Below, one piece after another: positions 1 through 47,297 of a DNA stretch of 47,297 nt. Every line of letters starts with the position of its first letter. Within the stretch, counting starts at the first letter, position 1. Where the stretch lies: the NCBI GenBank assembly GCA_009772925.1, contig WOUQ01000017.1, forward strand, positions 1 to 47,297. The letters are read 5' to 3'. The notes below the pieces were generated by a model that did no database searches, was not told the DNA's origin, and worked only from the letters and a program-made list of their open reading frames with translations. This stretch comes from a bacterium (GTDB lineage Bacteria; Pseudomonadota; Gammaproteobacteria; Burkholderiales; Thiobacillaceae). Made by a program: the position numbers and the translations under genes.

Positions 1-78
1 CGCCATCGACCGGACGCGAGGCGCTGGACTCAACCCCGCGTCCCTGCTGGCTTCTGCCGTCCGCATCTGAGGGCATCC

Positions 79-273
79 TCACTTAACGCGAACTGAGCCT
101 TTCTTTTCCATGGGGGAAGTCGCCCCCCGGGGCAGGTTGACCTGTACGGCGTTCAGGTGCTGCATGGTCAGGGACGCCAGCATGAAGGTGGCCAGTAGGA
201 AGAACATCACGTCGATCATGGCGATGATCTCGATGCGGCCCCGCTTGGGCTGGCGGCTTCTACGCAGCTTCAT
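79..273 (-). CDS. ExbD/TolR-like protein, truncated
   Basis: The 64 residues match the start of an ExbD/TolR biopolymer transport protein: a basic cytoplasmic tail (MKLRRSRQPKRGRIEI), then one membrane helix (about residues 17-37) carrying the conserved proton-path Asp in the motif AMIDVMFFLLATFMLASL, then the short VNLP linker. ExbD proteins are normally about 130-140 residues, so the periplasmic C-terminal half is missing: the frame ends at TGA just after residue 64. Its start overlaps the end of the exbB-like gene by 14 bases, the normal ExbB-ExbD arrangement. Either a nonsense or frameshift mutation (or base-calling error) cuts the gene, or it has really been shortened. Only 78 bases remain before the window edge, so this cannot be settled. 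Family assignment is good; whether the product works is doubtful. Confidence 0.65.
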   Translation of the reverse strand: MKLRRSRQPKRGRIEIIAMIDVMFFLLATFMLASLTMQHLNAVQVNLPRGATSPMEKKGSVRVK

Positions 274-928
274 GACGCGCAGCGTCGTTGGCGGCCCCGG
301 CTTGCTGGGCGTCCAGACGGATGTGGTCCACCAGGCGGGTGCCCAGGCGCTCCATCTCGTCCAGGGTCTGGGCCTGCAAACGGGTCAGATAGTTGAAACC
401 GAACAGGGCGACCAGCGCGATGAGCAGGCCCACCGCCGTGGCGATCAGGGCCTCGGCCACCCCCGCGGTGACGCCACCCGGGTTCACCAGACCGTCGGGA
501 CCAATGAGCTGGAAGGACTGCATCATGCCGAAGATGGTGCCGAGGAGACCCAGCAGGGGCGCGGCGGTAACCACTGTGTCCAGCACCCACATGCCCCGCC
601 CCAGCGCTTTCTCGATCTGCTGGGCCTCGTCACCGGCGCGGGATTCCACCCACCAGGCGGGCTTGGCGCGGTTGTCCATGATCACCCGGAAAAAGCGACT
701 GAAGTAATTGCGTGGCCCCAGCGTGGCAAGCTGCCGGTCCAGCTCGGCCCAGTCGAAGCCGTAGGTCTCCACCAGTTGACGCAGCGGCTCGGGCAGCCGG
801 GCGTGGCGGCGGTAGACCAGAGCCTTGTCCAGCATCACCACCAGGGCGGCCAGCGCCAGCGCCAGCAGCGGATAAATGATGGCACCGCCGTGTTTGAGCA
901 CTTCAATTGCGGCCTGCAGGTCTTGCAT
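260..928 (-). CDS. exbB: ExbB/TolQ/MotA-family proton channel protein
   Basis: 222-residue inner-membrane protein of the ExbB/TolQ family, which pairs with ExbD to couple the proton gradient to TonB-type outer-membrane transport. One N-terminal helix (about residues 16-34), a cytoplasmic domain, then two helices in the C-terminal half with the family pattern TAAPLLGLLGTIFGMMQSF (about 115-133) and GVAEALIATAVGLLIALVAL. The frame stays open far upstream, but ATG at 928 is chosen because it is preceded by GGAG at normal spacing and gives the usual family length. No TonB or TonB-dependent receptor lies in the window on this side; partners would be beyond the left edge. The downstream ExbD partner is broken, which puts the function of the pair in question. 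Confidence 0.85.
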   Translation of the reverse strand: MQDLQAAIEVLKHGGAIIYPLLALALAALVVMLDKALVYRRHARLPEPLRQLVETYGFDWAELDRQLATLGPRNYFSRFFRVIMDNRAKPAWWVESRAGDEAQQIEKALGRGMWVLDTVVTAAPLLGLLGTIFGMMQSFQLIGPDGLVNPGGVTAGVAEALIATAVGLLIALVALFGFNYLTRLQAQTLDEMERLGTRLVDHIRLDAQQAGAANDAARHEAA

Positions 929-1256
929 CGTGTTACTCCATCTTGTCCTGAGGGCGAGGGGATTGCCTTGCCTCTCCCCCCGGGAGAGGCCGACGCAAAG
1001 CGGCGGGTGAGCGAACCCGCTTGCATCATCACCCGGACTGGGCGCAATCAGGAAGGCAAGGTTCGGGCCGTGGTGGCGGAAAGGCAATGCTAGGAAAGTG
1101 CCCGGCACCACGCCATGGGCCAGGACAACCAGAACGCCGGCCGATCTGTACCAGACGGGCGGGGAACCTCCTTCCGCCCCGCGGGCCATAGGCGTGACCC
1201 TCACGCCGGCGAGGATCGGCCGGTAACATTGCGCAACCCGCCCACGCTCCCAGCCC
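929..1256. other. Divergent intergenic region between exbB and arsS
   Basis: 328 bases between divergently oriented genes, so it should hold both promoters. It contains a short perfect palindrome (CCTCTCCC/GGGAGAGG), a second hairpin around GGCGGGG...CCCCGC near 1159-1182, and no clear sigma70 boxes. The minus strand is open through this stretch, but the encoded residues show no family pattern. No cobalamin or other riboswitch core was recognised. Confidence 0.5.
971..989. repeat. Short intergenic palindrome
   Basis: Arms CCTCTCCC and GGGAGAGG separated by CCC. It resembles in composition the palindrome at about 11047-11072 upstream of selD. Could be a degenerate copy of a dispersed intergenic repeat. 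Confidence 0.45.
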
Positions 1257-2225
1257 ATGCTCGACACCCTGCCCCTGCTGCGATCCACCGACTTCCCGGC
1301 GCTGAAGCGCGACCGGCTGACCACTCTGCAGGTGAACCTGGGCTACCGCTGCAACCAGAGCTGCCTGCACTGCCACGTCAATGCCGGCCCCAAGCGCACG
1401 GAAATGATGGACGACGCCCAGGTGGACTTGATTCCACGGGTGCTGGCGGCGCGCGGGCTCGTCAGCTTGGACCTCACCGGCGGAGCCCCCGAGCTGCATG
1501 GCCGCTTTCGCTGGCTGGTGCGGGCGGCGCGGGACTTGGGGGTGAAGGTCATCGACCGCTGCAACCTGACCATCCTGTCTGAACCGGGCCATGAGGATCT
1601 GGCCGACTTTCTCGCCGAACAGGGGTTGGAAGTGGTGGCCTCCCTGCCCTGTTACCTGGAGGACAACGTCGATACCCAACGCGGCAAGGGGGTGTACGCC
1701 CGCAGCATCGCCGGACTGCAACGCCTGAACGCCCTGGGCTACGGCCAGCCCGGCAGTGGTCTCGTCCTCAACCTGGTGTACAACCCCGGCGGTCCCAGCC
1801 TGCCGCCCGCCCAGGCGGGGCTGGAGGCGGCCTACAAGCGGGAACTGGCGGAGCGCCACGGCATCGTCTTCGACCGCCTCTACAGCCTGGCCAACATGCC
1901 CATCCTGCGCTTCGGCAGCACGCTTCTGTCCAGGGGGCAATTCCACGACTACCTGGCCCTGCTCAAGGCCAGCCACAACCCGGCCAACCTGGACGGCGTC
2001 ATGTGCCGCGAACTGGTCAGCGTGGACTGGCGGGGAAGGCTGTACGACTGCGACTTCAACCAGATGCTGGGCCTGGCCATGGAGGGCCCCGCGACCCTGG
2101 CCGACCTGCTGGACGCCGACCCGGCCGATGCCACCATCCGTGTCGCGGGACACTGCTACGGCTGCACTGCCGGCCAGGGCAGCAGTTGCGGCGGCGCCCT
2201 GGAAGACGCGGGGTGCGGGCCATGA
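1257..2225 (+). CDS. arsS: Radical SAM protein, ArsS family (arsenosugar/selenodomain type)
   Basis: 322 residues. The radical SAM [4Fe-4S] motif is CNQSCLHC (Cys32, 36, 39), followed by the family-typical HVNAGPKRTEMM. A Cys-rich C-terminus, HCYGCTAGQGSSCGG (Cys300, 303, 311), is the signature of the domain first described in rSAM/selenodomain proteins. Characterised members (ArsS) transfer a 5'-deoxyadenosyl group from SAM to methylated arsenic on the way to arsenosugars. Some relatives use selenocysteine; here the visible positions are Cys and there is no internal TGA. No good ribosome binding site precedes the ATG, but the N-terminus begins as in the family. The stop overlaps the next start (ATGA), so it is translationally coupled to the flavoprotein. 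The matching transferases lie 2.3 kb downstream. Family is sure; that arsenic is the true substrate here is inference, since the local methyltransferase gene is decayed. Confidence 0.88.
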   Translation: MLDTLPLLRSTDFPALKRDRLTTLQVNLGYRCNQSCLHCHVNAGPKRTEMMDDAQVDLIPRVLAARGLVSLDLTGGAPELHGRFRWLVRAARDLGVKVIDRCNLTILSEPGHEDLADFLAEQGLEVVASLPCYLEDNVDTQRGKGVYARSIAGLQRLNALGYGQPGSGLVLNLVYNPGGPSLPPAQAGLEAAYKRELAERHGIVFDRLYSLANMPILRFGSTLLSRGQFHDYLALLKASHNPANLDGVMCRELVSVDWRGRLYDCDFNQMLGLAMEGPATLADLLDADPADATIRVAGHCYGCTAGQGSSCGGALEDAGCGP

Positions 2226-3700
2226 ACGATTGGGCCAAACCCCGCCGCTTCGACCGCAACCTCATCGTCATCGGCGCCGGCGCCGGCGGCCTGGTGACGG
2301 CCTACATCGCCGCCGCCGTGAAGGCGAAAGTGACCTTGATCGAGGCCCACCGCATGGGCGGCGACTGCCTCAACACCGGCTGCGTACCCTCCAAGGCCCT
2401 GATCCGCGCTGCCCGCTTGCTGGCCGACCTGCGCCGGGCCGGGGAGTTCGGCATCCACGCCGGGCCGCCCCGGGTGGACTTCGCCGCCGTCATGGACCGG
2501 GTGCGGGCGGTGATCCGCCAGGTGGAACCCCACGATTCGGTGGAGCGCTACACCGCCCTGGGGGTGGAGGTGATCCAAGGCCACGCCCGCCTGACGTCGC
2601 CCTGGACGGTGGAGATCGACACGGAGGCAGGGCCGCGCGCCCTCTCCGCCCGCGCCATCGTCCTGGCCACCGGCGCCGCCCCGGTGATTCCCCGCATCCC
2701 CGGTATCGACCGGGTGCGCCACGTCACCTCGGACACGGTTTGGAATCTGGACACGCTGCCCGCGCGCCTGGCGGTGCTGGGCGGCGGCCCCATCGGCTGC
2801 GAGCTGGCCCAGGCCTTCGCCGGGCTGGGCAGCCGGGTCACCCTGGTGGCCCGCTCAGGCCTGCTGGGCCGGGAAGACGGCGAGGTCGTCGCGCGGGTGG
2901 AAGCGGGCATGGCCGCCGACGGGGTGCGCGTGCTCAAGGGGGCCGAACCCCTGCGCTGCGAGGTGCTGGACGGGGAACAGCGCCTGATCGTGGGCGGCGC
3001 GGACGGCGAGGAGGCCGTCCCCTTCGACGTCCTGCTCTGCGCCACCGGCCGCAAGGCTCGGGTGGAAGGCTTCGGCCTGGAATATCTGGGCATCCCCCTG
3101 ACCCGCTCTGGCAGCATCGAGGTCAACGCCTACCTGCAAACCCGCCATCCCAGCATCTACGCCTGCGGCGACGCCGCCGGCCCCTACCAGTTCACCCACG
3201 CCGCCGCCCACCAGGCCTGGTACGCGGCGGTCAATGCCGTGTTCTCCGGCCTGCTCGGCCCCATCGGACGTTTCAAGGCCGACTACCGGGTCATGCCCCG
3301 CGTCACCTTCACCCGCCCCGAGGTGGCGCGGGTGGGCCTCAACGAAACCGAGGCCCAGGCACAGGGCATTGCCTACGAGCTCACCCGCTACGACCTGGCC
3401 GACCTGGACCGGGCCCTCGCCGACGGCGCCGCCCACGGCTTCGTCCAGGTACTCACCCCGCCCGGCAAGGACCGCATCCTGGGCGTCACCATCGTCGGCG
3501 AACACGCCGGCGAACTGCTGGCGGAATTCACCCTGGCCATGAAGCACGGCCTGGGGCTCAACAAGATCCTGTCCACCATCCACCCCTACCCCACCTGGAG
3601 CGAGGCGGCCAAGTACGCCGCCGGCGCATGGAAACGCGCGCACGCCCCCCAGGGCCTGCTGGCCTGGCTGGAACGCTTCCACGCCTGGCGGCGAGGGTAA
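2222..3700 (+). CDS. Mercuric-reductase-like FAD/NAD(P) disulfide oxidoreductase
   Basis: 492-residue flavoprotein of the class I pyridine nucleotide-disulfide reductases. N-terminal FAD fold with GAGAGG (about 18-23), redox-active pair CLNTGCVPSK (Cys49/Cys54), NAD(P) fold with GGGPIGCE (about 187-194), second FAD motif YACGDAAG, and a dimerisation domain. The end reads HPYPTWSEAAK: the usual catalytic base His of dihydrolipoamide dehydrogenase (HxHPT) is Tyr here, as in MerA- and SthA-like members, so a dithiol substrate is less likely. No extra Cys pair at the C-terminus and no N-terminal HMA domain, so it is not true MerA. Translationally coupled to arsS; such flavoproteins recur beside ArsS. 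A reductase for an arsenic, selenium or low-molecular-weight disulfide species is inferred only. Confidence 0.85.
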   Translation: MNDWAKPRRFDRNLIVIGAGAGGLVTAYIAAAVKAKVTLIEAHRMGGDCLNTGCVPSKALIRAARLLADLRRAGEFGIHAGPPRVDFAAVMDRVRAVIRQVEPHDSVERYTALGVEVIQGHARLTSPWTVEIDTEAGPRALSARAIVLATGAAPVIPRIPGIDRVRHVTSDTVWNLDTLPARLAVLGGGPIGCELAQAFAGLGSRVTLVARSGLLGREDGEVVARVEAGMAADGVRVLKGAEPLRCEVLDGEQRLIVGGADGEEAVPFDVLLCATGRKARVEGFGLEYLGIPLTRSGSIEVNAYLQTRHPSIYACGDAAGPYQFTHAAAHQAWYAAVNAVFSGLLGPIGRFKADYRVMPRVTFTRPEVARVGLNETEAQAQGIAYELTRYDLADLDRALADGAAHGFVQVLTPPGKDRILGVTIVGEHAGELLAEFTLAMKHGLGLNKILSTIHPYPTWSEAAKYAAGAWKRAHAPQGLLAWLERFHAWRRG

Positions 3701-3714
3701 ATCAAGGAGCGATC

Positions 3715-3942
3715 ATGCGATTCATCGACGCCATCCCCCTGCCCCTGCTGATCGTCCTCACCCTGTTCATGCTGGGCGCGCCCTTCGTCCCCGAGCCCCA
3801 CCTGGTGGAAAAGGCCCGCATGCTGGCCGAAGGTACCCTCAACCGCCCCATCGACATCTTCGACGTGTTCTGGCACCTGCTGCCGGCGGGGCTGCTGGCG
3901 ATCAGGTTGGCGAGAATGCGGCGCAGCCAGCCGCCATCCTGA
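3715..3942 (+). CDS. Small conserved membrane protein
   Basis: 75 residues with AAGGAG upstream of its ATG. The N-terminal helix (PLPLLIVLTLFMLGAPFVPE) is followed by the conserved-looking PEPHLVEKARMLAEGTLNRPIDIFDVFWHLLPAG, a second hydrophobic stretch and a basic tail. It resembles small proteins of unknown function that follow mercuric-reductase-like genes in proteobacteria (some are labelled RND transporter without evidence). It starts 14 bases after the flavoprotein gene, so it is probably the last gene of the arsS transcript. No function is assigned. Confidence 0.7.
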   Translation: MRFIDAIPLPLLIVLTLFMLGAPFVPEPHLVEKARMLAEGTLNRPIDIFDVFWHLLPAGLLAIRLARMRRSQPPS

Positions 3943-4479
3943 CTACGCTCGCACACCACCCCCGCGCCGCAGCCGCCAGGCCACCAGGACCAGCGCGAGG
4001 TAGTTGAGCGCCATGAACCACGGCGTGTTCCACGCCAGGCCGTCGAAGCCCTGCTGGGTGATGGGGTACAGCACCGGCACCGGGTAGAACTCGGCGGAAT
4101 GGGTGAACACGTCGATGACGATGTGCAACCACCAGCCCGCCAGGGCCAGGCCGACGTGCCGGCGCCAGGGCCACAGCAGCAGGGTGGCGGCCCCGGCGAT
4201 GACGGCGCTGTGCAGGATGCAGTGCAGATGGTGGGCCGCCTCCCCCACCCAGAAGGGCATGGCCGGCTCGCCACCCGGCTGGGCGACGGCGTAGTCGAGC
4301 AGGGCCTGGGCGGAACCGCCGCCGAAGGCTGCCCAGGCCAGCACCGGCGCCAGGTGGACCACGTCCGGCAACACCGACAGGCTCACCGCGGCGACCGCCT
4401 GGGGGCGCGTCACCGGACGACGACGGGCCAGCCAGCGGATGCCGAGGCCGGCCCAGAGACCGTGGGCGAGGATGTCCAT
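3943..4479 (-). CDS. Membrane-bound metal-dependent hydrolase-like protein (YdjM/DUF457 type)
   Basis: 178-residue multi-helix membrane protein starting MDILAHGLWAGLG, with conserved His-rich patches HGLW, SVLPDVVHLAPVL, HHLHCILHS and WWLHIVIDVFTHSAEFYPVP. These His/Asp patches are typical of the LexA-binding or YdjM-type inner membrane hydrolase family. The frame is open 21 codons further upstream; the start is placed at the Met that begins the family's MD.LAH pattern. It is convergent with the arsS operon (tail to tail, no gap) and divergent from the transferase operon, 71 bases between starts. Biochemical role unknown; its link to the surrounding pathway is by position only. Confidence 0.72.
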   Translation of the reverse strand: MDILAHGLWAGLGIRWLARRRPVTRPQAVAAVSLSVLPDVVHLAPVLAWAAFGGGSAQALLDYAVAQPGGEPAMPFWVGEAAHHLHCILHSAVIAGAATLLLWPWRRHVGLALAGWWLHIVIDVFTHSAEFYPVPVLYPITQQGFDGLAWNTPWFMALNYLALVLVAWRLRRGGGVRA

Positions 4480-4550
4480 GCCTGCATTGTTGGCCGAAAA
4501 CGGAAAAGATTCACTGCCGGTCCAAGCGTTTTCCCCGATCATCGCCCGTC

Positions 4551-5222
4551 ATGCACCTGTCCATCATCCTGCCCACTCTCGACGAGGCGGACGGAATCGA
4601 CGCCGCCCTGGCACCCCTGCAGGCCCTGCGCCGGGCGGGCCACGAGGTGATCGTCGCCGACGGCGGCAGCACCGACGGCACGCCGGCCCTGGCCACGCCC
4701 CTGGCGGACCGGGTGATTCAATCAACTCGCGGACGCGCCCGGCAGATGAACGCCGGGGCGGCGGCGGCCGGGGGCGACGCCCTGCTCTTCCTGCACGCCG
4801 ACACCCGCCTGCCCGAGGGCGCGGCGGAGCGCATCGCCGAAGTCCTCGCCGATCATGCCTGGGGCCGTTTCGACGTGCGCATCGAGGGCCAGCCGGCCCT
4901 GCTCGGCGTGGTGGCGGCGATGATGAACCTGCGCTCGCGCCTCACCGGCATTGCCACCGGCGACCAGGCCATCTTCGTCAGCCGCGCCGCCTTCGATGCC
5001 GTGGGCGGCTTCCCGGACCAGCCGCTGATGGAGGACATCGAGCTGTCCAAGCGGCTCAAGCGCCTGGACCCGCCGGCCTGCCTCACGGCCAGGGTGACCA
5101 CCTCCGGCCGGCGCTGGGAGCGCCACGGCGTCTGGCGCACCATCCTGCTCATGTGGCGGCTGCGCTTCGACTACTGGCGCGGCGTACCGGCGCAGCGGCT
5201 GGCGCGGCGCTATTACCCGTGA
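4551..5222 (+). CDS. TIGR04283-type glycosyltransferase (family 2)
   Basis: 223 residues, glycosyltransferase family 2 (GT-A fold). Starts LSIILPTLDEADGID, nucleotide-binding DGGSTDGT (about 44-51), metal-binding FLHADTRLP, and acceptor-side GDQAIFVSRAAFDAVGGFPD and LMEDIELSKRLKR. This subfamily was named rSAM/selenodomain-associated transferase 2 and later arsenosugar biosynthesis glycosyltransferase because it accompanies ArsS. First gene of a tight plus-strand run with the TIGR04282 transferase, an ATP-grasp enzyme, a YHS lipoprotein and egtD. Donor and acceptor are not known from sequence. A sugar transfer onto an organoarsenic or organoselenium intermediate is inference. Confidence 0.85.
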   Translation: MHLSIILPTLDEADGIDAALAPLQALRRAGHEVIVADGGSTDGTPALATPLADRVIQSTRGRARQMNAGAAAAGGDALLFLHADTRLPEGAAERIAEVLADHAWGRFDVRIEGQPALLGVVAAMMNLRSRLTGIATGDQAIFVSRAAFDAVGGFPDQPLMEDIELSKRLKRLDPPACLTARVTTSGRRWERHGVWRTILLMWRLRFDYWRGVPAQRLARRYYP

Positions 5223-5848
5223 AGCCGACCCGCATCCTGGTGTTCGCCAAGGCCCCCCTGCCCGGCCGGGTGAAGACCCGGCTGATCCCGGCCCTGGGCG
5301 CGGACGGCGCGGCGCGGCTGGCCCGCCACCTGCTTGATTTGGCCCTGGAGCAGGCGCGGGCGGCGGCCGTGGGTCCGGTGGAACTGTGCATGAGCCCGGC
5401 GCCGGGCCACGCCGACTGGACGGGTATCCCCCTGCCGTCCGGCATCGACACCAGTGACCAGGGCGACGGCGATCTGGGCGAACGCATGGCCCGCGCCGCG
5501 AAACATCACCTCGACAACGGCGAGGCGGTGCTGCTCACTGGCACCGACTGCCCCGGCCTCGACGCCGGCCGCCTGCGCGCCGCCGCCGCCCGGCTGGCGG
5601 ACCACGACGCCGTCTTCCATCCCGCCGAGGACGGCGGCTACTCCCTGCTGGGCCTCAACGCCTTCCATCCCGGCCTGTTCGCCGACATGCCCTGGAGCAC
5701 CTCGGCCGTGGCCCGTCTCACCCGCGAGCGCATGGCCGCCCTGGGCTGGCGGGTATGGGAGGGGGAGACGCTGCGGGACATCGACACCCCGGAGGATCTG
5801 GCCGAAGGTGGCCCGATACCGGGATTTGCGCTTGAATGCAGGCTTTGA
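5219..5848 (+). CDS. TIGR04282-type transferase (DUF2064)
   Basis: 209 residues with a GTG start overlapping the previous stop by four bases (GTGA). N-terminus RILVFAKAPLPGRVKTRL is the nucleotidyltransferase-like P-loop and KTRL signature of the DUF2064/TIGR04282 family; TGTDCPGLD and DGGYSLLGL follow, then SAVARLTRERMAALGWRVWEGETLRDIDTPEDL. The family is known as rSAM/selenodomain-associated transferase 1. The GT-A-like fold suggests use of a nucleotide-activated sugar, or sugar-nucleotide formation. With the preceding gene it forms the transferase pair seen with ArsS. Followed after 15 bases by the ATP-grasp gene, so one transcript is likely. Confidence 0.85.
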   Translation: MKPTRILVFAKAPLPGRVKTRLIPALGADGAARLARHLLDLALEQARAAAVGPVELCMSPAPGHADWTGIPLPSGIDTSDQGDGDLGERMARAAKHHLDNGEAVLLTGTDCPGLDAGRLRAAAARLADHDAVFHPAEDGGYSLLGLNAFHPGLFADMPWSTSAVARLTRERMAALGWRVWEGETLRDIDTPEDLAEGGPIPGFALECRL

Positions 5849-5863
5849 AATCCCGACCACGCC

Positions 5864-7180
5864 ATGCCTGAAGCCCCCACCCTGGTCTTGTTCAATTACG
5901 ACTGGGACCGTGCCGGATTCGCCCGCTGGCACGCGCAGTTCCCCGTGGACAGTGCCGGCTTCGACCTGTTCAGCTTTCCCAGCAACCTGCGACTGGCGGG
6001 CTTCGACCTGGAGCGCTTCGTCGATGGCCTGGCGCGCCGCGCCCGACGCCGCGGCTGGCGGGCCGTGACGTCCAACCACGAGCAGTTCGGCGCCCTGGCG
6101 GCGGCCCTGCTGGCCGAGCGCATGGGCTGGCCGGGCACGCCGGTGGGCGCGGTGCTGGCCTGCCAGCACAAGCTGCATGCCCGCCGGGTGCGGGAAGCGG
6201 TGGCGCCGGAAGCGAACGTGCCTTTCCAGCCCCTGCCCGCCCGCTATGGCGAACCCATCCCGGAGGACCTGGCCTATCCCTGCTTCGCCAAGCCGGTGAA
6301 GGCGGCCTTCTCGGTGCTGGCGCGCACGGTGCACAACCGGGAGGAACTGGTGGCCCTGACCCGTTTTTACCCCTGGGAGCTGTGGGTCATCCGCCATCTG
6401 GTGGAACCCTTCGAGCGGGTGGCGTGCCAGCGCCTGCCCGAGGCGGGCAGCGCCCACCGCATGCTGCTGGAGCAGCCCGCCGGCGGCCGCCAGTACAACC
6501 TGGATGGCTACGTCTTCAACGGCGAGTTGCGGCCCCTGGGCGTGGTGGAATCGGTGATGTATCCGGGCACCCAGGCCTTCATGCGCTTCGTCTATCCCTG
6601 CGCCCTGCCCGATGCCGCGCGGACGCGGGCCATCGACGTGGCGCGCCGCTTCCTGGCCGCCGTCGGCTTCGACCACGGCCTGTTCAACATGGAGTTCTTC
6701 CACGACCCGGCCAGCGACCGGCTCACGGTGATCGAGTTCAACCCGCGCATGGCGGCCCAGTTTTCCGATCTCTACCTGCGGGTGGACGGCCTGGATCTGC
6801 ACCGGGTGGCCCTGGCACTGGCGCACGGCCGCGACCCCGCCGCCCTGCCCAGGGCCGAGCCCAGCGCCGGGGTGGCGGCCAGCTTCGTCTATCGCAGCTT
6901 CGACCCGGCGGCGCGGCCGCCCATGCCCGGACCGGGCCGGCGCCGGGCCCTGGCGCGGCACTTCCCGGACGCCCTGCTGTTCCACTTCCCCAAGACGCCG
7001 GGCCAGATCACCCGGGATTTCAAGTGGCTGGGCAGCTACCGCTACGGCATCCTGCACCTGGGCGGGCGCGACGCCGGCGACCTGGCGACGCGTTGCCAGG
7101 CGGCCAGCGACCTGCTCGGCTGGGCGCCGACCTGTGGAACGGCGGGCGGGGTGACCGCGACTAAGCCTGTCCCTGCCTGA
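5864..7180 (+). CDS. ATP-grasp domain protein, substrate unknown
   Basis: 438 residues. N-terminal preATP-grasp-like part starting TLVLFNYDWDRAGFARWHAQ; ATP-grasp core from about residue 100 to 330 with FAKPVKAAFS (nucleotide-contact Lys), RQYNLDGYVFNGEL, FNMEFFHD and VIEFNPRMAAQFSDLY (metal-binding Glu/Asn/Arg). The C-terminus carries a GSYRYGILHLGG segment. ATP-grasp enzymes join a carboxylate to an amine or thiol through an acyl-phosphate. This one looks nearer to amino-acid/peptide ligases of the carnosine-synthase kind than to carboxylases, but I do not recognise a named subfamily. It lies between the TIGR04282 transferase and the YHS lipoprotein, in the same run as egtD. A histidine-derived or selenium/arsenic-containing substrate is a hypothesis from context only. 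Confidence 0.78.
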   Translation: MPEAPTLVLFNYDWDRAGFARWHAQFPVDSAGFDLFSFPSNLRLAGFDLERFVDGLARRARRRGWRAVTSNHEQFGALAAALLAERMGWPGTPVGAVLACQHKLHARRVREAVAPEANVPFQPLPARYGEPIPEDLAYPCFAKPVKAAFSVLARTVHNREELVALTRFYPWELWVIRHLVEPFERVACQRLPEAGSAHRMLLEQPAGGRQYNLDGYVFNGELRPLGVVESVMYPGTQAFMRFVYPCALPDAARTRAIDVARRFLAAVGFDHGLFNMEFFHDPASDRLTVIEFNPRMAAQFSDLYLRVDGLDLHRVALALAHGRDPAALPRAEPSAGVAASFVYRSFDPAARPPMPGPGRRRALARHFPDALLFHFPKTPGQITRDFKWLGSYRYGILHLGGRDAGDLATRCQAASDLLGWAPTCGTAGGVTATKPVPA

Positions 7181-7197
7181 TCCCTGGAGATCCCCCC

Positions 7198-7797
7198 ATG
7201 ACGACCCTGCGCATCCTGTTCCTGGCCAGCCTGGCCTTCCTGCTGGCCGGCTGCGGCCCCATGTCCGCCCAGAACCCCGCCGGCGCCTACAGCCCGGTGA
7301 ACGCGGTGGCCGAGGCCGGCGAGGCCCACCTGCTGCTGGGCGGCGCGGACGTGGTGGCCTATTTCACCGAGGGCGCCTATCGTCCGGGCCGTCCCGAGTT
7401 CAGCAGCCGTCACGAAGGCGTCACCCTGCGTTTCGCCAGCGCCGAGCACAAGGCGCTGTTCGACCAGGCCCCGGACAAGTACCTGCCCCAATTCGGCGGC
7501 TATTGCGCCAATGGCATCGCCTACGGCATCCCCTGGGGCGGCGACGCCGATACCTGGAAGATCATCGACGGCAAGCTCTACATCTTCGGCGGCCGGGCCT
7601 CGCAGGACGCCTTCGAACTCGACGAGGCCGGCAACCTGGCCCTGGCCGAGGGCTACTGGCGGGAGGAAGTGGCCGGCAACCACAGCTTCCTGCAGCGCGC
7701 CTGGCGCCTGCTGTGGCGGGTGCCGCACTACAAGAGCGGCGAAGAATTGGCCCAGGCCGTGGCCGTGGCCGCGGCCCGGCAGGCGGGCGGCCCGTGA
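7198..7797 (+). CDS. YHS-domain lipoprotein
   Basis: 199 residues. A lipoprotein signal peptide (hydrophobic h-region, lipobox LLAG before Cys18) predicts anchoring in the membrane facing the periplasm. The YHS-type region (about 40-125) reads GGADVVAYFTEGAYRPGRPEF, then FASAEHKALFDQAPDKYLPQFGGYCANGIAYGI. YHS domains occur in metal-handling proteins such as heavy-metal ATPases. Conserved Tyr/Phe and one Cys (GGYCANG) are present, but no clear metal ligand set can be read. It follows the ATP-grasp gene by 17 bases and overlaps egtD by four bases (GTGA), so EgtD translation is coupled to it. Its place in a selenoneine/ArsS locus is unusual; role unknown. Confidence 0.8.
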   Translation: MTTLRILFLASLAFLLAGCGPMSAQNPAGAYSPVNAVAEAGEAHLLLGGADVVAYFTEGAYRPGRPEFSSRHEGVTLRFASAEHKALFDQAPDKYLPQFGGYCANGIAYGIPWGGDADTWKIIDGKLYIFGGRASQDAFELDEAGNLALAEGYWREEVAGNHSFLQRAWRLLWRVPHYKSGEELAQAVAVAAARQAGGP

Positions 7798-8744
7798 ACG
7801 CGCCGCGGCTGATCCAGGTCAGCGCCGCCGACCCGGCGGCGATCCGCGCCGAACTCGTCGCCGGCCTGGAGGCCCCCCACCCCGCCCTGTCCCCCAAGTT
7901 CCTCTACGACGCCCTGGGTTCCCGGCTGTTCGCGGCCATCACCGAGCTGCCCGAGTACTACCCCACGCGCACCGAGGCGGCCATTTTCCGCGAGCACCTG
8001 GACGCCATGGCCGCCGACCTGGGCCCGGCGCCCACCCTGGTGGAACTGGGCGCCGGCAACTGCGAGAAGGCCGCCCGGCTGTTCGCTGCGCTGTCCGTGC
8101 GGCGCTACGTGGCGGTGGACATCTCCGCCGACTACCTGCTGGCCGCCCTCGACCGCCTGCAATACGAGCACCCGGCCATGCAGATGCTGGGCGTCGGCCT
8201 GGATTTTTCCGATGCGCTCGATCTGCCGGCCGAGGTGGGCCCCGGCCCCCGCCTGCTGTTCTACCCCGGCTCCAGCATCGGCAATTTCGCGCCGGACGAG
8301 GCCCTGGCCTTCCTGCGGCGCATGCACGCCGCCTGCGCCGGCGGCAGGCTGCTCATCGGCGTCGACCTGGTGAAGCCTCTGGAAGTGCTGGAACCCGCCT
8401 ACGACGACGCCCTGGGGGTGACGGCCGCCTTCAACCGCAACCTGCTATTGCACCTGAACCGCCTGATCGGCGCCGACTTCGCCCTGCACGACTGGCGCCA
8501 CGTGGCCTTCTTCAACACCCGGGAGTCGCGCATCGAAATGCACCTGGAGGCGGCGCGCGACGCGACGGTGCGCTGGCCCGGCGGCGAACGCCGCTTCGCC
8601 GCCGGCGAGCGCATCCACACGGAGAATTCCTACAAGTGGCGCCTCGACGATTTCGCCGACCTGCTCGGCGCGGCGGGCTTCCGCAAGCCCCGCGCCTGGC
8701 GCGACGGGCGGGACTGGTTCGCGGTGTTCGCGGCTGAGGCGTGA
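7794..8744 (+). CDS. egtD: L-histidine N-alpha-methyltransferase EgtD
   Basis: 316 residues, GTG start overlapping the YHS stop. EgtD trimethylates histidine with SAM to hercynine, the common precursor of ergothioneine and selenoneine. The family signature is near residues 35-61 (KFLYDALGSRLF, ELPEYYPTRTE). The SAM motif VELGAGNCEKAARL is at about 83-96, then FYPGSSIGNF, and a C-terminal HTENSYKW. Length matches the family (about 320). The nearest consumer of hercynine is senA, convergent downstream across a palindromic repeat. No egtA, egtC or egtE and no second EgtB lie in the window, so hercynine made here most likely goes to selenoneine. Confidence 0.93.
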   Translation: MNAPRLIQVSAADPAAIRAELVAGLEAPHPALSPKFLYDALGSRLFAAITELPEYYPTRTEAAIFREHLDAMAADLGPAPTLVELGAGNCEKAARLFAALSVRRYVAVDISADYLLAALDRLQYEHPAMQMLGVGLDFSDALDLPAEVGPGPRLLFYPGSSIGNFAPDEALAFLRRMHAACAGGRLLIGVDLVKPLEVLEPAYDDALGVTAAFNRNLLLHLNRLIGADFALHDWRHVAFFNTRESRIEMHLEAARDATVRWPGGERRFAAGERIHTENSYKWRLDDFADLLGAAGFRKPRAWRDGRDWFAVFAAEA

Positions 8745-8768
8745 GTGGGGGTGGGGATGGAGATGCGA

Positions 8769-8829
8769 TTATCGCGGCCAAGGCCGCTCCTACCCGGGCA
8801 TGCTGTAGGAGCGGCCTTGGCCGCGATAA
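8769..8829. repeat. REP-type palindrome between convergent egtD and senA
   Basis: Perfect 25-base inverted repeat (8769-8793 and 8805-8829) with an 11-base loop; the arm contains GTAGGAGCGGCCTTGGCCGC. It sits between two convergent stop codons and could serve as a two-way terminator. A related, less perfect copy lies at 34994-35068. This is a common dispersed repeat type in GC-rich proteobacteria. Confidence 0.8.
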
Positions 8830-8837
8830 GCATTCCC

Positions 8838-9986
8838 TCACCCCGCGCAACTGCGAAACCCGGCATCAACGTCGTTGCGCTCCGGCGTGAAGAAGTTGCG
8901 ATAGCGCGGATGCGCCATGCGCGGCGCGGTGGCGAGGCTGGCGCCGCGCAGCACCATGCGGTCGCCGAACCAGGGCGCGGAATAGTCGCGGTAGGGGTGA
9001 GGCGCGAAGCCGGGGTAGGGCTGGAAGCGGCTGGCAGTCCATTCCCACACATGGCCCCACCGGAAATCCGGCCGGGTGACGGCGGCCAGTTCCCACTCCG
9101 CTTCGGTCGGCAGGCGCCGGCCCGCCCAGCGGCACCAGGCCTCGGCCTCGTGCCAGGTCAGATGTACCGCGGCGGTGTCCAGGTCCAGGGCCTGCCAGAC
9201 GCCGCAGCGGCGCGTTTCCCAGGTCTGGCCGGCGCGGCGCAGGTAGCGCGGCGGGGCGGCCTCGGTGGCCTCCACATAGGCCAGGTAGCGGTGCCAGCTC
9301 ACCGGCTGGCTGTCGATCTCGAAAGCCGCCAGCGTGACCGGATGGGCGGCGAGTTCGTTGTCGAAGGCGAACCCCGGCCCACTCCAGCCCAGGCTCCAGT
9401 CGCCGCCGGGCAGGGCCAACGCGCGGGCCTCCGGCAGGCGCGCCGGCCGCGGGCGCAGGCCGTCCGGCAGGGGGATGTCCAGGGCCTGGGCCATGTAGAT
9501 GCCCGCCTCGCCGTGCATGTCTTCGTGGAACAGGGCCAGGCGATAGAAGTACAGGCCGGCGTCGGTCTCGGGCGCCGTCTTCAGCAGGGCCAGAGTCTCC
9601 TCCAGGCCGGCGGCAAGATAGGCGCGGGTGGCGGCGAGATCCGGCAAAGGCAGGTGCCAGCGGCGGGTGTGCGCCACCCGGCTGGAGTCATAGAGGGCAT
9701 CAGCCCCCGCCAGGCGGCCCGCCGGCCGGGCGTGGTCCGGCTCGCAGGCCAGGCCTCGGTCCCGCTGCCGGTTGCGGGCGATCCACCAGTCCTGGAACCA
9801 GCCCACGTGCCCGGCCTCCCACAGGGGCGGATTGAGCTGGGGCGAATAGGGCACGGGCAGGCTTTCGCCGAGGGCGGCGGCATAGGCCTCCAGCAGGGCC
9901 AGGGTGCGGGCGCGGCTGTCGTTAAGGGCGGCGGCGAGCAGGTCGCGGTCGCCCCGGCGCGCGGCTTCGGCGTGGTTGGCATGCAT
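8838..9986 (-). CDS. senA: Selenoneine synthase SenA (EgtB-like non-haem iron enzyme)
   Basis: 382 residues. N-terminal DinB-like domain plus C-terminal formylglycine-generating/sulfatase-modifying fold, as in EgtB. Candidate iron ligands are His60 (EAGHVGWFQDWW) and His154/His158 (HEDMHGE), the EgtB three-His pattern. The C-terminal half shows PVSWHRYLAYVEA, RLPTEAEWE, GHVWEWTASRFQPYPGF and RNFFTPERNDVDAGFRSC. In EgtB the sulfur donor is cysteine or gamma-Glu-Cys; SenA instead couples a selenosugar to hercynine. Assignment to SenA rather than EgtB rests on the adjacent senB and SelD fusion and on egtD nearby. The frame extends 17 codons upstream, but ATG 9986 is preferred: the longer form would overlap the divergent senB start. 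Only 16 bases separate the two starts. Confidence 0.88.
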   Translation of the reverse strand: MHANHAEAARRGDRDLLAAALNDSRARTLALLEAYAAALGESLPVPYSPQLNPPLWEAGHVGWFQDWWIARNRQRDRGLACEPDHARPAGRLAGADALYDSSRVAHTRRWHLPLPDLAATRAYLAAGLEETLALLKTAPETDAGLYFYRLALFHEDMHGEAGIYMAQALDIPLPDGLRPRPARLPEARALALPGGDWSLGWSGPGFAFDNELAAHPVTLAAFEIDSQPVSWHRYLAYVEATEAAPPRYLRRAGQTWETRRCGVWQALDLDTAAVHLTWHEAEAWCRWAGRRLPTEAEWELAAVTRPDFRWGHVWEWTASRFQPYPGFAPHPYRDYSAPWFGDRMVLRGASLATAPRMAHPRYRNFFTPERNDVDAGFRSCAG

Positions 9987-10002
9987 AACGGGAGAACCCA
10001 CG

Positions 10003-10998
10003 ATGGCTGACGGTTCGAGTATGCCGCAAGTGGTCATCGTCAGCCCCTACCTGCGCGCCGCCAACAACGGCAACTGGCGCACCGCCGAGCGCTGGCGCAG
10101 GCATCTGGCAGGGGTCTGCGAGGCGCGCATCGTCGACGCCTGGCCGGACGACCGGGCGGGCGCCGACCGGGCCATGATCGCCCTGCACGCGCGCCGCTCC
10201 GCCGCCGCCATCGCCGCCTGGCACGACGTCCATCCGGGCCGGGGCCTGGCCGTAGTGCTCACCGGCACCGACCTGTACCGCGACATCCACAGCGACGACG
10301 CCGCCCGCCGTTCCCTGGACCGGGCGCAAATCCTGGTGACCCTGCAGGCGCGCGGCCCCCTCGCCTTGCCCGTCGGAGTGCGCGGCAAAGCCCGGGTGAT
10401 CTACCAGTCCGTCCCCGCCCGCGCGGCCCTGGCCAAGACCGGCCGCCGCCTGCGCGCCCTGGCGGTGGGCCATTTGCGCGAGGAGAAGTCGCCGGACACC
10501 CTGTTCGCCGCCGCCCGCCTGCTGGCCGCGCGCGAGGACATCCTGATCGACCACGTCGGCGCCGCCCTCGATCCGGTCCTCGCCGAGGCGGCCCGCGCCG
10601 CCATGGCGGCCGCGCCCGGCTACCGCTGGCTGGGCGGCCTGCCGCACGAGGCGTCCCGGCGCCGCATCCAGCGCGCCCACCTGCTGGTCCATCCCAGCCG
10701 CATGGAAGGCGGCGCCCATGTCATCATCGAGGCGGTGGTGAGCGGCACGCCGGTGCTGGCCTCGCGCATCGACGGCAACGTCGGCATGCTGGGCGAGGAC
10801 TACGCGGGCTATTTCCCTTGGGGCGACGCCCCGGCCCTGGCGGCGCTGCTCACGCGTTGCCGCGCGGACCGGGCGTTTCTGGAGCATCTGAGCAGGCAGT
10901 GCCGCGAGCGCGCCCCTCTGTTCGAGCCCGCCGCCGAGGCGGCGGCCCTACGCCGTATGGCGGGCGATTTGTTGAAGAATGAGTCTTCATGTCTTTGA
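10003..10998 (+). CDS. senB: Selenosugar synthase SenB (TIGR04348 glycosyltransferase)
   Basis: 331 residues, GT-B fold glycosyltransferase of the TIGR04348 family, identified as SenB: it forms a 1-seleno sugar from a UDP-sugar and selenophosphate. Visible features are VIVSPYLRAANNGNWRTAERW near the start, VVLTGTDLYRDI (about 84-95), and the GT-B EX7E motif RMEGGAHVIIEAVVSGTPVLAS with Glu235 and Glu243. The ribosome binding site GGGAGAA lies 6 bases before ATG 10003. A later ATG (six codons on) would also preserve the domain. Divergent from senA with almost no spacer; selD follows on the same strand after about 110 bases that contain palindromes. SenA, SenB and SelD together with EgtD give the complete known selenoneine route. 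Confidence 0.92.
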   Translation: MADGSSMPQVVIVSPYLRAANNGNWRTAERWRRHLAGVCEARIVDAWPDDRAGADRAMIALHARRSAAAIAAWHDVHPGRGLAVVLTGTDLYRDIHSDDAARRSLDRAQILVTLQARGPLALPVGVRGKARVIYQSVPARAALAKTGRRLRALAVGHLREEKSPDTLFAAARLLAAREDILIDHVGAALDPVLAEAARAAMAAAPGYRWLGGLPHEASRRRIQRAHLLVHPSRMEGGAHVIIEAVVSGTPVLASRIDGNVGMLGEDYAGYFPWGDAPALAALLTRCRADRAFLEHLSRQCRERAPLFEPAAEAAALRRMAGDLLKNESSCL

Positions 10999-11012
10999 TT
11001 ACACCTGGCCGA

Positions 11013-11072
11013 GCATGAAAGTCATGCACGTTACCCTCACCCCCAACCCCTCTCCCGCTTGCGGGCGAGGGG
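11013..11072. repeat. Two adjacent palindromes between senB and selD
   Basis: A perfect 6-base stem (GCATGA/TCATGC, 3-base loop) at 11013-11027, then a 12-base stem with one mismatch (CCCCTCTCCCGC/GCGGGCGAGGGG) at 11047-11072. The second resembles a widespread intergenic repeat, and could attenuate or separate senB and selD transcription. No U-run follows either stem. Confidence 0.55.
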
Positions 11073-11109
11073 AGCGCAGTGAGCCGCTGACGCGGCTTTC
11101 ACGTTGACC

Positions 11110-13395
11110 ATGCGCGCCGCGGAGCCCCCCATCCTGCGGGACATCGTTTTCATCGGCGGTGGCCACAGCCACGCGGTGGCGTTGCGCATGTGGGCCATGC
11201 GCCCGGTGCCCGGCGCGCGTCTCACCCTGATCTGCACCGACACCGAGACGCCCTACTCGGGCATGCTGCCCGGCTTCATCGCCGGCCACTACCAATGCGA
11301 GGACATCCACATCGACGTGCGCCGCCTGGCCGAGTTCGCCGGCGCCCGCTACTACCGGGACGAGGTGGTGGGCATCGACCGGGCGGAACGCCGGGTACTC
11401 TGCCGCGACCGCCCGCCGGTGGCCTACGACCTCTTGTCCATCAACATCGGCTCCACCCCGCGCCTGGCCCAGGTGGCCGGGGCCGAGGCCCACGCCGTGC
11501 CGGTAAAGCCCATCCGCCAGTTCGGCGAGCGCTGGCGCGCCCTGCTGGAGCGGGTGCGCCAGCATGCCGGCCCAACCACCGTGGCCGTGGTGGGCGCCGG
11601 CGCCGGCGGCGTGGAACTGGCCCTGGCCATGCACCACCGCCTGCGCCGGGAGCTCCAGGCCCTGGGGCGCGACCCGGACGAAGTGGCCGTGCATCTGTTC
11701 AGCGCCGGCGCCGACATCCTGCCCACCCACAACCGCGCCGTGCGCCGCGCCTTCGAAGGCGTGCTGGCGCAGCGGGGCATCGCCGTGCATCGGGACGCGG
11801 AAGTGGTGGAGGTCGCCCCCGGCCTGCTCAAGACCCGGCGCGGCGCGACCCTGGCGGCGGACGAGATCGTCTGGGTCACCCAGGCCGGCGGCGCCACCTG
11901 GCTGGCTGGCACCGGCCTGGCCCTGGACGCGGCCGGCTTCATCCGCGTGGCGGACACCCTGCAAACCGAGACCGACCCGCGCATCTTCGCCACCGGCGAC
12001 TGCGCCGCCATGATTGGCCGCCCGCTGGAGAAAGCCGGCGTGTTCGCCGTGCGCATGGGGCCGGTGCTGGCGGAAAACCTGCGCCGGGCCGTGCTCGACC
12101 GGCCCCTGAAAGCCTACCAACCCCAGCGCCGCTGGCTGGCCCTGATCAGCACCGGCGATCGCCACGCCATCGTTTCCCGCGGCGCCTTCTTCGCCCGCGG
12201 TGACTGGGTGTGGCGCTGGAAGGACTGGATCGACCGCCGCTTCATGGTCCGCTTCAGCGACCTGCCCGGCATGGACGAGATGCAAGGCAAGGCCAAACCC
12301 GTCGCGGACGCGATCCCCCTGGAGGCGGCCGAGCAAACCCAGGCCCTCTCGGCGCTGGCCATGCGCTGCGGCGGCTGCGGCGCCAAGGTGGGCGCCAGCG
12401 TGCTGTCGCGCGCCCTGGCACGCCTGCAACCGATCCAGCGCGACGACGTGCTCATCGGCCTGGCCGACCCGGACGACGCCGCCGTGCTGCGGGTGCCGCC
12501 GGGCAAAGCGGTGGTGCAGACGGTGGATTTCTTCCGCGCCTTCATCGACGACCCCTGGGTGTTCGGCCGCATCGCCGCCAATCATGCCCTGGGCGACGTC
12601 TTCGCCATGGGCGCCGAAGCCCAATCCGCCACCGCCATCGCCACCGTGCCGCCGGGCCTGGAAAGCAAAGTGGAGGACACCCTGTTCCAGATGATGTCCG
12701 GCGCCGTCTCGGTGCTCAATGCCGCAGGCTGCGCCCTGGTGGGCGGCCATACCGGCGAGGGCCGCGAGCTGGCCCTGGGGTTCGCGGTCAACGGCCTGAT
12801 GGACGAATCCCTGGCCGGAGTGATGACCAAGGGCGGCCTGCGACCCGGCGACGCGCTCATCCTGACCAAGCCCATCGGCACCGGCACCCTGCTCGCCGCC
12901 CACGCCCGCCTGGCCGCCAAGGGCCGCTGGATCGACGCCGCCCTGGCCTCCATGCAGGTCTGCAACCGCGCCGCCGCCGCCTGCCTGATGGCGCACGGCG
13001 CCCGCGCCTGCACCGACCTCACCGGCTTCGGCCTGCTCGGCCACCTGGTGGAAATGACCAAGCCCTCCGGCGTGGACGCGGAACTGGAACTCGACGCCCT
13101 GCCCCTGCTGGAAGGCGCCCGCGAAACCGCCGCCGCCGGCATCCTCAGTTCCCTGCAACCCGCCAACGTGCGCCTGCGCCGCGCCGTGCGCAACCAGGAA
13201 GCGGCCCTCAACCACCCCGTCTATCCCCTGCTGTTCGACCCGCAGACCGCCGGCGGTCTGCTCGCCGGCGTGCCGGCGGACCAGGCCGAGGCCTGCCTGG
13301 CCGAACTGCGCCGCCTGGACTACTCCCACGCCGCCCGCATTGGCCGGGTGCTGGCCCAGGGAGAGGCGTTGGAGCCGATCTTCCTGGTGCTCTGA
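11110..13395 (+). CDS. selD: Selenide, water dikinase SelD fused to an NADH dehydrogenase-like flavoprotein (SenC role)
   Basis: 761 residues in two parts. Residues about 10-370 form an FAD/NAD(P) oxidoreductase related to type II NADH dehydrogenases (FIGGGHSHAVAL at the start, YSGMLPGFIAGHY, VGAGAGGVELALA, FATGDCAA). Residues about 410-761 are SelD, which makes selenophosphate from selenide and ATP. Its N-terminal motif RCGGCGAKVG holds Cys420/Cys423 and Lys426; GLADPDDAAVL, GGHTGEGRELALGF, LTDLTGFGLLGHL-like and DPQTAGGLLAG blocks follow. SelD is normally about 350 residues; this fused form is a recognised variant. The start is the first ATG; an in-frame TTG two codons earlier is less likely. 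Directly after senB, it fits as the selenophosphate supplier (SenC). The flavoprotein half may reduce a selenium species to selenide, which is inferred. Confidence 0.92.
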   Translation: MRAAEPPILRDIVFIGGGHSHAVALRMWAMRPVPGARLTLICTDTETPYSGMLPGFIAGHYQCEDIHIDVRRLAEFAGARYYRDEVVGIDRAERRVLCRDRPPVAYDLLSINIGSTPRLAQVAGAEAHAVPVKPIRQFGERWRALLERVRQHAGPTTVAVVGAGAGGVELALAMHHRLRRELQALGRDPDEVAVHLFSAGADILPTHNRAVRRAFEGVLAQRGIAVHRDAEVVEVAPGLLKTRRGATLAADEIVWVTQAGGATWLAGTGLALDAAGFIRVADTLQTETDPRIFATGDCAAMIGRPLEKAGVFAVRMGPVLAENLRRAVLDRPLKAYQPQRRWLALISTGDRHAIVSRGAFFARGDWVWRWKDWIDRRFMVRFSDLPGMDEMQGKAKPVADAIPLEAAEQTQALSALAMRCGGCGAKVGASVLSRALARLQPIQRDDVLIGLADPDDAAVLRVPPGKAVVQTVDFFRAFIDDPWVFGRIAANHALGDVFAMGAEAQSATAIATVPPGLESKVEDTLFQMMSGAVSVLNAAGCALVGGHTGEGRELALGFAVNGLMDESLAGVMTKGGLRPGDALILTKPIGTGTLLAAHARLAAKGRWIDAALASMQVCNRAAAACLMAHGARACTDLTGFGLLGHLVEMTKPSGVDAELELDALPLLEGARETAAAGILSSLQPANVRLRRAVRNQEAALNHPVYPLLFDPQTAGGLLAGVPADQAEACLAELRRLDYSHAARIGRVLAQGEALEPIFLVL

Positions 13396-13506
13396 CCGGA
13401 AAGCGGGGCCGGGCGGCAGGCTCTTACAGTCAGCGACAAACCAGGCTCACCCCACGAAGGGGGGAAGATGCCCAAGAAGGCGAATCTGGAGTCCCGACGG
13501 TATGCT

Positions 13507-13529
13507 TAGTCCACAGACATAGTCCACAG
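13507..13529. promoter_or_regulatory. Tandem direct repeat upstream of vapBC
   Basis: TAGTCCACAG occurs twice with 3 bases between, 11 bases before the antitoxin ATG. Tandem boxes at this position suit autoregulation by the antitoxin, but binding is not shown. Confidence 0.35.
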
Positions 13530-13540
13530 GAAGAAAACCC

Positions 13541-13771
13541 ATGGCCATCATCGTCAATGTAAACGAGGCGAAGGCCCATTATTCCAGGCTGCTGGAGCTG
13601 GCCCACGCCGGCCAGGAAATCATCCTCGCCAAGGCGGGGCAACCCTATGCGCGCATGTTGCCGCTCGAGCCCGCCGTAGGCTGTCGGCAACCCGGCCGGC
13701 TCAGGGGGCGCGTCGGCGAGGCGTTTTTCGAGACCTTGCCGGACGCGGAACTGGCTGCCTGGGAATCCTGA
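13541..13771 (+). CDS. Type II antitoxin, Phd/YefM (VapB) family
   Basis: 76 residues. VNVNEAKAHYSRLLELAHAGQEIILAKAGQPYARMLPL is typical of Phd/YefM antitoxins; the acidic/aromatic C-terminal tail (FFETLPDAELAAWES) would wrap the toxin. Ribosome binding site AGGAAG lies upstream. The stop overlaps the toxin start by one base (TGATG). Antitoxins of this type bind their own promoter; a tandem repeat just upstream could be the operator. It opens the small defence insert between selD and ietAS. Confidence 0.85.
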   Translation: MAIIVNVNEAKAHYSRLLELAHAGQEIILAKAGQPYARMLPLEPAVGCRQPGRLRGRVGEAFFETLPDAELAAWES

Positions 13772-14157
13772 TGAAACTGCTGCTCGACACCCACACCCTG
13801 CTTTGGTGGTGGACGGACGACCCGCAACTGCCCGACAGCGCCCGCGCGCTGATCGCCGACGAGGGCAACGAGGTACTGGTCAGCGCCGCCAGTGCCTGGG
13901 AGATCGCCACCAAGCACCGGCTCGGCAAGCTGCCGGAAGCCGGCGATGCGATCCCCCGTTTCAACGAACTGGTGGCGGCGGATGGCTTTCTGCACCTGCC
14001 GGTGAACTACCTGCACAGCCTGAGGGCGGGCGCCTATGCCATCGACCATTGCGATCCCTTTGACCAGGTCCTGGCCGCCCAGTCCGAACTGGAATCCGCC
14101 AGCCTGGTGACGCGCGACCCCGCATTTACCGCATTCGGGACGCGGGTGGTCTGGTAG
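13771..14157 (+). CDS. PIN-domain toxin (VapC-type ribonuclease)
   Basis: 128 residues, full-length PIN domain. Acidic residues expected to hold Mg2+ are Asp6 (LLLDTHTLLWWW), Glu44 (SAWEIATKHRLGKL) and Asp95/Asp98 (DHCDPFDQVLAAQ). The sequence is typical of the PIN group paired with Phd-like antitoxins. It overlaps the antitoxin gene by one base, so the pair is coupled. VapC toxins cut specific RNAs, often tRNAs; the target here is unknown. No truncation is seen. Confidence 0.88.
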   Translation: MKLLLDTHTLLWWWTDDPQLPDSARALIADEGNEVLVSAASAWEIATKHRLGKLPEAGDAIPRFNELVAADGFLHLPVNYLHSLRAGAYAIDHCDPFDQVLAAQSELESASLVTRDPAFTAFGTRVVW

Positions 14158-14515
14158 CGCCTAAACCGGAGGACTTCGGGCGATATCAGACCGGAGCGGT
14201 GCCGGTGCTTGTGCCGACGCGGAACCGGCAAAACTGGAAGCCCGAAGAAACGCCGGCCCGACCCCTGACCGACGACAACCGGTTGCCACCCTGGGCCATG
14301 ACAGGTCCAAGGCACGGCTCTCGGTTTGTGAAAGGCCGCTTCCCTGGATTGTGTCAGTCGGCGCCCGCTTCGAAGTTCACCTACAAGGTAGGGGTACTGT
14401 CGGGCCGCATTCGACCATTGCAGCCATTCTGACTTGCTGCTGGCTAAGCGGCAGGAATCTGCATATAGCTGTCGCCTGACGTGGTTGGTCGGTGCGCACG
14501 GCGCACCCTACTCGT
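14158..14515. other. Gene-poor stretch between vapC and ietS
   Basis: About 358 bases with no supportable gene on either strand. The only clear structure is the GGTGCGC-ACG-GCGCACC palindrome near the right end. Sequence may be remnant DNA at the edge of the defence insert, but I recognise no parent gene. Confidence 0.5.
14491..14507. repeat. GGTGCGC-ACG-GCGCACC palindrome 3' of ietS
   Basis: Perfect 7-base stem with a 3-base loop, 8 bases past the ietS stop. It belongs to a common dispersed intergenic repeat (GGGTGCGCCGTGCGCACC type) and may end the ietAS transcript. Confidence 0.55.
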
Positions 14516-16999
14516 TCAGACGGCGATGCCGATTTCCGCCGCCACCGGTGTGTAGATATCCACCAACTCCTCCGGCGTGCGGATGCTGACCACTAGGGCG
14601 TAGCGGGCGCGGGAGTGCCAGCGGTCCAGCGCCTTGCGGGTGCGCCACCAGCCGGTGACGGGGTAGACGGCGAGGTAGCCGCAATCGGCGAGTTGCTCCG
14701 AGGCGCCTTGCCATAGGTCAGAATGCAATGAGCCGAGTTCGCGGGTGTCGGAGCCGACCACCCAGAAGTCGCTGTCGCTGACGCCGGTGCGCTCGTATTC
14801 CTCGTCGCGGGCGGCCTGGTTGATGCGCTGTTCGAAGGCTTCGTGGCTTTCCCCAGGCGCCTTGACCCGGAAGCGCAGGCCGTGGGAGGCGTAGCTGAAT
14901 TTGCCGCTCCAGCCACGTTGGCCGGGATTGGGCTGGATGAAATACGAGAGGGTGACGCGCATTTCGACCTGAGTACCCAGCGGCAATGCACGCAACGCCT
15001 CAGCAGGCCAGGGCAGGGCGTGGTAGTGGATGTCGCGGGCGCGGAGGGCGCCATCTTGTCCCTTGGTGAAAGGCTGCATTTCGTCCTGTATCACCAAAGT
15101 CAGGGCGTGTTTCGCGCTCCAAAGGGCGTCGTAAAGTTGCGGCACGCCAAAGCCGCAGGTGCGCAGCAACTGGCGTACGTTACCCTTGACCCGAAGGTTA
15201 CCGGCCGCCGCCTGCATGGCCGGCGTCCATTGCGCCGAATGCACCAGCAGAGCGCGCAGGGTTTCCGGCCAGAGGTTGGGGTAGTGATCTTGCAGGATGG
15301 CGGCCATGCGTGCGGCCAGGGCAGTGGCGGCGCTGGTTTCGCCAAAGGGGATGAGAGGTTTCGCGAGCGGTTCGTGGCCGGTGCTCAAGAGTTGCAGGCT
15401 GTCGAGGTCTTCCGGGAAGTTGAAGGCGGTATCGAGCGCCCAGTTGCCGCCCTCCAACACGATGTCCGGTTTGTTGGGCCATTTCTGCCGGCCGCTGGTG
15501 GGCCAACTGACCGCTGTGCAACTGGTAGGGGCGAGGCCGCCCGGAGGGGCGATCAATACCCGGCCGGGGTAGGTCTCTGCGTCGATCCGCCATTTCTCCG
15601 TATGCGCGCCGACGGTGAGGACGTTCCAGGCTTGAGCAGGGTCGTGGATGCCGTCGAGGGTGTTGCTGGCGGGGTAATCAGCAATGTGGGCATGCTCTGC
15701 ATTGCCGGCGGCTTGGAAGATCAGACGCGACACACCGTCCTCCATGCCGCTGGCCAACTTGTCCAATTGTGCGGACCAGGAGGAAGGCCGGCCCCGGTCG
15801 CGGGAGTCGGTGGTGGTGATAGCGGAACAGAAGGCCCGACGGCGGTTGGGCGCGGTGATGCTTACTCTGTCTACTGCTTGACTGTACCGATAGCCATAAA
15901 GATGTGGTGGGTTGTTGCCTTCTGGCGGTAAGACCTTTACTGATTCCAGGCAGTGGTCGGGTGCGGGGAAAGGTTGTTGCGCCAGGGTCTCGCTCAGGTC
16001 GCCATGCAGGGCAAGGCCGGCCATCGCGGTGCCGTGGCCGTGGTGGTCGTAGGTGCCCCAATCCGGGTGGCAGGCGTGTTTGTCCTGTTCGTCGAGGAAT
16101 GGCGCGAGCAACGGATGGTCTTCGTTGACGCCAGTGTCCAAAAGGCAGACGGCCGGGGCATCCGGTCCCGGCGGTTGTAGATGTCGGGCGGCTGCATCCA
16201 CGGCGGCTTGTTGCTGCACCGCATTCATGGCCGTGTAGAAGCTGGCGTTCTCCTTGGCCTTGCGCAGTTCGGCCATACCGCCCAACAGTTGCAGGGAACG
16301 GGCGAGTTGATCGCGGCTGCCACGCACCAGGACTACGCAGCGTTCGAGAAAACGCACTTCGTCTTCAGCAACTTCCAAATCCACTTGCACGGCGTGGTTG
16401 CGGAAGAAGCCGACTTCATCGAAACCTTCCCCGATGCGCAACCAGATTTCCCACCAGATCGGCGCTTCATCGCGCGGGAACAGATCGGGATCGTCGGTCC
16501 AGAGGGCTTCCAGGGCGGCCAGGCGGATGGAGGCGATGCTTTCCACCAGTTTTTTGTTTTTCGGGTGACGTTCCCCTTCCTTGTTGGTGGTGTCCTTGTC
16601 TGTGTTGAGATAGGCGTCAATGCGGCGGATGAAGTGGCCAATCTTGCCTTCGGGTACGAACACGGTAGCCAACATCCGATCGGCTTCCTGTTTCACCACT
16701 AGGAGTTCGATGTGGCTACGCGCAAAGTCCAGGCTTTCAAAGGCCAGTTCAAAACCAGGGTCGCTTGCGAAGGTGAGATAGACCCCCGCGCCTGCATCGC
16801 GGCCGATGGCCTTCTGCTCTGCGATCGTTGCGATTTCTTGCGCCTGTGCCTGTCGCAGCGCTTCCAGTAGTAGCGCGCCATGCTGTTGACGGTCGCGGTT
16901 GTTGAGGCGGAATTCGGCGTCGATCTTGCGGCTTGGGGGTCGGTAGGCCTTGGTGATCGCATTGTTGTTGAAGATCAGGTGCGGCAGTTTCTCCGCCAT
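14516..16999 (-). CDS. ietS: Subtilisin-like S8 protease of an IetAS defence system
   Basis: 827 residues. The first 270 residues have no named domain. The S8 protease core (about 280-620) has the catalytic triad visible: Asp288 in CLLDTGVNEDHPLL, His322 in HHGHGTAMAGLALHG, Ser556 in FGETSAATALAARMAA, with oxyanion Asn433 in FQAAGNAEH. A C-terminal beta-rich region continues to the end. No signal peptide, so it acts in the cytoplasm. Strong ribosome binding site GGGAGGA. It follows the AAA+ ATPase gene after 21 bases; this ATPase plus subtilase pair is the IetAS architecture, described as an anti-phage system. How the pair senses infection is not known. Catalytic residues are intact, so it is probably active. 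Confidence 0.87.
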   Translation of the reverse strand: MAEKLPHLIFNNNAITKAYRPPSRKIDAEFRLNNRDRQQHGALLLEALRQAQAQEIATIAEQKAIGRDAGAGVYLTFASDPGFELAFESLDFARSHIELLVVKQEADRMLATVFVPEGKIGHFIRRIDAYLNTDKDTTNKEGERHPKNKKLVESIASIRLAALEALWTDDPDLFPRDEAPIWWEIWLRIGEGFDEVGFFRNHAVQVDLEVAEDEVRFLERCVVLVRGSRDQLARSLQLLGGMAELRKAKENASFYTAMNAVQQQAAVDAAARHLQPPGPDAPAVCLLDTGVNEDHPLLAPFLDEQDKHACHPDWGTYDHHGHGTAMAGLALHGDLSETLAQQPFPAPDHCLESVKVLPPEGNNPPHLYGYRYSQAVDRVSITAPNRRRAFCSAITTTDSRDRGRPSSWSAQLDKLASGMEDGVSRLIFQAAGNAEHAHIADYPASNTLDGIHDPAQAWNVLTVGAHTEKWRIDAETYPGRVLIAPPGGLAPTSCTAVSWPTSGRQKWPNKPDIVLEGGNWALDTAFNFPEDLDSLQLLSTGHEPLAKPLIPFGETSAATALAARMAAILQDHYPNLWPETLRALLVHSAQWTPAMQAAAGNLRVKGNVRQLLRTCGFGVPQLYDALWSAKHALTLVIQDEMQPFTKGQDGALRARDIHYHALPWPAEALRALPLGTQVEMRVTLSYFIQPNPGQRGWSGKFSYASHGLRFRVKAPGESHEAFEQRINQAARDEEYERTGVSDSDFWVVGSDTRELGSLHSDLWQGASEQLADCGYLAVYPVTGWWRTRKALDRWHSRARYALVVSIRTPEELVDIYTPVAAEIGIAV

Positions 17000-17020
17000 G
17001 TATTCCTCCCTTGCTTTGGC

Positions 17021-17989
17021 TTATCGGTCGTGGATCGCCTTTCGTTCTTCCAGCGTGGCGCGGATGTCGGCCGTCTCCAAGAACGGACGGTCATGCAGGA
17101 TGGCGTGCTTGATGGCGTCTTCGCAGGCGCGGGTGAGGTCGCCGTGACTCAAGCCCATCGCGGCTGGAATGAGCGTCTTCCAGGCTAGCCGCCGGGTCTT
17201 GTAGCCGGCCAGTTTGGCCTTGAGGGTTTCGACGATGAGTTGATCATCCGGGACGGCGTAGCGGATGACGTCGTCGAAACGGCGGAACAGGGCGTGATCC
17301 AGGAGGTCCGGGTGGTTAGTGGCGGCGATGAGCAGGCTGTCGGACATGTCTTGCTCAATCAGTTGCAGAAAGCTGTTGAGCACCCGGCGGATTTCGCCGA
17401 CGTCGTTACCCAGCCCGCGCTGGCCGCCGATGGAGTCGAATTCGTCAAAGAGGTAGACGGCGCGGGTGCGGCGGATGGCGTCGAAGATGAGGCGCAGCTT
17501 GGCGGCGGTCTCGCCCATGAACTTGGTCATCAGGCTATCCAGGCGCACTACGAACAGCGGCAGGCTGAGTTCACCGGCGAGAACGGAAGCGGTAAGCGTC
17601 TTGCCTGTGCCCGGCGGGCCGACCAGAAGGAGTTTTTTGCGCGGGGCGAGGCCATGAGTGCGCAGCTTCTCGACTTGGCGTTGTTCCCGGATGAGGCGTT
17701 CCAGGCGGGCTTGGATGCCCTCGTCCAGCACCATATCGGCAAGACGCACCTTCGGGTAACTCGCTTGCAGCAGGTCCGCCATCTCGCCGCGCGGCTGGAC
17801 CAGGGGGATGGGTTGCCGAGACTGACGCGATTTGGCCTTGTCGATCAGGTCGCGCAGTTCCAGCGCCAGCTTGCCGTGGCCAATGCGCGCCTGATGGGCT
17901 GCCAGTTGCATGGCGACAGTGTTGAACCGTTCCTCATCGCCATCGATATGGGCGCGCAACAGGGCTTTGAGTTGGTCGGAACTGGGCAT
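17021..17989 (-). CDS. ietA: AAA+ ATPase of an IetAS defence system
   Basis: 322 residues. A helical N-terminal region (about 1-80) precedes an AAA+ core: Walker A GPPGTGKT (about 124-131), Walker B VYLFDEFD (Asp182, Glu183), sensor-type IAATNHP, and arginine finger-like ALFRRFDD. The fold resembles FtsH/spastin-like AAA proteins without a protease domain; the protease is the separate downstream S8 gene. The ATG at 17989 is preferred to an upstream TTG; the ribosome binding site is weak (GGACACC). First gene of the pair, transcribed leftward. The ATPase presumably controls or feeds the protease, by analogy with other AAA-protease pairs. Confidence 0.87.
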   Translation of the reverse strand: MPSSDQLKALLRAHIDGDEERFNTVAMQLAAHQARIGHGKLALELRDLIDKAKSRQSRQPIPLVQPRGEMADLLQASYPKVRLADMVLDEGIQARLERLIREQRQVEKLRTHGLAPRKKLLLVGPPGTGKTLTASVLAGELSLPLFVVRLDSLMTKFMGETAAKLRLIFDAIRRTRAVYLFDEFDSIGGQRGLGNDVGEIRRVLNSFLQLIEQDMSDSLLIAATNHPDLLDHALFRRFDDVIRYAVPDDQLIVETLKAKLAGYKTRRLAWKTLIPAAMGLSHGDLTRACEDAIKHAILHDRPFLETADIRATLEERKAIHDR

Positions 17990-18179
17990 GGTGTCCAATA
18001 TCGCGGTATGTGCGGCAGGTAAGGTTACTGAAGCAATTGTCCCTTGTCTTGGCGAACGTGCCCAGCCCTGCCGAAAATGACGCCGCTATTAGAACGGTGC
18101 GAATTCGCGGCGTCTCAGGCAAGTGTCAGATTGAAGCGGACGTTCAAACGGCTGTAAGAGTCGGGAGGGCTTGGGGGCA

Positions 18180-18599
18180 GCTTCTGGCCAAAGGGTTGGA
18201 TACCACCACCGGCATCGGCCTGCCGCAACCGCGCCCTCAACACCGCCATGTCCCGACGGTGGCATGATCCCCTTGGCCTGCCCCCCATAGCCCGCAGCCA
18301 CGGCCAGTTGCTCCTCGGTCACGTCCACGCCCAGCAAGCTTCCCGACTCCCCCACCCGTTGCGCCAGGACGTAGACGCGCGGCCCGAGCCGCAGCCCATG
18401 TCGAGCATGTTCAAGCCTTGGAGCAGGGTCAAGCAGACCAGGCCACAGCCGCAGTAGCGCGCCGTCCCTTCCTGGTGGATGCGGGCGAGCAAGGGCAAAT
18501 CCGTTCCGGCATCAGGCTGACGTCGCGGCAGGCGAAGGTGCCCGGGTCGGCGCTGGTTTTCAACGGGTGGGCGTCGTGGTCCTTCACCGGTTCGTGCAT
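18180..18599 (-). pseudogene. Decayed ArsM-type (arsenite) methyltransferase
   Basis: An intact GAGGAGG ribosome binding site and ATG start a reading frame like the cyanobacterial-type ArsM group: MHEPVKD...LKTSADPGTFAC...MPER. The frame shifts near 18498 into LPLLARIHQEGTARYCGCGL and LNMLDMGCGSGR (SAM motif I), and shifts again near 18378 into VYVLAQRVGESGSLLGVDV and TEEQLAVA. Family similarity fades after about 18290; a possible VVVSN remnant lies near 18200. At least two frameshifts and loss of the C-terminal half leave no working enzyme. It starts 10 bases after the TVP38-rhodanese gene, as the last gene of that operon. Its lost 3' half ends where the ietAS upstream region begins. The exact 3' boundary is uncertain. 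Confidence 0.75.
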
Positions 18600-18609
18600 C
18601 GTGACCTCC

Positions 18610-19584
18610 TCATCGCGATTCGTCCTCCACCGGCCAGCCCCGGCCGCGCCAGGCGGTCATGCCGCCGCGGATCACCCGGGCGTCGGCGAAGCCGGCCTCG
18701 GCCAGTAGCCGGGCGGCCTGGGCGGAGCGGCGGTCGGTGCGGCAGACCAGGCGGATGGGACGGGTCTTGCGGTCTTCCAGTTCAGCCAGCCGGCTGGGCA
18801 GTTCTTCCAGGGGCAGGCTCAGGGCGCCGGCGATGTGGCCCTGCTCGCCGGTGAAATCGGCGCTGGGGCGCACGTCCAGCACCAGCACGTCGGCATCGGT
18901 GTCGAGGTCCTGCTTCAGGGCTTCCACCGGCAGCATGGCGGGCTGCCGCAGCTTGCGCACCAGGCGGGGCAGGAAGGCCACGGCGGCCAGCAGGGCGAGG
19001 GCGATGAGCACGTTGCGGACCATGCCCTCGCCGCCGGCCAGGGCCTCGCGCCCGGCGTGGCCCAGCCAGGTGTAGGCCAGGGCGCCGGGCAGCATGAAGA
19101 CCCAGGAGGCCAGCACGTAGGCGAGGAAGGGGATGCGCGTCAGGCCCAGGGCGTAGTTGAGCAGGTTGAAGGGGAACAGCGGCACCAGACGCACGAAGGC
19201 GACAAAGCGCCAGCCCTCCGCGCTCACCCCGTCGTTGAGGCTTTGCAGGCGCGGGCCGGCCTTGCGCGTCACCCAGTCCGAACCCAGGTAGCGTGCGATG
19301 AGGAAAGCGAGGGAGGCGCCTATCGTCGCGCCGGTCAGGTTCCACAGGGTGCCCCAGAACGGCCCGAACAGCGCGCCGCCGGCCAGGGTCAGCACCGAGC
19401 CGGGCAGGAACAGCACGGCGGCCAGGGCATAGACGGCCATGAACAGCAGCGGCCCGGCCACCCCGGCGCCATCCACCCAGGCTTGCAGGGCGGCGGCGTC
19501 GAAGTGGTCGCGGTAAAGGATGGCGGCGGCGATGGCGGCCAGCAGGGCCAGGCCGATCAGGATGCGGGGCAGGGTTTTGCTCAT
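18610..19584 (-). CDS. TVP38/TMEM64 membrane protein fused to a rhodanese domain
   Basis: 324 residues. Residues 1-210 are a TVP38/TMEM64 (DedA-like, SNARE-associated) membrane domain with helices at about 8-24, 44-60, 66-98, 155-172 and 190-206, and the core patterns LPGSVLTLAGGALFGPFWGTL and FVAFVRLVPLFPFNLLNYALG. Residues about 220-320 are a rhodanese domain with LDVRPSADF and the active Cys281 in VCRTDRRSAQAA. Rhodaneses carry sulfur (or selenium) as a persulfide. Its ATG overlaps the stop of the sterol-desaturase gene (ATGA). It shares an operon with an ArsR-rhodanese regulator and the ArsM remnant. The fusion suggests transport or handling of a sulfur-, selenium- or arsenic-containing solute at the inner membrane, inferred only. 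Confidence 0.85.
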   Translation of the reverse strand: MSKTLPRILIGLALLAAIAAAILYRDHFDAAALQAWVDGAGVAGPLLFMAVYALAAVLFLPGSVLTLAGGALFGPFWGTLWNLTGATIGASLAFLIARYLGSDWVTRKAGPRLQSLNDGVSAEGWRFVAFVRLVPLFPFNLLNYALGLTRIPFLAYVLASWVFMLPGALAYTWLGHAGREALAGGEGMVRNVLIALALLAAVAFLPRLVRKLRQPAMLPVEALKQDLDTDADVLVLDVRPSADFTGEQGHIAGALSLPLEELPSRLAELEDRKTRPIRLVCRTDRRSAQAARLLAEAGFADARVIRGGMTAWRGRGWPVEDESR

Positions 19585-20441
19585 CGCGGGGCTTCCTCGA
19601 AGTTGCGCCGGTTGATGGCGTAGTCGGTGATCTCGCCCTTGAACGGCAGCAATAGCATGCCGTCCAGGCGGTCCACCTCGCGCGGGTCGGTGTGGCCGCG
19701 GATACCAATGGTCATGCCCAGGTGGCCGCCGCGCGGCTGGTCGCGATAAGTGCCGAACAACCGGTCCCACCAGGGTAGATTGAAGCCGAAGTTGGAGTTG
19801 CACTCGTCATCCTCCACCGAGTGATGCACCCGGTGCATGTCCGGCGTCACCACGAACCAGCGCAACACGCGGTCCAGGCCAGCGGGCAGGCGGATGTTGC
19901 CGTGGTTGAACATGGCGGTGGCGTTGAGCAGCACCTCGAAGATCACCACGGCCACAACGGGCGGGCCCAGCACGACGATGGTGGCGAACTTGATGAGCAT
20001 GGACAGGAGGATCTCGATGGGATGGAAGCGCGCCCCGGTGGTCACGTCGTAATCCAGGTCGGCGTGGTGCACCCGGTGCAGCCGCCACAGGGCCGGCACG
20101 GCATGGACCATGACGTGCTGCAGCCAGATGACGAAGTCCATGGCGACCACCGCCAGGGGGATGGCCAGAATGGCGGGAACCTGGAAGTGGTTGAGCAGGC
20201 CCCAGCCGTGTTCCGCCGCGAAGGCCGCCACCCCCACCGCCGCCAGGGGAAAGAGCAGGCGCAGCAGGACGGTATTGAGCACCACGAGGCCCAGGTTGCT
20301 GGACCAGCGCAGGACCTTGGAGACGGTGAGCGCCCGGCGCGGCGCGGCCACTTCCCACAACGCCACCACGGCGAAGACGCCGAGGAAGAAACCGAGGCGG
20401 ATGGCCGGTTCATGGCTCAGGATGAAGTGCTCCCCGTTCAT
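19581..20441 (-). CDS. Sterol desaturase/fatty acid hydroxylase family protein
   Basis: 286-residue membrane protein of the fatty-acid hydroxylase superfamily, a di-iron oxygenase group. His clusters that bind the iron pair are visible: HVMVH (His109, His113), LHRVHH (His122-126), then FHPIE and, later, MHRVHHS. Several hydrophobic segments lie between residues 15 and 180. It overlaps the next gene by four bases and follows the small secreted protein by 28. Possible substrates are lipids or isoprenoids; none can be read from sequence. Its regular placement between an ArsR-rhodanese regulator and a TVP38-rhodanese suggests a lipid-modifying step linked to sulfur or metalloid stress, an inference. 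Confidence 0.88.
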   Translation of the reverse strand: MNGEHFILSHEPAIRLGFFLGVFAVVALWEVAAPRRALTVSKVLRWSSNLGLVVLNTVLLRLLFPLAAVGVAAFAAEHGWGLLNHFQVPAILAIPLAVVAMDFVIWLQHVMVHAVPALWRLHRVHHADLDYDVTTGARFHPIEILLSMLIKFATIVVLGPPVVAVVIFEVLLNATAMFNHGNIRLPAGLDRVLRWFVVTPDMHRVHHSVEDDECNSNFGFNLPWWDRLFGTYRDQPRGGHLGMTIGIRGHTDPREVDRLDGMLLLPFKGEITDYAINRRNFEEAPR

Positions 20442-20469
20442 CGGCGTCTCCCGGGCGCGCCACGCAGCC

Positions 20470-20679
20470 TCATTTGCCGCCGCTCCTGATCATGCCGCGC
20501 AGGTCCTCGTATTCCTTGCGCACCTTCTCGTTGAAGAGCAGGCCGGGCGGGTCCTTGTTGACGAAGGTGAGCACCTTGCGCCCGGCGGCATCCACCGCGC
20601 CGGGGACGGCATGGCTCTGCTGGGCCACCGCGGGCAGGGCGAGCGTCAGAAGAAGCAGGGAAGTGAGCAGTGGTTGCAT
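20470..20679 (-). CDS. Small secreted protein of unknown function
   Basis: 69 residues: a clear signal peptide (MQPLLTSLLLLTLALPAVA, cut after AVA) and a mature part of about 50 residues, QQSHAVPGAVDAAGRKVLTF then VNKDPPGLLFNEKVRKEYED. GGAGAT-like ribosome binding site upstream. No Cys in the mature part. It sits between the ArsR-rhodanese regulator and the sterol-desaturase-like gene in one minus-strand operon. I do not recognise a family. Confidence 0.7.
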   Translation of the reverse strand: MQPLLTSLLLLTLALPAVAQQSHAVPGAVDAAGRKVLTFVNKDPPGLLFNEKVRKEYEDLRGMIRSGGK

Positions 20680-20796
20680 GGCGATCTCCTCGCGTTGCGT
20701 GAGCGTTCGCGGGTCGCAAAACCCGCGCCTGGGTGGCCGGCGCGACCAGCCTCCGGAAGGCTCGGCGTGGCGCGCCGGACCTTCATTCCTGATCCT

Positions 20797-21471
20797 TCAA
20801 ACCGTCTCCATCACCACCGGCAAGCCACCGGCGCGCCACTCCGCCACGCCGTCTTCCAGGCGGATGGCCTGGAAGCCTTCCCGGCGCAGCAATTCCACAG
20901 CCTCCACCGCCATCAGGCAGAACGGTCCCCGGCAATAGGCCACCACCGGCTTGTCGCGCGGCAGTTCCGCCAGGCGCTGGCGCAGCTCCTCCAGCGGCAG
21001 GGAGCGGGCGTAGGGCAGATGCCCGGCCTGGTATTCCTGCGCCGGACGCACGTCCAGCACCGTCAACTCGCCTTCCTTTGCCCGCGCCAAAAGGTCTTCG
21101 CGCGAGACCGGCTTCAGCTCGTGGGCGTGTTCCTGCAACTTGGCCAGGGCCGCCCGCAAGCCCAGCAGGCGGTCTTCCGCCAGGGAGCGGATGGCGACCC
21201 AGAAATCCGCCACGGCCTCGCTGGAGAGCCGGTAGAAGACGTTCTTGCCGTCCTTGCGGGTCTCCACCAGATGCGCCAGGCGCAACTCCTTCAGATGGGC
21301 GCTGGCCAGCTTGAGGGAGATCTCCGCTTCCGTCGCCAGGCGCTCAACCGGCTTCTCACCCTGGGCCAGCAACTCGATCAGTTCCAGCCGCTTCGGGCTG
21401 CACACGGCCTTGCCGATGCGCGCGACCTGCGCATAGAGCACGTCCTTGACTTGTCTTTCGGTGGTTTCCAT
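20797..21471 (-). CDS. ArsR-family regulator fused to a rhodanese domain
   Basis: 224 residues. ArsR/SmtB winged helix in residues about 10-95 (SPKRLELIELLAQGEKPVERLA, ISLKLASAHLKELRLAHLVETRKDGKNVFYRL split across wing). Rhodanese domain in about 120-220 with LDVRPAQEY and YCRGPFC (Cys180, Cys185). No CVC-type metal site is seen; Cys24 is the only N-terminal Cys. Such fusions resemble sulfide/persulfide-sensing regulators (BigR/SqrR-like) but sense through an added rhodanese. GGAG precedes ATG 21471, and a TCCAAT-ATTC-ATTGGA palindrome ends only 8 bases upstream of the start, a likely self-operator. It probably controls the whole minus-strand operon down to the ArsM remnant. Confidence 0.88.
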   Translation of the reverse strand: METTERQVKDVLYAQVARIGKAVCSPKRLELIELLAQGEKPVERLATEAEISLKLASAHLKELRLAHLVETRKDGKNVFYRLSSEAVADFWVAIRSLAEDRLLGLRAALAKLQEHAHELKPVSREDLLARAKEGELTVLDVRPAQEYQAGHLPYARSLPLEELRQRLAELPRDKPVVAYCRGPFCLMAVEAVELLRREGFQAIRLEDGVAEWRAGGLPVVMETV

Positions 21472-21478
21472 CAATTAC

Positions 21479-21494
21479 TCCAATATTCATTGGA
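21479..21494. promoter_or_regulatory. Palindromic operator of the ArsR-rhodanese operon
   Basis: Perfect palindrome TCCAAT-ATTC-ATTGGA just upstream of the regulator start, in an AT-rich island (TTAGTTGATAAAT follows) within very GC-rich DNA. Size and position fit an ArsR-type operator overlapping the promoter. Binding is inferred. Confidence 0.6.
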
Positions 21495-21745
21495 ATGTTA
21501 GTTGATAAATCGTCAATCCTCAATCCCTATTTCCGCAAGCGCTTTGCGCTCCTTCGCCATTTTCGCTGGCCAGCCAGATCCTGTTCGACCTGGACTGTGG
21601 CCCCGGCCACGCCGGCACGGCCAAGAAGGAAATGACGGTAGCCAGGGGTGGTATCGCGGAGTCCGCAAGACCGTAAACCCGAGTGAGCTAGAATTGCCCC
21701 ACCTTTACTCCAAACCGCGCGCCCCAGGGCGATGGGCGGTTGATC

Positions 21746-23059
21746 ATGGACATCGCCTTACTGCTGTTTCTCATCCTGCTCAACGGCGTCTTCGCCATGG
21801 CGGAAATCGCCGTGGTCTCTTCCCGCAAGGCCAGGCTCCAGCGCCTGGCGGAAGACGGCAGTCCCGGCGCCGGCTCGGCCCTGGCGTTACACGCCGATCC
21901 CTCCAACTTCCTTTCCACCATCCAGGTCGGCATCACCTCCATCGGCATCCTCAGCGGCGCCATCGGCGAGACGGCGCTGGCCGATCCCCTGGCGGCCTGG
22001 CTCAGCGGCTGGGACCTGCTGGCGCCCTACGCTTATTGGATTTCCCTTACCGTGGTGGTGGTGGTGCTGACCTATTTCGCCGTGGTGGTGGGTGAGCTGG
22101 TGCCCAAGCGCCTGGCCCTGATGGCCCCGGAAGGCATCGCCTCGCTGGTGGCGCGGCCCATGAATCTGCTGACGCGCGCCACGCGGCCTCTGGTGTGGCT
22201 GCTGTCCACCTCCTCCAGCGTGGTGCTGCGTGTCCTCGGCGCGAAACGCAAGGAGGAGCCGCCGGTCACCGACGACGAGATCAACGTGCTCATGGAGCAG
22301 GGCGCCGAGGCCGGCGTGTTCCACGAAAGCGAGCAGGAGATCGTCTCCAACGTGCTGCGCCTGGACGAACAGCGCATCGCCGCCATCATGACCCACCGCA
22401 GCGACATCTACCTGATCGACCTGGACGAGCCGGAGGAGGAAATCCGCCAGCGCCTGGCCGAGAGCCCATTCGAGCGCATCGTCGTCTGCCGCGATGGACT
22501 GGAACACATCGCCGGCATCCTGCGCACCTCCGACCTGCTGCAACCCATGCTGAGCGGCGCCCCCCTGGACATCGAAAGCCGCCTGCGCGAACCGCTCTAC
22601 GTGCCGGACAGCGTGACCACCACGCAGTTGCTGGAGAGTTTCCGCCAGTCGCGCATGCAGATCGCCCTGATCGTCGACGAATACGGCGAGCTCGAGGGCT
22701 TGGTCACCCTCACCGACGTGCTCACCTCCATCGTCGGCGACCTGCCCTCCGCCGAAGGGCCGGACGACATGGACGTGGTGCAAAGGGAGGATGGCTCCTG
22801 GCTGGTGGACGGCAGCGTCACCGCGGAACGCCTGAAGTCGGTGTTCGACATCGAGGCCGATCTGCCCGGCGAGGAGGAGAACGCCTACAACACCCTGGGT
22901 GGTTTCGTCATGCACATGCTCGGCCGCGTGCCCACCGTCGCCGACCACTTCGACTGGGAAGGCCTGCGCTTCGAGGTGGTGGACATGGACCGCAACCGCG
23001 TCGACAAGGTGCTGGTATCCCGCCTGCCGGAAGGCCCGGCCAAACCCGGCGAAGCCTGA
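21746..23059 (+). CDS. CorC/HlyC family membrane protein (CNNM + CBS)
   Basis: 437 residues. CNNM/DUF21 membrane domain in about 1-185 (LILLNGVFAMAEIAVVSSRKARLQ, FLSTIQVGITSIGILSGAIGE), a CBS pair in about 200-330 (MTHRSDIYLIDLDEP, ALIVDEYGELEGLVTLTDVLTSIVGD), and a CorC_HlyC domain at the C-terminus (about 345-430). These proteins are linked to Mg2+/Co2+ efflux; the older name haemolysin is misleading. The ATG at 21746 is used; an in-frame TTG two codons earlier is possible. A TAGAAT box about 55 bases upstream could be the -10 element. Single gene, no link seen to neighbours. Confidence 0.9.
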   Translation: MDIALLLFLILLNGVFAMAEIAVVSSRKARLQRLAEDGSPGAGSALALHADPSNFLSTIQVGITSIGILSGAIGETALADPLAAWLSGWDLLAPYAYWISLTVVVVVLTYFAVVVGELVPKRLALMAPEGIASLVARPMNLLTRATRPLVWLLSTSSSVVLRVLGAKRKEEPPVTDDEINVLMEQGAEAGVFHESEQEIVSNVLRLDEQRIAAIMTHRSDIYLIDLDEPEEEIRQRLAESPFERIVVCRDGLEHIAGILRTSDLLQPMLSGAPLDIESRLREPLYVPDSVTTTQLLESFRQSRMQIALIVDEYGELEGLVTLTDVLTSIVGDLPSAEGPDDMDVVQREDGSWLVDGSVTAERLKSVFDIEADLPGEEENAYNTLGGFVMHMLGRVPTVADHFDWEGLRFEVVDMDRNRVDKVLVSRLPEGPAKPGEA

Positions 23060-23086
23060 TCCGCGCCGGCGGAACGGCGGTCCCAC

Positions 23087-23785
23087 TCAGAACGGCGGCG
23101 GGCTCTCCAGGGTCAGCGGCCGGGCGCTGACGGGGTGGCTGAAGCTCAGGCGCCAGGCGTGCAGCAGCAGGCGTCCGGCCCGCGTGCGCGAGCTTTCGTC
23201 ACCATACAGGCTGTCTCCCAGGATGGGGTGGCCGATGGCCTCCAGGTGCACGCGGAGCTGGTGCGAGCGGCCGGTGAACGGCTCCAGTTCCAGGCGCGTG
23301 CAACCCGCCGGAGCCTCGCCCGGCAGCACGCGCCAGCGCGTCAGGCTGGGCTGGCCGCGAGGGTCGATGACGCGCCTTGGCCGCAATGGCCAGTCCAGGA
23401 AGATGGGTAAATCGATCTCGCCCCAGCCGTCGGCGCTGTCCGGCGGTGCGATGATGCCTTGCACCACCGCCACGTAGCGCTTGTCCACGGCGCGGGCGAT
23501 GAAGGCGCGGCTGAGTTCGCTCTGCATGGCCTTGCCGCGCGCCATCAGCATGAGACCGGAAGTGTCGCGGTCCAGGCGGTGCACGACCAGCGCGTCGGCG
23601 TAATGCGCCTGGGCGCGCGCGCTCAGGCAGTCCTGCTTGTCCTCGCCGCGGCCCGGCACGGCGTGCAGGCCGGCGGGCTTGTCGAGCACCAGCAGGGAGG
23701 CGTCGGCGTAAATCGTGGTGAGTGGGGGCAGTGCCACGCGCGGGGTACGAGGTAGTGAGCGGGCCGAAGAAATTACCACGCACAT
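23087..23785 (-). CDS. RluA-family pseudouridine synthase
   Basis: 232 residues. RluA-type catalytic domain: LLVLDKPAGLHAVPGRG, then VVHRLDRDTSGLMLMARG with the catalytic Asp72 in HRLD, and FTGRSHQLRVHLEAIGHPILGDSLYG near the C-terminus. No S4 domain, so nearer to RluA/RluE-like enzymes than RluC/RluD. The frame is open to 23839, where a Met with GGGGAG upstream would add 18 residues; the start is uncertain between the two. It modifies uridine in rRNA or tRNA, target not readable. Confidence 0.88.
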   Translation of the reverse strand: MCVVISSARSLPRTPRVALPPLTTIYADASLLVLDKPAGLHAVPGRGEDKQDCLSARAQAHYADALVVHRLDRDTSGLMLMARGKAMQSELSRAFIARAVDKRYVAVVQGIIAPPDSADGWGEIDLPIFLDWPLRPRRVIDPRGQPSLTRWRVLPGEAPAGCTRLELEPFTGRSHQLRVHLEAIGHPILGDSLYGDESSRTRAGRLLLHAWRLSFSHPVSARPLTLESPPPF

Positions 23786-23857
23786 CGTTGGCCGGGGATG
23801 AATCCTGCCGTCCGGGAGTGGGAAAATGGAGGCCCGCATGTCCGCTTTCTCCCCATC

Positions 23858-25147
23858 ATGACCTGGCTACGTTCCCTCGCTCTTCTGCTGCTGCTCGCCA
23901 CCTTGCCGGCGCGCGCCGACTTTACCCTGGATGCCGGCGCCGGCCAGCGCCTGGAGGTGAAGACCTGGGGACGCTACGCCGACGGCCCGCTGTTCATCTG
24001 GCTGCTCAACCAGTACGGCGAACGCCAGCGCGCCGACGTCCTGGCCTCCCAGCTCGCCCGGCGCGGCGCGGCGGTATGGCGGGTGGATCTGCTCGACTCC
24101 CTGCTGCTGGAGCGCACCGGCGAGGCCATCCGCAACATCGACGGCGAACCGGTGGCCGCCCTGTTGCGCGAGGCGGTGCGCGGCGGCAAGCGGCCCATCG
24201 TCCTGGTCGCCTGCGACCGCATGGCCGCGCCCCTGCTGCGCGGCCTGCGCGCCTGGCAGGAGGGCGGCGGCGACAACGCCGCGGTGGCCGGCGCCGTGCT
24301 GTTCTTCCCCAATCTCTATCGCGGCACGCCGGTCGCCGGCGAGGCGCCGGAACTGCTCGGCATCGTCGGGGCCAGCAACCTGCCGGTGATGGTCATGCAG
24401 CCCGAACTCGGCGCCCACCGCGGCCGGCTGGACGGCCTGCTGCGCACGCTGCGCGGGGCAGGCAGCCCGGCCTATGCCTGGTTCGTGCCGGGGGTGCGCG
24501 ACTACTACCTGATGCACGTGGAGAAACCCACCAGCGAAAGCCTCGATGCGATGGGTCCGGTGCCGGTCGAGGTGGAACGCGCGCTGCGGGCGACGCCGGA
24601 GCGGCTCATGCGTGCCGCCCGCCTGCTCGCCGCGACGCCGCGCCCGAGCGGCCCCGCCGGCGTGGCGCTGGCGCAGGACCGCGCCAGCGCGCCGGCCTAC
24701 GGCCTCGTCGAACGGCCGCGCCGGCCGGCGCCGGAACTGGCGCTGGGCGACGCGCGCGGCAAGCGTTTCGGCGCCGGCGACCTGCGCGGCCGCGTCACCC
24801 TGGTGAATTTCTGGGCGACCTGGTGCCCGCCCTGCGTGCACGAGATCCCTTCCATGAATCGCCTGGCGGCCGCCTACGAGCCGCGCGAATTCGCCCTGGT
24901 CTCCGTCAACTTCCGCGAATCTCCCGCCCACGTGCGCGACTTCATGAGCCGGGTAGCGGTGGATTTCCCGGTGCTGCTCGACGTGGACGGCGCCGCCTCC
25001 ACACGCTGGGGCGTGGTCGCCTTTCCCAGCTCCTTCCTGCTCGACCGCGAGGGGCGCATCCGCTATTCGGTGAACACCGCCATCGAATGGGACAGCGCCG
25101 AGGTCAAGGCGGTCATCGACCGCCTGCGCGCCGAGGATCGGCGATGA
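23858..25147 (+). CDS. Thioredoxin-like (TlpA/ResA) protein with N-terminal hydrolase-like domain
   Basis: 429 residues. A signal peptide (MTWLRSLALLLLLATLPARA) directs it out of the cytoplasm. Residues about 25-240 look like an alpha/beta hydrolase-type domain (IVLVACDRMAAPLLRGLRAW, GAVLFFPNLYRG) but lack a clear GxSxG nucleophile. Residues about 285-425 are a TlpA/ResA thioredoxin domain with active site WATWCPPC (Cys323, Cys326) and a DREGRIRYSVNTAIEW end. TlpA-like proteins reduce disulfides in the periplasm, often for cytochrome c or copper proteins. The fusion is uncommon; the N-terminal part may only bind ligand. Confidence 0.82.
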   Translation: MTWLRSLALLLLLATLPARADFTLDAGAGQRLEVKTWGRYADGPLFIWLLNQYGERQRADVLASQLARRGAAVWRVDLLDSLLLERTGEAIRNIDGEPVAALLREAVRGGKRPIVLVACDRMAAPLLRGLRAWQEGGGDNAAVAGAVLFFPNLYRGTPVAGEAPELLGIVGASNLPVMVMQPELGAHRGRLDGLLRTLRGAGSPAYAWFVPGVRDYYLMHVEKPTSESLDAMGPVPVEVERALRATPERLMRAARLLAATPRPSGPAGVALAQDRASAPAYGLVERPRRPAPELALGDARGKRFGAGDLRGRVTLVNFWATWCPPCVHEIPSMNRLAAAYEPREFALVSVNFRESPAHVRDFMSRVAVDFPVLLDVDGAASTRWGVVAFPSSFLLDREGRIRYSVNTAIEWDSAEVKAVIDRLRAEDRR

Positions 25148-25210
25148 AAGAGGGGAGGTCGATGAGGAAACTGCATCGCCTTGGGCTCACAAACCAATGG
25201 ACACACCCTG

Positions 25211-25240
25211 GTAGGGCGGAAAAGCGAAGCGCCTTCCGCC
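25211..25240. repeat. Left REP palindrome
   Basis: Begins GTAGGGCGGAAAAGCG and ends CTTCCGCC; imperfect internal palindrome (GGCGGAA/TTCCGCC). Partner of the right copy in opposite orientation. Confidence 0.75.
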
Positions 25241-25268
25241 GTATGCGCCCAGACCGCACAATGCCGTC

Positions 25269-25805
25269 ATGCCGGACTATCGTCGCAACCGCATTCCAGG
25301 CGGCACCTATTTCTTCACCGTCAACCTGCTCGAACGCGGCAGTTCCCTGCTCGTCGCGCATTTGCATGATCTGCGCGATGCCGTGCGGACGGTACGCGCC
25401 CGCCGTCCCTTCCACATCGACGCCTGGGTGGTGTTGCCTGATCACATGCACGTGGTCTGGACACTGCCAGACGACGACACGGACTATTCGGGTCGCTGGA
25501 AGGCGATCAAAATCGCTTTCGCCAAGGCCTTGCCCAAGACCGAACGCCTGTCAGCGGTACGCGCAGCCAAGGGTGAGCGCGGTATCTGGCAGCGTCGCTT
25601 CTGGGAACACACCATTCGTGACGAACAGGACTATGTGGCGCATGTCGATTACGTTCACATCAATCCTTTGAAGCATGGCCTGGTGACCAGCGTTAAAGAC
25701 TGGCCACATTCGTCCTTCCAACGCTGTGTGGCGCGTGGCATCTATGCGCCGGATTGGGCTGGTCAGGGTGTGGAGGATCTGTGCGCGGGGGAGCGGGGAG
25801 GGTGA
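25269..25805 (+). CDS. REP-associated tyrosine transposase (RAYT, Y1 HUH family)
   Basis: 178 residues. HUH-type single-strand nuclease: metal-binding pair His59/His61 in LPDHMHVVWTLP, and the nucleophile candidate Tyr128 in VAHVDYVHINPLKHGLV, with DWPHSSF following. Starts MPDYRRNRIPGGTYFFTVNLLERG, typical of RAYTs. RAYTs cut and join REP palindromes as single-stranded DNA and are thought to spread them; here the two nearest REPs are 29 bases upstream and 18 bases downstream. The gene looks intact. Confidence 0.93.
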   Translation: MPDYRRNRIPGGTYFFTVNLLERGSSLLVAHLHDLRDAVRTVRARRPFHIDAWVVLPDHMHVVWTLPDDDTDYSGRWKAIKIAFAKALPKTERLSAVRAAKGERGIWQRRFWEHTIRDEQDYVAHVDYVHINPLKHGLVTSVKDWPHSSFQRCVARGIYAPDWAGQGVEDLCAGERGG

Positions 25806-25822
25806 TGGCCCCTGCTTCATTC

Positions 25823-25852
25823 GGCGGAAGGCGCTGCGCTTTTCCGCCCTAC
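25823..25852. repeat. Right REP palindrome
   Basis: Reverse-complement copy of the left REP with a single base change. Begins GGCGGAAGGCG and ends CCGCCCTAC. Confidence 0.75.
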
Positions 25853-25872
25853 TCTTCTGCACCTTCGGCGGG

Positions 25873-25897
25873 GCGCCCCGGCTTGGCGCCGGGGCGC
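25873..25897 (-). terminator. Hairpin after the SLC13 transporter gene
   Basis: Perfect 10-base GC stem (GCGCCCCGGC/GCCGGGGCGC) with a 5-base loop, 5 bases past the stop of the minus-strand transporter. No U-run on the minus strand, so termination strength is uncertain. Confidence 0.5.
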
Positions 25898-25901
25898 GGC
25901 G

Positions 25902-27389
25902 TCAGGATTGCCCGACCAGGATGGGCATGCCCAGCAGCGGCCACATGAGGGTGATCGCCAGGGCCAGCACCCCCAGCAGGACCACGCTCAGCAGCAGGCC
26001 ATGGCGGAAGAACTCGCCGGGCGTGAACTGCCTGGAGTCGTAGGCGATGGCGTTGGGGGCGGCGCCGATCAGCAGCACGAAGGGCATGCCGGCGGTGACC
26101 AGGGAGGCGTACATGACCACGTCCGGGGACACGCCCAGGTACTTGGCGATGACCAGGGCCACCGGCAGGACGATGGCGATGGCGGCCACGTTCATGATGA
26201 AGTTGGTCAGCACCAGCACGAAGGCGGCGATGCCCATGACGAACACGAACCAGTGGGCGTCCTGGAGCAGGGCCAGCCACTGCACCGCCATCCATTCGGC
26301 GGCACCGGTCTGCCACAGGCAGAAGCCGATGCTCATGGCGCCGGAGAACAGCAGGATGATGTTCCAGGGAATCTCCTCCAGATCCTTCACGGAAAGGATG
26401 CCGACGATGAAGAACAGCAGGGTGGACACCAGCATGATCGGCGCCCGGTCAATGGGCTTCAGCCCCGGCACCACGCCTTTGAGCGCCATCAGCAGGACGA
26501 TGCCGAAAACGATGAGGAGCACGGTCTTTTCCCGGGTGGTGAGGGGGCCCAGACCGGCGGACAGTCGCTGCACCGTGTCCTTCAGGCCGGGGATGGACTT
26601 CTTCTCCGGCTTGAGGAAGACGATGAGGTAGAGCCAGATGGCGAACACCATGAGCCAGCCGATCACCGCCATGTAGGTGGAGAGCTCGAAGAAGCCGATC
26701 TCGTTGCCGGTGAACTCCTTGTACATGCCCGCCGCCGCCGGCGCCCGCGCCGAGCCGAGGAAGGTGATGATGCTGCCGGCGCCCGCCGCGTAGGCCATGC
26801 CGATGAACAGGGCCTTGCCGAAGTTGGTCTGCTTGTCGCCCTCGCCGTAGAGGGCATAGATGGCCAGCAGGATGGGGAACATGGTGGCGGCCACGGCGGT
26901 GTGCGCCATCAGGTGCGCCAGGGCGGCGGTGACCACCAGGCAGCCGAGCAGGATCATGTTGCTGTTTTCGCCCGCCACGGTGAGCATCTTGTAGGCGAGG
27001 CGCCGGGTCAGCCCGGATTTGGTGAAGGCCAGGCCGATGACGATGGAACCGAAGATGAACATCACCGAGGGGTCCATGAAGTCGCGGAAGGCGTCCTTCG
27101 CCGGGCGGATCAGGAACAGGGCCTGGAACACGCCGATGGCGATGGCGGTGACGCCGATGGGGATGACCTCCCAGATCCACCAGATGCCGGCCATCAGGAA
27201 CAGGCCGATGGCGGCCTTGCCCTGCGGACTCAGGGTGAAGCTCTTGCCGGCGGGGTCGATGGCGTCCGGCCAGGCCGGCATGAAATAGACCGCAAGGAAG
27301 ACGCCCAGGCCGGCCAGCAGGATGAACAGCTTGTTCCAGTCGTAGGCGGGGCCGGACGACTCGATGTGGGGAGAAGTGGATTCAGTCAC
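25902..27389 (-). CDS. SLC13/DASS-family anion (dicarboxylate or sulfate) transporter
   Basis: 495 residues with about a dozen membrane helices, a divalent anion:sodium symporter-type protein. Family patterns include IWWIWEVIPIGVTAIAIG, DPSVMFIFGSIVIGLAFTKSG, LMAHTAVAATMFPI, and in the second half WNIILLFSGAMSIGFCL and MNVAAIAIVLPVALVIAK, then SLVTAGMPFVLLIGAAPNAIAYDS. Substrates in the family are di- or tricarboxylates, sulfate or related anions; the exact one is not readable. Its start overlaps the end of the CBS-domain gene by 8 bases, so a regulatory CBS protein and the transporter are coexpressed. Confidence 0.9.
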   Translation of the reverse strand: MTESTSPHIESSGPAYDWNKLFILLAGLGVFLAVYFMPAWPDAIDPAGKSFTLSPQGKAAIGLFLMAGIWWIWEVIPIGVTAIAIGVFQALFLIRPAKDAFRDFMDPSVMFIFGSIVIGLAFTKSGLTRRLAYKMLTVAGENSNMILLGCLVVTAALAHLMAHTAVAATMFPILLAIYALYGEGDKQTNFGKALFIGMAYAAGAGSIITFLGSARAPAAAGMYKEFTGNEIGFFELSTYMAVIGWLMVFAIWLYLIVFLKPEKKSIPGLKDTVQRLSAGLGPLTTREKTVLLIVFGIVLLMALKGVVPGLKPIDRAPIMLVSTLLFFIVGILSVKDLEEIPWNIILLFSGAMSIGFCLWQTGAAEWMAVQWLALLQDAHWFVFVMGIAAFVLVLTNFIMNVAAIAIVLPVALVIAKYLGVSPDVVMYASLVTAGMPFVLLIGAAPNAIAYDSRQFTPGEFFRHGLLLSVVLLGVLALAITLMWPLLGMPILVGQS

Positions 27390-27900
27390 GCAGCACCTCG
27401 ATTGCGGCCTGGTTGAAAATGTCGACGATGCGCACGACGCCGGCCACCATGTCGTCCTCCAGCACCGGCAGCATGTGTACGTGATGGGCGATCATCAGGT
27501 AGGCGGCAAGCGTGACGGGATCGTCGGTGCGCACGGTGTGCCGCACCGGCGTCATGTGGCTGGCCACGGAAACCTGGGCCAAATGCCGGCACTGGGCGGG
27601 GAAGGATTCCTGCCAGAGCAGGGACAGCGAGGAGTCGGCCACCATGGCGCCGCTATACGCATGCTGCGACAGGGTCGCCCGGATGTAATCGGGCATGAGG
27701 GCGCGTAGCAGATCGACCAGGCTGAGGAGGCCCACCACCTTGCTCTCGCCGTCGAACACCAGCATGTGGCGATAGCGCCAGCCGCCGGAGGTGTGCTGGC
27801 GATGCAGCATGGCGTAGGCTTCCTTGAGCGAAGCGTCGTGGGCAATGCGGGGAAATTCGGCGACGGGTACCAGGATGTCGCGCACGATGCTGGTGATCAT
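27382..27900 (-). CDS. CBS-domain pair protein
   Basis: 172 residues, little more than two CBS motifs: residues about 5-70 (VRDILVPVAEFPRIAHDASLKEAY, LVFDGESKVVGLLSLVDLLRAL) and about 112-168 (VASHMTPVRHTVRTDDPVTLAAY, LPVLEDDMVAGVVRIVDIF). CBS pairs usually bind adenine nucleotides or SAM. AAGGAG precedes ATG 27900. Upstream and overlapping the SLC13 transporter gene, so it may report energy state to that transporter, which is inference. Confidence 0.88.
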   Translation of the reverse strand: MITSIVRDILVPVAEFPRIAHDASLKEAYAMLHRQHTSGGWRYRHMLVFDGESKVVGLLSLVDLLRALMPDYIRATLSQHAYSGAMVADSSLSLLWQESFPAQCRHLAQVSVASHMTPVRHTVRTDDPVTLAAYLMIAHHVHMLPVLEDDMVAGVVRIVDIFNQAAIEVLRD

Positions 27901-28063
27901 GACGGGGGTCTCCTTGCGGGATCGGGTGGTGCGCCGCCAGCTGCGGCCGGCGCAGGATATCACCCCACGAGCGGTGTGGGCAGTGGCCCCGCAAGTCGGC
28001 TTGAGGCCGGCGGGCGGGATCGGTGGTAACGTTCAGGCTCCCGTTGCCGGAGGATGGAACCCT

Positions 28064-29218
28064 ATGCAAGACCTGCGCGCGCTGGTGGTGGACGATTCCA
28101 AGGTCGGACGCCTCACCATGCAGAGGAAACTGGAAACCATGGGCATCCGGGTGGAACTCGCCGAATCGGGCCCAGAGGCCCTCGACATGCTGTCGCGGCA
28201 GCGGCCCGACCTGATTTTCATGGACCACATGATGCCGGACATGGATGGCTTCGAGGTGACCCGCCGCATCCAGGCCAGCCCCGCGCTGCGCGACATCCCG
28301 GTGATCATCGTCAGCGGCAACGACGAAGCCGGTTTCGTCGAGGAGGCGCGGCAGGCCGGTGCCTTGGACGCCATGACCAAGCCGCCCGCCACCGAGGCGC
28401 TGGAATCCCTGCTCGCCTCCCTGCAGTCACGCGCCGGCGAGCCCGCCGTGGCCACCGCGCCGGCGGCGGCGGAACCCCGCGTGGAGGCCGTCGCGCGGGT
28501 GGAGAGCGCCGTGGCCGCGCTGCGCGCGGAGCTCGACGAACGCCTGGCGCGGCAGGCCGCGAGCCTGGACGAACTGGGCCGGCGTCTGGCGGTACTGGCG
28601 GTGCGGCCCGCCCCGGACCTGCCGGCGCTTTCGGCCGACCTGGAACAGCGTCTCGCCGCCGGCCTCGCCGGCCAGCAGGCGCGTATCGACCGCCAGGCCG
28701 CCGAGTTCGAGACCTTGCGAGAGACGCTGCTGGCCAGGCTGGACGCACAGGCCGGGGAACTGGCGGCGAAGACGGGGTCTCTGCGACAGGACCTGGAAAG
28801 CGTCACCGGCGAAGTCGGCCGGCTGGGTGAAGCGCTGCGAGCCGCCCGAACCGAGATCGAAGCGCGCCTCGCCGGGCTGGATGCGGCGCTGGAGACGAGG
28901 TCGCGCGCGGAGAGGGTCGAGCACGCGGAGGCGGCCGCGCAAGCCGAGGCGGCTGTCCGCGAGGTGGCCGCCGACCTGGTCGCCGTCCGCTCCGAGTTGG
29001 CTGCCTTGCAGGCGCGCCTGGACGAGTCCCGTCTGCGTCAATTCGTGGCGGATGCGGTGGCCGGCAGCGGCCCCGCGCCGGCAACGCGCGACGACGATTC
29101 CGTCGCGCGCGACGAGCTTGACCGCTTGCGCGCCGGGTTCAGGCGCCTGACCGGCATGACGCTGCTGGGCGGCGCGCTGCTGCTGGTCATCGCCGTCCTC
29201 GCCCTGATGCGGGGATAA
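28064..29218 (+). CDS. Response regulator with long coiled coil and C-terminal membrane anchor
   Basis: 384 residues. Receiver domain in 1-120 with acidic pocket Asp10/Asp11, phosphoacceptor Asp54 in IFMDHMMPDMDGF and conserved Lys in AMTKPP. Residues about 140-345 are Ala/Glu/Arg/Leu-rich with heptad character (ESAVAALRAELDERL, ESVTGEVGRLGEALRAA), a long coiled coil. One membrane helix ends the protein (GMTLLGGALLLVIAVLALM). No DNA-binding or enzymatic output domain. A receiver at the N-terminus tied to the membrane from its C-terminus is uncommon; a scaffold or chemotaxis-like output is possible. No histidine kinase lies beside it. An MFS gene follows after 19 bases. Confidence 0.85.
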   Translation: MQDLRALVVDDSKVGRLTMQRKLETMGIRVELAESGPEALDMLSRQRPDLIFMDHMMPDMDGFEVTRRIQASPALRDIPVIIVSGNDEAGFVEEARQAGALDAMTKPPATEALESLLASLQSRAGEPAVATAPAAAEPRVEAVARVESAVAALRAELDERLARQAASLDELGRRLAVLAVRPAPDLPALSADLEQRLAAGLAGQQARIDRQAAEFETLRETLLARLDAQAGELAAKTGSLRQDLESVTGEVGRLGEALRAARTEIEARLAGLDAALETRSRAERVEHAEAAAQAEAAVREVAADLVAVRSELAALQARLDESRLRQFVADAVAGSGPAPATRDDDSVARDELDRLRAGFRRLTGMTLLGGALLLVIAVLALMRG

Positions 29219-29237
29219 GCCGGCCGGGCAAGCCGCC

Positions 29238-30446
29238 ATGCCCATGCCGCTGCCCGGTCCCCAGGTGGACCGGATCGTCTTCCTGCTGGCCTGGGCCGCC
29301 TTCGCCAGTTCCGCCGCCCTGCGTCTGGTCGACCCCATGCTGCCGGCGCTGGCGGCGGATTTTCACACCACGGTCGGCGGCGCGGCCATCGTCGTCACCG
29401 CCACCGGCCTGGCTTACGGCCTCCTGCAACTGCTGTTCGGCCCGCTGGGCGACCACTACGGCAAGCTGCGCGTGATCACCATCGCCTGTCTGGCTTCCAC
29501 CCTCGGTGCCGTCGCCTGCGCGGTCAGCCCCAGCCTGGACCTGCTCGCCCTGGCGCGGGCGCTGAACGGCGCCACCACCGCCGCGCTGATTCCTCTCTCC
29601 CTGGCCTGGATCGGCGACGCGGTGAGCATGGAGCACCGCCAGGCCACGCTGGCCCGCTTCATGACCGGCCAGATCATCGGCCTGGTCAGCGGCCACGCCA
29701 TCGGCGGCTTCTTCGCGGAACACCTGGGCTGGCGCTGGGGCTTCGTGTTCCTGGCCGGCATTTACCTGGTGGTGGGCCTGCTGCTGCTCGCCGCCCTGCG
29801 CGGCGCGCGCGTCGCCACGCCGGCGCCGGCGCGGCTGCCCGGCCGCTATCGCCTGGTGCTCGGCCAGGCGCATGGCCGCTTCGTGCTGGCCCTGATCTTC
29901 GTCGAGGCCATCGCCACCTTCGGCATCATGACCTTTATCCCCGCCTACCTGCACCAGCGCTTCGGGGTGTCCCTGTTGCACGCCGGCCTGGTGGTGGCGA
30001 CGGTCGGCCTGGGCGGTCTCGGCTATACCCTGTTCGCCGCGCGCTGGGTGCGGGTCCTGGGTCCGCGCCGCCTGGCCCGTAGCGGCGGTGTGCTGCTGGG
30101 TGTGGCTTTCGCGACGCTGACCTTCGGCGACGCCTGGGCCTGGGGCGTGCTGGCCTGCGTCTTGCTGGGGCTGGGTTTCTACCAGCTGCACAACACCCTG
30201 CAGACCCTGGCCAGCCAGATGGCACCCCAGGCCCGCGGCACCGCCCTGTCCCTGTTCGCCTTCTGCTTCTTCCTGGGCCAGGCCGCCGGCGCCGCGCTGG
30301 GCGCGCCGGTGGTCGACCATTTCGGCGCGCAATGGCTGTTCCTCGCCGCCGCCCTGATGCTGCCGCTGACGGGATTCGTGCTGGCGAGCCACATCAAGGC
30401 CCGGCATCGCGCGCTGAAACTGGCCGCCCGGGGCGGGGCCGGGTGA
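29238..30446 (+). CDS. MFS transporter
   Basis: 402 residues, 12 predicted helices. Major facilitator patterns: LRLVDPMLPALAADF, the loop 2-3 motif LFGPLGDHYGKLRV, ARALNGATTAALIPLSLAWIGDAV and GHAIGGFFAEHLGWRWGFVFLAG. Drug/metabolite efflux type by resemblance, substrate unknown. Stop overlaps the GTG start of the methyltransferase gene (GTGA), and the following DUF486 gene overlaps in turn, so the three are a translationally coupled set. It follows the response regulator gene closely. Confidence 0.88.
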   Translation: MPMPLPGPQVDRIVFLLAWAAFASSAALRLVDPMLPALAADFHTTVGGAAIVVTATGLAYGLLQLLFGPLGDHYGKLRVITIACLASTLGAVACAVSPSLDLLALARALNGATTAALIPLSLAWIGDAVSMEHRQATLARFMTGQIIGLVSGHAIGGFFAEHLGWRWGFVFLAGIYLVVGLLLLAALRGARVATPAPARLPGRYRLVLGQAHGRFVLALIFVEAIATFGIMTFIPAYLHQRFGVSLLHAGLVVATVGLGGLGYTLFAARWVRVLGPRRLARSGGVLLGVAFATLTFGDAWAWGVLACVLLGLGFYQLHNTLQTLASQMAPQARGTALSLFAFCFFLGQAAGAALGAPVVDHFGAQWLFLAAALMLPLTGFVLASHIKARHRALKLAARGGAG

Positions 30447-31672
30447 ACTCGGCGGAACTGACCGAGGAGGCGCTCGCGCGGCGTTTCCAACGCCTGGGTG
30501 CGCTGCTCGACGCCCACGCCGAGCTGTGGCGGCCCGCGCCCTTCCACGTGCCGCGGCCAGCCTGGTGCGCGGCGCATCCCGGCTATGCGGCACATCTGCT
30601 GGCCCTGGGCGAGGCGGAGGTGGCAAGCCTGGCCGGCGACAACGACGCCCTCGTTGACCTGGCCGGCCGCTTCCTGCCCGAACTCCTGCAACTGCGCGAA
30701 CTCAGCGCCCTGCCGCGACTGCAAGAACTGCCCGAAGTCCCGGAGGAAAGCGCGTCCCGTCACATGCCGGGGCGCAAGCGCGCGCAGATCGGCGCCTTCG
30801 CCGCCGGCGTCGGGCCGGTAGCGCGTCCCGTGCTGGAGTGGTGCGCTGGCAAGGGCCACCTGGGCCGCCACCTCGCCCGGCGCTGGGGAGTTCCCGTGAT
30901 CAGCCTGGAGTGGGACGGCGCACTGTGCGCCGACGGCGAGCGGCTTGCCGGCGGCGTCGGGCAGACCTTCGTGCATGCCGACGCCCTGGCCACCGCCAGC
31001 GCGGGCCTGCTCGCCGGCCGCCACGCCCTGGCCCTGCACGCCTGCGGCGACCTGCACCTGGCCCTGCTGCGCGGCGCGGTGGAACAGGCGGCGCCGGCCC
31101 TCGACCTGGCGCCCTGCTGCTACTACCGTATCGCCACCCCCGACTACCTGCCCCTGAACCCGGACGCGAATCTGCGCCTGTCGCGCGACGAACTGCACCT
31201 GGCGGTGACCGAGACCGTCACCGCCGGCGTCCGCGAGCGCCGCGAGCGCGACCGCGCCCAGGCCTGGAAGCTGGCTTTCCTGGAATGGCGGGCGGCGCGC
31301 CGCGTGGCACGGGATCAGACCTTCAAGCCGGTCGCCGCGGCCTGGATGGCGGCGGGCTTTGCCGCCTGGATCGAAAGGCTGGCGGCGCGGGAGGGCTTCG
31401 CCACCGACGCGGCGGCGGACTGGCCGGCCTGGGAGGCCACCGGCTGGCACCGCCTGGCCGAGGTGCGTCGGCTGGAACTCGCCCGCCTGGCCTTCCGCCG
31501 GCCGCTGGAAATCTGGCTGGCGCTGGATCGGGCCTTGTTCCTGGCGCGTCGGGGTTACCGGGTCCGCCTGGCGGAGTTCTGCGCGCGTGAGCTGACGCCG
31601 CGCAACATCCTGATTTCCGCGCGGCGGATGGCTGCCCCTATCATGGACGCACCCTCGGAGCCCGAGCCATGA
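30443..31672 (+). CDS. SAM-dependent methyltransferase (METTL25/TRM13-like)
   Basis: 409 residues, GTG start overlapping the MFS stop. The SAM-binding motif is LEWCAGKGHLGRHLA (about 131-145), with an acidic loop ISLEWD, and a later LALHACGDLH and LAPCCYYRI. The CAGKGHLGR/HACGDLH/PCCY combination is that of the METTL25/TRM13-like methyltransferase group. The flanking regions (1-120, 270-409) are helical and Arg-rich. The substrate is not known; RNA is possible from the family resemblance. Overlaps the DUF486 gene by four bases (ATGA). Confidence 0.78.
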   Translation: MNSAELTEEALARRFQRLGALLDAHAELWRPAPFHVPRPAWCAAHPGYAAHLLALGEAEVASLAGDNDALVDLAGRFLPELLQLRELSALPRLQELPEVPEESASRHMPGRKRAQIGAFAAGVGPVARPVLEWCAGKGHLGRHLARRWGVPVISLEWDGALCADGERLAGGVGQTFVHADALATASAGLLAGRHALALHACGDLHLALLRGAVEQAAPALDLAPCCYYRIATPDYLPLNPDANLRLSRDELHLAVTETVTAGVRERRERDRAQAWKLAFLEWRAARRVARDQTFKPVAAAWMAAGFAAWIERLAAREGFATDAAADWPAWEATGWHRLAEVRRLELARLAFRRPLEIWLALDRALFLARRGYRVRLAEFCARELTPRNILISARRMAAPIMDAPSEPEP

Positions 31673-32028
31673 CCTTGCTCCTCAACACCACCCTCCTGCA
31701 GACCGTCGTCCTGCTGGCACTGTCCAATCTGTTCATGACGGTGGCCTGGTACGCCCACCTCAAGCACCTCAACGACAAGCCCTGGTGGATCGCCGCTCTG
31801 GTGAGCTGGGGCGTCGCCCTGTTCGAGTACCTGCTGCAGGTTCCGGCCAACCGCATCGGCTACACCCAGCTCACCCTGCCGCAGTTGAAGATCCTGCAGG
31901 AAGTCATCACCCTCACCGTGTTCGTGCCCTTCGCCCTGCTGTACATGAAGGAGCCGCTGAGCTGGAATTACCTGTGGGCGGGGCTGTGTTTGATGGGGGC
32001 GGTGTATTTCATCTTTCGGGGGCCGTGA
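31669..32028 (+). CDS. DMT-superfamily DUF486 membrane protein
   Basis: 119 residues, four hydrophobic helices. AWYAHLKHLNDKPWWIAALVSWG, FEYLLQVPANRIGYTQLTLPQLK and YLWAGLCLMGAVYFIFR are typical of the short DUF486 proteins of the drug/metabolite transporter superfamily. Complete by family length (about 110-120). Last gene of the MFS-methyltransferase-DUF486 run; a U-run terminator follows about 90 bases on. Function unknown. Confidence 0.9.
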   Translation: MTLLLNTTLLQTVVLLALSNLFMTVAWYAHLKHLNDKPWWIAALVSWGVALFEYLLQVPANRIGYTQLTLPQLKILQEVITLTVFVPFALLYMKEPLSWNYLWAGLCLMGAVYFIFRGP

Positions 32029-32116
32029 CTATTTCCGGTGCTTGTGTCGTGGCGCAAGGAGAAGGATCACTTTATCCGGTCATCATTGCTCTCGGCCCGA
32101 GCGGGGAATAGTGTGG

Positions 32117-32136
32117 AGGCCCGACGCGGGCCTTTT
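32117..32136 (+). terminator. Intrinsic terminator after the DUF486 gene
   Basis: Stem AGGCCCG/CGGGCCT with loop ACG, running into TTTT. Good form for rho-independent termination of the preceding three-gene run. Confidence 0.65.
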
Positions 32137-32280
32137 CCAGACTTCGCTGTATTCTTCGGGAAGCATGCCGCATTACAGTATGTAACGCATGGGGGAGCAT
32201 GTCGGTATGCGGATTACGGACTGGCTACGCATCGAGGATGACGTCTTCTTGAGGGTTGGCATAACTTATTGCGGGTTTGC

Positions 32281-32556
32281 ATGCTGAAGTTCGAATGGGA
32301 CAGCGCCAAGGCGCAATCGAATCTCACCAAGCATGGCGTTTCCTTCGAGGAAGCCGCATCGGTTTTCTCGGACCCGCTCGCGTTGAGTTTCCCCGATCCT
32401 GATCATTCTTCCGGAGAGAAACGCTGGGTGACTTTCGGTGTCACATGCTCCGATCGGCTGCTCGTTGTCGCGCATGCCGAGCGCGGCAGGGCCATTCGCA
32501 TCATCTCGGCGCGGAAGGCAACGCGCCATGAACGAGGAATCTATGAACATGGATAA
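32281..32556 (+). CDS. brnT: BrnT-family ribonuclease toxin
   Basis: 91 residues. BrnT signature: FEWDSAKAQSNLTKHGVSFEEA near the start (split here: FEWDSAKAQSN, LTKHGVSFEEAASVF), central GEKRWVTFGVT, and C-terminal IRIISARKATRHERGIYEH with the conserved Arg/His/Tyr. RelE-like fold toxin that cuts RNA. An in-frame TTG lies four codons earlier; ATG gives the family's MLKFEWD start. The antitoxin gene overlaps the 3' end by 29 bases in another frame, the normal toxin-first order of BrnTA. Lower GC than neighbours. Confidence 0.9.
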   Translation: MLKFEWDSAKAQSNLTKHGVSFEEAASVFSDPLALSFPDPDHSSGEKRWVTFGVTCSDRLLVVAHAERGRAIRIISARKATRHERGIYEHG

Positions 32557-32785
32557 CGATGAACTCAGAAGCGAGTACAAACGCGAAGATTTAGGCAAGG
32601 GGGTTCGCGGCAAGTATTCCGCTCGGTTCATGAAAGGCACCAATCTGGTATTGCTTGACGACAGGGTGGCCAAGGCATTCCCTACCGCGGAAGACGTCAA
32701 TGCGGCTTTGTTGGGTTTGCTTGCCCTTGTGCCGAAAAACCGTACAACAAGTCGAACCGGCGGACGTGTCAAAACACGTCGCTGA
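32528..32785 (+). CDS. brnA: BrnA-type antitoxin
   Basis: 85 residues (80 if the second ATG at 32543 is used). Core LRSEYKREDLGKGVRGKYSARF followed by GTNLVLLDDRVAKAFPTAEDVNAALLGLL, the usual BrnA layout: an acidic toxin-covering N-part and a ribbon-helix-helix end. The C-terminal tail (VPKNRTTSRTGGRVKTRR) is basic. Paired with brnT; such antitoxins repress their own promoter. Confidence 0.85.
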   Translation: MNEESMNMDNDELRSEYKREDLGKGVRGKYSARFMKGTNLVLLDDRVAKAFPTAEDVNAALLGLLALVPKNRTTSRTGGRVKTRR

Positions 32786-32830
32786 GATCGAGCCCGTGCC
32801 CATTGACGCAGAGAACATGAGGGGAGCAAG

Positions 32831-33649
32831 GTGGTAACTCCACGATTGGTCGCAAAGATTGAAGCCGAAGAGCCAAGCCTTCGATTGGCCGTTCTCATCG
32901 ACGCGGACAATGCACAGGCCGCCGTGATTGAAGGCTTACTCGCGGAGATCGCAAGGTTTGGCGAGGCGACGGTCAAACGCATTTACGGGGATTTCACCTC
33001 ACCAACGAGTGCATCCTGGAAAAAGGTGCTGCAGCGCCATGCAATCAAGCCGGTTCAGCAATTTGCCTATACAACCGGCAAGAATGCCACGGACAGCACC
33101 CTGATCATTGATGCGATGGATTTGCTCTATACGCGTAAGTTCGATGGGTTCTGCCTGGTCACCAGCGACAGCGATTTCACCGGCCTGGCCATGCGATTGC
33201 GTGAAGAGGGTTTGTCCGTTCTCGGCTTCGGAGAAAAGAAGACGCCAGAGGCATTTCGTAACGCGTGTCACAAATTTGTGTTCACCGAAGTGCTGCGTCA
33301 TGACAGTTCGGCTGGTGCGGCCAATCCATCGCCAAACAAGAAGACGGAAGCAGTCCAGACACTCTCCTCTGATGTCCATGGCGAATCTGAGCAAAGACCA
33401 GAATTCCCCAGGCAATTTGTTCTGGCTGCCCTTGAGCAATCGATCGACGATGCCGGATGGGCACACCTCGGGACCTTCGGCAGCTACCTCAACAAGCTTC
33501 AGCCAGACTTCGACCCCCGGTTGTATGGATACAAGAAGCTCTCGGATCTGGTGAAAGCCAGGCCTGACCTGTTTGTTGTGGAAGAGCGGCAAGCGCCCGG
33601 GTCGAATCAGAAGATCCTGTATTTACGTGATAAGTCTGGCCAGCAATAA
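32831..33649 (+). CDS. NYN-domain (PIN-like) protein with OST-HTH/LOTUS domain
   Basis: 272 residues, GTG start with a strong GGGGAG upstream. Residues about 18-160 form an NYN PIN-like nuclease domain with acidic residues Asp24/Asp26 (VLIDADNAQ), Asp88/Asp94 (NATDSTLIIDAMDLL) and Asp113/Asp115 (TSDSDFTGLA). A linker leads to an OST-HTH/LOTUS domain in about 195-268 (FVLAALEQSIDDAGWAHLGTFGSYL, GYKKLSDLVKARPDLFVVEER). The architecture is LabA-like/MARF1-like and suggests an RNA-directed nuclease. It starts 45 bases after brnA. Base composition is lower in GC than the flanks, so BrnTA and this gene may have arrived together. Confidence 0.9.
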   Translation: MVTPRLVAKIEAEEPSLRLAVLIDADNAQAAVIEGLLAEIARFGEATVKRIYGDFTSPTSASWKKVLQRHAIKPVQQFAYTTGKNATDSTLIIDAMDLLYTRKFDGFCLVTSDSDFTGLAMRLREEGLSVLGFGEKKTPEAFRNACHKFVFTEVLRHDSSAGAANPSPNKKTEAVQTLSSDVHGESEQRPEFPRQFVLAALEQSIDDAGWAHLGTFGSYLNKLQPDFDPRLYGYKKLSDLVKARPDLFVVEERQAPGSNQKILYLRDKSGQQ

Positions 33650-34020
33650 GCCGGGGACGTGAAGCCCAGGGACCCGAACCTCGTCATCCGTGGCGAAACT
33701 GCCCCGACGTCAACGCTCTCGGTGAGGAGACCGCTGCCGCATTTTCGAACCGGGAGGGCGAACGATCACGGGTGTGCCACCGGAGGTGTTTTTTCTGCCT
33801 GCCCTTCGACGTACGTTGCTCCGAGGGCGGTGTGACAATCCACGAAGGCTTTGGCGCCACAGGCCCGCAAGGGCATTCGGGCGAGGACCGACAGCACCTG
33901 GAGTCACCCAGTGGACGATCTGGTGTCCGGGCACAGGCCAGGAGATTGGTACACCTGTGCCCTTGAGCCGACCCCGCCTGTCGCACCAGAATCGGCGTCC
34001 CGGACTTTCGAGGTTTCCCG
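33650..34020. other. Gene-free stretch of 371 bases
   Basis: No supportable gene, RNA or strong repeat on either strand. A run of six T follows a weak CACC-GGA-GGTG stem near 33776-33790, a possible weak terminator for the NYN gene. The end should hold the promoter of the next gene; no clear boxes are seen. Confidence 0.5.
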
Positions 34021-34941
34021 ATGAACACCCTGCTGCACCTGTTCCTGATGCTGTTCGCCGGCGCCGCCCTGGCCGCCGGCATCCCCGATCCCCAGGTGGT
34101 CAAGGTGAACGACCGCATTCACGCCCTGATCGGCCCCCTGGAATTCCCCAATTCGGGCAACCAGGGCTACATGGTCAACAGCACGGTGATCGAAGGGAAG
34201 ACCGGGGTCATCCTCATCGACACCGGCTTCAGCGACGAGATCGGCGCTCACCTCGCCCGCCACGTGGCCAAGCTCACCCGCAAGCCGGTGAAGGTGATCA
34301 TCAACACCCATCACCACGGCGACCACACCTTCGGCAACGCGGCCTTTCCCGGCGCCCTGGTGATCAGCTCCGAGATGTGCCGCAAGCTGCTCCTGGAGGG
34401 CGAGGCGGAATGGCTGGCCACCCTGGAAAGCGCCGTCGGCCGCAAGTTTCCCAATACCCGCGCGGTGCCCGCTACCCAGGTCTACGCCAACAAGACCCGT
34501 ACGGACCTGGAGATCGATGGGGTCAAACTGACCTTCTGGGTGCCCGAAGCCGCCCACACCGCCGGCGACATGATGATCTGGCTGCCCGAGGATCGGGTGC
34601 TGGTGGCGGGCGATGTGCTGGTGCAGGACATCATCCCGAATTTCCGCGATGCCAACGTCCGCCTCTGGATCGATACCCTGGCGGAAGTGAAGGCCCTGCC
34701 TGCCAAGGTCATCATTCCCGGCCACGGTCCGCTGATGAGCGTGGAGGATGTGGCCCGCATGCATCTGCGCATGGCCAAGCTCTATGCCGGCATCCAGGCA
34801 GGTTACAAGGCGGGCCTGACGGACAGCGAAATCCGCAAGCAACTGGACCTTTCCGAGTGGCGGCCCCTGCACCGCTTCGCCGAGCAGATGGGCGGCAACA
34901 TCAACCGCGCGTATCTGGAGATCGAGGCGGAGTCCTTCTGA
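34021..34941 (+). CDS. Secreted metallo-beta-lactamase-fold hydrolase
   Basis: 306 residues. Signal peptide MNTLLHLFLMLFAGAALA. MBL fold with the zinc motif NTHHHGDHTFGNAAF (HxHxDH at about 98-103), further ligands in EAAHTAGDMMIWLPE and LVAGDVLVQD, and the closing IIPGHGP. Class similar to quinoprotein-relay or glyoxalase-like zinc hydrolases exported to the periplasm. All zinc-ligand blocks are present, so it should be active; substrate unknown. Single gene, flanked by a gene-free stretch and a REP pair. Confidence 0.88.
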   Translation: MNTLLHLFLMLFAGAALAAGIPDPQVVKVNDRIHALIGPLEFPNSGNQGYMVNSTVIEGKTGVILIDTGFSDEIGAHLARHVAKLTRKPVKVIINTHHHGDHTFGNAAFPGALVISSEMCRKLLLEGEAEWLATLESAVGRKFPNTRAVPATQVYANKTRTDLEIDGVKLTFWVPEAAHTAGDMMIWLPEDRVLVAGDVLVQDIIPNFRDANVRLWIDTLAEVKALPAKVIIPGHGPLMSVEDVARMHLRMAKLYAGIQAGYKAGLTDSEIRKQLDLSEWRPLHRFAEQMGGNINRAYLEIEAESF

Positions 34942-34993
34942 TTTTCCTGCCCCGCGCGCCGTCGCGGCAGGTGGGTACGAAGAAACCGTGCTT

Positions 34994-35068
34994 GTAGGAG
35001 CGGCCTTGGCCGCGATGCGGCATGCGAATTTCGCGGCCCTCCTCGATCGCGACCAAGGCAGCTCCTAC
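34994..35068. repeat. REP-type inverted pair, related to the egtD-senA repeat
   Basis: Arms at 34994-35016 and 35046-35068, 21 of 23 bases complementary, joined by a 29-base spacer. The left arm shares GTAGGAGCGGCCTTGGCCGC with the palindrome at 8769-8829, so both are members of one dispersed family. Confidence 0.75.
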
Positions 35069-35104
35069 AGCCCGCGTAGGGCGTAGCGCTCCTGCGGCAA
35101 CGCC

Positions 35105-35479
35105 TCATTTGCCCTTGCCGAGCAGATCCTTCAGTCCCGCGAACGGGTTGTGGCTGGCCGCCGTGGAGGGCTGGCTGGAGGCGCGGGTTGGCGCGATGAG
35201 CGGCGCGTCCAGGTCGCGCGAATGCTCCGCGTCGTGGCAGTACAGGCAGAGCAGCTCCCAGTTGCTGCCGTCCGGCGGGTTGTTGTCGTGGTTGTGGTCC
35301 TTGTGGTGGACGGTGAGCTGGGCCAGGTTGCGGCTGTCGAAGGTCCGGCCACAGCGGCCGCACACCCAGGGAAACAGCTTCAGGGCCTGGCCGCGATAGG
35401 TCTCGGCGCGGGCGTCGGCCTGGCGGCGGGCTTCGGCGACGACGCGGTCGAGGCGGGCGTGGTCGGGCTGTTTGGACAT
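35105..35479 (-). CDS. YajD-like HNH nuclease
   Basis: 124 residues with GGGAG before the ATG. HNH fold with zinc Cys pairs CGRC and CLYC, and the catalytic-site pattern LAQLTVHHKDHNHDNNPPDGSNWELLC split as TVHHKDHNHDNNP and SNWELLCLYCHDAEHS. Matches the short YajD family. Its cellular role is not established. Divergent from glyA with 73 bases between starts. Confidence 0.88.
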   Translation of the reverse strand: MSKQPDHARLDRVVAEARRQADARAETYRGQALKLFPWVCGRCGRTFDSRNLAQLTVHHKDHNHDNNPPDGSNWELLCLYCHDAEHSRDLDAPLIAPTRASSQPSTAASHNPFAGLKDLLGKGK

Positions 35480-35552
35480 GGCGTTGACTCCCAAATGGGC
35501 ACGGATACCGCCATGTTAGAATCGCCACCTCGTTTTTTCCGGAATTTTCCTC

Positions 35553-36812
<1,260 letters not shown>

Positions 36813-36816
36813 CAAC

Positions 36817-36890
36817 GGGAAACGGGAAAAGGAAAAAGGGAAACGCAACGGCGCGGTCCACGTTTCCCGTTTCCCTTTTCCCCTTTCCCG
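36817..36890. repeat. Long purine/pyrimidine inverted repeat between glyA and nrdR
   Basis: A GGGAAA-rich arm (36817-36845) faces a TTTCCC-rich arm (36861-36890) across a 15-base loop; the innermost 8 bases (GGGAAACG/CGTTTCCC) pair perfectly and the rest nearly so. It could form a strong hairpin ending glyA transcription or protecting its 3' end. Confidence 0.7.
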
Positions 36891-36899
36891 CCTTGCCCC

Positions 36900-37361
36900 A
36901 TGAAGTGCCCCTTCTGCGGCGCCTCCGACACCCAGGTGGTGGAAACCCGCCTGTCCGAGGATGGCGCCAGCATTCGCCGCCGCCGCCGCTGCAACGTCTG
37001 CGACAAGCGCTTCACCACCTATGAAACCGCCGAGGTGCGCTTCCCGGCGGTGGTGAAGCGGGCCAGCGGCGAACGCCAGGATTTTTCCCGCGACAAGCTC
37101 CAGGCCGGTTTCCGCAAGGCCCTGCACAAGCGGCCGGTGTCCACCGAGCTGATGGAGGCGGCCATCGACCGCGTGGTGCACAAGGTGCTGGCCCTGGGCG
37201 AGCGGGAGATCGACTCGCGCATGATCGGCGAGTGGGTCATGGCCGAGCTGAAGCGCCTGGACAAGGTGGCCTACATCCGCTTCGCCTCGGTTTACCGCGC
37301 TTTCCAGGACGTGGATGACTTCCGCGACGTGATCCGGGAAGTCGACAAGGACGTCAAGTAG
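36900..37361 (+). CDS. nrdR: Transcriptional repressor NrdR
   Basis: 153 residues. Zinc ribbon with Cys3, Cys6, Cys31, Cys34 (MKCPFCG, RRRCNVC), then an ATP-cone from about 46 to 136 ([32 protein letters not shown]). It represses ribonucleotide reductase genes according to the ATP/dATP state. No NrdR boxes are seen in the window, so targets lie elsewhere. Followed by ribD after 5 bases. Confidence 0.97.
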
Positions 37362-37366
37362 GCCGC

Positions 37367-38449
37367 GTGTTCAACGCCGCAGACCATCTCCACATGGCCC
37401 GGGCCCTGCGCCTGGCCGAGCGGGGCCTGTACACCACCACGCCCAACCCCCGCGTGGGTTGCGTCCTGGTGCGCGACGGCGAAGTGGTGGGGGAGGGCTG
37501 GCATGAGCGGGCCGGCGAAGCCCACGCCGAGATCCATGCCCTGCGTCAGGCGGGAGAAAGGGCCCGCGGCGCCACCGCCTACGTGACCCTGGAGCCGTGC
37601 AGCCACCATGGCCGCACGCCGCCTTGCGCCAACGCCCTCATCGACGCGGGGACCGCGCGGGTGGTGGCGGCCATGCGCGACCCCAATCCCGAGGTGTCCG
37701 GGCGCGGCATCGAACTGCTTACCCTGGCCGGGGTGCTTGCCGAGGTGGGACTCATGCAGGCCGAGGCGCGGGAGCTCAATCCCGGCTTCGTCAGCCGCAT
37801 GACGCGGGGACGCCCCTGGGTGCGGCTGAAGACTGCTTCCTCCCTGGATGGCGCCACCGCCCTGGAGAACGGCGTTTCGCAATGGATCACCGGCCCCGCC
37901 GCCCGCGCCGACGTGCAGCGCTGGCGCGCCCGCTCCTGCGCCATCCTCACCGGCGTCGGCACCGTCCTGGCGGACGATCCGCGCATGGACGTGCGCGATC
38001 TCGACATCGGCCGCCAGCCGCTGCGCGTGATCCTCGACAGCCGGCTGCGCACGCCGCCGACGGCTCGCATCCTGCATGGGGGCGCGCTGATCGTCTGCCA
38101 GGATGCCGGCGACGGCCCGCCACGGGCCCTGCTGGACGCGGCTGCCACGGTGCTGGAACTGCCCGGCCCGGACGGCCGGCCCGACCTTGCCCTGTTGCTG
38201 GAAGAACTGGCCCGGCGCGGCGTCAACGAGCTGCATGTCGAGGCCGGCGCCACCCTCAACGGCGCCCTCCTGCAAGCGGGCCTGGTGGACGAGTGGCTGG
38301 CCTACTTCGCGCCTTCGGTGCTGGGTCATCGGGCGCGCGGCCTGTTCGACCTGCCGGCGCTCACCGACATGGCGGGCCGGCGCAACCTCCAGCTGGCCGA
38401 CGCCGCCGTGGTGGGCGCCGACCTGCGCCTGCGCCTGCGGCCCATTTGA
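37367..38449 (+). CDS. ribD: Riboflavin biosynthesis deaminase/reductase RibD
   Basis: 360 residues, GTG start just after nrdR. The N-terminal deaminase (1-145) has the zinc motif HAEIHAL (His53, Glu55) and PCSHHGRTPPC (Cys78, Cys87). The C-terminal reductase (about 148-358) has RPWVRLKTASSLDGATAL and the NADPH-binding ELHVEAGATLNGALL. It carries out the second and third steps from GTP to riboflavin. Grouped with ribE, ribB and ribH, though a SlyD-like gene and a methyltransferase gene lie between ribD and ribE. A Met ten codons in is a less likely start. Confidence 0.95.
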   Translation: MFNAADHLHMARALRLAERGLYTTTPNPRVGCVLVRDGEVVGEGWHERAGEAHAEIHALRQAGERARGATAYVTLEPCSHHGRTPPCANALIDAGTARVVAAMRDPNPEVSGRGIELLTLAGVLAEVGLMQAEARELNPGFVSRMTRGRPWVRLKTASSLDGATALENGVSQWITGPAARADVQRWRARSCAILTGVGTVLADDPRMDVRDLDIGRQPLRVILDSRLRTPPTARILHGGALIVCQDAGDGPPRALLDAAATVLELPGPDGRPDLALLLEELARRGVNELHVEAGATLNGALLQAGLVDEWLAYFAPSVLGHRARGLFDLPALTDMAGRRNLQLADAAVVGADLRLRLRPI

Positions 38450-38468
38450 ACATCCTGAAGGAATCGCC

Positions 38469-38924
38469 ATGCCCATCAGTCGAAATCACGTGGTCACCCT
38501 GCACTACCAGGTCACCGACAAGTCGGGTGAGGTGGTGGACGCGGGGAGCGAACCGCTGGTCTACCTGCATGGCGGCTACGGCGGCCTGTTCGACGCCCTG
38601 GAGGTGGCCCTGCAGGGCAAGTCCGTGGGCGACGCCTTCCGCGTCGAACTCACCGCCGAGGAAGCCTTCGGCGACTACGACGAGACCCTGGTGAGCGTCG
38701 AACCGCGCAGCGCCTTCCCGAAGGACATTAAAGTGGGTACGCGGGTGGAGACCGAGGACGAGGACGGCGAGCCCATGCTCTTCACCATTACCGCCATCGA
38801 GAAGAACCAGGTGGTGGTGGACGGCAACCCGCCCCTGGCCGGCCTCGACCTGGTGTTCTCCGGCACCGTCGCCGCGGTGCGCCCGGCCACGGAAATGGAG
38901 ATCGCCGCCGGCGCGCCGGACTGA
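38469..38924 (+). CDS. SlyD-like FKBP-type peptidyl-prolyl isomerase
   Basis: 151 residues. FKBP core (VVTLHYQVTDKSGEVVDA, EPLVYLHGGYGGLFDALEVAL) with the inserted flap domain typical of SlyD (GDYDETLVSVEPRSAFPKDI). It lacks the long His/Cys metal-binding tail of E. coli SlyD, so nickel delivery is less likely. AAGGAATCGCC upstream serves as ribosome binding site. Followed by the methyltransferase gene after one base. Confidence 0.92.
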   Translation: MPISRNHVVTLHYQVTDKSGEVVDAGSEPLVYLHGGYGGLFDALEVALQGKSVGDAFRVELTAEEAFGDYDETLVSVEPRSAFPKDIKVGTRVETEDEDGEPMLFTITAIEKNQVVVDGNPPLAGLDLVFSGTVAAVRPATEMEIAAGAPD

Positions 38925-38925
38925 G

Positions 38926-39672
38926 ATGGCGGCATTCAAGGACCATTTTTCCACCCGCTCTTCGGGCTACGCCGCCTTCCGGCCCGGCTACCCGGCGGAG
39001 CTGTTCACATACCTTGCCCGCCTGACCCCGCGGCAAGACCTTGCCTGGGACTGCGCCACCGGCAGTGGTCAGGCGGCGCGGGGGCTGGCCGAGCATTACA
39101 CCCGCGTATGGGCCACCGATGCCAGCGCCGCCCAGATCGACGCGGCGGCGCCCCACGCCGGGGTCGAGTTCCGGGTGGCGCCGGCGCAGGCCTCGGGCCT
39201 GCCGGATCGCAGCGCCGATCTGGTCACCGTCGCCCAGGCCGCGCACTGGTTCCACCTGCCGGCCTTCTACGCGGAGGTCCGCCGGGTGCTGAAGCCGGGT
39301 GGTTTGCTGGCGATCTGGTGCTATGAGCGCCTGGCCACCGAGCCCGCCCTGGATGCCATCGTCGAAGAGTTCTACGGCGGCCTGCTCGGCCCCTACTGGC
39401 CGCCGGAACGCCGGTTGGTGGAATCAGGCTACCGGGATCTGGACTTTCCCTTTGCGGAGGTGCCAGCCCCGGCCATTCCCATGACCGCCAACTGGACCCT
39501 GGACCAGTTGCTGGGTTATTTCTCCACCTGGTCGGCCGTCAAGGCCTACCAGCGGGCCACCGGCGAGGACCCCCTGCCGGTCTTGCGTGAACGCCTCGCG
39601 TCGGCCTGGATTTCCCTTGATCAGGCCAAAACCATAAAATGGCCGCTTTCCGTGCGCCTTGGCCGTATCTAG
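38926..39672 (+). CDS. Class I SAM-dependent methyltransferase
   Basis: 248 residues. Small-molecule methyltransferase pattern: N-terminal FSTRSSGYAAFRPGYP, SAM motif DCATGSGQAARGLA (about 43-56), VWATDASAAQID, and AQAAHWFHLPAFYAEVRRVLKPGG. Similar to trans-aconitate/UbiE-like methyltransferases. It starts one base after the FKBP gene, so the two are cotranscribed in the middle of the rib genes. Substrate unknown. Confidence 0.88.
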   Translation: MAAFKDHFSTRSSGYAAFRPGYPAELFTYLARLTPRQDLAWDCATGSGQAARGLAEHYTRVWATDASAAQIDAAAPHAGVEFRVAPAQASGLPDRSADLVTVAQAAHWFHLPAFYAEVRRVLKPGGLLAIWCYERLATEPALDAIVEEFYGGLLGPYWPPERRLVESGYRDLDFPFAEVPAPAIPMTANWTLDQLLGYFSTWSAVKAYQRATGEDPLPVLRERLASAWISLDQAKTIKWPLSVRLGRI

Positions 39673-39707
39673 GCGCCCATTCCCCAGGCTCATTTCCAGG
39701 GTTTCCC

Positions 39708-40325
39708 ATGTTCACCGGCATCATCCAGGCCGTCGGCCACATTTCCCATCTTTCCGAATCCGGCGGCGGTGATGCGCGGGTTACGGTCGCCGCGGGCGGG
39801 CTCGATCTGAACGACGCCCAGTTGGGCGATTCCATCGCCTGCAACGGCGTCTGCCTCACCGTGGTGGCGAAGACCCCGGAGAGCTTCAGCGTCGACGTTT
39901 CCGGCGAGACCTTCTCCTGCACCATCGGCTTCGCCCCCGGCGACCGCGTCAACCTCGAAAAGGCCATGCGCCTGTCCGACCGGCTCGGCGGCCACCTGGT
40001 CTCCGGCCACGTCGACGGCGTCGGCGAGGTGACGCATTTCGCCCCGGTGGCTGGCGGCGACGGCAGCTGGCGCCTGGACATCCGGGCGCCGGGAAAGCTG
40101 GGCCGCTACCTGGCGCCGAAGGGCTCCATCGCCGTCAACGGTGTCTCCCTGACCGTGAACCGTGTGCAGGGCACCGAGTTCTCCATCAACCTGATTCCCC
40201 ACACTCTGGAGCAGACCATGCTCAAGGACCTGCAGCCGGGCATGAAGGTGAACCTGGAGGCCGACATGCTGGCCCGCTACGCGGACCGGCTTCTCCATTA
40301 CGTCAACGAGCAGGATAAAGACTGA
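39708..40325 (+). CDS. ribE: Riboflavin synthase, alpha subunit
   Basis: 205 residues with the family start MFTGII. Two tandem lumazine-binding barrels: GDSIACNGVCLTV with SGHVDGVG in the first half and GSIAVNGVSLTVN in the second. It forms riboflavin from two molecules of dimethylribityl-lumazine. No FMN riboswitch precedes it; the gap to the upstream gene is only 35 bases. Stop overlaps the ribB start. Confidence 0.96.
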   Translation: MFTGIIQAVGHISHLSESGGGDARVTVAAGGLDLNDAQLGDSIACNGVCLTVVAKTPESFSVDVSGETFSCTIGFAPGDRVNLEKAMRLSDRLGGHLVSGHVDGVGEVTHFAPVAGGDGSWRLDIRAPGKLGRYLAPKGSIAVNGVSLTVNRVQGTEFSINLIPHTLEQTMLKDLQPGMKVNLEADMLARYADRLLHYVNEQDKD

Positions 40326-41428
40326 TGAGCCTCGCCCCCATTCAGGAAATCCTCGCGGAGCTGAAGGCCGGCCGCATGGTCATCCTCGTCGACGAGGAAG
40401 ACCGGGAAAACGAAGGCGATCTGGTCATGGCCGCCGAGCACGTGACGCCGGAGGCCATCAACTTCATGGTCAAGCATGCCCGCGGCCTGGTCTGCCTGAC
40501 GCTGACCGACGCCCGCTGCCGGCAACTCGGCCTGAAGCAGATGGTGAGTGACAACCAGACCCCCCACGGCACCGCCTTCACGGTTTCCATCGAGGCGGCC
40601 GAGGGCGTCACCACCGGCATCTCCGCTGCCGACCGGGCCGTCACCATCCAGGCGGCGGTGGCGAAGCACGCGGTGCCCGCCGACATCATCCAGCCCGGCC
40701 ACATCTTCCCGCTGCGCGCCCAGCCCGGCGGCGTGCTGGTGCGCGCCGGCCATACCGAGGCGGGCTGCGACCTGTGCGCCATGGCGGGCCTGGAGCCGGC
40801 CTCGGTGATCTGCGAGATCCTGAAGGAAGACGGCACCATGGCGCGCCTGCCGGACCTGCTGGAGTTCGCCAAGGAACACAACCTGAAGATCGGCGCCATC
40901 GCCGACCTCATCCATTACCGTGCCGCCCACGAAAGCCTGGTGGAGCGCTCCGGCGAGCGTGAGATCGCTACGCCCTTCGGCCCCTTCCGTATGGTGGTGT
41001 ACCGCGACAAGATCAGCCGCGCCACCCACCTGGCTCTGGTTCGCGGCGAGATCGACGCGGCGCGGGAGACCCTGGTTCGCGTGCATGAACCGGTGTCCCT
41101 GATCGACGTGCTGGATATGGGTGGCTCCGGCCACGCCTATGCGGTGCCGGCCGCCCTGAGGATACTCGCCGAGGCCGACGCGGCCGGCACGCCGGGCGCC
41201 ATCGTCTTGCTGCACCGGCCCGAATCCGCCGACGAACTGGCGGCCCGCGCCCTGCCGGCGGAGATTCCCGCGCCGGCGCGCAAGTTCGACCTGCGCAACT
41301 ACGGTACCGGCGCCCAGATCCTGCGCGATCTCGGCGTCGGCAAGATGAAACTCCTCGCCACTCCCCGCAAGATGCCCGCCATGGACGGCTTCGGACTGGA
41401 AGTGACCGGCTACTACGAAGGAAACTGA
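40325..41428 (+). CDS. ribB: 3,4-dihydroxy-2-butanone 4-phosphate synthase with inactive RibA-like domain
   Basis: 367 residues. The N-terminal RibB domain (about 1-205) is intact: [40 protein letters not shown]. The C-terminal part (about 206-367) has the GTP cyclohydrolase II fold, but the zinc-site Cys residues of RibA (HSECLTGD...RCDCG) are absent; here it reads [13 protein letters not shown] and [16 protein letters not shown]. So the first step (GTP cyclohydrolase II) must come from another gene. Such RibB-plus-degenerate-RibA fusions (RibBX-like) are common in betaproteobacteria. Overlaps ribE by one base; ribH follows at once. Confidence 0.93.
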
Positions 41429-41429
41429 C

Positions 41430-41897
41430 ATGGCCCGCTACGACAAGATATTCGAATACGAACCCAATCTGGACGGCAAGGGCCTCAAGGTTGGCATCGT
41501 CATGAGCCGCTTCAACCTCGATGTCTGCGAGGGACTGCTGTCCGCCTGCACCGCCGGTCTGCTCAAGCACGGTGTCGCCGCGGCGGACATCAAGATTGGC
41601 ACCGTCGCCGGTGCCCTGGAAATCCCGCTGGTGCTGAAGAAGATGGCCGAGTCCGGTCAGTTCGACGCCCTGGTGGCCCTGGGCGCGGTGATCCGCGGCG
41701 AGACCTACCACTTCGAGATCGTCTCCAACGAGATGGCCAGTGGCATCACCCGTGTCAATCTGGACACCGGCGTGCCCATCGCCAACGGCGTGCTCACCAC
41801 CAACACCGACCACCAGGCCACCGAACGCATGTCGGAGAAGGGCCGGGAAGCTGCCAGCACGGCCATCGAGATGGCCAACCTGCTGAAGGCGATATGA
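41430..41897 (+). CDS. ribH: 6,7-dimethyl-8-ribityllumazine synthase
   Basis: 155 residues, full length. [45 protein letters not shown]-type core, and the substrate loop [16 protein letters not shown] with the catalytic His. It joins the RibB and RibD products. One base after ribB; stop overlaps nusB (ATGA). Confidence 0.97.
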
Positions 41898-42376
41898 CCG
41901 CTGCCGAATCGGGCAAGGCCAAACGCGGCCCCAGCCCGCGCCGGGTGTCGCGCGAGCGGGTGCTGCGCGCCCTCTACCAGTGGCAGGTGGCCGGCGGCGA
42001 CTATGCCGGCCTGCTGGTCCAGGCCGAAGTCCACGATCCCGAGGAGACCGGCGACACCACCCAGCCCCATGAGGGCTTCCTGCGCGAACTGCTGGACGGG
42101 GTGATGAAGCAGGCGGCCAGCCTGGACCAGGCCCTGGCGCCGCATCTGGACCGGCCCGTGGCGGAGCTGTCGCCCATCGAGCACGCCATCCTGCTCATCG
42201 GCGCCTTCGAGCTCACCCACAGCCTGAACGTGCCCTACAAGGTCTGCATCAACGAGGCGGTGGAACTGGCCAAGCTGTACGGCGGCACCGACGGCCACAA
42301 GTTCGTCAACGGCGTCCTCGACAAGCTGGCGAAGGAGACCCGGCAGGTGGAAATCGAGGCCGCGCAACGCGCCTGA
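41894..42376 (+). CDS. nusB: Transcription antitermination protein NusB
   Basis: 160 residues, all-helical NusB fold: [18 protein letters not shown] near the start, [15 protein letters not shown] and [33 protein letters not shown] near the end, split here for length. It binds boxA RNA with S10 in rRNA antitermination. ribH-nusB-thiL-pgpA is a conserved proteobacterial order. A boxA-like leader lies at the far right of this window. Confidence 0.95.
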
Positions 42377-42388
42377 GAGCCGTCGGCG

Positions 42389-43345
42389 ATGCCCTCCGAG
42401 TTCGACCTTATCGCCCGTTACTTCAAGCGACCCGCCGCCAACGCGGTGCTGGGCGTGGGCGACGACGCCGCCCTGCTCGCCCCCACAGCCGGCGCGGAAC
42501 TGGTGGTATCCACCGACATGCTGGTGGCCGGCCGGCACTTCCTGGCGGAGGCCGATCCTTATCACCTGGGCCACAAGGCCCTGGCCGTGAACCTCTCCGA
42601 CCTCGCCGCCATGGGCGCGGTGCCGCGCTGGGCGACGTTGTCCCTAGCCCTGCCCGAGGTGGACGAAGCCTGGCTGGCGGCGTTCAGCCGCGGCTTCTTC
42701 GAGTTGGCCGGGCGTTTCGGCGTCAGTCTGGTGGGGGGCGATACCACCCGGGGGCCCCTCAACCTCTGCGTCACCGTGCTCGGCGAGGCCCCCGCCGGTC
42801 GCGCCCTGCGGCGCAGCGGCGCGCGGCCGGGCGACGGTGTGTGGGTGTCCGGCGACCTGGGCGGCGCGGCTCTGGCCGTGTGCCATCTCAACGGGGAACT
42901 CGTGCTCGACGCGGCGGATGCCGAGCTCTGCCAGGTCCGTCTGCACCGGCCCGAACCCCGCGTGGTGCTGGGCGACATGCTGTGCTGCGTGGCCCACGCC
43001 GCCATCGACATTTCCGACGGATTGCTGGCCGACCTCGGGCATATCCTGGCAGCTTCCGGCGTCGGCGCGGAACTCGAATTCGACCGTCTGCCCGCGCATC
43101 CGGCGCTGGCGCCGAAGCGCGCCGACCCTTTGGTGCGGCGCTGCCTGCTGGCGGGTGGCGACGATTACGAGCTGTGCTTCACGGCGCCGCCTGAACGGGA
43201 GCAAGCGATCCTCGCCGTGGCCGAGACGGCGGGCGTGACGGTGACCCGCATCGGCCGCATCACCGACCAGGCTGGCTTGCGCCTGCTCGACGGGGCGGGC
43301 GACGCCATGCAGATCCGGGAGCGGGGTTTTGACCATTTCGCCTGA
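42389..43345 (+). CDS. thiL: Thiamine-monophosphate kinase
   Basis: 318 residues of the PurM/SelD-like ATP-binding superfamily. Seen: FDLIARYFKRP, GVGDDAALLAP, ADPYHLGHKALAVNLSDLAAMG, VGGDTTRGPLNLCVTVLG, DISDGLLADLGHI, GGDDYELCFTAPP. It makes thiamine diphosphate from thiamine phosphate. Starts 12 bases after nusB; pgpA starts 13 bases after its stop. Confidence 0.96.
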   Translation: MPSEFDLIARYFKRPAANAVLGVGDDAALLAPTAGAELVVSTDMLVAGRHFLAEADPYHLGHKALAVNLSDLAAMGAVPRWATLSLALPEVDEAWLAAFSRGFFELAGRFGVSLVGGDTTRGPLNLCVTVLGEAPAGRALRRSGARPGDGVWVSGDLGGAALAVCHLNGELVLDAADAELCQVRLHRPEPRVVLGDMLCCVAHAAIDISDGLLADLGHILAASGVGAELEFDRLPAHPALAPKRADPLVRRCLLAGGDDYELCFTAPPEREQAILAVAETAGVTVTRIGRITDQAGLRLLDGAGDAMQIRERGFDHFA

Positions 43346-43358
43346 AACCTCGGGCGGC

Positions 43359-43829
43359 ATGGCAAGGCCCACCCCGACCTTCCTGTTCGCCCACCCCGCG
43401 CATTTTCTCGCCCTCGGCTTCGGCGCCGGCCTGTCCCCGAAAGCGCCGGGCACGCTGGGCACCCTGGTGGCTTTCCCGCTGTTCTGGCTGCTGGTGGACA
43501 ACCCGTTCTACTGGGTCTGGATGGCCGCCTTCCTGGCCGTGGGGGTTTGGGCCTGCGGCATTGCCGGCCGCAACCTGGGGGTGCACGACCACGGTGGCAT
43601 CGTCTGGGACGAGATCGCCGCCTTCCTTCTGATCCTGCCGTTCACGCCGGCCACTCCTCTGGGTTTTGTCCTCGCCTTCGCCTTGTTCCGCCTGTTCGAT
43701 ATCTGGAAACCCTTCCCCATCGGCTGGCTGGACCAGCGGGTGCATGGGGGGCTGGGGGTCATGCTGGATGACCTGCTGGCGGCGGCCTACGCACTTCTTT
43801 GTCTGTTGGGAGTTTCCGCATGGATGTGA
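43359..43829 (+). CDS. pgpA: Phosphatidylglycerophosphatase A
   Basis: 156 residues, inner-membrane Pgp[34 protein letters not shown] and [20 protein letters not shown], with four hydrophobic segments. It removes phosphate from phosphatidylglycerol phosphate. ATG 43359 is preferred over an upstream TTG that would overlap thiL. Its 3' end overlaps the pncC start by 10 bases. Confidence 0.95.
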
Positions 43830-44314
43830 GCCAGGAAGAACTCGAACGTTTGGCCGCCGATCTGGGCCAGTCCCTGTTGCGCCGTGGCTGGCGCCTGGCG
43901 GTCGCCGAGTCCTGCACCGGCGGCTGGGCGGCCCAGGCCCTCACCTCGGTCGCGGGCAGTTCGCAGTGGTTCGAGCGGGGCTTCGTCACCTACAGCAACG
44001 ACGCCAAGATGGAAGTACTGGGCGTGCACAACAAGACCCTGGTGCAGTTTGGCGCGGCAAGCGTGGAAACCGCCCGCGAAATGGCCGAGGGCGTCCTCGC
44101 CCACAGCCGGGCGCAGGCCGCCTTCTCCATCACCGGCATCGCCGGGCCCAGCGGCGGCACGCCGGACAAGCCGGTAGGCACCGTATGCTTCGCCTGGGCG
44201 CGCAAGGGAGAGGCCACCGTCACCGGCCGCGAATCCTTTTCCGGCGACCGCCGGCAGGTGCGCGCGCAGTCGGTGCGCCATGCCTTCGGCCGCATGCTGG
44301 CGCTCATGACATAA
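43820..44314 (+). CDS. pncC: Nicotinamide-nucleotide amidohydrolase PncC (CinA C-terminal family)
   Basis: 164 residues, the stand-alone CinA C-terminal form. [21 protein letters not shown] carries the catalytic Ser, and [20 protein letters not shown] the phosphate-binding loop. It recycles nicotinamide mononucleotide to nicotinate mononucleotide. No N-terminal MoaB-like CinA domain. Overlaps pgpA, and recA follows after 44 bases. Confidence 0.94.
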
Positions 44315-44358
44315 TCCGCCGGCCGGAAAACACCGCTTTCATTCAGGAGGAATTCCCC

Positions 44359-45369
44359 ATGGACGAGAACCGCAGCAAGGCCCTGGCCGCCGCCCTGGCC
44401 CAGATCGAGAAACAGTTCGGCAAGGGCTCCATCATGCGCATGGGCGACGGCAGCATCGCCGACGATATCCAGGCGGTGTCCACCGGTTCCCTGGGCTTGG
44501 ACGTGGCCCTGGGCATCGGCGGTCTGCCGCGTGGGCGGGTGGTGGAGGTCTACGGCCCGGAATCCTCCGGCAAGACCACCCTGACCCTGTCGGTGATCGC
44601 GCAGATGCAGAAGCTGGGCGGTACGGCGGCCTTCATCGATGCGGAGCACGCCCTCGATCCCCAGTACGCCCAGAAGCTGGGCGTGAACGTGGGTGAACTG
44701 CTCATCTCGCAGCCGGATACCGGCGAGCAGGCCCTGGAAATCGCCGACATGCTGGTGCGCTCCAGCGCCGTCGACGTCATCGTCATCGACTCCGTCGCGG
44801 CGCTGACCCCCAAGGCGGAAATCGAGGGCGAGATGGGCGACTCCCACGTCGGCCTGCAGGCCCGCCTGATGAGCCAGGCCCTGCGCAAGCTCACCGCCAA
44901 CATCAAGCGCACCAACACCCTGGTCATCTTCATCAACCAGATCCGCATGAAGATCGGCGTCATGTTCGGTAGCCCGGAGACCACCACCGGCGGCAACGCG
45001 CTGAAGTTCTACGCCTCGGTGCGCCTGGACATCCGCCGCATCGGCGCCATCAAGAAGGGCGACGAGGTGGTGGGTTCGGAAACCCGCGTCAAGGTCGTGA
45101 AGAACAAGGTCTCCCCGCCCTTCAAGGAAGCCATCTTCGACATCCTCTACGGCGAAGGCGTGTCGCGCGAGGGCGAGATCATCGAGCTGGGCGTGGTCCA
45201 CAAGCTCATCGACAAGTCCGGCGCCTGGTATGCCTACCAGGGCGAGAAGATCGGCCAGGGCAAGGACAACGCCCGCGAATTCCTGCGCGAGCATCCGGAC
45301 ATGGCGGCCGAGATCGAAGCCCAGATTCGCGAGAAGCTCGGCGTCAAGCCCGCCGCCGCCGCGGTGTGA
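44359..45369 (+). CDS. recA: Recombinase RecA
   Basis: 336 residues, full length. Walker [10 protein letters not shown] (66-74), Walker [12 protein letters not shown]2-type [14 protein letters not shown], and [17 protein letters not shown]. Strong ribosome binding site AGGAGGA. No CTG-N10-CAG LexA box is seen in the 44-base gap upstream; expression may start within pncC. Stop overlaps recX by four bases. Confidence 0.98.
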
Positions 45370-45794
45370 GCCTGCGCGAGCGAGCCCTGAACCTGCTGGC
45401 GCGGCGGGAGCACAGCCGCGCCGAGCTGGCGCGCAAGCTGGCTCCCCATGCAGAAGGCGAGGATCTGGACACTCTGCTGGAAGGCCTGGAGCGGGAGAAC
45501 CTGCTTTCCAATGCCCGCTTTGCCGAGATGCTGGCCCATGCCCGCGCGGGGCGCCATGGCAGCCTGCGGCTGAAGGCGGACCTGCGCGACAAGGGCGTGC
45601 CCAACGAGGTCATCGACGCCTCCGTGGCGGCAGCGCGGGATAGCGATCTGGAAGCGGCCCGCGCTGTCTGGCGGAAGAAGTTCCGCGCCTTGCCCCGCGA
45701 CGCCGCCGAGCGCGCGAAACAGATGCGCTTCCTGGCCGGGCGGGGATTTCCCGCCGACGTGGTGCGCAGGGTGGTGGGCGGCGAGGAAGACTGA
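45366..45794 (+). CDS. recX: Regulatory protein RecX
   Basis: 142 residues, GTG start overlapping the recA stop. Three-helix RecX repeats: [42 protein letters not shown] and [15 protein letters not shown], each shown in part. It limits RecA filaments. The overlap keeps its level tied to recA. A 7-base GC hairpin follows the stop. Confidence 0.93.
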
Positions 45795-45796
45795 GC

Positions 45797-45814
45797 ACCC
45801 CGCTGCGGCGGGGT
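45797..45814. terminator. Hairpin between convergent recX and alcohol dehydrogenase genes
   Basis: ACCCCGC-TGCG-GCGGGGT, perfect 7-base stem, ending exactly at the stop of the minus-strand gene. No T-run, but its place between two convergent stops fits a shared terminator. Confidence 0.55.
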
Positions 45815-46999
45815 CTACAGGCGGGCGCGCACCAGTTCGGCGATTTCCTGGTCTGTGAGTACGATGGGGTTGGTCTTCATGCTGGAGCCCCGGCTGTGGG
45901 CGACGATGCGCTCCACGTCCGCGGCATCCACTCCGTACTCCGCCAGGCGTGGCAGATGCAGCCGCCGCGTCCAGTCTTCCAGGATTTCCACCAATGCGTC
46001 GCGGGCTTCCCCGTCCGGCATATCGCGGCCGGCGAGCAGGCGCCCGACATCCGCGTATTTCGCCAGGGCAAGGTGATCCGGCGAGCGTTCCACCAGGGCG
46101 GCGATGTTGACCCGGCTCGCCTCGGCTACCAGGGTGCCGCACACGACCCCGTGGGGGATGGGAAAGAAGGCGCCCAGCGGCGCCGCCAGGCCATGTACCG
46201 AGCCCAGTCCCACCTGGGCCAGGGTGATGCCGGAGAGCAGGGCGGCATAGGCCATTGCGGCCCGCTGCCCGGCCGCGTTGCCCGTGCCTTCGTACCACGG
46301 CAGCAGGGCATCCCGAGCCTTTTCCATGCCTGACAGCGCCAGGGCGTCGGTGAAAGGATTGGCCTTGGCGGAGACGTAGGATTCGAGAAGCTGGGTGAAG
46401 GCATCCATGCCGTTGGCGGCCAGGACCCGGAGCGGGCAGTCGGCCAGCAGGTCCGGGTCGATCACCGCGTATTCGGCCACCAGTCGTTCGTCACGGAAGG
46501 ATTTTTTGAAGCCGTCCCGGCCCTGCCGGGAGAGCACCGCATTCTTGGTGGCTTCCGATCCCGTGCCCGCCGTGGTGGGGACGGCAATGAAGGGGGTGGC
46601 CGGACCCCGATACGGCAGTTCCGGTCCCACGCCTTCGAGATGCTCCATCACCGAGTTGCCCGGCCGCAGCAGGCCGGCGATCGCCTTGGCCGCGTCCAGT
46701 GCGCTGCCGCCGCCGATTCCCAGGACACAGGAGAACGCGCTGCCCCGGTTCTCCCGCACACATGCATCCACCAGTTCCGGCGAGGGTTCGCCGGCAACCT
46801 GGAGCATTTCCCAGGCGATGTCTCGCGCCGCGAGTTGCTGCTCCAGATTCCGCCAATGGGGACCGGCAACGAAGGAGCGAGCCCCGGTGACGATGAGTAC
46901 CCGGCGGCCATGAGCGGCCACCAGATCCGGAAGCATGGCCATGCGGCCACTGCCGAACTCGATGCGCGGCAAGCGGGCGAGGGCGAAGTTGAAAGACAT
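45815..46999 (-). CDS. Iron-containing alcohol dehydrogenase
   Basis: 394 residues of the group III (Fe-type) alcohol dehydrogenases. N-terminal NAD(P) fold with GIGGGSALDAAKAIAGLL (about 93-110), PTTAGTGSEATKNAVLS, then the metal-binding helical half with NGMDAFTQLLESYVS, GSVHGLAAPLGAFFPIPHGVVC and the MKTNPIVLTDQE end. Converts alcohols and aldehydes; the substrate is unknown. Single gene, transcribed leftward away from the tRNA promoter region. Confidence 0.92.
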   Translation of the reverse strand: MSFNFALARLPRIEFGSGRMAMLPDLVAAHGRRVLIVTGARSFVAGPHWRNLEQQLAARDIAWEMLQVAGEPSPELVDACVRENRGSAFSCVLGIGGGSALDAAKAIAGLLRPGNSVMEHLEGVGPELPYRGPATPFIAVPTTAGTGSEATKNAVLSRQGRDGFKKSFRDERLVAEYAVIDPDLLADCPLRVLAANGMDAFTQLLESYVSAKANPFTDALALSGMEKARDALLPWYEGTGNAAGQRAAMAYAALLSGITLAQVGLGSVHGLAAPLGAFFPIPHGVVCGTLVAEASRVNIAALVERSPDHLALAKYADVGRLLAGRDMPDGEARDALVEILEDWTRRLHLPRLAEYGVDAADVERIVAHSRGSSMKTNPIVLTDQEIAELVRARL

Positions 47000-47072
47000 G
47001 GCGGAGGTCCTGACAGGCTGGGCTTCCCATCCTAGTCGAGGCTGTCTATTTTGAAAGTGAATGGGAAGGGTG

Positions 47073-47101
47073 TTGACGCTAAGAAGCGGGGAATGTATAG
47101 T
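47073..47101 (+). promoter_or_regulatory. Sigma70-like promoter of the tRNA-fMet gene
   Basis: TTGACG and TATAGT separated by exactly 17 bases, 15 bases before the first base of the tRNA. Close to consensus, as expected for a stable RNA promoter. Confidence 0.85.
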
Positions 47102-47116
47102 CTCGCTTCTCTCGAA

Positions 47117-47193
47117 CGCGGGGTGGAGCAGTCTGGCAGCTCGTCGGGCTCATAACCCGAAGGTCACAGGTTCAAATCCTGTCCCCGCAACCA
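47117..47193 (+). tRNA. Initiator tRNA-Met (fMet), anticodon CAU
   Basis: 77 bases including encoded CCA. Initiator hallmarks: unpaired C1-A72 at the acceptor end (CGCGGGG...CCCCGCAACCA), anticodon stem with three G:C pairs (TCGGGCTCATAACCCGA), and TTCAAAT in the T arm. Anticodon CAT at 47151-47153. It is the first gene of the transcript starting at the promoter upstream. Confidence 0.96.
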
Positions 47194-47201
47194 GTTTCAC
47201 A

Positions 47202-47297
47202 GTTCTTTAACAAATTACTTACAGCCTTAAGGTGTGGGCATTGGGTCGAGTGGAATTCATTCTGGGTGAGGATCTGGGGTGAAGGAAGCGAAGAGAA
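47202..47297 (+). promoter_or_regulatory. boxA-like antiterminator and probable rRNA operon leader
   Basis: GTTCTTTAACAAATTA nine bases after the tRNA resembles boxA (TGCTCTTTAACA) as found in betaproteobacterial rRNA leaders, and the following ACAGCC...GTGTGGGC resembles the same leaders. 16S rRNA itself is not in the window. So the tRNA may be the first part of a tRNA-rRNA transcript; inference from resemblance. Confidence 0.6.

Follow-up and report, generated by a model that had tools for sequence, protein, structure and literature searches.

Does a locus that joins an ArsS gene set to a set of selenoneine genes encode one pathway or two neighboring ones? We addressed this question for a 47,297-nt stretch of DNA from a member of the Thiobacillaceae (contig WOUQ01000017.1; the window, hereafter), for which a preliminary description had proposed a single extended pathway. 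The pathway to selenoneine, a selenium-containing antioxidant, was reportedly described by Kayrouz in 2022 in Variovorax paradoxus. In that organism it comprises SenA, SenB and SenC together with EgtD (PMC9814287, PMC10891094). Known bacterial selenium small molecules are few, with selenoneine and ovoselenol appearing as recent additions in the accessible part of a 2026 review (PMC13188914). Our best explanation, which we consider about evenly poised between right and wrong, is that an ATP-grasp ligase functionally couples two known half-pathways at this locus. The case for coupling is built on gene content, open frames, a tight gene run, the tendency of the ligase to occur alongside both halves, and the neighbors and predicted fold of the ligase.

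The ArsS half opens on the plus strand with arsS (1257-2225; TIGR04167, 443.6 bits, cut-off 300), a radical SAM gene with a CNQSCLHC motif, and a flavoprotein gene (2222-3700) encoding an FAD pyridine-nucleotide-disulfide oxidoreductase with a CLNTGC motif (PF07992/PF02852; NF004991, 492 bits, below the cut-off of 620). Beyond these lie a 75-aa small membrane-like protein (3715-3942, plus strand), which gave no family match in profile searches and is also close to ArsS in some relatives, and a YdjM-like inner-membrane protein (3943-4479, minus strand; PF04307, 22.7 bits, under the cut-off of 29). A tight run on the plus strand, with gaps of -4, 15, 17 and -4 bases, then consists of a TIGR04283 family 2 glycosyltransferase (4551-5222; 281.8 bits, cut-off 182), a TIGR04282/DUF2064 transferase distantly related to CofC-like nucleotidyltransferases (5219-5848; 204.9 bits, cut-off 134; TIGR03552, 39.5 bits, below the cut-off of 105), the bridging ATP-grasp ligase (5864-7180; PF13535, 29.5 bits, cut-off 27), a YHS-domain protein of a (seleno)protein family (7198-7797; NF041384, 104.3 bits, cut-off 70) whose start looks lipoprotein-like by eye, and the histidine N-alpha-methyltransferase EgtD (7794-8744; TIGR03438, 373.2 bits, cut-off 290.9). 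The selenoneine genes continue with selenoneine synthase, senA (8838-9986, minus strand; NF041186, 493.7 bits, cut-off 420; PF03781; PF12867 below cut-off), selenosugar synthase, senB (10021-10998, plus strand; TIGR04348, 427.9 bits, cut-off 300), and an oxidoreductase-SelD fusion (11110-13395, plus strand; TIGR03169, 514.3 bits, cut-off 310; TIGR00476, 291 bits, cut-off 125) that probably takes the role of SenC. Against TIGR04369, an oxidoreductase/SelD-related fusion that is not SelD, the fusion scored 474.3 bits, under the required 700. The motifs EGGAHV (SenB) and GGCGAK (SelD) are both present, and we take the Cys and Lys of the latter to be the catalytic residues of SelD.

Frames of the named ArsS-set and selenoneine genes at 1257-13395 are open, with zero internal stops, and together with the above-cut-off scores of the named families this rules out chance or misread genes. 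The same evidence bears out the preliminary description in its account of intact arsS, flavoprotein and transferase genes beside egtD, senA, senB and the SelD fusion, as the gap lengths do for the placement of egtD within the transferase run. Absent from that account were the ATP-grasp and YHS genes between TIGR04282 and egtD, as well as three minus-strand genes at 18610-21471. The latter encode a TVP38/VTT-type membrane protein (18610-19584; 61% to its counterpart at locus L060), a sterol desaturase-like protein named by eye (19581-20441; 65% to L060) and an ArsR-rhodanese regulator (20797-21471; 46% to L060; NF033788, 69.1 bits, cut-off 55). All three co-occur beside ArsS elsewhere (L060, L069 and L074), so the selenoneine genes here sit inside a wider ArsS neighborhood.

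The local ArsM gene had been called dead, and we found a frameshifted remnant on the minus strand (18287-18501) whose fragments, with three frames read as they stand, do not share a frame (E = 1.8e-10 in tblastn against the ArsM of a relative). The remnant is real, but it weakens an arsenosugar reading less than had been suggested, because a second arsM, its frame open, sits in an apparent ars operon on contig C71 of the same genome and because two genus relatives (G283 and G293) have retained a local-type arsM. Across 61 relatives, ArsS had an odds ratio of 8.4 for ArsM and 4.6 for SenB. Of the 10 relatives with the ligase, 4 (G311, G314, G325 and G331) carry ArsS and SenB but gave no ArsM match at E 1e-25. 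In the 20 ligase genomes inspected, no ArsM lay 8 kb or closer to ArsS; the ArsS neighborhoods read covered 20/26 genomes with ligase and ArsS, 20/33 with ArsS only and 17/17 with both sets and no ligase, some stretches stopping at contig ends. Because of these two results, ArsS may act on selenium itself in some lineages. The ligase, for its part, puts the substrate of ArsS-type enzymes back in question where ArsM is absent.

ArsS and SenB were found together in both genome draws: ArsS was present in 16/18 SenB genomes versus 122/256 others in the class draw, and in 42/71 versus 33/159 in the order draw. The Fisher tests on these and the other co-occurrence counts ignore kinship on the tree. 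Elsewhere, then, ArsS tracks both SenB and ArsM, rather than ArsM alone, and adjacency is not confined to this genome, the sets or parts of them lying together in G283, G293, G121, G236, L114, L128, L145, L180 and L187. Among the 274 genomes of the class draw, 16 had ArsS and SenB and three of these had them within 10 kb, against ~0.1 expected at random; the three are the source genome and two members of one genus. Within the order, such proximity was seen in 1 of the 42 genomes with both, as read from coordinates in assemblies many of which are fragmented.

Among 230 genomes of the order, the ligase was found in 25/42 with ArsS and SenB, 1/29 with SenB only, 1/33 with ArsS only and 0/126 with neither (by family, 11/16 versus 1/17). 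It was missing from 17 of the 42 genomes with both sets, and inside SenB genomes a within-family test, for which two families were informative, did not reach significance (p = 0.45). EgtD was present in 27/27 ligase genomes of this draw, and the ligase in 1/20 genomes with EgtD and ArsS that lack SenB. Three simpler accounts of this pattern are not favored: a generic gene of large genomes, given the 0/126 with neither set; a gene merely tracking EgtD, given 0/25 genomes with EgtD alone; and vertical descent with one ArsS clade, given that labels change 13 times across the ArsS tree (from which L113, of the same assembly as L098, was left out). The earlier proposal of one joined pathway is thereby strengthened insofar as the ligase marks genomes with both sets, which makes coupling likely, and weakened insofar as ArsS also tracks ArsM and ArsS-SenB proximity is uncommon. 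That a conserved ligase is nearly confined to genomes where the ArsS set and the selenoneine genes coincide points to one more selenium product that could be targeted.

Beyond the order, a ligase match was present in 13 of 273 class genomes, with no score above 365 bits; 12 carried ArsS and 5 SenB, and in the 15 stretches from these genomes zero ArsS, transferase or Sen neighbors lay by the match. Among the same stretches, L205 has a YHS gene, L211 a weak ArsM-like match and L212 a flavoprotein-like match. One of the 13 genomes (G264) holds a likely ortholog, with 61% identity on a contig-end fragment and a YHS gene alongside; it has ArsS and gave no SenB match, which argues against a strict rule that both sets be present. 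A plasmid search with the ligase returned 9 records, all at <60% identity.

Ligase relatives were taken as the best 80 of 285, and cultured carriers include named Limnobacter strains, Rhodoferax antarcticus and Hydrogenophaga aromaticivorans. Recurrent neighbors of the ligase were selenoneine genes, SelD, a putative selenate importer (for which a family scan covered a single selenate-type binding protein, the remaining loci being counted via similarity to it) and genes that also accompany ArsS. Of 41 fully flanked loci, 3 had ArsS <10 kb from the ligase and 6 had neither kind of neighbor, and at L104 and L106 the ligase stands beside ArsS-type transferases with Sen genes not nearby. A phosphoesterase-like protein, so named tentatively, had metallophosphoesterases as its top structural matches from a poor model (pLDDT 55), with no Pfam match (three members scanned) and no meaningful NCBIfam match (18 members) or PDB sequence match. 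Residues K143, E277, E291 and N293 of the ligase, presumably the Mg/ATP residues of ATP-grasp, were invariant across 51 sequences. The predicted fold best matched an L-amino-acid ligase, with purine-pathway ATP-grasp enzymes nearly as good, but the protein differs from the L-amino-acid ligases BL00235 and BacD in its low identity (15-16%) and its neighbors.

From these data we infer substrates for the ligase, an order of steps, a product and the metalloid of the ArsS half (arsenic, selenium or both). In one half, SelD would supply selenophosphate, SenB a selenosugar and EgtD hercynine, from which SenA would make selenoneine; in the other, ArsS would adenosylate the metalloid while TIGR04282 and TIGR04283 would form an activated sugar and then transfer it. 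The ATP-grasp enzyme would activate a carboxylate with ATP and join it to an amine or alcohol, and the simplest link would be between a hercynine- or selenoneine-derived carboxylate and the product of the ArsS half. The outcome would be a selenometabolite not described before, perhaps with arsenic in it besides selenium, in which a dedicated ATP-grasp ligase has joined a selenoneine-derived carboxylate to the ArsS/TIGR04282/TIGR04283 product; we put this structure forward tentatively, as a possibility that we would sooner doubt than assert.

The genes might instead form a metalloid/selenium island that houses two independent pathways, with the ligase tailoring selenoneine only and its link to ArsS reflecting shared lineages or habitats. 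Such a separation would suit a ligase whose neighbors are mostly Sen genes and the selenate-type importer, the scarcity of ArsS nearby (3/41) and the non-significant within-family test, but the ligase occurs in just 1/29 SenB-only genomes and accompanies ArsS-type transferases away from Sen genes at L104 and L106, and we regard separation as rather unlikely. Those two loci, along with the position of the ligase 15 bases after TIGR04282 in the window, would also fit an enzyme of the ArsS half that attaches an amino acid to an arsenosugar, for example hercynine from EgtD, giving a product without selenium. The presence of EgtD in every ligase genome of the order draw, that of ArsS in 12 of the 13 class genomes that gave a (mostly distant) match beyond the order, and the case of G264 point the same way. 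A selenium-free product is nonetheless improbable, given the near absence of the ligase from EgtD and ArsS genomes that lack SenB (1/20), the recurrence of the importer and SelD next to it and the 4/10 ligase genomes among the relatives without an ArsM match at E 1e-25.

Shared selenium supply could also explain the gathering of ArsS and Sen genes without any common product, with SelD as the hub, if ArsS homologs can be selenoproteins. TIGR04167 does appear in selenoprotein-family tables in the accessible parts of PMC9312934 and PMC13188914, and the SelD fusion sits between the ArsS and Sen sets in G121/G236. Among the ArsS matches listed there are zero in-frame stops, however, the ArsS of the window carries Cys and reads straight through, and the ligase is left unexplained, which makes this account very improbable.

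Set beside known systems, the coupled arrangement that we prefer shares features with both. Like the arsenosugar set, it has ArsS, TIGR04282 and TIGR04283 above curated cut-offs, with flavoprotein, VTT, sterol desaturase and ArsR-rhodanese neighbors; unlike that set, its local ArsM is a remnant and selenoneine genes lie inside. In a literature search with most subscription journals outside its reach, we found no work joining selenoneine with arsenosugar, none on a selenoneine gene cluster with ATP-grasp and none on ArsS, arsenosugar, radical SAM and glycosyltransferase together. The locus departs from the Sen pathway in the fusion of SelD to an oxidoreductase and in an egtD run that includes ATP-grasp and YHS genes, with ArsS-type transferases ahead. 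It resembles that pathway in SenA, SenB, EgtD and SelD, each above its curated cut-off, in the SenB motif EGGAHV, termed key in the accessible part of PMC10891094, and in the side-by-side placement of senA and senB on opposite strands, an arrangement found in 17/18 class SenB loci.

The key new observation in the window, which is contig C30 of a 3.2-Mb genome, is an ATP-grasp gene (5864-7180; hereafter, the ligase) that bridges the ArsS and selenoneine gene sets. On the plus strand, the genes run in the order arsS, flavoprotein, a 75-aa membrane-like protein, TIGR04283, TIGR04282, the ligase, YHS, egtD, senB and an oxidoreductase-SelD fusion, interrupted by two minus-strand genes, a YdjM-like one between the membrane-like protein and TIGR04283 and senA between egtD and senB. 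ArsS, TIGR04283, TIGR04282, EgtD, SenA, SenB and SelD each scored above the curated family cut-off and all reading frames of the set were open, bearing out the joint gene set of the preliminary description; its placement of egtD in the same tight run as the transferases also held, with gaps of -4, 15, 17 and -4 bases from TIGR04283 to egtD on one strand. Judged by sequence, the motifs CNQSCLHC (ArsS), EGGAHV (SenB) and GGCGAK (SelD) agree with the assigned functions, and EGGAHV is described as key in PMC10891094. Immediately downstream of the SelD fusion are two small genes that, by eye, resemble a Phd/PIN toxin-antitoxin pair (13541-14157, plus strand), the second having no match in NCBIfam, and a REP-associated Y1 transposase-like protein was seen by eye at 25269-25805 (plus strand).

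We found the ligase in 27 of 230 genomes drawn from the order. Both ArsS and SenB were present in 42 genomes, 25 of which had the ligase; it also occurred in 1 of 29 genomes that had SenB alone (G451, where SenB scores under the family cut-off) and in 1 of 33 that had ArsS alone (G366), and in none of the 126 with neither. EgtD presence does not account for this pattern, judging from ligase counts in genomes having EgtD alone (0/25), with SenB (1/15) or with ArsS (1/20); the ligase occurred in 25 of 39 genomes with all three genes and in 0 of 3 with SenB and ArsS without EgtD. At the family level, it was present in 11 of 16 families containing a both-set genome versus 1 of 17 other families with either set (p = 2e-4). 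Within-family shuffling gave p = 0.008 for the ArsS-SenB pair. Restricting the test to ArsS genomes gave p = 0.015 for SenB; restricting it to SenB genomes, where just two families were informative, gave p = 0.45 for ArsS. Among the relatives, a draw that overlaps the order draw, 10 of 10 ligase genomes had both sets. Outside the order, 13 of 273 class genomes had a ligase match, all at ≤365 bits, with ArsS in 12 and SenB in 5, and no ArsS, transferase or Sen genes were found around these matches. A ligase fragment at a contig end of genome G264 (L205; 61% identity, YHS adjoining) looks like a true ortholog; this genome had no SenB match, though ArsS is present, and counts against a strict both-sets rule.

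Survey results for the joined sets were mixed. ArsS and SenB co-occurred in the class draw (n = 274; 138 with ArsS, 18 with SenB and 16 with both; Fisher p = 5e-4) and in the order draw (n = 230; 75 with ArsS, 71 with SenB and 42 with both; odds ratio 5.5, p = 2e-8), as the preliminary description would have it, but ArsS also tracks ArsM (odds ratio 8.4 among 61 relatives, compared to 4.6 with SenB) and close physical linkage is uncommon. Of the 16 class genomes that have both genes, 3 had them no more than 10 kb apart (random expectation ~0.1), namely the window genome and two of a single genus (G121 and G236), as did 1 of 42 such order-draw genomes; 3 of 21 relatives had them within 11 kb (the window genome, G283 and G293), and fragmented assemblies may conceal some linkages. 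Whole or partial ArsS/Sen linkage in varied arrangements was also seen among the best 80 of 285 ligase loci (L113, from the same assembly as G293, and L114, L128, L145, L180 and L187).

A scan of genome contigs yielded these 285 ligase relatives, and neighbors were counted over ~10 kb around the ligase, or less where contigs end. In the best 80, neighbors included YHS (52), EgtD (42), SenB (31), DUF547 (25), a VTT protein (22), a selenate-type substrate-binding protein (21), flavoprotein (17), ArsS (5), TIGR04282 (5) and TIGR04283 (4), together with SenA (29) and oxidoreductase/SelD-type proteins (25) by clustering; an alternative SenA count of 35 takes in weak paralogs. The one binding protein scanned (L154:14451-15269, minus strand), to which the others counted are similar, scored 407 bits against TIGR04553 (putative selenate) and is a putative selenate-type ABC importer component. 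Among 41 fully flanked loci, 15 had neighbors of both the Sen type and the ArsS type (the latter taken to include flavoprotein, VTT, DUF547 and phosphoesterase), 9 ArsS-type only, 11 Sen-type only and 6 neither; flavoprotein, VTT and DUF547 are common ArsS neighbors across the order, ligase present or absent. A patatin-like phospholipase lay near the ligase in 18 of the best 80 loci (for example, L189:11948-12868).

None of 20 ligase genomes had ArsM ≤8 kb from ArsS, compared with 2 of 17 genomes that carry both sets without the ligase and 6 of 20 ArsS-only genomes; a phosphoesterase-like gene lay ≤8.5 kb from ArsS in 14 of 20, 5 of 17 and 2 of 20, respectively, and at L117, L118 and L128 this gene also sits upstream of the ligase. 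Four ligase genomes among the relatives (G311, G314, G325 and G331) had no ArsM match genome-wide at E 1e-25. The window does not fall fully within this ArsM-poor pattern, because its genome has ArsM and its genus relatives keep a local-type one. The ~335-aa family of the phosphoesterase-like gene (L104:3807-4811 and 17 relatives, alignment A3) often adjoins ArsS in ligase genomes; three members scanned had no Pfam match, the family had no meaningful NCBIfam or PDB sequence match, and a poor predicted model resembles metallophosphoesterases.

The EgtD step yields hercynine. SelD, SenB, EgtD and SenA make selenoneine (PMC9814287; PMC10891094), and a radical SAM enzyme adenosylates arsenic in oxo-arsenosugar biosynthesis (PMC12159101, which cites Cheng 2021 on ArsS). 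In the likeliest scheme, TIGR04282, a distant CofC relative, would activate the sugar that TIGR04283 would transfer, after which the ligase would join a carboxylate, for example, of selenoneine or hercynine, to a product of the ArsS half. We give functional coupling of the two halves roughly even chances, and regard a new selenium-containing product as somewhat doubtful. Each half was already known, and their union via a dedicated ligase is new to us; a literature search, with most subscription journals outside its reach, returned no description of it.

The local ArsM is dead, as previously described, with pieces in different frames at 18287-18501 (E = 1.8e-10) flanked by genes for an AAA ATPase (17021-17989, minus strand) and TVP38 (18610-19584, minus strand). 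This is a local loss, since the window genome has a second ArsM (362 bits, open frame, contig C71) within what by eye resembles an ordinary ars operon, and other members of the genus retain copies: in G283, an open arsM of local type adjoins a TVP38 end on another contig, and G293 has an ArsM match 18 kb from arsS with the selenoneine genes between them. At the starts of contigs, G283 also carries two distinct C-terminal ends of TVP38 (L099:5-418 and L276:5-406), one adjoining its open arsM, possibly reflecting a repeat that broke the assembly. Adjoining the remnant, an S8 peptidase and AAA ATPase (14516-17989, minus strand) resemble the IteS/IteA anti-phage pair, though the scores, 62.5 bits against 900 and 207.9 bits against 510, fall under the cut-offs. 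Past the remnant are TVP38, sterol desaturase and ArsR-rhodanese genes (18610-21471), which placed the selenoneine genes inside the ArsS neighborhood; the same three genes occur together next to ArsS in L060, L069 and L074.
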